A stretch of 64,000 nt of DNA from Porphyra umbilicalis. Taxonomy: Eukaryota; Rhodophyta; Bangiophyceae; Bangiales; Bangiaceae. The position numbers were made by a program, and so were the translations under genes. This document shows positions 1 to 64,000 of this stretch, piece after piece. Under the pieces are notes generated by a model. The model ran no database searches, had not been told where the DNA came from, and worked only from the letters and a program-made list of their open reading frames with translations. Each line of letters begins with the position of its first letter. Position 1 is the stretch's first letter. The stretch lies in contig KV919036.1 of NCBI GenBank assembly GCA_002049455.2, positions 42,995-106,994 on the forward strand. The letters are read 5' to 3'.

Positions 1-45
1 GCGTATCTTCTTTGAGTGACGCCATGTCATTGGACTGTGTCATCG

Positions 46-225
46 TCAGCACCTTATGTGGCAATGAATTGTTTGTGCGGGATTTTTGTGACGAGCGATA
101 ACGGCAGAAGCAAGTTTATTAATGCGGTCCATGGGCAGCGTGTCGAGCCACAAGATCTTGCGAAGCTCGCACGCGCAATCATCTTGCGGCTCTTCGCACG
201 AAAGCCTCCCCACCGCAGGCCGCCC
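46..225 (-). other. Possible C-terminal coding fragment at left edge
   Basis: Reading the minus strand, about 50 codons have ordinary protein composition (Leu, Asp, Arg, Ile, Lys, Cys mixed; for example LRKILWLDTLP) and then stop. Upstream the frame runs into the Pro/Ala-only GGC repeat, so only this short tail looks coding. I recognise no family. It may be the end of a gene whose exons are obscured by the repeat. Confidence 0.2.
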
Positions 226-339
226 TGCCCACGCTGCTGCTACCCGCAATCCTGCCCCGCCCGCGCTCCCGAGCCGCCACCGCCAGCAATCTCTGAAGCC
301 TGGTCGCCTGGAGCCGCTCCGCCGCCGCGGCGCGGGCGC

Positions 340-526
340 TGCGTACCCTCGCGCCGCCGCACGTGCGCTCGCCGCCAGCTGGACACCGCAAGCGCAGTGG
401 GCGGCGTCGCTGGCGGCCAAGTGCGCCATGTGCGGCGAAGGCGACGGCAGCAGCTGCGGCGGCGGCTGTGACGGCGGCAGCAGCGACGGCGGCGGCGGCG
501 GCGGCGGCGGCGGCCGCGGCGGCGGG

Positions 527-569
<43 letters not shown>

Positions 570-740
570 TCAGCGGTGGCGGGGGCGGCGGCGGCGGCGT
601 CGGCGGTGGCGGGGGCGGCGGCGGCGGCGGCGGCGGCGTCAGCGGTGGCGGGGGCGGCGGCGGCGGCGTCGGCGGTGGCGGGGGCGGCGGCGGCGGTGGC
701 GGCGGCCATGGCAGGGGTGGCGGCGGTGGCGGCGGGGGCA

Positions 741-771
<31 letters not shown>

Positions 772-863
772 CGGGGGCAGCGGCGGCGGCGGCGGTGGCG
801 GCAGGGGCGGCGTTGGCCGTGGCGGTGGTGGCAGCGGTGGCGGCGGGGGCAGCGGCGGGGGCA

Positions 864-894
<31 letters not shown>

Positions 895-1306
895 CAGGGG
901 CGGCGTTGGCCGTGGCGGTGGTGGCAGCGGTGGCGGCGGGGGCAGCGGCGGGGGCAGCGGCGGCGGCGGCGGCGGCGGTGGCGGCGGGGGCAGCGGCGGC
1001 GGCGGCGGCGGCGGCGACGACAGCGGCGGCCCGCTGCCGCTGCGTGCCACCTCCGTGCCGACCCCCTCGGTGGCTGCCGCTGTGCAGCCGTCGCCTGGCC
1101 TCCCGCCGCCGCACCTGCACTCGCAGACAGCCTCGACGCCGCCCAAGCGCAGTGGGCGGCGTCGGTGGCGGTCAACGGCGGCGGAGGAAGCAGCTGTGGT
1201 GGCGGCTGCACCGGCGGCTGCGAAGGCGTCAGCGGCGACGGCGGCGGGGGCGGCGTTGGCCGTGGCGGTGGTGGCAGCGGTGGCGGCGGGGGCAGCGGCG
1301 GGGGCA

Positions 1307-1337
<31 letters not shown>

Positions 1338-1399
1338 CAGGGGCGGCGTTGGCCGTGGCGGTGGTGGCAGCGGTGGCGGCGGGGGCAGCGGCGGGGGCA

Positions 1400-1430
<31 letters not shown>

Positions 1431-1937
1431 CAGGGGCGGCGTTGGCCGTGGCGGTGGTGGCATCGGTGGCGGCGGGGGCAGCGGCGGGGGCAGCGGCGGC
1501 GGCGGCGGCGGCGGTGGCGGCGGGGGCAGCGGCGGCGGCGGCGGCGGCGGCGACGACAGCGGCGGCCCGCTGCCGCTGCGTGCCACCTCCGTGCCGACCC
1601 CCTCGGTGGCTGCCGCTGTGCAGCCGTCGCCTGGCCTCCCGCCGCCGCACCTGCACTCGCAGACAGCCTCGACGCCGCCCAAGCGCAGTGGGCGGCGTCG
1701 GTGGCGGTCACCGGCGGCGGAGGAAGCAGCTGTGGTGGCGGCTGCACCGGCGGCTGCGAAGGCGGCAGCGGCGACGGCGGCGGGGGCGGCGGTGGCGGTG
1801 CGGGTGGCGGCGGGGGCGGCGGCGATGGGGGCGGCGGCGAAGGTGGGGGCGGCGGCGGGGGCGGCGGCGGGGACGGGGGCGGCGGCGGGGGCGGCGGCGG
1901 CGGCGGCGGCGGCGGCGGGGACGGGGGCGGCGGCGGG

Positions 1938-1968
<31 letters not shown>

Positions 1969-2050
1969 TTGGCGGTGGCGGCGGTGGCGGCGGCGGCGGC
2001 GGCGACCCGCCGTCGGGCGCTGCGCGGCCACCGGCGCGGGAGCCGCGAGC
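340..2050. repeat. GGC/GCC higher-order tandem repeat
   Basis: Nearly uninterrupted GGC/GCC-type triplets alternate with a more complex block of about 215 bp. That block appears at about 1013-1226 and again at about 1551-1765, a 538-bp period, and a degraded version lies at about 345-480. All six frames are open only because the DNA has almost no A or T. They give poly-Gly, poly-Ala or poly-Pro, so I do not call a gene. A Gly- or Ala-rich structural protein cannot be excluded. Confidence 0.85.
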
Positions 2051-2303
2051 GCCAGCATGACCACGGGTTGCCACCGTGTGGAGGCCGCGGCAGGCCGGCG
2101 CGGGCGGCCCTCACGACGGCGACGACCGCGGCCGAGGCAGCCCGGGGGATCCCCCGCCGAACCCGTCGGCTAGTCACTCCGGGTTAGCGGCGCTGGGGGC
2201 CTCCCGCCATTCGAACGATCGTAGCAAAGGTGTGTAGGAAAAAAAACCCTGCCCAGCGGGAAAAAAAAACCTTTGTGTCTACTCTACTACGCCCTACATC
2301 GCG

Positions 2304-3890
2304 TCACCCAATGTACGGGGCAAGCAGTTCGCCTCGGTCGCGATAAAAGTCCGCGGTCAGGTCAGCTCGCAGGCGCTCGTTCTCCTGCACATTCTGCGTC
2401 TCAGCCCAAGCATCAAAAATGGCAGCCATGCCAGCGGCAGGCGGGTGGGCGACGGGATTAAGAGCAGGGGGCGCGTTGCCGACGGCGTCAATGTTATCCA
2501 TTGCCGCAGCGACGCCGCTGACGCCACCGCCAGGGGCTGGAGCCCCGGCGGCAGCAATAACACCGCCGACGCCACCGGGACTGCCGCCGCCAGGTGCAAC
2601 TGCCCCGGCGGCAGCAATGCCGCCAGCTGGTGTCCCACCGCTCTGTCCTTCCCCCCCATCTGACCCGCCGCCAGCATCGCCACCTACGCCACAGTTAGTC
2701 CCACCATCACCCCCCACCGCACGTCGACGGCGACTCAAAAAGTTGCTACGTCGACTCTCCACACACATGTTATGCAGAATGCAAATGGCCTTGTAGGTCG
2801 TCACTAGCTGCGACACAGAGCGGTAGCGCCCAGGGTGGAGCGCAACGTGAAAGCGCTTCATCAATACGCCAAACAGCCGCTCCACGTCCTTTCGGATGGC
2901 CTCTTGGAGGCGGTTGAACGTCGTCTGCTCCTCGGTGGACGGCTTGGGGTGTGGCGACATCAGAAAAGCGTAGCGCGGGTAAATCCCGTCGACAAGGTAG
3001 TAAGGTAGCGTGCGGGTGCGGCCATTGATAGTAAAGGGCGTGCCGCGAGGCGGCCACCTGCCGCCAGTGACGTCCAGGTACAGCGGCGACTGCTGCATGA
3101 CGTTGATGTCGTTCAGACTGCCGGGGGCCCCAACAAACAGGTGCCACACCCACAGGTCCTCGTCACACACAGCTTCTACGACGATGCCCCGCTTGCCCTT
3201 GCGACTCTGGTACGCCCCCGCCATCCCCGTCGGGCACTGGTGCCACTCCCAGTGGCAACAGTCGAGGGAGCCCATGCACCCCGGCATCCCGCGTTCCTTG
3301 TTGCGCTCCATAATGGTGTTGAGCTCGTCTTGGTTCGGTCGTCGCAGGTAGGTAGGTCCCCATCGCTTGACAATAAACTCCATCAGCAACTTGGTCGACT
3401 CGGCGATCACCGTCCGGGACAGGCGCACGTACTCGTCCGCTCGGTCGGCCGCCTCGCCGTAGGCGATCACTCGAAAGGCAGCCACTACCTTCTGCAGAGG
3501 ATGCGCTTGCAGCTTGCCCGTCGCATTAATGCGTTGTTGGAAGAAAGGCTCGTCCTTAACAGCCAAATAGATACGCCGAAAGACGGCGCGGGGGACACGG
3601 AACCGCGTCTCAAAGTCCCGGTCATCGTAGATAGGGAGCACACCGCCAACACCGAAGTAGTCTCGCAAAATGGCGTGCACACCGGCCGCAAAGTCGCGGC
3701 GCTTGTTGCCACGGCGCCCCGCGGTGGAGCCACGATAAAGCCACCGTCGCGCGATGCGCTTGGCGCGCGCGCGTCGGCGCACCGCCATGAGCACATTGAC
3801 GTGCGCCTGCACCACAGCAGCAACGTCCGCGCCGTCGTCCTCGGCCAGCAGGGCGGCGGTGGCCGAGACCTCCTCCTCCTGGACGTCCAT
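2304..3890 (-). CDS. PIF/Harbinger-type DDE transposase
   Basis: The protein is 528 residues from the ATG at 3890, which opens the sequence MDVQEEEVS. The frame is open further upstream, but that part is low-complexity Pro/Arg and not family-like. The core contains GSLDCCHWEW (Asp210), YLVDGIYP (Asp301) and VERLFG (Glu337). The spacing is DD35E, as in the PIF/Harbinger 'plant transposon protein' family, which excises and reintegrates DNA in the nucleus. It ends in a Gly/Ala-rich tail of about 130 residues and a TGA stop. No frameshift or internal stop is seen. I did not find convincing terminal repeats or the Myb-like partner protein, so activity is uncertain. Confidence 0.85.
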   Translation of the reverse strand: MDVQEEEVSATAALLAEDDGADVAAVVQAHVNVLMAVRRRARAKRIARRWLYRGSTAGRRGNKRRDFAAGVHAILRDYFGVGGVLPIYDDRDFETRFRVPRAVFRRIYLAVKDEPFFQQRINATGKLQAHPLQKVVAAFRVIAYGEAADRADEYVRLSRTVIAESTKLLMEFIVKRWGPTYLRRPNQDELNTIMERNKERGMPGCMGSLDCCHWEWHQCPTGMAGAYQSRKGKRGIVVEAVCDEDLWVWHLFVGAPGSLNDINVMQQSPLYLDVTGGRWPPRGTPFTINGRTRTLPYYLVDGIYPRYAFLMSPHPKPSTEEQTTFNRLQEAIRKDVERLFGVLMKRFHVALHPGRYRSVSQLVTTYKAICILHNMCVESRRSNFLSRRRRAVGGDGGTNCGVGGDAGGGSDGGEGQSGGTPAGGIAAAGAVAPGGGSPGGVGGVIAAAGAPAPGGGVSGVAAAMDNIDAVGNAPPALNPVAHPPAAGMAAIFDAWAETQNVQENERLRADLTADFYRDRGELLAPYIG

Positions 3891-4860
3891 ACGGAAAGCA
3901 GGGACGCACACCACCGGACCCCGTGGGGGGCGGGGTGGGAATGGGGAAGAACAGCAGGGGCGCCTGGTGCGACGTGGAAATGGAGGAGGGGGGGAGGAGG
4001 GGGGACGAGCGGTGCGAGCAGCGCGCGTGCCCAGCGAGATCGAGGAGGGGGGGGGAGTGGGATGGAGCCCAGCCGTGAGAGCAGAGCGCGTGGCCGGCGC
4101 GATGGGGGAGGGGCCGCGTCGGCCGTGCTCACGGGTGTGGTGGGTGGACGAAAATCGGCGGCGGCGGGATGGGGGTGACGACGACGGTGGCAAGCAGCGG
4201 GCGGCCCGTGCCGTCCTCTGAATGGCGTGCCCGGCCGACCACTGCGGACAGCCACCCCAGCCCACCCCCCCACTGCAGATGCACGCCGAGATGCCCCGCC
4301 ACCCCCCCTTCCAGGCAGCGCTCGTGCGGGCGCCCCCGGCCACTGATGCACGGTGGCTGGGCGGCCACCCCCCTTCAAACGGTGCCGATCGCGGCCCCCG
4401 CCATCCAGGCGCGACCGTTCAGGCTGCAGGACCCCCTCAGGCTCCTGTCAGGGCGCCCCAATAGCTGTAGCACAGCGACCGGCCCAATCTCGCCCCTCCA
4501 CGCGGCGCTGTCGACGGCCCGCGCCGCCCTCGTGAAACGACCACCCTCCACGAGGGCTCCCAGAGAGGCCCTCCGCAGGCGCAGCTCACCTGGGTTGACA
4601 GCCCCTCCCCTCTCAGATTGCTCTGTGAGCGATGCGTGGGAGCCACGCAGGCGCAAAAAGATCCAACGCGCTTCCCTCTGTGCATGCCGTGACAAAATAT
4701 CTGGCGAGAGCCGTGAACCCGCTTTCGAGAGGAGTGGTCATGATCGACAATTTCTAGTTTCTGAATGACTGTGAAAAACCGGGGCTGATCGTGGACCCAC
4801 ACGTTGCTCGCTTAAGCGTGCTATCTTCTATACTATTTCGAATCATTCGACCAATGAGAG
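3891..4860. other. GC-rich upstream region, no gene seen
   Basis: This is C/G-rich sequence upstream of the Harbinger transposase. Long frames exist on both strands but have low-complexity Arg/Pro/Ala composition with no recognisable domain. It probably holds the transposase promoter and 5' leader. Confidence 0.4.
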
Positions 4861-4870
4861 AGCATAGAAG

Positions 4871-5045
4871 AATGGGGTCGGCTTCGGTCCGACCCCATTT
4901 CCGGTCGGGAATGGGGTCGGTCCGGCACGGGCCCCATTTCTGAAAGCAACATATGCGTTGTACTTACGTCATTTGCTTTGGGCGAAATGATGCCTAAATG
5001 GGGTCGGAGACGTTGATGCGGGAGCGTTCCGGCCCCATTTCCTCA
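4871..5045. repeat. MITE-like repeat with GGGGTCGG / CCCCATTT ends
   Basis: The motif AATGGGGTCGG and its complement alternate four to five times within about 175 bp, giving several possible hairpins. Related AATGGGG / CCCCATT motifs recur near 18.85 kb and 63.3-63.5 kb. This suggests a short dispersed element, possibly a Harbinger MITE. I could not define a target duplication. Confidence 0.35.
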
Positions 5046-5106
5046 ATAATGAGACACGTTTGCGCCACGTTGCGCCACGTTTCGCAAATATGACTTGGGG
5101 CCGACG

Positions 5107-5321
5107 TTGCAGGGTTTGCTCTCAGGGCCGCTGCGCCCATCGGGGCTGCAGACAGTATCGTCGGTCACTCGGGCGATAATCTTACGACTACAAATATCCA
5201 GAGCGCCCACCAAAGCGCCCAGGAATCCGTGGACGCTGGACGCTCGAGCGCACTCTGAGCATCCATTCAGCGCCTAAAATGCGCCCCAAAAAAGCGCCCT
5301 GGGCGCACTCAACGACCCTGT
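5107..5321 (-). mobile_element. hAT-like fragment related to the 37.1-kb element
   Basis: Read on the minus strand it begins CAGGGTCGTTGAGTGCGCCC, followed by repeated GGCGC-rich motifs and a segment resembling 37118-37300. It ends with GAGCAAACCCTG. The ends resemble each other (CAGGGT), as in hAT elements, but flanking 8-mers do not match, so it is old or rearranged. Confidence 0.45.
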
Positions 5322-5329
5322 TAAAGAGG

Positions 5330-6350
5330 GCGCAAGCGCAACGAACAGCCTCGGCGCGTGCTACCTCAGAAAGTTGTTCCCAAAGCATTGGCACCAAGCA
5401 TGCCTCTCCGGCGCACGGCTCCCTGTCACCCTACTTGCCACACCCTGACCACGACGGGAGCTCCTGAGGACCGCGCCGTTCTCCACGTCATCGACCACAA
5501 CTCCCTCCGCAGCTTTACTTCCTCGCGCACACTACCAGCTGCATGCCGATGACCGAGAGCGACGAGGACGCCTGCCTAGCCGCAATGGACATCTGGGAGA
5601 GCGTGCCGGGTCGCACGTGGGAGAAGCTTGCCGCGCGCACCCATCGGCCTACCGACTCCTCCAACTGAGCCCTACGGTGAACTGGACCTTGACGCCAAAC
5701 TCAGAAGACTCCTACCTACCTGTTGCGCAGTTATCAAGATCACATGATCTTTCATGTCACTGGAGGAATGTCCTGTGGATGACTCTCTACTCTCTATGCT
5801 ATGTCTTCGCGACCTTTCTTAGTAGTGAGCGTTCTTGGTGCTTTTTGAGCCCATCTGTGACCATCGCCATGTTTGCGTTCGTCTCCACGGCGTTAGAGTG
5901 GCTGCTCGATAGACTACGTTGTATTTGTATCTATACGTGTGGTCCTCTTCTCCTACTCTTGCAATGAAGATGGGCAGCGACGCCAATATTGATATTGACA
6001 AGAAGATTGGACAGGTGTACCACAGGCCATAGAGATGGACTACATATTACCTATAGCTGCGTCGTCGATGGCGCGGCGGCCTGCACTTTGATTGCGAGAG
6101 CACGCATTTTTGCGAAAGGCCAGTGCCACACAGCATGCCACCAGCCCTGCACGCGCCTGTAGCCCCCGAAGCAGTCACGTCGGCGCCGCTCGCCGTGCGA
6201 GTGGCAGTATGCTGGCCACAAAAACCCAAAAGCTCTGAAGTGGACGGCCGACCCCAACCCATCCCCTCTTCACCGTCTAACCGCAACGCTGACGGTGTAT
6301 GACATGGGAAACATGTTCCCATGCGTCTCTGTCGTGCTACCGCAGACACG
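5330..6350. other. No gene recognised
   Basis: This is mixed-composition sequence with only short frames and no domain. No RNA gene was recognised. Confidence 0.4.
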
Positions 6351-6351
6351 C

Positions 6352-6484
6352 TATTGTGCTTCTCACAAAAACTGGACCTCGGTGCATCAGCTTCCGTTGC
6401 AAAATCACTGTTTCATTGGCTCAGGGGGCGGTTCATGATGCTGAAGCGGATGTTGCGGATCCAGTTATTGTGAGAAGCACAATA
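6352..6484. repeat. Short element with 24-bp imperfect inverted ends
   Basis: TATTGTGCTTCTCACAA at 6352 is matched by its reverse complement ending at 6484, and both are followed inward by CTGG/CCAG. The outer arms pair almost perfectly around about 85 bp. It is consistent with a small MITE, but no target duplication was established. Confidence 0.4.
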
Positions 6485-7958
6485 CACGAGCACGTCAAAG
6501 ATGAGCAGAACGATTGTAAGTAGCACAGGATACTTACGCACTTCCGTAGCACTTGATCTCACATTTGAAATAGCGTCGGCAATCTTTGAATGTCTCCAGA
6601 CATGTGATGGTGAACGACAAGCGGTTTTGGCCATTCTGACTAGTACAGCCGAGTGCCTCGGCTGGATGAATAATCCCATGGCCTTTAGGACAGGGTGTTG
6701 ACAGGATGGGACCAGCACCCTCAGAGCATTGTCAACAACTCAGGCTATTTCTATCGGCTATTCCATTTTAGAACCAAGTCCGCGTCCTTAGACAGCCACA
6801 TGTACGTCAGCGGTTGGCTGCTTTGCTGTCAAGAGCCTAAGAACCTGCAGGATCCCTTACACCACGTCCTTTCTGGGCCCGATCAAGACGATCTTTATCG
6901 CCAGGACTTGATTCACTGAAGCGGCAGTTGACAACTGTGGTGAGCAGCCGTATCAACCATATCGAAGGCGCAGAGAACGCTCGTCGGCAGATGGACAAAG
7001 AAACAGGTCAAAATATGCAGCGCTTGATGACGTCCACGCCTAGAAGGGCGTCGCTGTAGGACCATTGCCATGTACGACAGCTCATGCGGACGTTCCGGAA
7101 CAGCGACCATCTCTGCCCAGAAGAATTTTGCAGACGTGGTGGACACGTCTCAGCCCCGTGCTACTATTTGCTGTGAAACGGGTCGATGATCCATCGCATG
7201 GGCCAATCGGAGACTCCCGTGAGATAGCCTCGGCTATCCTAAAAGCTATTCCGACTCGAAATAGAAAAGCGATAGCCGCACAGCGATTCTTGGTCAGCGG
7301 AAGCCAGAATCAAGTAGGGAGTTCGATTTCCATGGCCCGAACAAAAAGAGAGCTTCTTCGTCTAAAAAGTGGTGTTACATCGGACTTTAGGTGCTTAATG
7401 GGACACGTTGTGCAACGTGGCGTGAAGATGATGATGGCATCTCATTGTTAACAATGCTCTCACGCGCTCGGCGGCACGGGGGTATGCGACCACGGTTCAC
7501 CCCGGCGGACGGAGCAACCGGGCGATGGAAAGTGGGAGGACTTGCCAACTGTCTCGTGGAGCGGCCGTGCTTCCACAAAGACACACCGGACCAACTGTCT
7601 CGCTGCGGATGAGCGAGCGGGCCATGCCGTGAGCAATGATGGGACCGCACCGCTGGGGATGAGTCATGACGCAACACGCGCATACGCGCGCTACAGATAG
7701 GTTGCATAGGAGACCCATCATGGGGAGTGAGGGAAGGGGGTGACTGTGGGATCACGGGCATAGCCCAACAGACTATATAGACAAGGGTGACGGGGGCACC
7801 CCGCCACACCTAGAGAAAAGGCAAGCTTCCAAGGACTCCCTCGTGTTGCCGACGAGGGGACCGAGTGCGCGGCCTGCTCACTTGGTGGGTACTTTGCAAC
7901 ACAGGGTACTATCCAACATGCGCATAGGGGCCCCCATTCTAAGTTTTTTCCGAGCTAA
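6485..7958. other. No gene recognised
   Basis: Only short frames with no recognisable domain are present on either strand. Confidence 0.35.
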
Positions 7959-8088
7959 AGCCGTTCTCCCACAAATCCCGCACTCAAACAGTTGCAAAAG
8001 AGTTCCGAATCGGCCTCTACGACCCCGCAGAGGCCGATTTGGAACTTTTTTGCAACTGTTGGAGTGCGGGAATTTTGGGAGAACGGCT
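7959..8088. repeat. 130-bp foldback element
   Basis: Two arms of about 60 bp starting AGCCGTTCTCCCA pair with a handful of mismatches around a loop of about 10 nt (ACGACCCCGC). The overlapping frames on both strands are by-products of the palindrome. It could be a MITE or a structured RNA precursor. Confidence 0.75.
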
Positions 8089-9357
8089 GTAGTGCACGTT
8101 GCGGGAGTACTTGCGAAAAAGCGGGGTGGCCGCGGAGAGACCTCGCACGGCTCAGGAGGTCGCCTCCGTACGGTGAGTCCGACATGGTTAAAAGCGTCAC
8201 TCTGCAACGTATCTCTGCACGTGTTTTGGCAGCATGGCCGTACGTTGGGCGTTTGTGAGGTCCAAACATGTGAAGGAAGGGTTTTTTTCTCGTTCAGATG
8301 GCTTGAAACGGGGGGTCTGTGCTTCAGACGAGCTGGAAACGAGGATGCGTGCTGCATATCACCGCGTCGGGTGAGGAGTTGAGGGAGTAATTGGTGGAAC
8401 CTGCCCCTGAGATGCTTCAGACGGTGTTAGAGCAACGCCAACAATGTCCGCATCGAGCCGCTTCCGAACTATTTAAGAGCGCCACGTAAGCAAACGTGTA
8501 GTTGTTTGATTGGGTGTCGAACTGGCGTCGAGCCTTTCCGAACTGATGCTGACAGCGGCCATGTACTTGTCAAAAAAAGGGTAGGCTACATCATTTTTAT
8601 GTGCGGTAATGAGAACGCGTGCTGATGGTTGTGGCCTTCCGAGCTCAACCGTCCCAGACGCCCCAGTTGACTCTGCCGCGCCCGTCGCGTGTCGATGGGC
8701 AATCGCAGCTGTGTGCATGGGCGATCGTAGCCCGATCGTTGCGAAAAACTGTGACACGAAGCCTATTGGGAACAGAATCTGGCCTAAATTTGCGGTCATG
8801 GAGGCGATCGTCACTTGAATAGATGCCAGTTTCATGATCACCACGTGTCTTAGTGCCAATCCTGTGCAACGCGGTGGTCAGAACGGTGACACGTTTGTCC
8901 TGATTTGATCTCGGAAGCGCAGGCACGGACTACGTTGTCAGGCGGAGCGCGAAGCTCGGCCGGAGCGACGTACCACGGCTTGAAAAGCCACTCAGGGCAG
9001 GGCACGTGCAGCGCCGATGACGGTGTCGGCGGCCCCACAGCCGAGCTGATTTGGAACCAGGTCCCGGCCGTGACGTCCCTCCCCGCCGAAAGCGAACGTG
9101 GGGGCCTGTGGCACGCACTCACACTGGATGCACTCGCACTGGCGTGGCGGAAACCGCGGTCGCTCCGACGCTTGGAACGCAGCGAGCACAACCTGAGGGA
9201 TGCTGACGGAGTCCCGGAGCTCGGGACGAGCGACATTGGGTGTATCTATCACCGCGGCCTTATCAGGGCCGAGCATCGGTGCATGCACTGGCACGCCCTG
9301 CAAGTCGTCCGCCCAGGTGAGGATCCCTCCCACGCTCACCGCTTCTCTGTAATCGCC
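8089..9357. other. Region upstream of the 9.36-kb gene
   Basis: No domain is recognised. A frame is open in phase with the downstream gene from about 8905, but its composition is less protein-like. It may be 5' leader or an N-terminal extension. Confidence 0.3.
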
Positions 9358-9927
9358 ATGGACGAAGCGGCCTCGGCCGCCCGCGCGGCCGCGCTCGAGC
9401 GTGCCCGGGCCGCGGCACGCGAGGGGGCCCGTCGTCTCCCGGCCATCCTGGCCCAGCAGGCCAAGGCGGCAAAGCACCGTCGCCGATTGGCGGAGGCGAT
9501 TCGTATGGGCATGGCGGCGGCCTCGGAAGAGGCCGACTATGACGCGCCGAACGAGGCCTCGGGCAGCAGCTCCATGACGGAACCGACGGCCTCCGGCCAG
9601 GCCCAAAGCTTCTCTGACATCAAGTGCAAGCACGGCTTGCCGACGGTGGAGGAGGTCTTCCTATACGCTCCAGGAACGCCAGAAGTGAGCAGCGTCGGGG
9701 CGGCCAACGACAAGGTCGCGCTAGGGTCCAAGTGCAAGGAGTTTGACGGCCTTTCAAGTGCCGACCTGGAGTTTTGGGACGGCGCCTCGCCGGAGAGTCC
9801 TGGTGTGAGCGGCGGCATGGCCTCGAACCAGGCCAGCGGTGCCGTCAAGCGCAGTGCCGACGGTGACGCCGCCGCTCCCAAGCGCAAAGCTCACAAGACG
9901 GTCAAGGTTGAGAAGAACGTGGCCTAG
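9358..9927 (+). CDS. Lys/Ala/Asp-rich probable nuclear protein, copy 1
   Basis: The protein is 189 residues. The start is the ATG at 9358 in a GCCATGG context, the first ATG followed by clearly protein-like composition. The N-terminus is an Ala/Arg-rich predicted helix (EAASAARAAALERARAAA). The middle is Ser/Pro/Gly-rich and the C-terminus is basic, with PKRKAHKTVKVEKNVA resembling a nuclear localisation signal. It shares style and the KRK-A-DG / K-VKVEK-type segment with the gene at 11.4 kb, and their 3' flanks share a motif, so the two look like diverged paralogs. No catalytic domain is recognised. The function is unknown. Confidence 0.55.
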   Translation: MDEAASAARAAALERARAAAREGARRLPAILAQQAKAAKHRRRLAEAIRMGMAAASEEADYDAPNEASGSSSMTEPTASGQAQSFSDIKCKHGLPTVEEVFLYAPGTPEVSSVGAANDKVALGSKCKEFDGLSSADLEFWDGASPESPGVSGGMASNQASGAVKRSADGDAAAPKRKAHKTVKVEKNVA

Positions 9928-11399
9928 GACAAAGCCGAAAGCGACCCCCAAGCTGCTCTGCGCCAAGATACGGGCCTTTTCCAGGCCTGTGGAGGGTGCC
10001 CATGCCGGGCCGCATGCCTCACATTGTGTTCCTTTTCTTCGTTCGTGCTGGGTGTGGAAGAGGCGGTAGGTGGGTGAGAAACGAGCGGTGGGGCGAGTGA
10101 CGTGTCTATAGTGAATGTGATCTTCCACCCTACAGTTTTTTGTGTTCCGAAGAGGTTGCAATACGATTGTCGCAGTGCGCGCGCATGAGCTGAGCAAAAC
10201 ACACTGCGCTCTCTCGTATCTCATGGGGTGAAGGGAAAGAAGACAGAGGGCCCCGAGTGAGGGGGAGCAAATAGGTATTTGATGCGGCTATAGCTGTACC
10301 AGACAAAGCACGGAGAGGCGAGAGACGACGTAGCCCCGAGGGAGTTGTCTGGATGGACACAGGCACTTTGCTGTGACTGGAGGGGGCATTGAAGGAAGGC
10401 GGCCGACGGCGTGAGAACACCCGAAGACGGCGCACGGCCCAGTAATCGAGGTGCCACCACTGTGTCGTCGGTGGTGGGGCCATATGGACCGCTGCGATCG
10501 GTTGACGAGATCACACACCATCAAGAGAGAGACGTATCGCGGCTGCGGTCCGTCGCAAAGCACAACTGAGAGCACATGTCTATGGTTGGAGGCGGACTGC
10601 AGAGCGTGGCGACATTGACGAGAGATCAGTGTAGCGTTTCAAAACTCGGGACCAGTTGTGAGCAGCCAATCAGACTCGAACATCACAGAACCTACCTGGA
10701 CACAAAATCTTTGATCCGTGTCATGCGTTATTTTTTCAAATCAAGTCGTGGGCGTTTGGGGAGTGCCATCCTGTGGACTGGATTCCAACTAGCCAGCCGC
10801 CCGACTCGTTTATTGAGGTGCCATCACCGAGTACGATGCTGGGCGGCCCTGTAGCGTTGCGTGAGCCGCAGCGCACGGCCACCAATGATACGTTGCGGGG
10901 CGACTGGAGAGGTACCTCACAAGCCTCTCCATAAAGAAGGGGGAATCCACTGAGGGCTCGGCACGTGTGACACAATTGACGGTGGCAACGTCCCGCTGGG
11001 CAGACGGTTTGATTGTTGGAAACCTTGTGCGACCTGCATTGGAGGAGGGTCCTGGCGCGGTGCGAAAGTCGTCCAAGGGCCTGTGTTGGACTGACATGGC
11101 CAAAAGGCAGGCTCAGGTGAACGTCTCTATGCAAGACCGTCGGGCCACTGTATTCCTGGCTCGCGCGGCGTTGCTGTCTGCCAACGCGCCACAGCGCGTT
11201 CAGTGGGGAGCGGGCACTGTGACACTGGGCGTTTCCACTGGGTCGCTGACGAGGGGGGCGGTCGGCCGGCGGTTGCTTTTAGCACGGCCGACGCCCACCG
11301 TCTGGGCAAGCTCTCGAGCTGCGTCGTCGTCCTGTGCTCTCAACCTTTTGCAGCGTGCACTCCCCAGCCCTTCGAGCGCACGTCACCTGACGATCAGAG
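9928..11399. other. Intergenic region between the two nuclear-protein genes
   Basis: Just after the first gene, a motif like CCCATGCCGGGCCGC (about 9997-10015) is shared with the 3' flank of the next gene. Otherwise there are only short frames and no recognised feature. The promoter of the 11.4-kb gene should lie near its right end. Confidence 0.4.
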
Positions 11400-12719
11400 A
11401 TGGATTCACCCTCTGAGGCTGGTGACGCTCCCCTCACTGCTCTCCGCGCTACACTTGTGGCCGCGCACGCGGCCACGCTGAGGCGCGCCGGCGCAGACGG
11501 CGGCAACGACGCTCGCTCATCCTGCGCTGTCGACGCGGCACCTTGGCGGCCTGGCGACATGGCCGATGCCGGCACTGAGCGTGAACTGGCAAGCGACGGT
11601 GGCGGCGACCTCGGAGCCGTGGAGGCTGTTTCCGTAGCAGCCGCCGTAGCAGCCGCCCACGACGTCCTCGTTCAAGAGGAGGCTACTAGTGGCGGACAGA
11701 CCTCTAACAAGGCTAGCCAAGTCGATGGTCGCGAAGCGCGCGACACGGCGCACGATGAAGAGCGTTTGGCCTTCAACGAGGCCACTGACGTCAAGGGCGG
11801 CGCCTCGACAGGCTGCCGCCCTGTCAGCGGCTCGAGCCTCAAGAAGAGAGGCGCGGCGGCCTCCGACGAGGCCGGCACCGGAATCAATAACCAGGCCGCC
11901 CCTGTAGTCTAGAGCCCTGTGTGTGAGGGTGACACGAAGAGTAAGGGGGGGAGCGCGGCGGCCTCGGATGAGGCCGGCACCGGGACCAAGCGCAAGGCCG
12001 CCGACGGCCTGTCGAACGGCGACGACGTGGACGGCAAGAAGGTCAAGGTAAAGCGCGAAGCGGCCGCAGGCGCGGCCGTCGGAGCCACTGCCGCTGACAA
12101 TGACGACGACGCGGGCTACATGACGGCCCAGCAGATTGAGGCGGCCGAGCTGGCGTTGAACAAGGGATACACGGTCGCCCAGTTTGAGGCGGCCATGAAG
12201 GCCGTGAACGACATTGGCACCGTCGGGGCGCCTCTTGAGGCTCAGTTGGCCCACCTCCAGGCCGTCACCATCGACGATCGCACGCGCGAAATCCTCATGA
12301 CGAGCAAGTTTCATTTTGTGCTCAAGCACCTGTGGCGGACAGGCAAGACCTACCGGGGTGCGCTTCGCTGGGCCGCGGCGTGTGACACGGCCTTGGACGC
12401 CATTAATAGCGACCAAGTGACAGCTCTCACATCTACGGCGGTGGCCTCGACGCGCAAGGCCGTTCCTTCTTTGTGCAAGCTCTGCTCGTCCTCTCTCACG
12501 ACTGAGTGGCGGGCTGTTTCTGCCCTAGTTGGTGATACGCACAAGGCCGGCGCGGCCTCAAGCGTAGCGGCATCTGACGGGGACGATGACGACGACATTG
12601 TCGTTGTCGGCGTGACGATGGCCGGCGACCGTGCCAAACTCAACCTGGCCCAGAACAAGGCCGAGAGTGTGGAAGAGCCTTCCGAGGAAAAGCTGGGTCA
12701 CGCGGGCGAGGCTGTGTAG
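11400..12719 (+). CDS. Acidic/basic nuclear protein with in-frame TAG, TFIIS-N-like core
   Basis: One frame of 440 codons runs from ATG 11400 (MDSPSEAGD) to TAG 12717-12719, interrupted only by a TAG at 11910-11912. The motif AAASDEAGTG occurs on both sides of that TAG, and no ATG lies just after it. This argues that both halves are one gene. After the TAG come a basic KKVKVKRE stretch and a roughly 80-residue helical segment (about codons 240-325) with an LW-type pattern resembling the TFIIS N-terminal/LEDGF bundle. The protein then has DDDDDIVVVG, a classic SUMO-interacting motif layout. Chromatin or transcription association is inferred only. The TAG could be readthrough, reassignment or a nonsense mutation. 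Confidence 0.55.
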
Positions 12720-14790
12720 GGCAGAGGGCTCTATGCACCGGAGTACTTTGCCGTGAAGACGGCTTGCTGACGTTCAAGAGATGGAGGCCCTCGCCGGGCC
12801 GCCCACGAGGGCCCATGCCAGGCCGCCATCTTAATCGTTTTGTTTATCTGCATTTCATGTCGGACGATGAGTAGGTTTGTGGGAGGAGCGAAAGGGCCCG
12901 TACAGGCTCCACGAGCTCGGTCGTCCATATCGTCTCAGATTGAATGCTATTGTGCGTATTGACGTCAAGTGGTAGTGACAAAGCCGCTGCTCCAACAAGC
13001 AGCTTGCGTCTGTCAATGTTTCTCAGTCCCACTTTGTCCCGTATGCACCAAATCCGACGGCTGAGAGGGGGGCGCAGATAGCAAGCATCACGNCGGCCTA
13101 GTTTCACAGTATTTGAGCAGGGTCTCTACAGTCCACAAGACAGAGACTGCGCACCTGTGCCATCTGGTGCCCCAGAAGAAACGCAGATGGGCTGGATCCA
13201 GTCACTGCTGTACCCTTCATCGAGGATGATTGGTCAAAAGAATGTCAGTGACACGTCTCGATGTCAATGAACATAGGCGATCTACCGGGCATGGGGCTCA
13301 CGTGTTCGGAGGGCCAATGAACGGACCGAACGGACAGAAAAGAATTGCAAGAACTCCTCAAACGACATGCATGTTCGCAGGCCGATTCAGCCTCTGCGAG
13401 CAAACATGAGGGGCCGGTTAGGGGGGACGCTCCTGGCGGCACCGCTGTGGCCGGTGGCTTAAGAAGTCTTGTCCTGATTAGGCTGTCAGCGTGCATGTTC
13501 TGACATCGTTTCACAAAGACCACCGCGGGTGTCAGCAGGTACTTGCCACCGGGTCACTCAGAGTGCGGTTCTCCAGCTGCTGTCAGCCTTTGTCGGCCCA
13601 AGGGCCCGGCGAACCTGGTCGGGATGCTTGACATGTCACACATCACCGGGTGATATAATGGGTCTCCCTGCAGCACACGGGTCAATGCTCGCAGTGGTCG
13701 GGTGTGCATGTTTGTTTGCGCAAACGTGCATGCTCCATTTCTCGGCAAAGCACCATATGAGAACAGCTCGGAATCGCACATTACAGGCAGAAAAAACTTA
13801 GTATGAACGGAGTATTTGATCATGTGGAGCCCCGAGTTCCCATCCTTGTGTCGCCGTCCACCACACGAAGGAGCTGTGTGGACAGCGAAGGGAGCGCGCG
13901 TAGCTCCAGACGCTTCGCAGACGAGGGGCACATGAGTTGTTGAGGAACCTCTAGGGTCATGAGACACAAAGGGTTGCTAAAACAAGACTTTGGGCAGGGA
14001 TTGAGGATAGAGCAGGGGGGAGGGAGGGGGGGAGGCGGGGAGGGAAGGCTGCAGTCCAAGGACAGACGTGGGGACGGGGGGCGCACGGGTGGGGGAGGAA
14101 GGGGGGCGGATGGGAAGGGGGGAGGTGGGTCAGGGGGGCTCAGGGGCTATCAGATGGACGATAAAATGAAGAGTAAGCCTATGCTGGTACGCAGGGAACT
14201 GGGACAGGGTTGTGCTGTGGTGACATGAAGGCCGGGGGGTGGGGGGGGCGATGGGCAGCCCTGAAAAACTCGCCCAGTACAATGCGACCATGAAACTCGG
14301 GCTCCAGAGCCTCTCTCATGTGCTGACCACACCTCTTCGTCGACCTTGGCCGAGAAATCGACCCATACAGCCACTACGGGGCTCCGGGGTGCATCGGAGT
14401 GACTCGACATCCGGATCTCTGTGGCGAACGCGGGCGGGAGCAAGACGCTCCGCTCGGAAATCACTGGAAGGGCTCTGTTGACGCAGAATTGCACCAATCC
14501 GGCCATGTACTTTTTTCTGCTCTTTTCCAGGCAAACACGCTGTTCTCGTCCAGGAGTGCTCCGTTTGAGGCGCACAAGGCATCGTTGGAGAGCTGATGAG
14601 TTTACGGATCCAGTGGTGTGACTCAGACCGCGAAGATACGCTTTGTTTATTGTATAAAGAAGAGTGAACTGCGCCGTGGGCGGTTCCAGAGCATCCCCAG
14701 AAACCCGATTTCATATGTAAACACTGTGGATTTCCCACACAAGCCCGATTTGCTAAGAACTGGTACAAGTGTCAAGAACTGGTGACAGAC
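12720..14790. other. No gene recognised
   Basis: The left end contains the 3' motif CCCATGCCAGGCCGCC (about 12813) shared with the upstream paralog. One N lies at 13093. The G-rich stretch at 14010-14130 is low complexity. Short frames elsewhere have no recognisable domain. Confidence 0.4.
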
Positions 14791-14794
14791 GGAT

Positions 14795-14852
14795 AGCCGT
14801 GCACCGCCCACCCCGCCACCCAAAAATCGGCGTGATGCACACAACCCTAGCC
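14795..14852 (-). mobile_element. Truncated hAT terminus
   Basis: Read on the minus strand it starts TAGGGTTGTG and continues like the left end of the hAT at 31347, then breaks off. Its outer flank GCCACGAG is the complement of the target site CTCGTGGC that flanks that hAT. Confidence 0.7.
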
Positions 14853-14925
14853 ACGAGCGCAGAGTCCAGGATCGGACCCCGCACGAGGGCGGGGCCCCGC
14901 CCGGCTCTTAGCCGCGGGGCGTCGC

Positions 14926-15067
14926 CAGGCAGCCATCCATCATCATGATGGATGGCTGCCTGTCGTCAATAGTCTCCCATGTTGTCTACGCGACGAGGCC
15001 CGCTGCGCCAGCGGGGGATAGGAAATTATGTCCCCCGCTAGCGCAGCGGGCCTCGTCGCGTAGACAA
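14926..15067. repeat. Two adjacent palindromes (MITE-like)
   Basis: At 14926-14962 there are 18-bp arms (CAGGCAGCCATCCATCAT) around one base. At 14982-15067 there are 37-bp arms beginning TTGTCTACGCGACGAGG with one mismatch and a 12-nt loop. The second palindrome recurs at 27919-31220, where it is split by a Mutator-like element. Arm 1 therefore shows the empty site. Confidence 0.8.
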
Positions 15068-15478
15068 TTTAGGAAACTCTCGACGTATTCTCCATCGTGC
15101 CGGTGCCAACGTGGCCGTACGAGCGCGCTGCGTGCGGCGGGACCTGGACAGTCCACCGCACCGGCCGTGTTGTTGACACTCCGCCGCAGAGTGTCTACAC
15201 ACTGGCTGGAGACGTCTCCAGCGGCGCACGTGGCGGACTGGGTGGCAGGCACAGCAGGGACGAGGCGCTGCCATCATGGCGCATGATGTGCGCACAGCTA
15301 GTGGTAGGGCTGCCGTGCCAAACGTCTGCACTGTACCACGCCGAGCAACATCTTTGCCAGTATCCGATTCCTTGCTGGTCATATTGCCTGTGAGACAGAT
15401 TGAGTACGCCGTGCGCTGTTGCCACTTGTCCCCCTCCACCGTCCTGCATGCTATTCACCCTGTCTTCCTTACTTGGAG
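15068..15478. promoter_or_regulatory. Presumed promoter/5' region of gene X, arm 1
   Basis: This region of about 410 bp is well conserved with the corresponding upstream region in arm 2 (27507-27915) but has no convincing frame. Promoter function is inferred from position and conservation only. No TATA box is obvious. Confidence 0.35.
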
Positions 15479-16921
15479 ATGCTGACGCCATTGAACACGC
15501 TCGGCCGCCCGTGCGGCGCTCGGCGCAGACGATATGCCGTCGCCGATACCGCTGCCTTTGTCGCTGCCATACTTGCGGCCTTGACGGCGATCGCTGCCAG
15601 TGCGAGTGCGCTGTCCCCTGGGTTGCATCCAACGCTGTCCCCACAAGAACCGCGACAAGCAGGGTCCTCTCCGGAGCGCCCAATGATCAACAACGTGCCC
15701 GCCGAGTACCATTTGATGACCGTCGGCGCCACCGCAGCGGGCTGTCCCCGGGTCCTGAACATTTCCTACTCTGACCGCCCCGTCCCCGACCAGCCCCCGC
15801 CATGGAACGCCGCCACGAAGATGGTCATGCCGATGGTCGGGAAGGATTGTTCGACGCGCGTATGGTACGTTGGCCCAAGCGGCGCGTCAGAGAGCCCCTA
15901 CAAGCTGGACAGCAAGCCCACCTTGAGCGCCCTCATGACGCAGTCGAAATCACTTGACGATGTCAGGCGGATCATGGTGGAAGCGGTGAGAGGCTTCCTT
16001 CCGCTGCTCGGATGGACGGACGGGCCGTCGGAGCACTTAGCGCCTGAGTGCAGCGCGTGGCTGACACCAGGGTGGACTTTTTGGGCGTTTTTCACGGCTG
16101 GCTCGGCGCCGATGCCGTTGCGGCGTTTAAGCATCTCTCACGGTACGCTGCCCGCGCGCGCCAAGGGGGCGCTGCTCTCAACCGGCACCGGAAATTTTTG
16201 TGCGTATGCCGAGGCCGGCGCCACGCTATCAACGCCGCCACCGGTCTCCCGCGGCGAGGCCGAACGCATGTGGACGCCGCTGCCCACTGCCGCGGGGACG
16301 GGCAAGGAGGGATCCTTGTCATGGCCCGTACGCCGGCCGGTGACCCTTGGGATTGGCATAGGCTCGTCGCTGGTCGCGGCGCTCGCTGTGACGGCGGGTG
16401 TAGCGGTCGTCCGGCGGCGGCTGGCAGCCGCCGCCGCAGCACGAGATATCTCGGACGGAGACGGCGTGGACCGTAGTGGCTTTTCCAACTGCGTGGGCGG
16501 GTACTGCACGGACAATGGTGTCAGCTGCCGTGTCCACGCCGGCAGCGTCGACGGCAGCGACGGCGACGTCAGCCCCACCGCCACTGGCACATGTTCCCGG
16601 AGCGGCATGGGGGGGGTGGGGGAGGTGGTCACCAATGCAGCGGGCGGCGGTGCGGACAGTGGCGCAGCCGGTGCCATAGCGCACGAGCGGGCGCTCGACG
16701 GCACTATGGTCAGCAGCATCGGCGACGACTTGACCGTCGACGGCTTGTTCGACACGTATCCGCCACGACCCGTCCCCGTTGACCGTAGACCGAGAGACAC
16801 CACGCAGAGCATTGGGAGCTCAGAGGGTAGCGCATGCGTCTCGTCCTTGTCGGACCACATGGACATAGACGGCCTGGTGCGCGAGGCGTTGCAAATGCCG
16901 CCGCTGCCGCCGCCGACTTGA
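15479..16921 (+). CDS. Predicted type I membrane protein (gene X, arm 1)
   Basis: The protein is 480 residues. The start is the first ATG, just before LTPLNTLGRP. An N-terminal hydrophobic segment (about residues 20-45, ending ALTAIAASASALS) fits a signal peptide or anchor. An ectodomain of about 250 residues contains the hallmark LGWTDGPSEHLAPECSAW and ends before a second membrane span (about residues 284-308, LGIGIGSSLVAALAVTAG). The cytoplasmic tail is Gly/Ser/Asp-rich and ends in poly-Pro before TGA. The arm 2 copy and a decayed copy at 45.8-46.2 kb show it is a family. I recognise no known domain. A surface protein is inferred. Confidence 0.75.
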   Translation: MLTPLNTLGRPCGARRRRYAVADTAAFVAAILAALTAIAASASALSPGLHPTLSPQEPRQAGSSPERPMINNVPAEYHLMTVGATAAGCPRVLNISYSDRPVPDQPPPWNAATKMVMPMVGKDCSTRVWYVGPSGASESPYKLDSKPTLSALMTQSKSLDDVRRIMVEAVRGFLPLLGWTDGPSEHLAPECSAWLTPGWTFWAFFTAGSAPMPLRRLSISHGTLPARAKGALLSTGTGNFCAYAEAGATLSTPPPVSRGEAERMWTPLPTAAGTGKEGSLSWPVRRPVTLGIGIGSSLVAALAVTAGVAVVRRRLAAAAAARDISDGDGVDRSGFSNCVGGYCTDNGVSCRVHAGSVDGSDGDVSPTATGTCSRSGMGGVGEVVTNAAGGGADSGAAGAIAHERALDGTMVSSIGDDLTVDGLFDTYPPRPVPVDRRPRDTTQSIGSSEGSACVSSLSDHMDIDGLVREALQMPPLPPPT

Positions 16922-17625
16922 CAGGCGGCCGGTTCCACCCACGACGCCAGTCTCAGCGGCGGTCGGCTGCGACGCCTGTCCCAGCTGCGGGGAACTCGAA
17001 CAAGCGGCTGGCGTGCCGTACCCACAACGACGGGGCTCCACCGTGGCCGCGACACCGGGGGCCAGCGGACCGATGCCGACCCCTCCGCGCTGCCGCTGCC
17101 GCCGCCGCCGCCGCCGCCGTGGCTGTGTCTGGGGCTGCCGCGCGTGTTCGTGCGCCCCTTGGCGGGGACACGATGACGCGTCTCAGTGTCTCGCGGCGTG
17201 GACAAGCGGCGGATGTGAGGCGCCTGCCACCGAGCGCGCACGGCCGCATCGCCTGTACGATTCATGCGGTGTGGTGGGGTAGGGGGAGGGGAGAGCTTGA
17301 CGAAGAGAGATTGGGGTGCGGCACAAAGATGTCTGACCAGCGCTATGGCTCTGTGCGTGCGGCGGCTGTGGGCGCCGGCGGCGGGGGTTGGTGAGATGGG
17401 CGCTGCTTGGGCGACGTGGAGGGGGGGCTGTTGACTGGTGGCTTTTGTCACGGCCATGTCTTGGTGTGAGCTGGGAGAGAGCAGATGGGAAAGGATGCCA
17501 TTGTGGTGTGGTAGGACCACGGCGTGGGTGCTGGCGGCAATTTTTTTGTCGTGGCTGTCATGCCTCATTTTTCGTAGCAACGCTCCGGGGTTGTCCTCTG
17601 TGCTCTACACTCTGCTTTGGCTGTC
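16922..17625 (+). other. Downstream region of gene X, conserved between arms
   Basis: A second frame running through here (16834-17394, Arg/Ala-rich) is also open in arm 2, but the differences look unconstrained. I therefore read it as 3' untranslated sequence rather than a gene. Confidence 0.4.
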
Positions 17626-17631
17626 TGTGAT

Positions 17632-18590
17632 TGGCCCCCGGAACCTTACGGGAACGGATTTCCCTTCGGTCGGGGGGGGGGCCACATGGACGCTTCCGCA
17701 TGGCCGTGCTGTGCTTCCACTCGGGCGGCGGGCGGCGCCACGCTGGCGGCGCCCACCGGCGCCCGCCACCCACCGCGCGCCACGCCCGCTGCGGGTGGCG
17801 GTGATGCGGCACCCCCCCCCGGTAGCCTTGGCGGCCGGGGCGTGCGGTCGCCACGTCACCCACCGCTGACAACCAGACGCTCCTCAAATGCGAGCAGCAG
17901 CCCCCCCGCCCCCTCGCGCCCTCCCCGCAACCGCGCACGGGGCGGCCCCGCCACAATGTGCCGTCCCCCCGCGCCCCGCTTCAACGGCGGGGGCAATCGG
18001 CGGAGCGACAGACGCGCGCGCGGCCGTGCGCGCGCGCGGCGTGACCCACCGTCGGTGCGGGGTGCGGCAACGGGCGGACGGGCGGGGCAGCGAGGACGGG
18101 GGAGCGGCGGCGGCGGGCGTATATGAGTAGCGCACTGGCTGCCCTCTCTCTTCCCCCGTCTTGCCACCCAACGTCCTTTGCTCTCGCGGCCCCTTTCCTC
18201 CCCTCGGTTTTTTTACCTCGCTACCTTTTGGACCGTGCACATCGGCACGTGCCTCTGCTTCTTCCTGCCGGCCGGGACCTGTGGCTACACCGGCGTGTAC
18301 CCGCCAAGTACCCAATTTGTACGCGTCCGCGGCCACGACAGGCTCCGCGCCTGACACGGCCTCACGCCCCGCACAAAGCGCGTTGGCGCATGCGGACGAG
18401 TACATGACCGGCTAGACGTGGAGCGCTTCCCCTTGGAGCATGGCCCTCACGCATTGCTTATCTGCTTTGCTGTTTAACCCCGCTCGAGTCGGCTTGTTTC
18501 CGGCTCGGGGTCCGGCGTATGGACCCTCGCTCATGCAAATGGTAAAACGCTACGTCTATGGCACCACTCTGTTCCCGGTTCTGTTCTGTT
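17632..18590. mobile_element. Insertion specific to arm 1
   Basis: Comparison with arm 2 shows about 960 bp absent there. The flanks carry a near-duplicate CTGCTTTGG / CTGTTTGG, like a target duplication of about 8 bp. Inside is a very GC-rich block, then a TATA-like GTATATGAG at about 18119 and a T/C-rich leader. No transposase or clear terminal repeats are seen, so the class is unknown. Confidence 0.45.
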
Positions 18591-18684
18591 TGGCGATGAA
18601 GATCTAAAAGGCAGGATGGAGCAGGTAAAACAACTCGCTCTCACGACGTACTAACCCCTGTGTTTACTGCACTCAGTCACGTGG

Positions 18685-18760
18685 TCAGCGTTCCATCGTG
18701 CGCGCGCCCTGTTGGGGTTGTTCGCACGCTCCAGCGACCTCAAGAGACACCCCCTCGCCA
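18685..18760 (-). pseudogene. Remnant of the original gene Y 3' end
   Basis: On the minus strand this matches the last codons of gene Y in arm 2 (the segment encoding RGCLL and following) but is separated from gene Y of arm 1 by about 330 bp. It looks like the displaced original C-terminal coding end. Confidence 0.5.
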
Positions 18761-18838
18761 AAAAAAAAACGTTTCAGCTTGCTCCTGGATCGCACTGACA
18801 CCCGTGCTCTGAGAAAAAAATGAGGGTGTAAACGCACG

Positions 18839-18894
18839 TCCCCATTCTGGAGATCGGAACGTCAAATCGCCGTTCCGTTCTCCGGAATGGGGAC
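18839..18894. repeat. Hairpin with GTCCCCATTCTGGAG arms
   Basis: About 24-bp imperfect arms flank a 9-nt loop. It resembles the GGGGTC/CCCCATT motifs near 4.9 kb and 63.4 kb. Confidence 0.5.
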
Positions 18895-18940
18895 GTTCTT
18901 TTACTCCATGGAAAAAATGGTCAACATTTGGCCCGTACTA

Positions 18941-19075
18941 CAGTGCGTTCTCGTTATATGTAAGAGACAGCTGATTCGACTCAATATGAAGAAAAAGTGG
19001 CCCACACGGACTGGAATGGAAGACTCGAGACCCATATTCTTTTGTAAACGATTCCCTGATAACGAGAACGCACTG
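18941..19075. mobile_element. 135-bp mariner/pogo-type MITE
   Basis: The inverted ends are CAGTGCGTTCTCGTTAT and ATAACGAGAACGCACTG, exactly flanked by TA at 18939-18940 and 19076-19077. CAGT termini with a TA target are typical of the Tc1/mariner/pogo group. It has no coding capacity. It sits 3 bp beyond the stop codon of gene Y in arm 1. Confidence 0.85.
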
Positions 19076-19078
19076 TAG

Positions 19079-19525
19079 CTACTCCATGAGCTTCCCCGCC
19101 TTCAAGACACACCTCCACGCCAAGAGGTTCCAACGTTTCAGCTCGTGCAAGGGGCGGTTCATCATATCCGTCAAGTCATACGCATAAAGACAGGTGTTCT
19201 GGCAATTTAAGCAGTCCCGCATCTTGCGCACTAACCCCATCCTGGGCGCCGCCGTCGTGCATTGCGCATTGAGTTTGTTGCACGCGCTCACGGCTTTGGT
19301 CCAATCTGCGGCGGTGTAGACGGGCTCTTCTTCGCGCAACATTGAAGCCAGTGCGACACCTTGGTTGGCCGTTGCGTCGGACCCGCCAGAGGCCATCGGC
19401 CGTGCAACCGACGCAATGATGGAGAGGCCCGGCATGGCTGTGGCGACGCGAGCGGCGGACAGCACAGCGATGGCCACAAAGGAGGCCGCAAAGAGGATGA
19501 GAGTAGAGGCCTTGCGCAGCGTCAT
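19079..19525 (-). CDS. Small secreted Cys-rich protein (gene Y, arm 1)
   Basis: The protein is 148 residues from ATG 19525. The signal peptide is MTLRKASTLILFAASFVAIA and following, with cleavage likely after the ATAMP region. The mature part has six Cys in a fixed pattern (C-x5-C, then C-x2-C-x3-C, then a C near the end), shared exactly by the arm 2 copy, so the cysteines are probably disulphide-bonded. It shares no recognised family. Relative to arm 2 the C-terminus is replaced: the last residues and TAG stop lie against a mariner-type MITE. Gene Y points toward gene X, so the two genes converge. Confidence 0.7.
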   Translation of the reverse strand: MTLRKASTLILFAASFVAIAVLSAARVATAMPGLSIIASVARPMASGGSDATANQGVALASMLREEEPVYTAADWTKAVSACNKLNAQCTTAAPRMGLVRKMRDCLNCQNTCLYAYDLTDMMNRPLHELKRWNLLAWRCVLKAGKLME

Positions 19526-20475
19526 GTTGAAGGGAGAGCGATGGAAAGTTGGGGGGCGATGGCAGACGCACAATGCCAGCGATACGAAGCAGTTGGATTG
19601 GTACGGCTAGTGGGGGCGAGGAGGGTGAGACTGCGCACCGTGCGCTGTTCGGCCTGGGGAATGGGCCAGGACGTCCTCTCCATTCCTGCCCTCTCCACCT
19701 CTTGTACATTCCGCCTGCAGCGTCGCCAGTGATTGCTCGCATGAGAGCCCACCGTGGCCCCGTACCTCAATGAAGCGTGTAGCTGGGGCCGTTGGGGCCA
19801 TCACTTCGGATGCCATCCGTGAGGAGGGACAGTGCATGCTGCTGTCACTGAAAAGGACGGACCCGTCAAAGGGGACTCCAACGTGCCCCACTGCCTTCCC
19901 AGCACCGTCCGTATCAACAGCGACAGTCGACGAAAACGGAGGAAGCGATGAGCCGGTGGCTACCGCCTGAGCCGGGGCGTCCCCGGACGACCCCCCGCGC
20001 CGTGACCGCCTGCCGATGCGACAGATGGCCCACCGAGACGCGGTGCTCGACCGGCGCGAGGCCGAATGTGCTGTGGGTCACGAGATCTACCTCGATCCGT
20101 GGATCAGAGGTCGGTCGCGCTTTGGGCCGCGGTCATGATCTATCGCGACGCCAGTGATTGGCCTAATCCCTTTCAGACAGCGTGTGTCAGATATCTCTCA
20201 ACAACCTGGGCGCGACGTCCTTTTTCTGGGGCGCGTTGTGCTTGCCATACGTTGCTGCCGAGGCAGACCGCGGTCCCCGCCCGCGGCGACGGGTTGGCGG
20301 ACCCGCAAGCACCCTATTAGCCCCCGAACTACGATCGTAGTTCGTGCTCGCGAGCACCTCCGCCGGTCGGCACCCTCTGCGTCAGTCAACCCCGCACAGT
20401 TGATCTTGAAACCAGGTTGCTTGGCCGACATGATCTTTTGTCCACTTGTGATCACATCGCGACAGAGATGTCTCT
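19526..20475. promoter_or_regulatory. Upstream region of gene Y, arm 1, with a conserved small ORF
   Basis: This 950-bp region is conserved with 23860-24784. It contains a 66-codon plus-strand frame (19770-19970, starting MKRVAGAVGA), divergent from gene Y and also open in arm 2 with about ten amino-acid changes. The frame could encode a peptide, but the conservation equals that of the surrounding noncoding DNA, so I treat the segment as likely regulatory. Confidence 0.35.
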
Positions 20476-21702
20476 TGCAACTGAAAACAGAATGGTCACA
20501 GAGCACCGCGAACAGCCTCGGAGCGTGCCACCCTAGCTAGAGAGTGGGCCAAGGCGAGCGCCACGGAGAAACTCAAGACAAAATGAGCAACAGCACAAAC
20601 CACCCCGTGCCGGTGCACGACTGCCTTCCCCGCGCAGAGCATCCCCCCCACCAGGAGCACCAGGACGCCCCCCGTGCCAAACTCGCCAATCCCCCCCCCC
20701 CCCCCCACTTGGCCGCCACTGCCGTCGTCGGTCGCGCCGCACCGCCTGCAGGGATCTCGGCTCCCCCACCCGCTCCGTCGCCTTGGTGCGCGCGCCCCTC
20801 TTCGACGCGCGCACCCTCTCCCGCGACGCCCGCGGGCTCGGCCGAGCCGCGTGCGCCAGATTATCCAGCGGCGGCGGCGGTTGAGGCACCGCCGCCGTCG
20901 CGGCGCGTGGGGTCCCTTTACGTGGGCGGTCCACCCGCCAGGGAACCCCCGCCAGTCCGCCAAGTCCTCTGCGAGCGCAACCCACAGTCCGCGCGCCGAC
21001 GGGGGCCGCACAATGCAGCAGCTGGAGCGACGATCGGAGCGACTGCAAGCGCAGCCTCGAGCCGCCCTTCACCCGCTCGCAGGCGGCACAGAGGCGTGCC
21101 GCCCGCCCGCCCGCCCGCCAGCCCGCCCGCGCTCCACACGCAGCCGATTGATCGGTCGGGCAGGGCACGGCCACCGCCAATACGGGTAGCGCCCGCAAAC
21201 GACCGCCGCAGTGGCGGAGCGCCCCCCGCACCGACCCCCCCCACCCTCCCGCACCTCACCGCGCTGACAATGCCGCTGGCAGGTGTGCGCCGGAAATCGC
21301 TGGCGCCCGCCATCCACAGCCCGTCGACGCGGCAGCGATGCGGCCAAAGATCGTTTCGCGCCCGCCGAGGCGCCGCCGACGGTGTGCGGCGGCCCAGGAG
21401 TCGCGGCTGTGCCGGCGGCGGCACCGGCGGTGGCGCCGGCGCGGTGGGGTCGGCATCGACCCACCTCTCCCACTCGCCGCGGCACGGGAGGAGGGCCAGC
21501 GCCGCCGCCGTGGCGCGCCAGCCGCTGGAGCGCACGCCGCGTCGCGGGCGCACGCGTCGGCGGCAGCCGCTCCCGCCGCCGCAGCGGCCGCCGCGTTCGC
21601 TTTCGCCGCCGCCGCCGCCGGCGCGACTGCAACCACCGCCAGCCCGGTTGCCGCTGCTGGCGCTGTGGTAACCGCTCCCGCTGGGTGCCGCCGCCGCCGT
21701 CT

Positions 21703-21733
<31 letters not shown>

Positions 21734-22523
21734 CCGTCGCCTCGCCGCAGTGCGGTGGCGACGGCGGCACCGCCGCCACCACTGCGGCAGCGGCAGCGCG
21801 GCGGCAGCGGCAGCGCCGCCGCTGCAGCACCTGCCGCCCCCACTATACCTGCCGCCGACGGCCGATGATCGTGGGCGGCCGGCCGGCCGTCACCGCCACC
21901 GTTGCTGGCAGCAGCGGCGGCCACTTTCGATGCCTGATGCCAGGCGACACCAGGCGACGACGGGGGACTCTCGATTGGACGCAAACCCGCTCACCCCCCC
22001 CCCCCCCCCCGCGCGCGCGCCTCCACGTGGGGGTCCCCGCGGCATTCGGCAGCACGCCCGCGTGCGTGTGGCAAGCGCGCCGACGCAGCGTCGGCGGGGC
22101 ACGACGGCGGCGACGCAGGCGACGCGCGCGGCGCCCACCCACCTGCGGCACTCCGCCCTCGAGCCCGGTTGCGGTGCGTGGCGTTGTGTCTGCCGCCCCG
22201 TGACAGTTGCTGGAGGGGCCTCGCGGTCGCGACCGCCGCCGCCGCCGCGGTCGGGCGCGGCGACGCGGCCGCCCCGGCCGAGGCCGCGGTGTCTGCGATT
22301 TAATTTCATCGCGGGGGAGACGGTTTGCACTGACGCCCCACCGGCCGTGGAAGGGCGGCCGGCCCGCGTCTGCCGTGTGGCGACGGGCTCATTGGCCGCC
22401 GCCCCCTCTGCAACCAGCCGCAAACAGGCGACCTCCTTTCCACTGTTTCCGAGACCGCCGCCCCCGCTGCCCTCGCCGCGGCTTGCTGCGGGTGGCATCA
22501 CCGCTTCACCCACCGCCGCCGTC
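20476..22523. other. GC-rich spacer left of the NAT gene
   Basis: This low-complexity Pro/Ala/Arg-coding sequence is open in most frames on both strands. A CCG/GCC-rich block lies at about 21580-21830. No domain or RNA gene was recognised. Confidence 0.5.
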
Positions 22524-23820
22524 ATGGCGGTCCCCCCACCCCCCCCCCCCCACCGCCCGACGACGACGGCTTCTCCCCCCGCACCATCCCCCCCTCCGTC
22601 TTCCTCGCCTCCTACCTCGCGCGCATCCGCTTTTACGCGGGGAAGGGGACCCCCCCCCCCCCCCCCCACGGTGTACCCCCCCCCCCCACGGCGGCGACGC
22701 TCGCGCGCCTGCAGGGCGCCCACGTGACGGCCATTCCCTCTGAAAATTTGTCCGTGTGGGGCACCCCACGCATGGCCACGACGCTGGAGGCGGCGTGGGC
22801 CAAGCTCGTCGCCACCCCCCGCGGCGGCTGGTGCCTCGAACACAACGCGCTCGTCGTGGCGGTCGCGCGCGCGCTCGGCTTTGCGGCCGCCACGCCGCGC
22901 GTCGGGTGGGTGCTCCGCGACGGGTCGGGGGCGAGGCTCGCCGCGACCTTTGGGTCGGGGGCGGGGCTCGCCGCGACCTTTGGGCTGCCGCCGTGGGGGG
23001 GGGGGAACAGCGGCCGCCGCGGCACCTGCTCGTCGAGGTCGGCCTCGCCGACGGGCGGGCGTATCTCGTTGACACGGGGAATGGGCGGCCGGTGGCGTGG
23101 CCGGTGTTGCTGCGGGGCCGGGGGGGGGGGGGGGGGGGGGGGAAGAGGTGGACGTGCGCCCGGGGGACGAGGGCGTCGGTATGCCCGTGCGCATGCCAGA
23201 TGGGGTGTGGTGGCGCGTCGCGCCGCTGGCCGACGTCGCGAGGGGGACACCGCTGCCGGCGCTGCCGGGACCCGTGCGCAACTACACGGTCGTGCAGTGG
23301 GCGCCGCCAGCTGCGGAGCGTCGTGAACCGGCTGGGGGTGCGCCAGATGCTGCGGGCGCTGCTGGCGCGCGGGGCGCCAGTGGACACGGCGCCGCCGGCG
23401 CAACCGCCATCCCTGCCCCACACCCCCCCCCCACCCCCTCGACTGGCACACCTTTTACGTCTTTGACGCGACGCGCGCGGTGCCGACCATGGCGTCGACC
23501 GCCCCCTTTGTCGAGCACCTGCAAACTGACGCCGGCAGCTCGTTTCGGGAGCGACGCCTCGTTACCCGCCTCTCCGACGGCGGGCGGGCGGTGGTGCTGC
23601 TCAAGGACCGCGCCCTGGCGCGCGTGACGAGTGCGGGCACCCCGCCGGGCGCGCCCGTGACCGACGCTGGGGCGGGGGGGAGGGCGCCTGGCGGGCCGCC
23701 CTCGCGTCCGAGTTTGGGGCGGTGCTCGCGCCGGCCGAGGCGGCGCGCCTCGCCGCCGAGATGCTCCTGCCGCCCGCACCGCCGACGGCGGCGAGGGGGG
23801 CGGCCGGCACGGCGGGGTGA
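22524..23820 (+). CDS. Arylamine N-acetyltransferase with homopolymer frameshifts
   Basis: The family order is complete. An N-terminal helix (FLASYLARIRFYAGKG) is followed by IPSENLSVW, then RGGWC with the catalytic Cys, HLLVEV with the His, and YLVDTGNG with the Asp. A C-terminal DWHTFYVFDATRA region and an Ala-rich tail end in TGA at 23818. This is the Cys-His-Asp triad of NAT, which transfers acetyl from acetyl-CoA to aromatic amines. The frame must change at several places, and each lies in a run of G or C (22533-22555, 22650-22690, 22994-23006, 23117-23141, 23424-23436, near 23680). The gene is likely intact with run-length errors, or else a recent pseudogene. It sits alone in the spacer of the inverted duplication. 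Confidence 0.8.
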
Positions 23821-23859
23821 CGGCCTCGGACGCGCCCGCGTGTGGTCGGGCAAAAAGAA

Positions 23860-24784
23860 TAACATCTCTGCCGCGTTGCGATCATAGGCCGACTGGATCA
23901 TACCTGTCAAGCAGCGTGGGTTCAAGATCGACTGTTCGGGGTTGACTGGCGCAGAGAGCGCCGACCGGGGGAGGTGCCCCTACTAGGACGGGGGTTTCGC
24001 GGGCGCTGGCGGGTCCGCCAACCCGTCGCCGCAGGCGGGGACCGCGGTCTGCCTTGGCAACGACGTATGGCAAGCACAACGCGCCCCAGAAAAAGGACGT
24101 CGCGCCCAGGTTGTTGAGAGATTTCTGACACACGCTGTCTGAAAGGGAATAGGCCAATCACTGGCGTCGCGATAGATCATGACCGCGGCCCAAAGCGCGA
24201 CCTACCTCTGATCCACGGATCGAGGTAGATCTGACCCAATTCACAGACGGCCTCACGCCGGTCGAGAACCGCGCCTCGGTGCCATCTGTCGTCTCAGCAG
24301 GTGGTCACGGCGCGGGGGGTCGTCCGGGGACGCCCCGGCTCAGGCGGTAGCCACCGGCTCATCGCTTCCTGTGTTTTCGTCGCCTGTTGCTGTTAAGACG
24401 GACGGTGCTGGGAACGCAGCGGGGCACGTTGGAGTCCCCTTTGACGGGTCCGTCCTTTTCAGTGACGGCAGCATGCAATGGCCCTCCTCACGGAAGTCAT
24501 CCGAGCTGGTGGCCCCAACGGCCCCAGCTACACGCTTCATTGAGGTACGGGGCCACGGTGTGCTCCCATGCGAGCGATCACTGGCGACGCTGCAGGCGGA
24601 ATGTACAAGAGGTGGAGAGGGCAGGAATGGAGAGGACGTCCTGGCCCATTCCCCAGGCCGAACAGCGCACGGTGCGCAGTCTCACCCTCCTCGCCCCCAC
24701 TAGCCGTACCAATCCAACTGCTTCGTATCGCTGGCATTGTGCGTCTGCCATCGCCCCCCAACTTTCCATCGCTCTCCCTTCAAC
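23860..24784. promoter_or_regulatory. Upstream region of gene Y, arm 2
   Basis: This mirrors 19526-20475. It includes the minus-strand 66-codon frame at 24340-24540 matching the arm 1 small ORF. Regulatory function is inferred from conservation and position. Confidence 0.35.
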
Positions 24785-25267
24785 ATGACGCTGCGCAAGG
24801 CCTCCACTCTCATCCTCTTTGCGGCCTCCTTTGTGGCCGTCGCTGTGCTGTCCGCCGCTCGCGCCGCCACAGCCATGCCGGCCCTCTCCATCATTGCGTC
24901 GGTTGCACAGCCGATGACCTCTGGCGGGTCCGACGCAACGGCCAACCAAGGTGTCGCACTGGTTTCAATGTTGCGCGAAGACGAGCCCGTCTACACCGCC
25001 GCAGATTGGACCAAAGCCGTGAGCGCGTGCAACAAACTCAATGCGCAATGCACGACGGCGGCGCCCAGGATGGGGGTTGTGCGCAAGATGCAGTACTGCT
25101 CGAACTGCAGGAACACCTGTTTTTATGCGTACGATTTGTCACGTTTCTTGATGGACCGCCCCGTACACGAGCTGAGACATTGGAACTTCATGGCGAGGGG
25201 GTGTTTGTTGAAGTCGCTGGAGCTCGGGAAAATCCTCAAACAGGGCGCGCGCACGATGGAGCGCTGA
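24785..25267 (+). CDS. Small secreted Cys-rich protein (gene Y, arm 2)
   Basis: The protein is 160 residues from ATG 24785. It has the same signal peptide and the same cysteine spacing as the arm 1 copy. The C-terminus is longer and ends ARTMER before TGA. Since arm 1 retains a displaced remnant of this ending, arm 2 probably preserves the ancestral form. It converges with gene X of arm 2. Confidence 0.7.
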   Translation: MTLRKASTLILFAASFVAVAVLSAARAATAMPALSIIASVAQPMTSGGSDATANQGVALVSMLREDEPVYTAADWTKAVSACNKLNAQCTTAAPRMGVVRKMQYCSNCRNTCFYAYDLSRFLMDRPVHELRHWNFMARGCLLKSLELGKILKQGARTMER

Positions 25268-26063
25268 CCACGTGACCGAGTGCAGTAAGCACAGGGGTTA
25301 GTATGTCGTGGGAGCGAGTTGTTTTACTTGCTCCATCCCGCCTGTTTGCCCTTTGTCACCAAGCAGAGTGTAGAGCGCAGAGAACAACCCCGGAGCGTTG
25401 CTATGAAAAAATGAGGCATGACAGCCGCGACAAAAAAATTGCCACCAGCACCCACGCCGTGAACCTACATGTACCACGCCACAATGGCATCCTTTCCCAT
25501 CCACTCTCTCCCGGCTCACACCAAGACATGGCCGTGAAAAAAGCCACCAGTCAACAGCCCCCCCTCCACGTCGCCCAAGCAGCGCCCATCTCACCAACCC
25601 CCGCCGCCGGCGTCCACAGCCGCCGCACGCACAGAGCTGTAGCGCTGGTCTGACATCTTTGTGCCGCACCCCAATCTCTCTTCGTCAAGCTCTGCCCTCC
25701 CCCTACCCCACCGCACCGCATTAATCGTACAGGCAATACAGCCGTGCGCGCTAGGTGGCAGGCGCCTCACATCCGCCGCTTGTCCACGCCGCGAAACTCT
25801 GAGAAGCGTCATCGTGTCCCCGCCAAGGGGCCCGCAAAGACGCGCGGCAGCCCCAGACACAGCCACGGCGGCGGCGGCGGCGGCGGCAGCGGCAGCGCGG
25901 AAGGGTCGGCATCGGTCCGCTGGCCCCCGGTGTGGCGGCCGCGGTGGAGCTCCGTCGTTGCGGCTACGGCAGGCCAGCCGCTCGTTCGAGTTGGCCGCAG
26001 CCGGGACCGGCGTCGCAGCCGACCGCCGCTGAGACTGGCGTCGTGGGTGGAACCGGCCGCCTG
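25268..26063. other. Convergent intergenic region, arm 2
   Basis: This is the 3' region of both genes, matching 16922-17631 and about 18600-18690 of arm 1 without the 960-bp insertion. No separate gene is seen. Confidence 0.4.
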
Positions 26064-27506
26064 TCAAGTCGGCGGCGGCAGCGGCGGCATTTGCAACGCC
26101 TCGCGCACCAGGCCGTCTATGTCCATGTGGTCCGACAAGGACGAGACGCATGCGCTACCCTCTGAGCTCCCAATGCTCTGCGTGGTGTCTCTCGGTCTAC
26201 GGGCGACGGGGATGGGTCGTGGCGGATACGTGTAGAACAAGCCGTCGACTGTCACGTCGTCGCCGATGCTGCTGACCATGGTGCCGTTGAGCGCCCGCTC
26301 GTGCGCCACGGCACCGGCTGCGCCACTGTCGGCGCCGCCACCCGCTGCGTCGGTGACCACCTCCCCCACCCCCCCCATGCCGCTCCGGGAACATGTGCCA
26401 GTGGCGGTGGGGCTGACGTCGCCGTCGCTGTCGTCGACTCTGCCTGCGCGGACAAGGCAGCTGACACCATTGTCCGTGCAGTACCCGCCCACGCAGTTGG
26501 AACAGCCGCTGCGGTCCACGCCGTCTCCGTCCGAGATATCTCGTGCCGCGACGGCGGCAGCCAGTCGCCGTCGGACAACCGCGACACCCGCCGTCACAGC
26601 GAGACCTGCGACCAGCGACGAGCCTATGCCAATCCCAAGGGTCACTCGCCGCCGTACGGGCCATGACAAGGATCCCTCCTTGCCCGTCCCCGCGGCAGTG
26701 GGCAGGGGCGTCAACACGCGCTCTGCCTCGCCGCGGGAGACCGGCGGCGGCGTTGATAGCGTGGCGCCGGCCTCGGCATACGCACACAAATTTCCGGTGC
26801 CGGTTGAGAGCAGCGCCCCCTTGGCGCGCGCGGGCAGCGTACCGTAAGAGATGCTTAAACGCCGCAACGGCATCGGCGCCGAGCCAGCCGTGAAAAACGC
26901 CCAAAAAGTCCACCCTGGTGTCAGCCACGCGCTGCACTCAGGCGCTAAGTGCTCCGACGGCCCGTCCGTCCATCCGAGCAGCGGCAGTAAGCCCATCGCC
27001 GCGTCCATCACGATCCGATTGACATCTTCAAGTGATTTCGACTGCATGAAGAGGGCGTTCAAGGTAGGCTTGCTGTCCAGCTTGTAGGGGGTCTTTCACG
27101 CGCCGCTTGGGGCAACGTACCACACGCGAGTCGAACAATCCTCCCCGACCACCGGCATGGCCATCTTTGTGGCGGCGCTCCATGGCGGGGGCTGGTCGGA
27201 GACGGGGTGGTCAGAGTAGGAAATGTTGACGACCCGGGGACAGCGCGCTGCGGTGGCGCCGACGGTCATCAAATGGTACTCAGCGGGCACGTCGTTGATC
27301 GTCGGGCGCTCCGGAGAGGACTCTGCTTGTCGTGGCTCTTGTGGGGACAGCGCTGGATGCACCTCAGGGGACAGCGCACTGGCACTGGCAGCGACCGCCG
27401 TCAAGGCCGCAAGTATGGCAGCGACAAAGACAGCGGTGTCGGCGACGGCATATCGTCTGCGCCGAGCGTCGCACGGGCGGCCGAGCGTGTTCAATTGCGT
27501 CAGCAT
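26064..27506 (-). CDS. Gene X, arm 2, with one in-frame TGA
   Basis: This copy is collinear with arm 1 gene X over all 480 codons: signal segment, LGWTDGPSEHL hallmark, second membrane span, poly-Pro end and TGA. A TGA at 27094-27096 follows VAPSGA where arm 1 has TCA (Ser), and the frame continues without an indel. The next codons are substituted but sensible (KTPYKLDSKPTL). Either this copy is a recent nonsense pseudogene or TGA is read through. The two halves flanking the TGA are equally well conserved. Confidence 0.65.
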
Positions 27507-27918
27507 CTCCAAGTAAGGAAAACAGGGTGAAGAGCATGCAGGACGGTGGAGGGGGACAAGTGGCAACAGCGCACGGCGTACTCAATCTGTCTCACAGGCA
27601 ATATGACCAGCAAAGAATTGGATACTGGCGAAGATGTCGCTCGGCATGGTACAGTGCAGACGTTTGGAACGGCAGCCCTACCACTAGCTGTGCGCGCATG
27701 GCAGCGCCTCGTCCCTGCTGAGCCTGCCACCCAGTCCGCCACGTGCGCCGCTGGAGACGTCTCCAGCCAGTGTGTAGACACTCTGCGGCGGAGTGTCAAC
27801 AACACGGCCGGTGCGGTGGACTGTCCAGGTCCCGCCGCACGCAGCGCGCTCGTACGGCCACGTTGGCACCGGCACGATGGAGAATCCGTCGAGAGTTTCC
27901 TAAGTTGTCTACGCGACG
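27507..27918. promoter_or_regulatory. Presumed promoter/5' region of gene X, arm 2
   Basis: This mirrors 15068-15478. Regulatory function is inferred from conservation and position only. Confidence 0.3.
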
Positions 27919-30900
27919 AGGCCCGCTGCGCCAGCGGGGGATAGGAAATGATATATATCGAGGTAGGATTTGCAAATCTAAAACAACATGCAAACGTTTG
28001 CATCTCAGTTCGGGGGGGGGGGGAACGCCTGCCGTGCCGCCACGTGGGGGGGTGGGGGAGCGGATTTCGGGGCTTCTGGGGGGGGGGGGGGTTCGAGCGG
28101 GGATGATGCCACGTGCGAGGAATGGTACTTCACAACACTCCTTTTACCCCTTGTACTCGTGTCTGTGCATAACCGTCTGCCTCGGTATTGCTCCAGCTCG
28201 TCCGACACTGCTACTGTTTCCCGCGCATGTTCCTGGCCACCCCCTTGCCCAGGTGACTGCCGCCTCCTCCTTGCTGATCGTTTCCCCCCTCCCCCCGCGC
28301 GGTAATCGCCCCCCCCCCCTCCCCCTGATCGCCGCAGTCTAAGCGCGCCACCGCCCCCCCCCCGCTTCTGGCTGCCGCCGTTCCCGCGTGCTCCGCGGCG
28401 GTGGCGGCGGCGAGCGTGTCCGCCTCGACGGTAGATGAGTCAGAAGTAACACCCCGCGCAGTAAAAAGGACGGGGGTATGCAGCGGGCCTGCGGCCGCGC
28501 CGGGAGCAGAGAGAGTTGTGGCGGTGACACGCTGCAGGATGCTGGCTCACCCCCCCGCCACCACCCGGCTTCGTGAGGCTACCTATGGTTGCAGCGGTGA
28601 TGGAGGGGGGATGACGCTGAAAAGAGGACACAGCAGCAGTGGGGCGAGACAACAACAGCAGGGGAAGGTGGCAGAAATAGGGGGAGACCGCGCTGGTCGA
28701 TGGGGCTGTGCAAAGATGGGGGCGGCGACGCTGGAGGGGGACATCAGTGGTAGTGGGGGGCAGCAGTGGCGGGGGGAGGCAGCGGTGGGGGAAAAATGCA
28801 GTGTTGTTGGAGGGAGGCAGCGGTGGTGAAGGGAGGCAGCGGTGGAGGAGGGAGGCCGCAATGGGGGGGAAAGCACTGTTGTGGTGGGAGCGGCGACGCT
28901 GGGGGGAGCCAGCAACGGCGGAATTCAGCAGGCCTCCAAACAGTCACGACAGCGGTCGTTGCTGCCGTGGCGACACCGCGCAGCTGGGACACCGCCCAAC
29001 TGAGAGAGGCATGGGCACTGAGCAGACAGGAGAGACCTCCATCAACAGGTGCGTCAGGACCCCCTCTGACAGCGTGTGAGATCCACTGTACACGGCAGAT
29101 TGACGCTGACACTGATCAATCCAGTGAATCACGTGTTGGTGCTGACACTGTCCAATCCAGTGGGTTACGACTCTACGCTTCCTTTTCTGCCTACAACTGT
29201 TCTGTTTCTTTTCTCGCAGAATAAACGTCACCACATGCCTCGTACAGTACTCTGTGCCCATTCTTATTAGTTTCCACATGAGTTGGTATGGTCTGGTTGT
29301 CGCGTGGTACTCAGCTGCCATCTGGTCTCATGAGAAGGAGCGGACGGCACGTCTGGGAGGAACTTGACCAAAACATCACTTTTTTTTTAAAGACTCGTTT
29401 CTGAACCTTTGAAGAGTCCTGGGAACGGCATTGTAACTGGCTAAGCGTACAAAGGCTTCCTTCATGCTCTTTGCACCCCCCGAAGGTCACAACTCCTACC
29501 ACCGAACCTGGAAACTGCCACCACCTCCCCACTGTGCTCAGCCTGTGGGCTAGCCAACTTTTGGTGTGCGTGCTCACCACACACCCTATACTGTGTGTAG
29601 AGCCCGAAGCACCACATCAGCAGCCCCACTGGAACCACATCAGCAGCCCCACTGGACGCCCACAGAACGTACGTGGTGCTTTCGATCAACCCAGCAGTCA
29701 GCACATGGTGGGCGTGGGTCTCTTGCACACCAGGCATCCGGTGAACTCTACTCAGACTCGTTTATAGCTCGGGGGTATCCCCCTCTCCCACAGCCGCGGC
29801 GCGCAATCCCCCTGTGTGGCCGCCAGCCACCCCACCCACCGACCGCCCACTCTGACACCCGCCGCTGCTAGCCGCCGCCGCTCGCTGGCCCCCTCACTAG
29901 CCCCGCAGCCAACCAGCAGTTGCGGTCGGCCACCACCCCCATCGACCGCCCACCTGCACAGGCTCCATCGCCGCCCGCCGCTAGCCGCCCCCACCGCCGG
30001 CAGACTGACGCCAATCGACCCCGCCGTCGGCCGCTCCCGCCGCCGGCCGCTCCCACCACCAGCCACTCCCACCACCAGCCCCCGCCGCCAGGTACCCCAC
30101 CCGCCGACCACCCAACCTAAGACCCGCCTCAGCCAGAGGCCACCTCGCTCGCCGGTCGCCGCGCCCGCCAGCGCCCGCCCCCACCTCCGTCCACGCCTAC
30201 GGCCGGCTGCGCCCGCCGACGGCTGTCCCACAGTAAGCCGCTCCCGTTGCCCGCCGCTCCCGCCGCCCACCGCTCTCGCCGCCCGCCGCCCCCGCCGCCC
30301 ACCACCCCCGCACAGGCCGCCCCCGAACAGGCCGCCCCCGCACAGGCTGCCCCCGCCACCCGCCGCCCCTGCCGCACGCTGCGCCCGTCGTCGCCCCCAC
30401 CGGCCGCCGCCGACCCCTTCACATGGGGGAGCGGAGAGGGGCAAGGGCGAAGGTCGCTGCGCCGCGTCGGGAGAGCCACGGCGCGGCGCGGCGGAAGGCG
30501 GTGCCCGCTGATACCGCCAGCCCCCGGGGTAAAGGGTGAGCACACAAGGGGGCCTGGGACAGGGGAAGAGGAGGAAGGCGGCGGATAGGACAGGGGGGAG
30601 GCAATGTGGGGGCGGGGGTCGAACCGGGGCGGGTGGCGCAGCGCGGTGCGACGGGGCACGGGGTGGTGCCCGTCCCCGCCACCGGCCCCCCATGGGCGGA
30701 ACGCGAAAGCAGGGGAGAGAAGAGTAGAGGGATAGAAGCGGGGGAGCAGAGGGAGAAGAGGGGAGCAGCGGGGGGGGGGGGGGAGGGGGGCGTGGGGAAG
30801 GGGGGCGTGGCAGGCGGGCGGGACAGGTGCAATACAGCCGCGACACGTGCATGACGGCCGACACGGCGGTAGGACGATGTGGCTCGGAGCATCGGGCGGG

Positions 30901-31231
30901 GGGGGGGGATGGATCACATCTGTGCAAGGGGTGCCGCACAGCATCCTGGGGGGGGGGGTCGGCCGTGCGTGTCGCCATCACCACCGACATTCCATACCTC
31001 GCCATGGTATTGCAATAGCGAAGCAGTAAATGCAATGGCCGAGGCATTCCCTTCTGGGGCCTGGGACTCGTGCTGGACGCACGGCCGCAGCAACGAGCAG
31101 CGAGCGCTCTCAGAGCTTCTCAGCTGTTTTGAGATGCAAACGGTTGCATGTTGTTTTAGATCCTGGGATCCTACATGTATATATCCCCCGCTGGCGCAGC
31201 GGGCCTCGTCGCGTGGACAACATGCGAAACT
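27888..31231. repeat. Palindromic MITE split by a Mutator-like element
   Basis: The left half (from CGTCGAGAGTTTC through TTGTCTACGCGACG) lies before 27960. The complementary right half lies at 31177-31231. Together they reconstitute the 14982-15067 palindrome plus an outer GAGAGTTTC / GAAACTCTC pair. Confidence 0.75.
27960..31176. mobile_element. Non-autonomous Mutator-like element, copy 1
   Basis: The element is 3217 bp. The ends are GAGGTAGGATTTGC and the complement of ATGTAGGATCCCAGG, and both continue into ATCTAAAACAACATGCAA. A 9-bp target duplication with one mismatch flanks it (ATATATATC at 27951, GTATATATC at 31177). A 9-bp duplication and long inverted ends fit the Mutator superfamily. 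The interior is G-rich minisatellite (about 28720-28900), Pro/Ala/Arg-type GC repeats (about 29830-30420) and poly-G runs. No transposase was recognised. It lies inside the palindromic MITE of arm 2. Confidence 0.7.
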
Positions 31232-31346
31232 CTCGACGCCAGGCAGCCATCCATGATGGATGCCTGCCTTGTGACGCCCCGCGGCTAAAAGCCGGGCGGG
31301 GCCCCGCCCTCGTGCGGGGCCCGATCCTGGACTCTGCGCTCGTGGC
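31186..31346. repeat. Hairpin-rich segment shared with 14853-15066
   Basis: This is an inverted match to arm 1. It contains the CAGGCAGCCATCCAT palindrome and GGGGCCCCGCCC hairpins, and ends in the hAT target CTCGTGGC. Confidence 0.6.
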
Positions 31347-31582
31347 TAGGGTTGTGCATCACGCCCCTTTTTGGGTGGTGGGGTGGGCGATGCAGAGGTA
31401 GGATTTGCATATCTAAAACAACATGCCAACGTTTGCATCTCAGTTCGGGGGGGGGGGGGACGCCTGCCGTGCCGCCACGTGGGGGGTGGGGGAGCGGATT
31501 TTGGGGCTTCTGGGGGGGGGGGGGTTCAAGCAGGGATGATGCCACGTGCGAGGAATGGTACTTCACAACACTCCTTGTACAG

Positions 31583-32565
31583 TAGGGTTGTGCACCACGC
31601 CCGGGGCGTGCTAAATTGCACGCCTGGGGCGTGCAATTTCACGTGTTTTGGGCGTGTCACGCCCTGCACGCCCAGAATTTTAGGGGCGTGATTGGGGCGT
31701 GCTTGAAAAAAAAGTACATAATTTTAAATGCGCTCTTGGTGCGCCAGTCCACCGAATATTTTTCGGTGCAGTTCCGTGCCACCTTCGTTACTTTTTCAGG
31801 GCGCGGTGTCTTACTGCTCCGTCGAGCGTCCACAAACAAGGTGCTCGACGCTATGAGGCGTGGGGACTATTCTTCCGTCGTGTGCCCACAAACAAGGTGC
31901 TCGACGCCATGATGCGCGGGCGCCATCTGTGCGGGATGGGCACAGCAACGACCACCTGCTGTCATCAGCCAGGGAGGACGCAGAGGGGCTCCTCGACACG
32001 GGCGCCAATGAGCACGTTGAATGCGACGCATCGCGCGCCAGCCATGACCAGGCCGATGGCAGTGATGGATGGGGCGCCGGCGGCGAGCTAAGCGCCTCCT
32101 GAACGAGGAGGTCGCCCGATGCGCCACGGCTGGCGCCGGCATCCCTGGACAGGATGTTGGTCGTCCCGGCGACGAGGACGCCCCCGCGGTCGTGACCGAG
32201 ATTGATTTGATGACCATCTGCTCTGGCTTTGTGCGCGGTGAGATGGGTGAGACTGGGGGCGGTGGGGCAGCCGGTGGAGGCCAGGCGAGCCGACGTCCCG
32301 TGATGCTGCAATGCATCCTTGACGCAGAGTGGCAGAGGCCAAGAGAGTGTATCACGTGTTTTCTGGCATTTTCGTGGTCCTTTGAAGCATCCAAATTGCA
32401 AGAATATTGGGTACTTTGAATCGCCTGTCAATTAAGTGTCAAAACATGGGGGCTACATTAAGGGCGTGAAGAGGGGCGTGCCAATGATGGGGGCGTGCAG
32501 AAGGGCGTGATTAGGCGTGCATCGCCCACCCCGCCACCCAAAAAGGGGCGTGATGCACAACCCTA
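31583..32565. mobile_element. Inner hAT element (983 bp)
   Basis: The ends are TAGGGTTGTGCACCACGCCC and GGGGCGTGATGCACAACCCTA. The perfect 8-bp duplication TTGTACAG lies at 31575-31582 and 32566-32573. The duplicated target includes the first three bases (CAG) of the adjacent mariner, so the hAT inserted into the mariner terminus. The interior has a direct repeat CCACAAACAAGGTGCTCGAC at about 31829 and 31887. Its sub-ends match the outer hAT. No transposase was recognised. Confidence 0.9.
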
Positions 32566-32570
32566 TTGTA

Positions 32571-33912
32571 CAGTCAGTGAGCAATTTTATCCGTACGATT
32601 TTGCAACTTTTTTTCTATCCCGGATCAAGTCCCGCAATCGGATTCCATGCACCAGCACGCGCCACAGTTCTCGACTTTGCCTCCACATGCATCGGCAGCG
32701 TGCGTCTTCGTGCGCCGACAGCTGACCCCCCCCGGACCAGAGCGCGGCCACCAACCACCATGGGGGGACGCACTCGTCGTCCCCTGTCCGTCGGCGAACA
32801 AGAAACAATTTCTACTCTCCTCCGGCAGGGAAAGTCACTTGCTGCTATTGGTACGATTCTGGGGCGGCCGAAGAGCCTCGTCGCCTACGCGGCGGAGGTG
32901 GCGCGGGAGACGGACGACGGTGCCAAGGTGGACAAACGGGGCCGCCCCAAGTTCCTGACGGAGCGAGAGCTGCGCTCCCTGCGCCGCGCCGTGGACGAGA
33001 ACGGCTCCTCCACAATCCGGGCGTTGACGGAGAAGGTCAACCAGACGCGCACCCAGGCGGCTGGAGGCTCCCATAAGGGTCCCGTCTCCACCTGGACGGT
33101 ACGGCAGGCCTTCAAGGCCATGGGTTTTGAGTCCCGCGTGGCTTCCAAAAAACTCTACCTGTCGGACCGGAACAAGGCGAAGCGGCTGGTGTGGTGCTCA
33201 GAGCGCAAGGACTGGACGATGGAGTGGGCATCGGTCTTCTTTAGCGACGAGAGCTCGTATGTCGTCCGGGACGCGAGCGTTCATCGCGTTTGGCGTCGAC
33301 CTGGCGAGCGGTACTCCCCATCTCGGCTGCGCCCAACCTTTAAGACCGGCCGCCAGAGCGTGATGGTGTGGGGGGCTTTCTCGGCGCTGGGACGGTCACC
33401 TCTGGTGCGCTGCGAGGGCGAGATGACGGCGGTCTCGTACGGCGCGCTGTTGGAGGAGCACGTTGTGCCCAGGATTGTCGAGGACTACGGCTCGACGGAC
33501 GCGGCCTGGTTCCAGGAGGACCTGGCGCCCATCCACACGGCCAAGTTGTGCAAGACCATCAAGGATAAGCACGGTATTCGCGTCCTTCCCTGGATGGCGC
33601 AGAGCCCGGACCTCAACCCCATAGAGAACGCGTGGGGCGAGCTGGAGCGCCGGCTGCGGCTGCGACCGAGGATGCCCAAGACCAAGGACGAGCTGTTTGC
33701 TGCTCTGCGTCAGGAGTGGGAGGCCGTCCCCACCTCTTTCTTCAAGGCTTTGGCGGAGTCAATGCCTCGACGGGTGAAGAAGGGGAGTGAGGCAGGGGGT
33801 GCGAGCACCAAGTATTGACCAGCATAGAGCGTGGAAACGATGATTGCATATTTGCAAAAAGATCCGCACGAATCTCAATATTATCCGTACGGAAAAAATT
33901 GCTCACTGACTG
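32571..33912 (+). mobile_element. Tc1/mariner transposon
   Basis: The inverted ends CAGTCAGTGAGCAATTTT (left) and AATTGCTCACTGACTG (right) are flanked by TA on both sides (32569-32570, 33913-33914). Mutator-like copy 1 has the empty site (CTCCTTTTACCCCTTG near 28140). The full 1342-bp element has an intact transposase. The left tip is duplicated at 31580-31582 because a hAT inserted there. Confidence 0.92.
32760..33818 (+). CDS. Tc1/mariner DD34E transposase, apparently intact
   Basis: The protein is 352 residues from ATG 32760 (ACCATGG context). The N-terminal helix-turn-helix region (about residues 7-50) has a KSLAAIGTILGRPKSLV recognition helix. A second HTH-like segment with GRPKFL and a HKGPVSTWTVRQAF linker follows. 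The catalytic triad is Asp163 in FSDESSY, Asp254 in QEDLAPIHTAK and Glu289 in SPDLNPIENAWGELERRL. There are 34 residues between the last two, as in Tc1. No internal stop or frameshift occurs, and the stop is TGA. The usual QDNAP is here EDLAP. It cuts and pastes the flanking inverted repeats at TA. It is the only clearly intact transposase-plus-ends unit in the window. Confidence 0.93.
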   Translation: MGGRTRRPLSVGEQETISTLLRQGKSLAAIGTILGRPKSLVAYAAEVARETDDGAKVDKRGRPKFLTERELRSLRRAVDENGSSTIRALTEKVNQTRTQAAGGSHKGPVSTWTVRQAFKAMGFESRVASKKLYLSDRNKAKRLVWCSERKDWTMEWASVFFSDESSYVVRDASVHRVWRRPGERYSPSRLRPTFKTGRQSVMVWGAFSALGRSPLVRCEGEMTAVSYGALLEEHVVPRIVEDYGSTDAAWFQEDLAPIHTAKLCKTIKDKHGIRVLPWMAQSPDLNPIENAWGELERRLRLRPRMPKTKDELFAALRQEWEAVPTSFFKALAESMPRRVKKGSEAGGASTKY

Positions 33913-36900
33913 TACCCCTTGTACTCGTGTCTGTGCACGACCGTCTGCCTCGGTGTTGCTCCATCGCGTCCGACACTGCTACTGTTTCCCACGCATGTTC
34001 CTGGCCACCGCCTTGACCAGTTGACTGCCACCTCCTCCTTGCTGATCGCTCCCCCCCTCCCCCCGCGCGGTAATCGCCCCCCCCCCCCCCCCTGGTCGCC
34101 GCAGTCTCTATGCGCGCCGCCCCCCCCCCCCGCTTCTGGCTGCCGCCGTCTCCGCTTGCTCCGCAGCGGTGGCGGCGGCGGGTGTTTCCGGCTCGACGGT
34201 AGATGGGGCAAAAATCACACCCCGCGCAGAAGAAGGACGGGGGTAGGCAGCGGGGCTGCGGCCGCGCCGGGAGCAGAGAGAGTTGTGGCGGTGACACGCT
34301 GCAGGATGCTGGCTCACCCCCCCGCCACCACCCGGCTTCGTGAGGCTACCTATGGTTGCAGCGGTGATGGAGGGGGGATGACGCTGAAAAGAGGACACAG
34401 CAGCAGTGGGGCGAGACAACAACAGCAGGGGAAGGTGGCAGAAATAGGGGGAGACAGCGGTGGTGGAGAAAGCTGTGCAACGATGGGAGCGGCGACGCTG
34501 GGGGGAGACAGCAGTGGTAGTGGGGGGCAGCAGTGGCGGGGGGAGGCAGCGGTGGGGGAAAGAGGCAGCGTTGATCGAGGGAGGCAGCGGTGGAGGAGGG
34601 AGGCCACAATGGGGGGAAAAGCACTGTTGTGGTGGGAGAGGCGACGCTGGGGGGAGCCAGCAACGGCGAAATTCAGCGGGCCTCCAAACAGTCACGACAG
34701 CGGTCGTTGCTGCCGTGGCGACATGGCGCAGCTGGGACACCGCCCAGCTGAGGGAGGCATGGGCACAGTGCAGGCAGGAGAGACCTCCATCAACAGGTGC
34801 GTCAGGACCCCCTCTGACAGCGCGTCAGACTCATTGTACACGGAAGATTGACACTGACACTGGTCAATCCAGTGAATCACGTGTTGGTGCTGACACTGTC
34901 CAATCCAGTGGGTTACGACTCTACGCATCTTTTCCTGCCTACGACTGTTCTGTTTCTTTTCTCGCAGAATAGACGCCACCACATTCCTCCTACAGTACTC
35001 TGTGCCCATTCTTCTGAGTTTCCACATGAGTTGGTGTGGTCTGGTTGTCGCGTGGTACTCAGCTGCCGTCTGGTCCGATAAGAAGGAGCGGAAGGCACGT
35101 CTGGGCGGAACTCGACCAAAACATCACTTTTTTTTTAAAGACTCGTTTCTGAACCTTTGAAGGGTCCTGGGAACGGCATTGTGACTTGATAAGCGTACAA
35201 AGGCCTCCTTCATGCTTTTTGCACCCCCCGAAGGTCACAACCCCTACCACCGAACCTGGAAACTGCCACCACCTCCCCACTGTGCTCAGCCTGTGGGCTA
35301 GCCAACATTTGGTGTGTGTGCTAACCGCACAGCCTATACTATGTGTAGAGCCCGAAGCACCACATCAGCACCACCACTGGAACCACATCAGCACCCCCAC
35401 TGGACGCCCGCAGTACGTACGTAGTGCTTTCGATCAACCCAGCAGTCCGCACATGATAGGCGTGGGTCCCTTGCACACCAGGCATCCGGTGAACTCTTTT
35501 CAGACTCGTTCATAGCTCGAAGTTATCCCCCTCTCACACAACCGCGGCGCATAATCCCCCTGTGTGGCCGCCAGCCACACCACCCACCGACCGCCCACTC
35601 CGACACCCGCCGCCGCTAGCCGCCGCCGCCCGCTGGCCCCCCCGCCAGCCCCGCCGCCAACCAGCAGTTGCGGTCGGCCACCACCCCCACCGCCCGCCCA
35701 CCTGGACAGGCTCCATCGCCGCCCGCCGCTGGTCTCCCCCGCCGCCGGCATACAGACGCCGATCGACCCCGCCGTCGGCCGCTCCCGCCGCCGGCCGCTC
35801 CCACCACCGGCCACTGCCACCACCAGCCCCCGCCGCCAGGTACCCCACCCGCCGACCACCCAACTTCAAACCCGCGGCAGCCAGCGGCCACCTCGCCCGC
35901 CGGCCGCCGCGCCCGCCAGCGCCCGCCTCCACCGCCGTCCACGCCTACAGCCGGCTGCGTCCGCCGGCGGCCGTCCCACAGTGAGCCGCTCCCGTTGCCC
36001 GCCGCTCCCGTCGCCCGCCGCTCCCGCCGCTCGCCGCCCCCGCCGCCCGCCGCCCCCACACAGGCCGTCCCCGCACAGGCCGCCCCCGCACAGGCTGCCC
36101 CCGCCACCCGCCGCCCCTACCGCACGCTGGGCCCGTCGTCGGCTCCACTTGCCGCCGCTGACCCCTTCACACGGGGGAGCGGAGAGGGGCAGGGGCGGAG
36201 GTCGCTGTGCCGCGTCGGGAGAGCCACGGCGCGGCGCGGCGGGGGGCGGTGCCCGCTAGTACCGCCAACCCCCGGGGTGAAGGGGGAGCGCGCAAGGGGG
36301 GCTGGGACAGGGGAAGGGGAGGAAGGCGGCGGATTGGGCAGGGGGGAGGCAATGTGGGGGCGGGGGTCGCACCGGGGCGGGTGGCGCAGCCCGGTGCGAC
36401 GGCGCAGGGGGTAGTGCCCGTCCCCGCCACCGGACCCCATGGGCGGAACGCGGAAGCAGGGGAGAGAAGAGTAGAAAGGATGGAAGCGGGGGAGCAGAGG
36501 GAGAAGAGGGGAGCAGCGGGGGGGGCGCGGGGGGGGGGGCTGGGGGAGGGGGGCGTGGCAGGCGGACGGGACAGGTGCAATACGGCCGCGACACGTGCAT
36601 CACAGCCGACACGGCGGTCGGACGGTGTGGCTCAGAGCATCGGGAGGGGGCGGGGGGATGGATCACTTTTGTGCAGGGTGTGTCGCACAGCATCCTGGGG
36701 GGGGAGGGGGTCGGCCGTGCGTGTCGTCATCACCACCGACATCCCATGCCTGGCCATGGTATTGCAATAGAGAAGCAGTAAATGCACTGGCCGAGGCATT
36801 CCCTTCTGGTGCCTGGGACACGTGCTGGACGCACGGCCGCAGCAACGCGCAGCGAGCGCTCTCAGCGCTTCTCAGCTGTTTTTAGATGCAAACGTTTGCA

Positions 36901-37117
36901 TGTTGTTTTAGATCCTGGGATCCGACATGGCGATGCACGCCTAATCACGCCCTTCTGCACGCCCCCAACATTGGCACGTCCCTCTTCACGACCCTAATGA
37001 AGCCCACATGTTTTGACACTTACTTGATAGGCGATTCAAAGTACCCTATATTCTTGCAAATTGGATGGTTGAAAGGACCACAAAAATGCCAGAAAACATG
37101 GAGGAAACAGCTGCATG

Positions 37118-37880
37118 TAGGGTTGTTGAGTGCGCCCAGGGCGCTCATTTTGGGCGCATTTTAGGCGCTCAATGGGCGCTCAGAGGGCGCTCGAGCGCCC
37201 AGCGCCCACGGTTTCCTGGGCGCTTTGATGGGCGCTTTGAATAATAACTGTCGTAACATTTTAACTACGTGGTCGACCGAGTGCCCGACGATTCTCTCTG
37301 CAGCCTCTATGGGGGCGCAGCCCTGGCTGCAGGTGCCCCAGCGGTAAGGCGGGAAGGGCCCGGCAGGAGGTGGCGATGGCAGCAGCGATGGCCGTCGTCT
37401 TGGCGCCAGAGCAGCTGCAACCTTCTCAACCACCTCCCGCGACTGGAAGACATCTTTGGCAAGGATATCTACTTGGCCAAGGCTGCAGACGTGATTATGT
37501 CGGCGTGACTGTGTATGGTGTGGGTGTGTTTCTTGTCCTCATGGCCCGACGGTCTGGTTGTCTACATCACCACCTGGAACGTATTCAGCTGTTCTCTTGT
37601 TTGTCCTTGGGAGCTGCCGCTGTGGGCGGCACGCAGACACATTAAGGCTTGCGGATGACCGTCAACAGTCCTTCTTTCACATGCATGGAGAAATTCACAG
37701 ATGGTCGCTAGTTTCCACGAAACACAGTCAAAATGTAAGAAAAGAGGGGGCTACCTGATCATTTATGGGTGCTACAACGGGCGCTTGAGGGGTGCTCAGG
37801 GCCCACTGAGTGCTCAAAGGGCGCTCAGGGGCGCATTATGCACCAGCGCCCCGAAAATCGGGGCGCACTCAACAAGCCTA
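37118..37880. mobile_element. Second nested hAT element (763 bp)
   Basis: The ends are TAGGGTTGTTGAGTGCGCCC and GGGGCGCACTCAACAAGCCTA. The perfect 8-bp duplication GCTGCATG flanks it (37110-37117, 37881-37888). It has GGCGC-rich subterminal repeats. The interior resembles 5107-5321 and 62671-63297. It has no transposase and is inserted in the outer hAT. Confidence 0.88.
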
Positions 37881-38042
37881 GCTGCATGCGATACTTTGTA
37901 CAGTTTTTGCCAAGCACGCCCCAATCACGCCCCCAAAAATTCTGGGCGTGCCGGGCGTGACACGCCCAAAACACGTCAAATCGCACGCACCATGCGTGCA
38001 ATTTAGCACGCCCCGGGCGTGATGCACAACCCTACTCGTGGC

Positions 38043-38190
38043 TCAGCCGCACAATGGTATGGAAAAGAAATGGAAGAGGAATGGAATTTGTCTTGTCAGG
38101 GCACTCTGTCAACGAACATTTAATTTCATTGGAGAGATCAACCTCGAAAAAGAAGAGCGCAGGGGTGGATTGCCCGTGTTGAGCCCACCC
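38043..38190. other. Unique sequence between hAT and CACTA-like element
   Basis: This stretch is duplicated at 62350-62508 in reverse. No gene is seen. Confidence 0.5.
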
Positions 38191-40012
38191 CACAGCACGT
38201 TGTCAAATTGGGTCACGGAGAACTTAAAATATATGCGAACCGTGAGAGGTCGTGAGAGAAATGTTTTTCCATGCAGCAAACCTCGTGACACCATCCTCGC
38301 AAATGTCGCTGTGTCGATCTCTAAAAGGCCCTGTCTGAGAAGGCTTTCTGACACCCCCAGAGACCTTCTTACCCCACCCACCTGGTCACCCCTACCCATG
38401 TGCGTACTCGTCTACTCCCAATAGCTGCGGGCACCGCCCAACCACGGACACTTGTGCTTGCCTCCTTTCCTGTCCTCTCCCACTCCTTTCTCCTGCTGGC
38501 AGGGGGGGGGGGGCGAGGGGGGCTGCACATACATGCCGAGGGGGTCGGGGAGGATGGGGGCGCAAACGGTGTCGCTAGAGTGGGACGGCTGCTGGCATTG
38601 CCGTGCAGAGCTCTGGCAGGGTCATGGGGCAGGTCCTCCTTGCGCGATCAAACGGCACCCTTCACACCCAGTTCAAGGCAGACTTGGCGTACACAGTATG
38701 CATTCTTGCGGGCACATGGAGACCTCTGCTCGGACGCCTCACCGTCGTAGCTTGTGTCAGCCAGACTTTGTTCAGTACCTGTTGGCATGATAGTCTGCTA
38801 CCAATGGGGACCCAGGATGCGCCCCCGGTCAACCGGGCAGCCAACCAGCGGGCTGGAAAACGTCAAGCCTTGTGCTTGGGGATAGCGGGGCGATTAGTAA
38901 TAATTCGAAGTGCTGGGCGGCGCCAATGCGCGCCCTCGGCATGTGTGCAGGTGACTGCCATGCTGCCCCCAGCCCCGCTCCTGGCTGCCGCCCAAGTGCA
39001 CAAGTGCTGCCAACATCCCCGCTCGCTCTCCTGGCCGACCGCTCGGCCCACCCTCCTGGCGGACCGCCCCGCCCACCCTCTGGTCGACCGCCCCACCCAC
39101 CCTCCTGGCCGGAAGCCCCGGCCACCCTCTGTTCGATCGCCCCGCCCACCCTCCTGCCGACCGCCCTCGTTCCTGTCGTATTCTTATCTGCATCCCCTCC
39201 ATCCCACGCATTCTCTCCAGCTCGCACGGGGGCGGGGGGGAGTCACTCTACGACGGGCCGGACGACGTTTGCAGTCGCTGGACTAGTGGTGGTGGCGATT
39301 GGGTGGGGATCCACACTGGCGCAGTGTGGATAGTGTGACGCGCGCGGTGGGTGGGTGGTGGATGGGTTGGATGAACTGACCACGTACTTCTTTTTCGTGT
39401 TCGCTCGCCCGTCCCCCATGTATCCTTACCATGCATATGTGCGATGGCTTCCTCTTTCTTGGCTTCTGTTTCTTTGCAAACCAATGGGTGTTGCTGACAT
39501 CGAAGTCGAGTAACTTGTGTCATACGCACATGCATGCGTGGTGTCCGCGAGTCGCTGACATGGTGAGCTTGCTGTTGTCCGGTGGCCTGTAGCTCTGTCA
39601 GAGTTTGCGGCTGTGTGCAGTTAGCTACATGTCTGCGTGACTCTGTAGCACACCGTGGCTTTCTTATCGATTTCGTGTCTGCTCTGCCACCCGTGCCCGC
39701 GCCGAGCAACAATAAAGCGACCGTGTCTTTCAATGCATCTTTGGCATGTATCCTCAATGCTGGCCGGTGTCACATCCTTTCCTCCGTCAGGGTCTTGCTC
39801 CACTTCTTCCCCGAGACCTCCGAGGGATCATTGCGGCGAGTCTCGCAACATATGTCTCGAAGGATGTGAACTTCTCCTTAAAGATTGGGCAAAGAGGAGT
39901 TATGTACTCATTTTCGATCTCTCTCTGAACGCAAAGGGGTCGAGCAGCAATACGGTTCGGCCTTGTTGCAGATACCTTGGAACCTGACACGAGATTTCAT
40001 CAACGCGCTGTG
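38191..40012. mobile_element. CACTA-like non-autonomous insertion (1.8 kb)
   Basis: The imperfect inverted ends are CACAGCACGTTGTCAAAT and, from the right, CACAGCGCGTTGATGAAAT. The duplicated locus at 62350-62365 is an empty site, showing only a CC duplication. Short duplication and CACAG-type ends suggest the EnSpm/CACTA group. The interior has a decayed tandem of about 27 bp (CCGCCCCGCCCACCCTCCTG units, about 39035-39165) and no transposase. Confidence 0.6.
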
Positions 40013-40164
40013 CCACGGTCACCGCCGCGGGCCCTGCTCGCGCACCACGGTCACGGCCGCGCCGTTGCGCCCTTTCCAAGACCGCGGCAGGGCAGCCGCT
40101 CTTTCCGCCACACCGTGTCTCCGGGCAAACCCCAGGGAAAGCCCTAGGCCAATGTGGTCAGCCG

Positions 40165-40739
40165 TGTAGTGAGAGGCTAGGTTGCTCACGCGCGCGCCCG
40201 GCTAGATTGCGTGCGCGTGTGCTCGTTCTCCTCCGCGGTAGCTAGACGCAGATGAGAAAAGGGTAAACGCTCTGTCATCTCCCTTTGCGCCTGGGGCAAG
40301 CCCCCGGGGCGCGTCCTTATATACCCTCTCAAGCGGCGCCCGCTCTCCTCACGGCACCCCGCCTTCTACCCACACTCCCCCAGCACGCCCTGCCCGCGCG
40401 CTCCGTGCGGGCTCACTCTCCCCGGTGCGGGCCCCCACGCCCGCCCCGGTTTGCAACCCGCCAGGAGCGGTGCCCAGGCAAGGTCGCCGCTGCCCGTGTG
40501 AAGCCGTTCCGCGTCCGCCCCCCCGCGCCTGCCAGGACTCCTCCACATCTTGGCCGGCGGTGACCCCACGTCGTTGGCGCGGCTGGCCGCTCAGCCCGGC
40601 CGCCTGCCGTAAGTCGCGGCTGCCATAGGTTGCCCCGAGACGGGGACACCCACGGCGGCCGCCACCTGCCGGAGGACTTAACCGGGGTGCCGTGGGCGCG
40701 GGGAGCACTTAGTAGTTGCTCCCTCCCGCCCCCACAACA
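40165..40739 (-). repeat. 3' LTR of copia B
   Basis: It is 575 bp, TG...CA on the minus strand, with a TTATATA promoter box at about 40317. The left target copy is AGCCG at 40160. Confidence 0.9.
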
Positions 40740-40760
40740 CTCGCCCGCGGGCGTCGACCC

Positions 40761-43478
40761 TCAAAGAGCGTAGGCCACGGGCCCCTCGGCGGTTAGGCAC
40801 GTCGTGTACGCCGGGACCGGCAGGGGCTTCGTGAGGATGTCGGCTGCCATCTCCCCCGTGGGGCCGTGCTCAGGCAGCAGCTACTTGTCGGCCACCTTCT
40901 CGCGTACGAAGTGGTACGCGATATCGATGTGCTTCGTCTTTTGCGAGGAGACCGGGCTGTGCATGACCGCCAGCGCGCTCTGATTGTCGCATCGCATCCG
41001 AATCGGCGCCGCCGTCACCGTCAGGTCCTTTATCAGGCGGGACAACCATACAGCCTCCTTCGCGGCGGTCGCCGCCGCGATATACTCCGACTCGGTCGTC
41101 GAGTGATCTACCGACGGCTGGCGCTTGCTTGTTCAGCTGACGGCTGCACCGTTGAAGGTGAACACGTAGCCCGTAGTGGACCGCCGCGTGTCCAGGTCTC
41201 CGGCGTAGTCAGCGTCACTATACCCGACCATCGCCGCGGCGCTTCCGTACGTAAGGCCTAGCGACGCGGTCCCCTTAAGGTAGCGTAGGACTGTCTTGGC
41301 CGCCGCGAGGTGCTCCATTGCGGACGCAGACACGTGCCGCGTCAGCTGCCCCACGGCGACCGAGATGTCCGGCCGCGTTCCCGTCGCCAGGTACAGTAAC
41401 GAGCCGACCAGCTCCTGGTCGGTCTTGATCAGAGCCCCCATCAGGGGCTTCCCGTCCTTGGTGAGGCGGGCACCGACCCCCATCGGCAGACGCACCGGGT
41501 TGGCCTTGTCCAGGCCAAACTGCTACAGCAGGGTGGTGACGTACTGGTGCCGCCCCACCTGCAGGGTCCCCATATCCGTGTCTCGGACGATGTGAAGCCC
41601 GAGGAAGAACGACGGCTCCCCCATCTCACGCGCCTTGAAGACGCCGGTGATCGCCCCCTTGGCCAACTCTGCCGCGGTCTTTGTGGCGGCCGCCACCCAG
41701 AGGTCGTCGACATAGATGAGGATGAACACAACCACGTCCCTTCGTCCGCCCTTGTCAAGACACGGGTCCGCGTCGTAGGGCGTGAAGCCCGCCGCGAACA
41801 GGACCGCGTCCAGCTTCTTGTGCCAGGCCGGTGCGGCCTGCTTCAGGCCATAGATCGCCTTCACCAGGCGGCAGACTTTGGTAGTGTCGCCTCGCTCATA
41901 CCCCTTGGGCTGACGCGCGTGGATCTCCTCCTCCACCTGCCCGTTGAGGAAGGCGGTCTCGGTGTCGAGCTGCAGGATTGTCATCCCCTCCGCCGCGCAG
42001 TGCGCGAGAAACGTGCGTAGTGTGGTGTAGCGCACCACGGGCGCCCACACCTCGTCTTAGTCGAGCAGGTACGTCTGCTTGTCCCCATGGCCGACATACC
42101 GCCCCTTCCAGCGGACCACCTTGCCGTCCGGTCCGCGCTTGTGCTTACACAGCATCTCGGTGTCGGTCACCGTCTTGGCCGGCGGCAGGTCGGTCAGATA
42201 CCAAGTCCCGTTCTGCCACAGGGCGTCGACCTCCGCCTTGACAGCAACTTCAAACGCCGCCCAGACCGGTGCGCGTCGCGCCTGGTGGATGCGCATCTTG
42301 TCGGTAACACGCCCGCCCTTCGTGGCGAGCGCCCAACCAAGCGCCCCCAAATGTGTCCCCGCCGTCGCGGCCGCCGTACTGGCGTGACCCCGCTGCGGCG
42401 GGTGGGCCCGCAGCAAACGAACCGGGGAGCGGGATGTAAACGCCTAGGTCGCCGCGTCCGCGCGGGGGGGGGGACAAGGCCGCGAGTCCGTCGGGGCCGC
42501 CGCCACAACATCGCCATCCTCCGGGGCGCTGTCAGCATCCTCCGACCCGCTGGTTCCCTCGCACCCTACGTCGCTGCCGTCCAAATCGTCGGACGCGGTG
42601 GCGTTGGCGCGGGCGGAGGAGGCCAACACGCGAGCAGCCGCGATGGCAGCATCAATCGAAGCGTCGAGTGCCGGCGCCGTCGAGCCGCCCGTCGGGTTTG
42701 CGTGTCCCATCCGCATGGGAGCCTCGGGGGTGGCGACGTCGTGCCCGCCGACAGCATCGAGCTCCGCAGGAACGTGGACGTAGGCAGAGTCAGTAGGCAC
42801 TCGAAGCACTGCAGAGCGCGTGCGCGGGGAGGGCAGGGAGGTGTCGGCCGACTCGGAAAAGCGAACGTCACGGCTCGTCTCCACCTCTCCGTCCACGAGA
42901 ATACGGGAGCCCCTTTGGTCGATCCCATACCCGAAAAAAATGCCCTCGACCGCTCTCGGCGACAGCTTGCCCCGCAGCGCGGTTGGCACGTGCACCCATG
43001 CGCGGCACCCAAACGGCCGTAGGTGCGCCACGTTGGGGCGCACCCCGTGGAAAAGCTCGTACGGCGTGACGGACTGCTGCCGCCCGACCACCCGGTTGCC
43101 GAGGTATTTCACGGTGACGGCTGCCTTGGCCCAATACTTGCGGTCCAGCCCGGAGTCGAGCAATGCCGCCATCATGAGCTCCACGACGACTCGGTTGTAG
43201 CGCTCCGCTACGCCGTTTGACTGCAGCGTGTAGCGGGTGGTCGGCTGGTGCTGCACGCCTTTCTCGGCAAGCCACCGGGGCCAATCCCTACCGGTATACT
43301 CCTTTCCGCGGTCGGAGCGAACAACCTTGAGGCGCTTCCCCATTTGTACCTCCCATCGGTTGACGACGGCGATGACCACGTCCTTGGCCTCCCCGTTCGT
43401 CTACACCGGCACGAGCGCCTTGAAGCGCGAGTAGTCGTCGATGACGCTGACCATGCAGACCGCGCCCTCGGCGAAGCT
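40761..43478 (-). pseudogene. Copia B integrase-RT-RNase H remnant
   Basis: One uninterrupted frame without indels holds stops at 43401 (TAG, where copia A has CAG), 42444 (TAG), 42057 (TAA), 41523 (TAG), 41133 (TGA) and 40881 (TAG). The last four are also in copia A. Integrase has the second Asp (VRSDRGKEYTG) and the Glu (NGVAERYNR). RT has YVDDLW. RNase H has GYSDADYAGD and an intact CDNQSA where copia A is mutated. The element cannot be autonomous without gag and protease. Confidence 0.88.
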
Positions 43479-43479
43479 C

Positions 43480-43993
43480 GTTCTTCTCCGCGGTAGCTAG
43501 CCGCAGATGAGAAAAGGGTAAACGCTCTGTCTTCTCCCTTTGCGCCTGGGGCTAGCCCCCGGGGCGCGTCCTTATATACCCTCTCAAGCGGCGCCCGCTC
43601 TCCTCACGGCACCCCGCCTTCTACCCACACTCCCCCAGCACGCCCTGCCCGCGCGCTCCGTGCGGGCTCACTCTCCCCGGTGCGGGCCTCCACGCTCGTC
43701 CCGGTTTGCATCCCACCAGGAGCGGTGCCCAGGCATGGGCGCCGCTGCCCGTGTGAAGCCGTTCCGCGTCCGCCCCCCCGCGCCTGCCAGGACTCCTCCA
43801 CATCTTGGCCGGCGGTGACCCCACGTCGTTGGCGCGGCTGGCCACTCAGCCCCGCTGCCTGCCGTAAGTCGCGGCTGCCATAGGTTGCCCCGAGACGGGG
43901 ACACCCACGGCGGCCGCCACCTGCCGGAGGACTTAACCGGGGTGCCGTGGGCGCGGGGAGCACTTAGTAGTTGCTCCCCCTGCTTCCACAACA
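43480..43993 (-). repeat. Truncated 5' LTR of copia B
   Basis: These 514 bp match the first nine-tenths of the 575-bp LTR. The break falls at a 2-bp GC microhomology with integrase sequence. Confidence 0.85.
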
Positions 43994-44661
43994 AGCCGGC
44001 TACTGCCAGTGACGGGGTGCAGGGTCGCCCGCCGCCCCGCAACAAACCCCAGACGACTGGGCGGAACGAGCCGTACCCAATAACATAACCACACCACGCC
44101 GACGCTAGTGGGCCCGCGGCGCTTCCCTTCCGACCGCCGCCACAGCGGTGGGCCCGGCCGACGTGCTCCCCTTTTCGCGCCCCTCCACAACACCGCCCGC
44201 CGACCTTCTCGGCAGCGGCGACGGCATTGACGTGGCGCAGACGTTCGCCCTCGGCGGGGTGGCGACGGTGGCCGACGCCACCTACGGGCAATGGCAGACA
44301 TGGGGCCACCGTGTGACGCCGCCTCACACGCATATGCCCACGTCAAGAGTGCAGCGCAAGATGCACTACAGACGGCGGAGCCTTGCGGAGTGGCGCGCAG
44401 GCGGCCAGCGCCACGCTGGGTGCCAGCGTGGTGGCAGCCGTCGGAAACCAAAAAGAAAGAAACCGCAGAAAGCTCCCAACCTCTCTCGGCCACCCACCCT
44501 ATCCACGCTGCCGTCCCCCCCCCCCCTTCCCCACCTGCCTCATTCAAACGAGCAATCATACGGGTACCGCCACGCGGTGCCGCTCCCCCACCGCCGCTGC
44601 ACATCCTGGTGGTCCGTCCCGTACGCCGGTGGCTGGTTGCCCGGCTGCCGCTCCATTTACT
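43994..44661. other. Copia B right flank, no gene
   Basis: The part to about 44240 matches the copia A left flank (56200-56446) in reverse. The remainder is C-rich (poly-C at 44515-44525) with no recognised frame. Confidence 0.5.
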
Positions 44662-44905
44662 TCAACACCAGCCCGCCGTAAATGCCGGCAGGCCGTCCAT
44701 GTTGCTCGCTGCCCCCGGCAGGCCGAGCACCGCGCACCCCCGGCGGATGGCGTCGACGCCGCTGCCGCGGCAGGTGCGCCCCCGGTTGGTCGCGTACCGG
44801 CTGAGGAGCTCCACTTGGCGCGCCGGCGCGATGCGCCGCCCGACCTCCCGCAAGGACACGGCAAACGACGTGTAGGCGACAGGGGTGCAGCGCACACAGT
44901 CGGGG
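44662..44905 (-). pseudogene. Protein-like fragment cut by an LTR-like sequence
   Basis: About 80 codons with normal composition (CVRCTPVAYTSFAVSLREVG) read into the LTR-like terminus at 44911. No family is recognised. It may be part of a gene disrupted by that insertion. Confidence 0.3.
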
Positions 44906-44910
44906 ATTTT

Positions 44911-45100
44911 TGTTGGATCCCTGAAAGAGGTAGTCACCGCGCGCACACCGTCGTAACGACGTACGTCCGCCCCCGCTCGTCAGCTGGTCGGAGTGGGAAG
45001 CCAAAGTCTCTACCGAGCGTGTTGGGCTACCTCGCCCCTCCTTACGCCCCTCTTATACCAGCGCTGCTTGCACCTGCCCCCAGCGCATCAGCTCCCGCCG
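44911..45100 (-). repeat. LTR-like terminus of the copia C family
   Basis: It shares about 75 bp (AGTCACCGCGCGCACACCGT and on to TCAGCTGGTCG) with 46487-46552 and, inverted, 46562-46625. On the minus strand a TATAAGAGG box lies at about 45057, and the sequence ends ..ATCCAACA. It is probably a solo or broken LTR. The outer end was not found. Confidence 0.45.
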
Positions 45101-45465
45101 GCGCACACAGCTCCCCGTCCGGGCACCCCCGTGCCCCCGCACGCTCTCTCCACGTGCTCCCCCGCGCTCCCGCGCCTGGTCCGACGCACGTCCTCCCCGC
45201 GTGCTCCCCCCCCCCGCGCCGTCGCACCCAAGCCGGCTCATCCCGTGCCCGCGTGCCCGTGCGCTACGTAGTGCCGATATGGTGGCAGCCGCCAGGCGGC
45301 TTCCCCCCCAGTGGCTCAAATCCATCCCTGGTCGTGTCGTGTCAGCCAGCCAATGAATCGCCGGGATGCCATTTATTGGACCATCCGTGTCCAATCAATT
45401 GGCTTGCCCTTGTAAGCCGCGATTGCCGGGGCAGAGGCGAACCCACTGGGGCATGCCCCAAAGGG

Positions 45466-45525
45466 GCAAGGCGTGACGCCAGACCGCGCCCACAGGGGCA
45501 AGGCGTGACGCCAGACCGCGCTCCG
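45466..45525. repeat. Two-copy 31-bp tandem repeat
   Basis: The unit GGGGCAAGGCGTGACGCCAG plus ACCGCGC is present twice in a row. No function is evident. Confidence 0.75.
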
Positions 45526-45749
45526 CCTCCCCCGCCGCGCCGCATCGCGGCGCGCTTGTCTCCGCGCCTCCACGCGGCGCGTACCTCTGGCCGCACCCGC
45601 CGTGCCTCGCGCGCCGCAGCCCCAGCCGCGTCCCCACGCGGCCTCCCCCCCCCGCGTGCCACTGCATTGCTCATGCAGTGTCACGCAGGGCTCCGCCGCA
45701 CCTAAGCCGAAGCGGCAGTCGTGGCGGGCATAGAGGCCCCCGCGTCAGG

Positions 45750-46190
45750 TGTGGCCGGCCGCGGGCTGGGCGCCCCGTCCCCGCCTTGCGTGCGGCCGCC
45801 GTCCGGCCCTGGCGTCAACATGCCACTCGCGGCACTCGGCCGGCAAGTCCTCCGACGGCCCGTCCGTCCATCCGAGCAACGGAAAGAAGCCGGCCGAGGC
45901 TCTTAACATGATCTGCATGACATCTTGAAGTGATTTCGACATCGTGATGCGGAAGACACGACGGGGACGATGACGCTGGCGCGGCCACTGCTCGACACGG
46001 CCGGCACGCGCGGGGTGGTGACGCTCGTGTATGAAAAGACGGCGCACGTGCCGCACCGGATGAGCTCCCTCTGGTACGGCACGACAACGTTTACAGATCG
46101 CTTTCGCGAGGCACCCCGCCGCGCGGACGGCGGAGGCCGCTCCCTGCGCATCCCGTCGCTCTCGTCGGGGCGCGTCATGGTGGTGGGCAT
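45750..46190 (-). pseudogene. Decayed third copy of gene X
   Basis: On the minus strand, FFPLLGWTDGPSEDLPAEC matches the gene X hallmark. Upstream of it, in another frame, VPYQRELIRCG..SYTS..VIVPVVSS aligns with the preceding ectodomain. At least one frameshift separates them and the second membrane span is missing, so it is a partial pseudogene. Confidence 0.65.
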
Positions 46191-46515
46191 CGGGGAGTGC
46201 TCGCCCGTCCCCCTCTACCTGTCTAGGATGGATTTGGAAAACTACGCGTGCGAGCTGGCCGCCACGTCCCTGCTGCTCGCGCGCTACCTTACCGCCTGTA
46301 AGCGCCTCTGCGACCAAATCTACGAGATCGGGCGCAAGGCGCGGTGGACGTTTGGGTGGAGCGGCCTCTTCGCGTGCTGTTCTAACCTGTGGACGCGCGA
46401 GCGCGTGTACGTGGCCGCCGCCAACGGGCTGTCCCTCCTCGCCCTCGGCTGCGCGCCATCCGTCGCCAAAAGTTTTGGATTCCTGAGAGAGCTAGCCACC
46501 GCGCGCACACCGTAG
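45970..46515 (+). CDS. Hypothetical ORF antisense to the gene X remnant
   Basis: There are 181 codons from ATG 45970. The second half has convincing protein composition (ACKRLCDQIYEIGRKARWTF), and the end runs into the LTR-like foldback. No homology is recognised. The first half lies opposite the gene X relic, so either this is a real Cys-containing protein or a chance frame. Confidence 0.3.
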   Translation: MTLARPLLDTAGTRGVVTLVYEKTAHVPHRMSSLWYGTTTFTDRFREAPRRADGGGRSLRIPSLSSGRVMVVGIGECSPVPLYLSRMDLENYACELAATSLLLARYLTACKRLCDQIYEIGRKARWTFGWSGLFACCSNLWTRERVYVAAANGLSLLALGCAPSVAKSFGFLRELATARTP

Positions 46516-46625
46516 TAACGACGTACCTCCGCCCCCGCTCGTCAGCTGGTCGAGTCAGCTGGTCGAGCGGGGGCGGACGTACGTCGTTACGACTGTGTGC
46601 GCGCGGTGGCTACCTCTCTCAGAGA
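46487..46625. repeat. Large foldback made of two inverted LTR ends
   Basis: The 59-bp arms beginning CTGAGAGAG have about four mismatches. The loop holds TCAGCTGGTCGA twice. The right arm leads directly into a copia-type primer-binding site, so the palindrome probably arose from two LTR termini joined head to head. Confidence 0.8.
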
Positions 46626-46631
46626 TACAAC

Positions 46632-46645
46632 GTGTTATCGGCCCA
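46632..46645 (+). other. Degenerate copia primer-binding site
   Basis: TGTTATCGGCCCAG resembles GGTTATGGGCCCAG, the complement of the initiator tRNA-Met anticodon arm, and follows the LTR-like end. Confidence 0.5.
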
Positions 46646-46868
46646 GGTCCCCGTGGTGGTCTTCACGGGTATGCTTTGGGGCTGGGCGCCCCAGGGGGGG
46701 GGGGACGCGGCGGTCAAGTCGCGGGGCGCGCGGGGAGGGCATCTTCTCGTGAGGAGCGTGCGCGGCGGTCAAACTGCGGGGCTCGGGGGGGGGCGCCTTC
46801 CCTTCGGGCGACAAGGACGCGGCGTTAAAGTCGCGGCGCTCGGTGGACAAGACAAACCGGGCGGCAAG
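46646..46868 (+). other. Copia C leader
   Basis: Poly-G-rich leader between the primer-binding site and the gag start. No gene is called. Confidence 0.4.
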
Positions 46869-49000
46869 ATGAACGGGGATGGGGTTCCCCGGGTACCCAA
46901 GCTCGACGTTGACAACTACCTCTCCTGGGCTACGGAGATTGAGAACGTCATGAGGTACAAGGGGTGCTGGAGCGCGATCAACCCGCTTGAAAGCGGCGCG
47001 AGCTCGTCGTCGGCAACGGCCGACGGGGGGGGCACCCCGGCCAGCACGGACGAGGCGGCCGTGAACAAGGAGGAGATGGCCCGGTAGTTGATTATGCTCG
47101 ACGTCCGGCATTATCATTACGCCTCGCTCCACGCCTGCAAGACGGCGCGCGAGCGGTAGGAGACGCTGGCGGCGGAGTTCCGCTCGCAGGGGCCCGCGCG
47201 GGAGATGATCCTGCAGACGGAGCTGAACCAAGTGCGGATGAAGGGGAACGAGAACGTGGTCATGGACGTGATCAACCGGTTGGAGACCCAACTAGGCCGC
47301 AAGGCCAAGGCAGTGCAGTGCGATGGCGGCAAGGAATACACTGGGAAGAAGTTGGATCAGTGGCGCTCGGACAAGGGCATCGTGGTCCAGACCACGACGC
47401 GCTACACGCCGGACCAGAATGGCGTCGCCGAGCGCTACAACCGCACACTGGGCGAGCGCGTGACTGCTATCCTGGCGGACAGCAACCTGCCACGCAAGTG
47501 GTGGGGGGAGGCCGCGCTGACAGTCACCTATGTGGCCAACCGCACTCCATCGCGCAGCGAGACGGCGACGCCATACGAGCTGTTCTTTGACAAGAAGCCG
47601 GAATTTGGACACCTTAGGGCGTTTGGGTGCCGCGTGTGGGCCCATGTGCCCCACCAAGTGCGCCGAAAGATGGGTGATAAGGCCAAGGTGGGCACGTTCA
47701 TGGGCTATGGCGAGGACACCAAGGGTTACAAGATGCTCCTCAACGGCCGGATCGTCCTGAGCCGCGACGTGCGTTTCAACGAGCAGCTTCGGGGTCCCGA
47801 AGCGATTGGCGGACGGATGCCCGCGGTGAGCCGCAATGGGGCGGCTGGAAGCACGCTCAACTCTGGCGGCCCTCCCCAACTCAGCGGTCCATCTGGGGTG
47901 GAGGACGCGGACCTTGAGGCGGAGGATGAGGCGGACGACGGGCGGCGCTCGGCGACTCAGACGGGCGCCGGGGCAAGCACTGTCAACCCCCTCGACCCCA
48001 CTGCCTCAAACGCGATTGAGGACGCCGTGGACGCGGCGCGGCGGCTGTGCCAACAGCCGAGTGGGAGCGACGAGCCCGAGTCAGACGGCGGGCCAGACTC
48101 CGCCGAGCTCTCGGCCGGTAGCGAAGGGACGGACGCGCCCACGGGCGGCGCGGTGCCGGGGGGGGCCACTTCCCTCCCGAAGCAGTGTGCGGTCTCTGCG
48201 GGTGCGCCCGACGCCAACAGCCCGCGCCGACAAGGCTTTCAGCGCGGGAGAGGCGTACGCGGCGGTGTCGGTTTATCCCGACAAGATGCTCAGCCACCAG
48301 GCCCGGCGGGAGCCGGACTGGGTGCAGTTCAACATGGCCGTAGAGGCGGAGGTCGACGCCCTGTGCCGGAATGGCACCTGAGAGCTAGTGGACCCGCCGC
48401 CGGGGGCCAAGGTCACGGGCACATAGATGTTGTGCGAGCGGAAGTGCGGCGCTGACTGCGCCGTGAGTCGCCACAAGGCGCGCTACGTCGCACGAGGCGA
48501 CACGCAGGTCTACCTCGTCGACTCCAGCGAGGTATGGGCGCCTGTCGCGCGCCACGCCACCTTACGGGCGGTGTTGGCCGCGGCGGCCGGCAACGGGTCG
48601 GCGCTGTGCCAGCTGGATGTGGAGACTGCTTTCCTCAACGGCGTCGTTGAGGAGGAAGTAAACGTCCGCGAGCCGACGGGGTAAGAGCGCGGCGGGCGTG
48701 GCCAGGTGTGCCGCCTACTCAAGGCGCTGTACGGTCTCAAGCGGGCGTCGCGCGCATGGTACAAGAAGCTGACCGCGGTGTTGCGGTCGGCTGGGATGCG
48801 GGCCACTGAGGCTGACCCGTGTCTATTCTTTTGGACCTTTGGAGGGATTTTGGTCTTTGTCCTCGTGTACGTGGACGACCTGCTGGTGGCCGGCGCCTCG
48901 GACAAGGCGGTCGATATGTGTGAGCACGTGTTGACCGGGACCTTCACTGTGCGCGACATGGGCGTGCCGACGCACTTCCTCGGCATCGTCGGCGGTTGTG
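46869..49000 (+). pseudogene. Copia C gag-integrase-RT remnant with internal deletion
   Basis: Gag starts MNGDGVPRVPKLDVDNY. TAG codons fall at 47085 and 47157. At about 47260 gag is fused, within a GTGGTC microhomology, to integrase just before CDGGKEYTG, so protease and the first integrase Asp are gone. Integrase keeps NGVAERYNR. One frameshift lies in the low-complexity linker (near the G run at about 48160). RT continues with stops at 48379 (TGA where copia A has Trp), 48424 (TAG) and 48682 (TAA where copia A has Tyr). YVDDLLVAG is present. The frame breaks off after THFLGI, so RNase H and the 3' LTR are absent. Confidence 0.85.
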
Positions 49001-49110
49001 CCACAACGCAATACGAATGCATTGCTAACGCCTTTCACTTCAGTCATTATTGCGTGTGCAGGGCACACGCAGGGCGTATCGTAAGGCATGAAACGCATTG
49101 CTTGGGTCGT

Positions 49111-49170
49111 GCATATTTATCCGCCATAAGCGGATAGCGCGTATATTTATCCGCCATAAGCGGATAACGT
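49111..49170. repeat. Tandem pair of TATCCGC-N5-GCGGATA palindromes
   Basis: The motif TTATCCGCCATAAGCGGATA occurs twice 32 bp apart. Each is a 7-8 bp dyad with a 5-bp spacer, a typical dimer-binding or small-hairpin layout. It lies between copia C and the 3' end of the spliced gene. Confidence 0.7.
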
Positions 49171-49897
49171 CCTTTTTTCAATGCCTCTGAGGACTTCTTT
49201 CACATGCAAAACTTCTCTGTAGAACGCGTATTGAACGAGCGGATTTGATAGTTGTAAGAAGTCTATAGGAAGTCCACTCCGAAACATGCGGAAAGTGCCA
49301 TGCGGGCCACTTCGCACGGCGCTCGGAAGACAGGTCAGCTCACCTCCTGCGCAACGGTCCCAGGAGAAACGAGCAGGAAAGAGCACAACGGATGAGTGCA
49401 AGGGCGTATCGCGAGTGTCCGTTGAGAAAGGAGGCACGTGAGTATGAAGGGGCACAAGACACACACCAGCACACGAGACCCAGCTAGGAACGAAGATCGC
49501 GGCGTGTTGCACAGGGCAGGGAGAGGAACTTGAAGAAAAACGCAACGCGTTGAAGATTGATGTATTGCGTGCACGCAACTCGTGAAGAAAGGCGTACGTA
49601 GAAGCGTACGCGCGACGTGGCCGTCCAAAGCAACACGTGCACCTGCGGGGCGAAAAGGCCAAACTTTCTGCAAGAGAATACAAACCTGAAGAAAAAAACA
49701 GCCATGAACACACGATCATCCGACCGTCAAGCGCACACGACAAGGTACCAATGCACGACCATTAGTATCGACATATCACTTACGCATCATGTAAAGTGAA
49801 TCCCTTCGTACTCCGACCCCAGCTTGAAGCCAGGGCTGCCGACGTCCACGGACAGTGTCGAGCAATAGAACTGCAACAAACTCACAGACCATCACTC
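49171..49897. other. No gene recognised
   Basis: Moderate GC and only short frames. It should contain the 3' UTR of the minus-strand gene ending at 49898. Confidence 0.4.
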
Positions 49898-52354
49898 TCA
49901 GTCGTCGGCATCGCTCTCGCCAACCTCGTCGCTACTCTCGTCGACCTCCTCATCGTCCTCCTCGTCGCCCGTGTAGCCCGCTTCGTCATCCTCGCCGTCG
50001 ACGTCATCGTCTACCTCGTCGTCATCAACATCCCCGACCGACAATCCGCCCTCGTCACCCTCCTCGTCGCCCTCGTCATCCTCGTCGTCGCCGTCGATGC
50101 CCTCCTCATCGCCCTCGTCAACGTTTTAGTCCACCTCGTCGTCCTTCACCTCCCCTTCCGCCGACCCTTCCTCGTCGCTCGTGCTTCCGTCGTCTTGACC
50201 ATCACTGGCAGACCAGGACTGGTCGTCGTCGCTGTCGCCGTCCGACGTTGCAACTTCCAGGCTCCGGCTCTTGCTCCTCGGGCGCTTCTCCTTCTTGACC
50301 ACAGTGCTCTTGTGCTTGACTGCGGCAGAAGCTTACAGCCCGCCACGTAGGCGGGCTCGCCTGGCGCTGTCGACGTTGCGGCCCCGCACACGTGGCTGCC
50401 CATCGACGACACGGACGTCGTCGTCGTCAACCTCATGCTCCTCCTCAATGGATGGGTCTTGAATGGCGGCCAGCGCCTGCAACAAGGCGCCTTTTGACGT
50501 TCCACTCCCACGTTTGGTCAGCCGTTGGCCATTGCGTGCCTTGGGTGCCGGCGTCGTTGTGGACTCGGGGTCGTTCACCGTGGCCCAGTCCTTGTCGTCC
50601 TTGTCCGTCTGGAACATGAGCACCCAAACACATGTGTCCTTGTTGGCCTCCGCGTGAAGCCAGCCGAGCTCCTCGCACCAGACAGCCCGGTGGGAAGGCG
50701 TCACCCCCGAGCACATGGCGTTGGCCTTGTCACCGTACGCATCGCGCCAGAGGTTGTTTCGAATCTACAGGGAGGACGAGTCACGACTAGCGAAGCGTGG
50801 GTAACAGCGCATATGCAGGGCGTCAGTTTCTTACACAATGTGTGACGTCTCATACATCATACACGTATTACATGTGATATGACAGTGCATCCATAATACG
50901 TAGCGTATTGCGTGGGAACTGTGTGAGAAGATCGTGAAATGCGTGTCGATTGCAGTAGGTCGTGATGAGTGGGCCGCCCGCGTCCTTACCTTTTTCAACA
51001 CGAAAGCCAGTTGGCACAGGTGGATCCTCAGCACCAGCCGCCCATTGTTGATCATGTTGGCGTGCCGGCTCTGGCCTGCCCCGGTGCGGCTCAAGTATTA
51101 CAGCATTGCGTCATACACGCCCTTTCGACCAGCAGCGGTCTTGATGTAGCGCCGCCCTTGCAGCCACCAGAGCGCCCGCTTCTTGACCAGCTCCGCAGCT
51201 GGCAGGTTGGCGTCACCGTCGTCCATATTCGAGATCTCGGTGCTTTGTGCTGCAGTGGACCAGGAAGTCCAAATCGACCGCCCCAGCGTAGAGTGCTCCG
51301 ACGAGCGTGCGCCCCCGCAAAACGCCAAGATGTCTTGAATCCGCCGCTTTCGCGTGACATTGGTCACGCCACATGCCTGGGCGATGGCACCCTTGGCCTT
51401 TTTCTTGAGTTGTTTCGTCTCCTTGGGCGACATGTCCTTCTGTCGCACCACAGCAGGGAGCGAGGCGATCTCCTCGGCGCGCTCGAACGTGGCGGGGGCG
51501 GCGGTGGCGATGACCCCAATGTAGAAGTCCCGCGACTCGCCCGCCGATAGGAAGACGTCGTCCGGCTCCTCTGGGTCCCGAATCAGGCCCAGCAGGCGCT
51601 CGCTGAGCACGTCCCGGATAGCGTCCGTGAGCTCGACACCCTGCTTCTCAACCGCCTGACGCGACAAGCGGCGGCCATTTCCCTTCGCAGAGGTTGCAGC
51701 CTTGCTCTTGGGCGGCGGGTTGGCATGAGCGGCACCACCGCGATGCACACCCATTGCGTGCGACTTGCGCGATGCGTCTGCAGAGCGTGCCAACGACTTG
51801 TGGGACACCTTGCGCGGCGCCCCAGCTCCAAAAATCTTCGAGACCCCACCAACGCCAGTATCCACCGCCACTGCCTGTCCTGAGGGACCGACAGCGCCGC
51901 TGGACGAGCGTCCAAGTGGCGCAAGCCGACGGGGAGGTAGGGGAGGCGTAGGCAGCGCAAGAGCCGAAGCGGTGTAAAGGTCCTCCATCTCGCCTGCTTG
52001 CGCAATGACCGCAGCTGCTGCAGCCGCCGCTTCCTCCTCAGCAGCCAACGTCCTCTCCTTGAGCCGTTGGACTGCTTTCCGGTCTGCCGCCTGCTCCGCT
52101 GCCACGAGGCTCGACTCAGACTCGGAGCTTGAAGGAGAAGGCGGCGGCTTCTGAGACCCACGCTTAGCGGGACGAGCAGAGCTCCCTACGCCTTTCACGG
52201 TGGCGCCGCGAAAGCGGCCGGCAGTCGGAGGGATCGCGCTCTCCGGCCGTTTCGGCCGGTGTTGTCCTTTGTCTTGCACCGATCCCGCGGAAGAAGCCGG
52301 GTTGTTGGTCATGGTCGACTGCACGTCCACTGCGCTGGGATCTGACGAGGGCAT
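49898..52354 (-). CDS. Spliced Lys/Asp-rich protein with three in-frame TAA
   Basis: Exon 1 (52354-50990) starts MPSSDPSAVDV. The intron at 50989-50765 is 225 bp, phase 0, with AAAAAG/GTAAGG at the donor and CTGTAG at the acceptor. Exon 2 runs 50764-49898. The joined frame is about 743 codons ending in TGA. TAA occurs at 51098 (after VYDAML), 50333 (after RLRGGL) and 50126 (after DDEVD), yet composition remains coherent throughout. A helical Ala/Glu region (residues about 80-110) and a Ser/Lys-rich middle come first. A possible DNA-binding core follows (KQLKKKAKGAIAQACGVTNV, GRRYIKTAAGRK), then a strongly acidic tail (DEEGDEEGDEGG). No family is recognised. A chromatin or transposon-accessory role is speculative. 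It is divergent from the transposase at 54.3 kb. Confidence 0.55.
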
Positions 52355-54325
52355 GGATGAAGGCAGTCGAGGAGGTGGGGGGGGGCCAGGACGAGCGCAC
52401 GTCTGCTCAAGTCACATTGAGATGAAGGAAGCGTCCAAGAACGTGGCGTGGAGACAAAACCACGAAAAAGATGTTAGGAGCCGCACGAGCGGCGTCTGCA
52501 ATGCACACGCGTCGCATGCAAATAACATGCGATGCGTATTGCTGTGCAGTACGAATGTAATGCATGAATGTCTTCGCGATGCATGACGATGATATCCGAT
52601 GCGTGTCCATTGTCGTACCTTCGTGCGAGCCCTCCCCGTCGACAGGTGCACTGGTACGTGGGTCCTGGATGGCGCTTCAGCAGGACGAGGCTCATTGGAA
52701 TTCTGTAGAGGCACAGTGGTAGTATCAACCCATAAAAGAACAGAGCGAGGCAACAGAGGTCGTGCACTCCGTTCGCGTTAGCAGCTTGCACAACAACGAC
52801 AGCTGTCTCCGACAGGATGCGTGCAGATAAAAACAGAGGAAATAAAGGATAAAAAAACACAGCCGCAACGCAAGACATCGCGCTACCAGACCATCCCTCA
52901 AACGCGGGTCTATCCGTACCTTGGGTGCCATGATGGTCTCCGTCAATGATGGGGGCTGCGCCGAGGAGAGGAGCACGCCAAATTGGATGAGCTCGTCAAC
53001 AGTTCTGGTGCTCGCCGTGTCTAGCGTCGCGAAATGCGAGCGATCGGCCACACCAAGCGTGCCGACACCCCCTCCGGGAGCGCCTCCTCCGGCGCGCCTT
53101 AGCCGCTTCAGCGAGACAGGTGGAAGGGTGGGCGAGATGGCCGCGAAAGTGTTGCGCTCGGGGACATCAGCACCCTCGTTCACCTCCGATGCGCTCACGC
53201 CACAGACAAGTCGAGGTCCTGCAGCTCCAGCGACCAGGAAGCGAGACACTGGCCGGCGAGGGGTCGGTGACGGAGACAGCCCCTCCGGTGTCGTCGCCGC
53301 CGCGAAAATCTCCATTGGAGCCCAAAGCGGAGCGAGTACAGCAGCGGTACCCAGAGCAAATCTGCTGCCGGCCGCTGCGGCCCGGAAGGCACGATGCCGC
53401 GGCGTCCATCTGACCGCCTCCGCAAGTCCTCAGCGTCGCTTCCGGAAGCAGCAGGGTCTTGAAATGAGCAATCGAGGGCACGCAGTGGGCCAGAGGAGGG
53501 GACCCTGCGCATCATCAATGAGAGTCTTTCGTGTCGCTTCGAGGCAATACGTGACGCGGAGCGCCAGGCGGGGCTCTCAGGGTTCCAGTGCAAAGAGCCC
53601 CAGAGGATGTCTCGACTCATCGGACCACCCACGCCTTCAAAGCATCTGGTAAACTTCGATCGTCAGCGCCAGGGACAATCAACTGTGATTGGCTCGGTCT
53701 GCGATCCGCCTCCGTCGCTGACCGGTCGTACGGGCCCATTCGTGTCAGCATACAGATATTTTTTTCTGTAAGGCAGGATGGCATGGCCGGCAACGTCCAA
53801 TAGATGCTGTGGGCCGCCGCGCGAGATTGATTCTCGCGTTGTCATCCGCCACAAAACCGCGTCTTCTGGGTCACACAATGGGGGCCTGTGCAGACGGTAC
53901 TCGAAGCCTGGCCTGTGGGGCGCTGATCAACGGGGTCTGGACCTCCAACAGGACACCCGAAGAGGGCGCAAGAAGCGGGCGGTCTGGGGATCTGGGAGCC
54001 ACAGATGTAGCGCGATCTCTTCCTGGGAGCTCCGAGTGCCCCTATTTCGCATAGGCGACAGCTGTTCCTGGCCCGCTCCCCTCACCACTGACTGCCGTCA
54101 GCTGCTGGGGCTCTAGAACGACGGCCCACCCCCTCGCATCGGTGTGTGTCGTCGTGAGTGGGGGGTGGTCACTGCAAGTCGCACTGCTGATTGCATTTCC
54201 GGCGCATCACATGCGCGTGGCGTCGGATGTGACATCACGCACTGCGTGCTTTGTCGTGCATTGCGTCTTGGATTGCTTTCTATTTGCATGCATATAGTGC
54301 TCAGCGCGGAGCGCTCCTTTTGGTC
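52355..54325. promoter_or_regulatory. Divergent intergenic region
   Basis: This lies between the spliced minus-strand gene and the plus-strand transposase. A minus-strand frame (53315-52920) ending in MAPKVRIDPRLRDGL and a GGTAGC donor could be an upstream exon. An AG acceptor near 52410 keeps the main frame open, so the true 5' end may lie here. No other gene is recognised. Confidence 0.35.
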
Positions 54326-56127
54326 ATGTTCCGGTGCTTGTACCCGGGGTGCCGGCGAACGTTTCCTTTACGCATGAACGTCGGCCGGCATATGCGCAGA
54401 TCTCACGGCTCGACGACGGGGCTGCCGCGGGCGTCTACCTCCGCACCACCTATCCCCACTGCCTCGTCATCGGATGATGAGGGGGTACCACACTTGACGA
54501 GCCCCTCCCCCCCTCCATTTCATTTTGCACCGCCTCTGCCTGGTGTGGAAGACTTGTTTGAGCGCGACCTGGACCTGGATACGGACTACGGCAGTGAGCC
54601 CTGCAGCAGCGAAGCCGGCGACGTGGCCGATGTGCACGACTTAGACAGCCTCTTCAACTTCGACGACGACGACACGCCCGCTCAATTGCTGCCGGGCGAT
54701 GCGGGCGACTCCCTCTGCGGGAAGGTCTTGAAGCACTTTGCGGAGCTGAATGATGCAGAGCAAGGCAAGCCTGTCTACGACGCTGCTCAGCGGATGGTGG
54801 AGGGCCTCGGTTTTGACACGCGGGCTCTGAGGAGCGTCTTCACGCACATGTGCACGTCTGGGGGGGCAGGTCTCTCACGCGTCCAGACAAAGGAGCTGTA
54901 CCAGGTGGTAGTTGAGATTGAGGAGGCAACGGGTGCGGAGCGGCCTCCTTTCACTACGCGCTTTCCCTCCTTGTTCTCCTTCTGGAACGCCGTGCGCGCA
55001 GAGAAGCGGCGCCTGCTGGGTCGGTTGGGATGGAAGACCGCTGAGCTCCCGATCAAAGGACGGCGGTACAAGGTGATCTACCGGGACGGCCTCGACACCA
55101 TGCAGTATGAGCTGCGGCGCGCCTTGACGATAAGGTGGGAGCGTCACGGCCCGTTTGGCTCTTGCATGGCGGCATCAACCGCATCGACCGATGCCGGCAG
55201 TGGCGAAGACGACGCCGACGACGGGAGCTCCGGATTGGATGACGCGGCCCCAGACTCGGAGCTCGCACGAGCTGCGCGCATTGCAGATAAATTCGCACGT
55301 GATGCATGCCGTGGCGCGCAACGTGTCGGCCAAGGACGCGATGCACCAGATGTCGGCGGCGGACCTCGGAGTCTCCGGGCCGATACGCTGTGCTCATGCG
55401 GATTGCCCCAGAGCCCTGTGCCACCTGTTGATGAAGAGAGTCAGGAGCGCATCCTCTGCGACATATTTGACGGCGAGTCGTTCAGGGAGCAGCGCGACGA
55501 CGTCCGCCGCATGTTTGGCGACGACTTACGCATGCTTGGGGTCTACCTCTACTCAGATGGCACGACTCTGAGTACTTCTGGAGGTATGTTATCATTCTTT
55601 GCTACTCTTTCTAGAGCGTAAGATTCTTTCGGCATGCCGAGCGCACACAACATGCCGCCTGGAGTACTCTCGTCCGGCCCCACATGCTAACGTTTTGAAC
55701 TTTTGTTCTCCGGCAATGTTGATGGCATTCTTTTTGGCCTCACTTAATCGCGTTCTGCTCTTGTTTGGCCGATTTCCTCGTGCTGCTACCTTCGGTTGCT
55801 GCAGCCGGGTCCGCCTTTCGCATCAGGATGCGCGTGGTCAACATCGTTACCAGCAAAGTTGGCTGGTACACTGTCGCATACGTGCCTTCTATCGCCGCGA
55901 AGCACGAGCCCATGTCAAAGCCAAAGGCCGCTCAGGCGCGCGCAGAGTTGTTACAGCGCACGATTGGCCTCGTCTTCTATCGGTGCATGCTCGCGAGTCA
56001 CTGCGGTGCCGAGATGCGTCTCCGAGATGGAACGAAGGTCATTGTGTCTCCTCGCGTACTCCTCTTCGTGTGCGACCAACCGGAAGAACGAGCGGTGCTG
56101 GGCTTGAAGCGCCACGGCAGCACGTGA
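54326..56127 (+). CDS. C2H2-DDE transposase fragment, Plavaka-like
   Basis: Exon 1 (54326-55583) begins with a C2H2 finger (C-x4-C-x12-H-x4-H in FRCLYPGCRRTF...). An acidic linker and a helical region follow, then GVYLYSDGTTLSTSG with a candidate catalytic Asp. The intron at 55584-55804 is 221 bp, phase 1, GTATGT...CTGCAG. Exon 2 (55805-56127) gives RIRMRVVNIVTSKVGWYTVAY-type sequence and DQPEERAVLGLKR. The order finger, YSD-T, gap, D-PE matches my recollection of fungal Plavaka/KDZ-like (CACTA-related) transposases. At about 526 codons it is roughly half the usual length. The end may be another splice donor (GTGAG at 56122) or a truncation. Confidence 0.6.
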
Positions 56128-56161
56128 GATTGTACGCCATGCATGGCCCGCTCCAACGCAA

Positions 56162-56200
56162 GCTCGAATGTCGGGGACAAGCGGCCCCCGACATTCGAGC
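56162..56200. repeat. 15-bp perfect hairpin
   Basis: GCTCGAATGTCGGGG and its exact complement flank 9 nt. It marks the point where homology to the copia B right flank stops. Confidence 0.8.
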
Positions 56201-56446
56201 CTGCGCCACGTCAATGCCGCCGCCGCTGCCGAGACGGTCGGCGGGCGGTGTTGTGGAGGGCGCAAAAAGGGGAGCACGTCGGCCGGGCCCACCGGCGTGG
56301 CGGCGGTCTAAAGAAAAGCGCCGCGGGCCCACAAGCGTCGGCGTGGAGTGGTTATTTAATTGGGCACGGCTCGTTCCTCCCAGTCGTTTGGGATTTGTGG
56401 CGGGGCGGCGGGCGACCCTGCACCCCGTCACTGGGGGTAGCCGGCT

Positions 56447-57021
56447 TGTTGTGGGGGCGGGGGGGAGCAGCTACTCAGTGCTCCCCGCGCCCACGGCACC
56501 CCGGTTAAGTCCTCCGGCAGGTGGCGGCCGCCGTGGGTGTCCCCGTCTCGGGGCAACCCATGGCAGCCGCGACCCACGGCAGGCGGCCGGGCTGTGTGGC
56601 CAGCCGCGCCAACGACGTGGGGTCACCGCCGGCCAGGATGTGGGGGAGTCCTGGCAGGCGCGGTGGGGCGGACGCGGAACGGCTTCACACGGGCAGCGGC
56701 GACCTTGCCTGGGCACCGCTCCTGGCGGGTTGCAAACCGGGGCGGGCGTGGGGGCCCGCACCGGGGAGAGTGAGCCCGCACGAGGCGCGCGGGCAGGGCG
56801 CGCTGGGGGAGTGTTGGTAGAGGGCGGGGTGCCGTGGGAAGAGCGGGCGCCGCTTGAGCGGGTATACAAGGACGCGCCGCGGGGGCCTGCCCCAGGCGCA
56901 AAGGGAGAAGACAGAGCGTTTACCATTTTCTCATCTGCGTCTAGCTACCGTGGAGGAGAACGAGCACACGCGCACACACTCGTGCCGGGCGCGCGCGTAA
57001 GCAACATGTTCTCTCACTACA
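56447..57021 (+). repeat. 5' LTR of copia A
   Basis: It is 575 bp, TGTTGTGGGGG to CTCACTACA. The target copy CGGCT is at 56442. By eye it differs from the 3' LTR at a few dozen positions, so the insertion is not recent. The TATA-like box is TATACAAGG, against TATATAAGG in the 3' LTR. Confidence 0.95.
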
Positions 57022-57033
57022 GGTTATGGGCCC
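57022..57033 (+). promoter_or_regulatory. Primer-binding site, half tRNA-iMet type
   Basis: GGTTATGGGCCC abuts the LTR and is complementary to the anticodon arm of initiator tRNA-Met, as in Drosophila copia, which primes with a cleaved 5' half tRNA. Confidence 0.8.
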
Positions 57034-57259
57034 TGTCTTCCTATTTGGCCTGGCATCTGCCCCTGGGACCCCGCTGCCGCCGGCGCTTTCACACGCGGCC
57101 GGTGATCCGGGGTGCACCGGGCAGACGCGGGTGGTGTACGTGGACGGCATCCTCATCGTGCCCACACCGGGACCTAAGCGTTCAAGGACCGAGGCGGCGG
57201 AGCAGTCGGCGGAGGTGGACGACGCCACCGAAGGTGGGACGGTGCCGCGGCGGCAGTAA
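57026..57259 (+). CDS. Short leader ORF between primer site and gag
   Basis: There are 77 codons starting inside the primer-binding site (MGPVFLFGLA) with a PKRSR basic patch, in a different frame from gag. It may be an upstream ORF or chance. No homology is known. Confidence 0.25.
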   Translation: MGPVFLFGLASAPGTPLPPALSHAAGDPGCTGQTRVVYVDGILIVPTPGPKRSRTEAAEQSAEVDDATEGGTVPRRQ

Positions 57260-57356
57260 GCCGGGACGGGACAAGGCGTGCGTTCAAGTCGTTTGTAGCA
57301 CGCGGCGGCCGGTTGGCCGGACACGACGTGGCCAACGAGATCAACCGGTCGGCACA

Positions 57357-60300
57357 ATGACGGGTGACGGCGTCCCGCGCGTCACCAAATTGGACACTGA
57401 CAACGATTTACAGTGGGCGGTCGAGATCGAACACATTATGCGGTTCAAGGGCTGTTGGGTGGCTGTGTCCCCTAAGGAGGATTCGACCCCCCCTGTGGGC
57501 CCAACTCCTCTCCGCGTCGATGGGGAGGTGGATGCCGGGTCCGATGCCTTGGCGGACGCCGGATCGAGTGCCGCGCACGCCGCGGCCGTGAAGATGGCGT
57601 CCGATACCGCGGAGGCCGAGGCCCTGAACGAGGAACAGGCCATGTCCCTGATTGTCCTCCACGTGAAGCCGCACCATCTGTCCACGTTTCTCCGCCACGC
57701 TACGGCGCGTGAAGCCTGTGAGGCGCTGGAGCGTGAGTTCCGCTCCCGCGGCCCGGAGCGGATGCTCAACCTGCGCCGGGAGCTCACTACGCTCAAGATG
57801 GGGCGAAACGATCCCGTCGTGCGCAAGTTCAACCGTGGCGGGGCGCTCTTTTGGGAGCTTAAGGCGCTCGGCGCCGACGTCGGCGACGAGCAGCTCGTCA
57901 CGGCGCTGCTGGTAGGCCTACAGGGCAAGTACGATCTCGTCGCGACGGTGCTGGCGGTGCAGCCAGGCATCACGGTGGAGATGGCGCAGGAGCAGCTGCA
58001 GGCGACGGAGACGCGACTCGGCCTGATCAAGGGAGCCGACGTGGGGAGCGCCCTCACGGCGGCTGATAAGGCCCGCCCCCGCGCGAAAAATCGCGGGGGT
58101 CATCGCGATATGGCGGACATGCGTTGCTACGAGTGCAACGAAATGGGGCACTAAAAGCGCATCCGCACCAAGCGGGCCAAAGGCGGTCGACTGGCGCGTG
58201 GTGGCGCCGGCGCGGCGGGCCTCGCCATGATGGCGCTCGTTGCAGACGGCACGTTCGCGCTGGGCACGTGGGTCATGGACAGCGGAGCCTCCCACCACAT
58301 GACGGGGCAGGCGGAGCTGCGGACGCACGCCAGGCAGTGCGCGCCAGTGCACAGCCTTCTGGCGGACGGGGGGGAGCGTGTCGCCACCACGAGTGGGACG
58401 GTGCACCTGACCATCGAGGCCGACGAGGGAGAAACGACTCTTTCGCTCCTCGACGTGCTGATGGTGCCCGGGCTAATGATATCCCTCTTCTCTGTGCGCC
58501 TGGCGTCGGCCTGCGGGTACGAGATCGAGTTCCACCAGAACAGAGTGCTCGTGAAGCACAAGGGGACAGTGGAGCTGCAGGGCACTCTGCGCGGCAAGCT
58601 GTACGTGCTGGCAACGGTGGACGAGGTGGGTGCGGAAATGACGGCCGCGGCGACACCAACGGCGGAAATGTGGCACCGTTGATTTGCGCAGCTCGGCGCC
58701 ACGCTGCTGGAGCGCACCGCGGGCGCCGTCGACGGCATGCACCTTCTTAAGGCGCATGTCGCGGGGCTGCGGGAGGCCGATTGCCCGCCGTGCATCCGCG
58801 GCAAGATGATCCGCGCGCCTTTCCACGCACGTGACACCACGACCACCGAGCCGCTGCAGATCATGCACACCGACGCGGCGGGGCCGATGGAGATCCGCTT
58901 CGCCGGGGGCGCGGTCTGCATGGTCAGCGTCATCGACGACTACTCGCGCTTCAAGGCGCTCGTGCCGGTGCAGACGAACGAGGAGGCCAAGGACGTGGTC
59001 ATCGCCGTCGTCAACCGATGGGAGGTACAAACGGGGAAGCGCCTCAAGGTCGTTCGCTCCGACGGCGGAAAGGAGTACACCGGTAGGGATTGGCCCCGGT
59101 GGCTTTCCGAGAAAGGCGTGCAGCACCAGCCGACCACCCGCTACACGCTGCAGTCAAACGGCGTAGCGGAGCGCTACAACCGAGTCGTCGTGGAGCTCAT
59201 GATGGCGGCATTGCTCGACTCCGGGCTGGACCGCAAGTATTGGGTCAAGGCAGCCGTCACCGTGAAATACCTCGGCAACCGGGTGGTCGGGCGGCAGCAG
59301 TCCGTCACGCCGTACGAGCTTTTCCACGGGGTGCGCCCCAACGTGGCGCACCTACGGCCGTTTGGGTGCCGCGCATGGGTACATGTGCCAACTGCGCTGC
59401 GAGGCAAGCTGTCGCCGAGAGCGGTCGAGGGCATTATTTTCGGGTATGGGATCGACCAAAGGGGCTCCCGTATTCTCGTGGACGGAGAGGTGGAGACGAG
59501 CCGTGACGTTCGCTTTTCCGAGTCGGCCGACACCTCCCTGCCCTCCCCGCGCACGCGCTCTGCAGTGCTTCGAGTGCCTACTGACTCTGCCTACGTCCAC
59601 GTTCCTGCGGAGCTCGATGCTGTCGGCGGGCACGACGTCGCCACCCCCGAGGCTCCCATGCGGATGGGACACGCAAACCCGACAGGCGGCTCGACGGCGC
59701 CGGCACTCGACGCTTCGATTGATGCTGCCATCGCGGCTGCTCGCGTGTTGGCCTCCTCCGCCCGCGCCAACGCCACCGCGTCCGACGATTTGGACGGCAG
59801 CGACGTAGGGTGCGAGGGAACCAGCGGGTCGGAGGATGCTGACAGCGCCCCGGAGGATGGCGACGTTGTGGCGGCGGTCCCGACGGACTCGCGGCCTTGT
59901 CCCCCCCCCCGCGCGGACGCGGCGACCGGGGCGTTTACATCCCGCTCCCCGGTTCGTTTGCTGCGGGCCCACCCGCCGCAGCGGGGTCACGCCAGGATGG
60001 CGGCCGCGACGGCCGGGACACAGCTGGGGGCGATTGGTTGGGCGCTCGCCACGAAGGGCGGGCGTGCTACCGACCAGACGCGCATCCACCAGGCGCCACG
60101 CGCACCGGTCTTGGCGGCGTTTGACGTTGCTGTCAAGGCGGAGGTGGACGCCCTGTGGCAGAACGGGACTTGGTATCTGACCGACCTGCCGCCGGGCAAG
60201 CCGGTGACCGACACCGAGATGCTGTGTGAGCGCAAGCGCGGACCGGGCGGCAAGGTGGTCCGCTGGGAGGGGCGGTATGTCGGCCATGGGGACAAGCAGA

Positions 60301-61613
60301 CGTACCTGCTCGACTAAGACGAGGTGTGGGCGCCCGTGGTGCGCTACACCACACTACGCACGTTTCTCGCGCACTGCGCGGCGGAGGGGATGACAATCCT
60401 GCAGCTCGACACCGAGACCGCCTTCCTCAACGGGCAGGTGGAGGAGGAGATCCACGCGCGTCAGCCCAAGGGGTATGAGCGAGGCGACACTACCAAAGTC
60501 TGCCGCCTGGTGAAGGCGATATATGGCCTGAAGCAGGCCGCACGGGCCTGGCACAAGAAGCTGGACGCGGTCCTGGCCGCGGCGGGCTTCACGCCCTGCG
60601 ACGCGGACCCCTGTCTGTACACGGGCGCGCGCGGGGACGTGGTTGTGTTCATCCTCATCTATGTCGACGACCTCTTGGTGGCGGCCGCCACAAAGGCCGC
60701 GGCAGAGTTGGCCAAGGGGGCGATCACCGGCGTCTTCAAGGCGCGTGAGATGGGGGAGCCGTCGTTCTTCCTCGGGCTTCACATCGTCCGAGACGCGGAC
60801 AAGGGGACCCTGAAGGTGGGGCGGCACCAGTACGTCACCACCCTGCTGTAGCAGGTTGGCCTGGACAAGGCCAACCCGGTGCGTCTGCCGATGGGGGTCG
60901 GTGCCCGCCTCACCAAGGACGGGAAGCCCCTGATGGGGGCTCTGATCAAGACCGACCAGGAGCTGGTCGGCTCGCTACTGTACCTGGCGACGGGAACGCG
61001 GCCGGTCATCTCGTTCGCCGTGGGGCAGCTCACGCGGCACAAGTCCGCGCCCAGAATGGAGCACCTCGCGGCGGCCAAGACAGTCCTACGCTACCTTAAG
61101 GGGACCGCGTCGCTAGGCCTCACGTACGGCAGCGCCGCGGCGATGGTCGGGTATAGTGACGCTGACTACGCCGGAGACCTGGACACGCGGCGGTCCACTA
61201 CGGGCTACGTGTTCACCTTCAACGGTGCAGCCGTCAGCTGAACTAGCAAGCGCCAGCCGTCGGTCGATCACTCGACGACCGAGTCGAAGTATATCGCGGC
61301 GGCGACCGCCGCGAAGGAGGCTGTATGGTTGTCCCGCCTGATCAAGGACCTGACGGTGACGGCGGCGCCGATGCGGATGCGATGAGACTACCAGAGCGCG
61401 CTGGCGGTCATGCACAACCCGGTCTCCTCGCTCAAGACGAAGCACATCGACATCGCGTACCACTTCGTACGCGAGAAGGTGGCCGGCAAGTAGCTGCTGC
61501 CTGAGCACGGCCCCACGGGGGAGATGGCAGCCGACATCCTCACGAAGCCCCTGCCGGTCCCGGCGTACACGACGTGCCTAACCGCCGAGGGGCCCGTGGC
61601 CTACGCTCTTTGA
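57357..61613 (+). pseudogene. Copia A gag-pol polyprotein with seven internal stops
   Basis: A single 1419-codon frame from ATG 57357 to TGA 61611 has no indels. In order it encodes Gag (MTGDGVPRVTKLD), a zinc knuckle CYECNEMGH whose last Cys is Arg, and protease VMDSGASHH (58278). Integrase follows with a CPPC zinc pair, Asp (58872), Asp (59061) and Glu (59169), which is DD35E. RT has YVDDLLVA (60660). RNase H has GYSDADYAGD and TTESKY. The stops are TAA 58152, TGA 58680, TAA 60315, TAG 60849, TGA 61239, TGA 61383 and TAG 61491. The TGA at 61239 sits at the conserved Trp of VSW-SK-QP. Four of these stops are shared with copia B. Confidence 0.92.
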
Positions 61614-61626
61614 GGGTCGACGCCCG

Positions 61627-61634
61627 CGGGGGAG
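61627..61634 (+). promoter_or_regulatory. Polypurine tract
   Basis: GGGGGGAG-type purine run immediately before the 3' LTR; the expected plus-strand primer. Confidence 0.75.
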
Positions 61635-62209
61635 TGTTGTGGGGGCGGGAGGGAGCAACTGCTAAGTGCTCCCCGCGCCCACGGCACCCCGGTTAAGTCC
61701 TCCGGCAGGTGGCGGCCGCCGTGGGTGTCCCCGTCTCGGGGCAACCTATGGCAGCCGCGACTTACGGCAGGCGGCCGGGCTGAGTGGCCAGCCGCGCCAA
61801 CGACGTGGGGTCACCGCCGGCCAGGATGTGGGGGAGTCCTGGCAGGCGCGGGGGGGCGGACGCGGAACGGCTTCACACGGGCAGCGGCGACCTTGCCTGG
61901 GCACCGCTCCTGGCGGGTTGCAAACCGGGGCGGGCGTGGGGGCCCGCACCGGGGAGAGTGAGCCCGCACGAGGCGCGCGGGCAGGGCGTGCTGGGGGAGT
62001 GTGGGTAGAAGGCGGGGTGCCGTGAGGAGAGCGGGCGCCGCTTGAGAGGGTATATAAGGACGCGCCCCGGGGGCTTGCCCCAGGCGCAAAGAAAGAAGAC
62101 AGAGCGTTTACCATTTTCTCATCTGCGTCTAGCTACCGCGGAGGAGAACGAGCACACGCGCACGCAATCTAGCCGGGCGCGCGCGTGAGCAACCTAGCCT
62201 CTCACTACA
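61635..62209 (+). repeat. 3' LTR of copia A
   Basis: It is 575 bp with a TATATAAGG box at about 62051, followed by the target copy CGGCT. Confidence 0.95.
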
Positions 62210-62516
62210 CGGCTGACCACATTGGCCTAGGGCTTTCCCTGGGGTTTGCCGGGAGACACGGTGTGGCGGAAAGAGCGGCTGCCCTGCCGCGGTCTTGGAA
62301 AGGGCGCAACGGCGCGGCCGTGACCGTGGTGCGCGAGCAGGGCCCGCGGCGGTGACCGTGGGTGGGCTCAACACGGGCAATCCACCCCTGCGCTCTTCTT
62401 TTTCGAGGTTAATCTCTCCAATGAAATTAAATGTTCGTTGACAGAGTGCCCTGACAAGACAAATTCCATTCCTCTTCCATTTCTTTTCCATACCATTGTA
62501 CGGCTGAGCCACGAGT
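62210..62516. other. Copia A right flank
   Basis: This is a reverse copy of 40013-40164 joined directly to 38043-38190. It is the empty site for the CACTA-like insertion. No gene is seen. Confidence 0.6.
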
Positions 62517-63297
62517 AGGGTTGTGCATCACGCCCGGGGCGTGCTAAATTGGACGCATGGTGCGTGCGATTTGACGTGTTTTGGGCGTGTCACGCCCGGC
62601 ACGCCCAGAAATTTTGGGGGCGTGATTGGGGCGTGCTTGGCAAAAACTGTACAAAATATCGCATGCAGCTAGGCTTGTTGAGTGCGCCCCGATTTTCGGG
62701 GCGCTGGTGCATAATGCGCCCCTGAGCGCCCTTTGAGCACTCAGTGGGCCCTGAGCACCCCTCAAGCGCCCGTTGTAGCACCCATAAATGATCAGGTAGC
62801 CCCCTCTTTTCTTACATTTTGACTGTGTTTCGTGGAAACTAGCGACCATCTGTGACTTTCTCCATGCATGTGAAAGAAGGACTGTTGACGGTCATCCGCA
62901 AGCCTTAATGTGTCTGCGTGCCGCCCACAGCGGCAGCTCCCAAGGACAAACAAGAGAACAGCTGAATACGTTCCAGGTGGTGATGTAGACAACCAGACCG
63001 TCGGGCCATGAGGGCAAGAAACACACCCACACCATACACAGTCACGCCGACATATTCACGTCTGCAGCCTTGGCCAAGTAGATATCCTTGCCAAAGATGT
63101 CTTCCAGTCGCGAAAGGTGGTTGAGAAGGATGCTGCTGCTCTGGCGCCAAGACGACGGCCATCGCTGCTGCCATCGCCACCTTCTGACGGGCCCTTCCCG
63201 CCTTACCGCTGGGGCACCTGCAGCCAGGGCTGCGCCCCCATAGAGGCTGCAGACAGAATCGTCGGGCACTCGGTCGACCACGTAGTTAAAATGTTAG
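62517..63297 (-). mobile_element. Duplicated, truncated hAT-in-hAT
   Basis: It starts TAGGGTTGTGCATCACGCCC after the target GCCACGAG. The second hAT begins at 62671 (TAGGCTTGTTGAGTG). The match to 37261-38034 ends at about 63297, then unrelated sequence follows. Confidence 0.8.
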
Positions 63298-63496
63298 AGC
63301 AAACCCTACAACGTCGATCCCATTCTCCAATTGGGGAATCTAGAGGTGCAACGTGTGGCACGCTGAATGGAAAGCCCATTCTGGGGGCCCTGTTTGGGGC
63401 CAGGCGCGATGTAGTTGGGTTGAAACGAGCCACGAGACCGTCCGAATGGGGTCATTTTTGCTGGGTTGAGCCCAGCCCCATTCTGCTACATCAAAT
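63298..63496. other. Repeat-like sequence with CCCATT motifs
   Basis: GAGCAAACCCTACAACGTCG near 63297 matches the edge of the 5.1-kb fragment in reverse. AATGGGG motifs recall 4.9 kb. No gene is seen. Confidence 0.35.
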
Positions 63497-64000
63497 ATGA
63501 GTGAAACCGAAGAAGCGCTAAATGATCTCCATCGGTGCTTAATGAAACGGAGCCACCGAAAATATGGCCTGAAAGCGTGTGAAGCAGTCGCGGTAAGATC
63601 GCCACGTCCCTATCAAGCACCAGATATGCCGCTACAATCGTCGAAACCGATGACAACGTCGAAGAGAAGGAAATTTACAGGGACTATCGGGCCGACACCT
63701 GGCACGGCCACGACATAAACATGGCACCCAAAAGATGCGACGGGCCCTGGGCACTGTGCGGTCTCCTCGTGTACAGTCTCTTCGGTGGCAATCGGATCTG
63801 TTCGGGGCACCCAAGAAGCGGTAGGCGGCTGGGCGGGCAAACAGGCCAACGGGCGTCGTCTTTTCTGCGATCCGCATCGTGCGGCAGGATCGTCACGAGA
63901 TGCCAACAGGTCAGATACATCGCCAGCGACACTCTCGGGAGTTATTTTCAAACCGCCCAGCCTGGGGGGAGGCGTTGTGATTGGCCGAAGCAGTAAATCG
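63497..64000 (+). CDS. Hypothetical ORF running off the right edge, one TAA
   Basis: It starts MSETEEALNDLHRCLMKR and continues for 73 codons to a TAA at 63716-63718. The same frame then stays open to the window end (about 94 more codons, including GVIFKPPSLGGGVVIG). No family is recognised. The minus strand is also fairly open here, so the call is weak. Confidence 0.25.

What the first reader, a model, noticed from the sequence alone, without database searches (positions are those of the whole stretch)
31347..38034. Five transposons nested inside one another, order fixed by target duplications
Each insertion has its own duplication: outer hAT CTCGTGGC, Mutator-like element GGCGATGCA (9 bp), mariner TA, hAT in the mariner tip TTGTACAG, second hAT GCTGCATG. 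All duplications are perfect. Subtracting the inner insertions leaves 3199 bp for the Mutator-like element, against 3217 bp for its sibling at 27960. Mutator-like copy 1 also keeps the mariner empty site. This gives a relative timeline of hAT, Mutator, mariner, then hAT activity.
Basis: partly seen in the sequence, partly recalled or inferred. Interest (0 to 1): 0.7.

Follow-up and report, generated by a model that had tools for sequence, protein, structure and literature searches.

The report
Four-deep transposon nest plus side insertion
Five mobile DNA elements landed one after another at this spot, four stacked inside each other and one beside them, and matching uninterrupted sites elsewhere in the same genome back the order; it is a well-preserved but ordinary example of how transposons pile up.

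Summary
All five insertions are at the stated places with exact target duplications. For four of them the target survives uninterrupted elsewhere in the same 83.8-Mb genome; for the inner hAT, whose target is a junction, the mariner half does. Four corrections. (1) The "Mutator-like" element makes an 8-bp duplication (GCGATGCA), not 9: its right end is CATG, and 11 of 13 copies with both ends read have exactly 8 bp, against 6 of 13 for the 9-bp reading. No MULE domain was found in the genome. Its superfamily is open. (2) The outer hAT and the hAT in the mariner tip are one family in opposite orientation, so hAT-A inserted before and after the middle elements. (3) The second hAT lies in the outer hAT only: the nest is four levels plus a side branch that cannot be ordered against the inner three. 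(4) The "mariner" is Tc1-type (DD34E) with an uninterrupted 352-aa transposase frame. The order is of insertions at one locus, not of family activity. Nested transposons and chronologies read from them are well known; interest is modest.

The parts
31347..38034 (-). Outer hAT (hAT-A family, internally deleted; 374 bp of its own sequence); duplications 31339-31346 and 38035-38042 (CTCGTGGC). Strand is relative to the inner copy, which is called +.
   Evidence: Exact TSD and TAGGGTTGTGCATCACGCCC ends; residual length; matches the inner copy inverted, lacking about 640 bp of its middle; empty site at G000:C84 (L099).
31395..36929 (+).
   Evidence: Ends set by comparison with 12 other genome copies whose two ends were read; uninterrupted site in 20 of 20 hAT-A loci tested.
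31580..33912 (+). Tc1/mariner-type element, 1342 bp of its own, TA at 31578-31579 and 33913-33914
   Evidence: Inverted repeats, TA and length; three other full copies 96-97% identical; empty site in 10 of 10 loci of the 3.2-kb element and its sister family.
32760..33818 (+). Uninterrupted 352-aa transposase frame, DD34E (D163, D254, E289)
   Evidence: Translation; Pfam DDE_3, HTH_Tnp_Tc3_2 and HTH_38 over their cut-offs; triad spacing.
31583..32565 (+). Inner hAT (hAT-A, full 983 bp) in the tip of the mariner-type element; duplications 31575-31582 and 32566-32573 (TTGTACAG)
   Evidence: 30 of 42 listed genome rows span all 983 bp, the window's own included; the left tip is uninterrupted in the three other mariner-type copies.
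37118..37880 (+). Second hAT (hAT-B, 763 bp), in the right part of the outer hAT; duplications 37110-37117 and 37881-37888 (GCTGCATG)
   Evidence: 41 rows of genome matches; empty site in L088, the one place found.
27960..31177 (+). 3.2-kb element copy 1 (sibling), 3218 bp, between the arms of a palindrome; 8-bp duplications 27952-27959 and 31178-31185 (TATATATC)
   Evidence: the same palindrome without the insert in the inverted duplicate near 14964-15085.

Best explanation
The locus records five cut-and-paste insertions. A short, internally deleted hAT-A copy landed in a repeated host sequence. A 3.2-kb non-autonomous inverted-repeat element with 8-bp target duplications then landed 48 bp from its left end (duplicated bases included). 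A Tc1-type (DD34E) element landed at a TA about 185 bp inside that one. A full hAT-A copy then landed on the left junction of the Tc1-type element. Separately, at an unknown time after the first step, a hAT-B copy landed in the right part of the outer hAT. Shown: boundaries, duplications and empty sites. Inferred: that transposases made by other copies moved the four elements that carry no recognisable transposase gene.
For: Exact duplications at all five. Uninterrupted sites: 3.2-kb element in 20 of 20 hAT-A loci tested; mariner-type element in 10 of 10 loci of its host family and sister family; inner hAT, mariner half only, in 3 of 3 loci (L050 and L051 overlap); hAT-B in L088, the only place a genome search for that site returned; outer hAT in L099 with 4 mismatches of 40 and one intact CTCGTGGC, and more weakly in L100 and L101, which have one and two changes inside the 8 bases. 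Each family makes the same duplication elsewhere: hAT-A exact 8 bp in 9 of 20 loci plus 3 with one mismatch, hAT-B 13 of 20 plus 2 (each 20 includes the window's own copy); 3.2-kb element 11 of 13; TA at 4 of 4 full mariner-type copies. The genome holds 125 hAT dimerisation-domain matches.
Against: No autonomous partner was tied to hAT-A, hAT-B or the 3.2-kb element; in 10 of 10 hAT transposase loci read (1500 bases on each side) the motif TAGGG[TC]TGT or its complement is absent. 8 of 20 hAT-A loci and 5 of 20 hAT-B loci do not show the duplication within one mismatch (four of these 13 have one end missing), and 2 of 13 copies of the 3.2-kb element show none (C4, C68). The loci for the outer hAT and hAT-B empty sites were picked by searching for those very flanks. 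The window is one assembly of a repeat-rich place, without reads to check it.
Confidence: 0.95

Rival explanations
1. One reading: the 3.2-kb element is a Mutator-like element with a 9-bp duplication.
For: The 9 bases GGCGATGCA do stand on both sides in the window, and 6 of 13 copies allow a 9-bp reading.
Against: 11 of 13 copies have exactly 8 bp with the right end read as CATG; in 5 of those 11 the ninth base disagrees, the right-hand base being G each time, as the element's own end would give. Sister family 3 of 3 with 8 bp. MULE domain PF10551: 0 matches in the genome. A MULE with 8-bp duplications and a divergent transposase is not excluded.
Confidence: 0.07
2. The nest is partly an assembly or recombination product: repeats of the same families were joined falsely.
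For: The region is full of repeats and inverted duplications, and the outer and inner hAT are related inverted copies.
Against: Five exact duplications and the uninterrupted sites; misjoins do not create matching duplications.
Confidence: 0.03
3. The 3.2-kb element belongs to another superfamily with 8-bp duplications (KDZ/Zisupton, P or hAT) and is moved by its transposase.
For: 8-bp duplications; KDZ domains occur in the genome, 28 places of which 19 pass the cut-off; Zisupton makes 8-bp duplications (PMC12730594, passages read).
Against: Compared by eye, none of the 28 KDZ places lies next to one of the 38 TIR places; the nearest on one contig are about 16 kb apart (C342). T at position 2, favoured by hAT, is in 0 of the 11 exact duplications (hand count). 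P transposase was not searched.
Confidence: 0.35

Closest known systems
Nested transposons and interruption-based chronologies (TRANScendence, PMC5657132; REANNOTATE, PMC2672092; interruption analysis, PMC2517846)
   Same: Younger elements split older ones; the nesting gives a partial order (passages of PMC5657132 read; the other two seen in the search listing only).
   Different: Here one locus only, all DNA transposons, with uninterrupted sites found for each step in the same genome.
hAT superfamily (non-autonomous, MITE-like members)
   Same: 8-bp duplications biased to nTnnnnAn, the pattern stated for Hermes in PMC10368747 (passage read); TAGGG-type ends.
   Different: No recognised transposase inside; no autonomous partner with these ends identified here.
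Tc1/mariner superfamily, DD34E (Tc1-type)
   Same: TA duplication, short inverted ends, HTH plus DDE_3 domains, DD34E triad.
   Different: Not mariner in the strict sense (DD34D; recalled, no call).
Mutator-like elements (MULE)
   Same: Long inverted ends and, in the window alone, an apparent 9-bp duplication.
   Different: 8-bp duplication in the genome copies; no MULE domain found in the genome.
Merlin and KDZ (Zisupton) superfamilies
   Same: 8-bp (Zisupton) or 8- to 9-bp (Merlin) duplications (passages read).
   Different: Merlin ends are described as 5'-GG (PMC8101967), here GAGG and CATG; no KDZ gene seen beside these ends.

Membership tests
hAT (outer and inner, hAT-A) | 8-bp target duplication | tested here: met
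   Exact in 9 of 20 loci, one mismatch in 3 more, 8 without.
hAT (second, hAT-B) | 8-bp target duplication | tested here: met
   Exact in 13 of 20 loci, one mismatch in 2 more, 5 without; two pairs of loci share the same 8 bases and may be duplicates.
hAT (hAT-A, hAT-B) | target bias nTnnnnAn | tested here: met
   Of exact duplications, T at position 2 in 5 of 9 and 7 of 13, A at position 7 in 6 of 9 and 9 of 13; a bias, with no test of significance made.
hAT | hAT transposase inside, or in a partner with the same ends | tested here: inconclusive
   125 hAT-domain places in the genome; no TIR motif near 10 of 10 loci read; only a part of the 294 TIR places was listed.
Mutator-like | 9-bp target duplication (8 to 11 in the literature, recalled) | tested here: not met
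   The 9-bp reading fails; 8 bp in 11 of 13 copies and 3 of 3 sister copies. 8 bp alone would not exclude a MULE.
Mutator-like | MULE transposase in the genome | tested here: not met
   PF10551: 0 matches; 3 of 14 control genomes rang. Divergent MULEs could be missed.
Tc1/mariner | TA duplication | tested here: met
   4 of 4 full copies.
Tc1/mariner | DDE triad with spacing DD34E (Tc1) or DD34D (mariner) | tested here: met
   DD34E; Pfam domains.
Merlin | 5'-GG termini | tested here: not met
   Ends GAGG and CATG; criterion from PMC8101967. Merlin transposase was not searched.
KDZ (Zisupton) | 8-bp duplication and a linked KDZ transposase | tested here: inconclusive
   Duplication met; no linked KDZ place seen by eye.

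The most novel reading that the evidence does not exclude
The 3.2-kb element, its sister family (ends GAGGTAGTATTTG) and a third set of ends (GAGGTAGGATTTGACAA) form a non-autonomous lineage with 8-bp duplications and asymmetric outermost bases (GAGG at one end, CATG at the other in the two families read), whose transposase belongs to no superfamily recognised so far.
Probability: 0.08. Interest if true: 0.4.

Novelty: new member of a known kind. Interest (0 to 1): 0.22.

Why it matters
It is a clean, testable example of relative dating by nesting, in which each step has an uninterrupted reference site in the same genome. It shows one short non-autonomous hAT family inserting both before and after two other kinds of element. 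It also shows how a flanking base that happens to match an element's terminal base can turn an 8-bp duplication into an apparent 9-bp one and mislead classification from a single copy.

Tried and rejected
Mutator membership by transposase: PF10551 gave nothing. KDZ: 28 places, none seen beside the ends. Looking for coding content in the 3.2-kb element: long frames at 29752-31119, 33910-34851 and 35620-36414 match no Pfam family at E 0.001 and are put down to the G+C-rich sequence. Autonomous hAT-A partner: TIR motif absent from 10 of 10 transposase loci; the listed TIR places (a part of 294) compared by eye with the 125 domain places gave none enclosed. The inverted duplicate at 14800 as an empty site for copy 2 of the 3.2-kb element: no match within 8 edits, so not used. 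The listings showed no paper on this locus; the organism is not known to me, and a red alga was only a guess from the G+C content.

Rows dropped or awkward: in the count of 3.2-kb elements C14 was left out because its left end did not match the TIR pattern; C190 and C650 have the same flanks and may be one insertion held twice, and C4 and C648 share a right flank. In one search the loci on the reverse strand failed to give both ends; they were redone, where loci with one end missing (L013, L019, L025, L035) are counted as failures. In one search L050 and L052 were read in the wrong orientation; one search corrects this, but its L051 row repeats L050 (the two copies lie 85 bp apart), so the L051 frame is taken. 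L050 and L051 overlap, so the 3 of 3 mariner loci are two places.

Full report
What is there. All duplications are exact.

The duplication of the 3.2-kb element is 8 bp, not 9. Both ends could be read in 13 copies, the two of the window included. 11 have an exact 8-bp duplication when the right end is CATG; the 9-bp reading is exact in 6; C4 and C68 have neither. In all 11 the base in question is G, as expected if it belongs to the element, and in 5 of the 11 it differs from the left flank. With CATG the left and right ends pair without a gap: 8 of the outer 16 bases, then 30 bases alike or nearly so (hand count). A sister family, with different terminal 50 bases but about 91% identity over 211 bases just inside, has 8-bp duplications in 3 of 3 copies read. 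In the window the base left of the duplication is a G by coincidence. The genome gave no match to the MULE domain PF10551. I therefore call it a non-autonomous inverted-repeat element with 8-bp duplications, superfamily open. KDZ domains are present (28 places, 19 over the cut-off), but none was seen beside these ends.

The two hATs in the chain are one family. Inverted-repeat analysis and direct comparison show that the left 209 and right 138 bases of the outer hAT match the inner hAT in reverse, with about 640 bp of the middle missing and about 27 bases in its place. The inner one is a full-length copy of a 983-bp family: 30 of 42 listed rows span it whole, the window's own included, 91-100% identical (only 40 of 232 candidates were scored). 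The second hAT is another family, 763 bp. Both have 8-bp duplications, in 9 of 20 and 13 of 20 loci exactly and in 3 and 2 more with one mismatch, biased to T at position 2 and A at position 7, the pattern given for Hermes (PMC10368747, passage read).

The mariner-type element. It has TA on both sides, 1342 bp of its own, and an uninterrupted 352-aa frame with Pfam DDE_3 and Tc3-type HTH domains. The triad is DD34E, so it is Tc1-type. Three other full copies exist, 96-97% identical, and their frames are also uninterrupted (L051; L050 and L052).

Empty sites. Each target was sought as the two flanks joined with one copy of the duplication. The site of the 3.2-kb element is uninterrupted in 20 of 20 hAT-A loci tested (L010-L028 and L088): 13 with one mismatch of 39, 6 with two, 1 with four. 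The inner hAT itself, not in that count, holds the site too. The mariner-type site is uninterrupted in 10 of 10 loci (7 of the element, one being copy 1, and 3 of the sister family); two of the seven and the three sister copies have the G of TTGTA, the other five a T. The mariner tip is uninterrupted in 3 of 3 loci; for the inner hAT this is only half of the target, since the other half lies in the 3.2-kb element. The second hAT's site is empty in L088 (3 edits of 40), the only place that a genome search with up to 3 mismatches returned. The outer hAT's site is empty in L099 (G000:C84): the window's left flank 31273-31346 and right flank 38035-38171 meet there with the 8 bases shared. L100 and L101 show weaker versions with one and two changes within the 8 bases.

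Order. The chain is outer hAT, 3.2-kb element, Tc1-type element, inner hAT. The last step is firm because the inner hAT's target includes bases of both the 3.2-kb element and the Tc1-type element. The second hAT is only known to be later than the outer hAT. L088 (G000:C41) shares the left flank from 31212 on, with a gap of about 20 bases, and the outer hAT at the same site, but neither the 3.2-kb element nor hAT-B; its own hAT is cut short at the other end. This agrees with the outer hAT being older than both. The outer hAT's left end also stands at the same site in an inverted duplicate of the flank within the window (14800-15020 against 31394-31182, 89.6%), so it was there before that duplication; copy 1 of the 3.2-kb element is missing from the duplicate's palindrome, so it came after (inference). 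A second inverted duplication carries part of hAT-B and the right end of the outer hAT (37254-38190 against 63296-62360, 98.4%), so hAT-B was there before it (inference).

What it does not show. Order of insertion at one place is not order of family activity: hAT-A stands at both ends of the chain. The copy-to-copy identities (3.2-kb element 92-96% for full hits over the left 180 bp and 92.5% between the window copies' right pieces; hAT-A 91-97%; hAT-B 90-98%; Tc1-type 96-97%) overlap and do not date the steps.

Known or new. Nested elements and chronologies drawn from them are established (PMC5657132, passages read). This is a new, well-documented locus of a known kind. That I found nothing in print on the locus rests on the listings only.

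Noticed in passing
14800-20471 and 23862-31394: Inverted segmental duplication in pieces, about 89-94% identical, holding the outer hAT's left end at the same insertion site in both arms and the 3.2-kb copy 1 in one arm only.
   Followed up: partly
37254-43477 and 58897-63296: Second inverted duplication, 97-98% identical in two pieces, with a breakpoint inside hAT-B (37254/63296), including the outer hAT's right end and a stretch with copia-like repeats.
   Followed up: partly
38191-40012: A sixth element, about 1.8 kb, with ends CACAGCACGTTG/CACAGCGCGTTG and about 2 bp (CC) duplicated; its empty site is in the duplicate at 62360. The ends recall CACTA/EnSpm elements (recalled, not tested).
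   Followed up: partly
27887-27943 and 31182-31238: 57-nt palindrome arms around copy 1 of the 3.2-kb element. The inverted duplicate near 15000 has both arms without an insert; C128 and C175 have one arm joined straight to the flank next to the outer hAT's site.
   Followed up: partly
2304-4418 (-): 704-aa frame matching Plant_tran and DDE_Tnp_4, taken as a Harbinger-type transposase (recalled).
   Followed up: no
47160-48455 and 55572-60317: Frames with copia-type gag and integrase-region domains; repeats of about 520-575 bp lie nearby.
   Followed up: no
L050/L051 (G000:C74:257196-259962): Two full Tc1-type copies facing opposite ways, 85 bp apart, both with uninterrupted frames.
   Followed up: no
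L085, L086, L087: Sister family of the 3.2-kb element: other terminal 50 bases (GAGGTAGTATTTG...), related interior, 8-bp duplications, about 3.4-3.5 kb; a third set of ends GAGGTAGGATTTGACAA is listed.
   Followed up: partly
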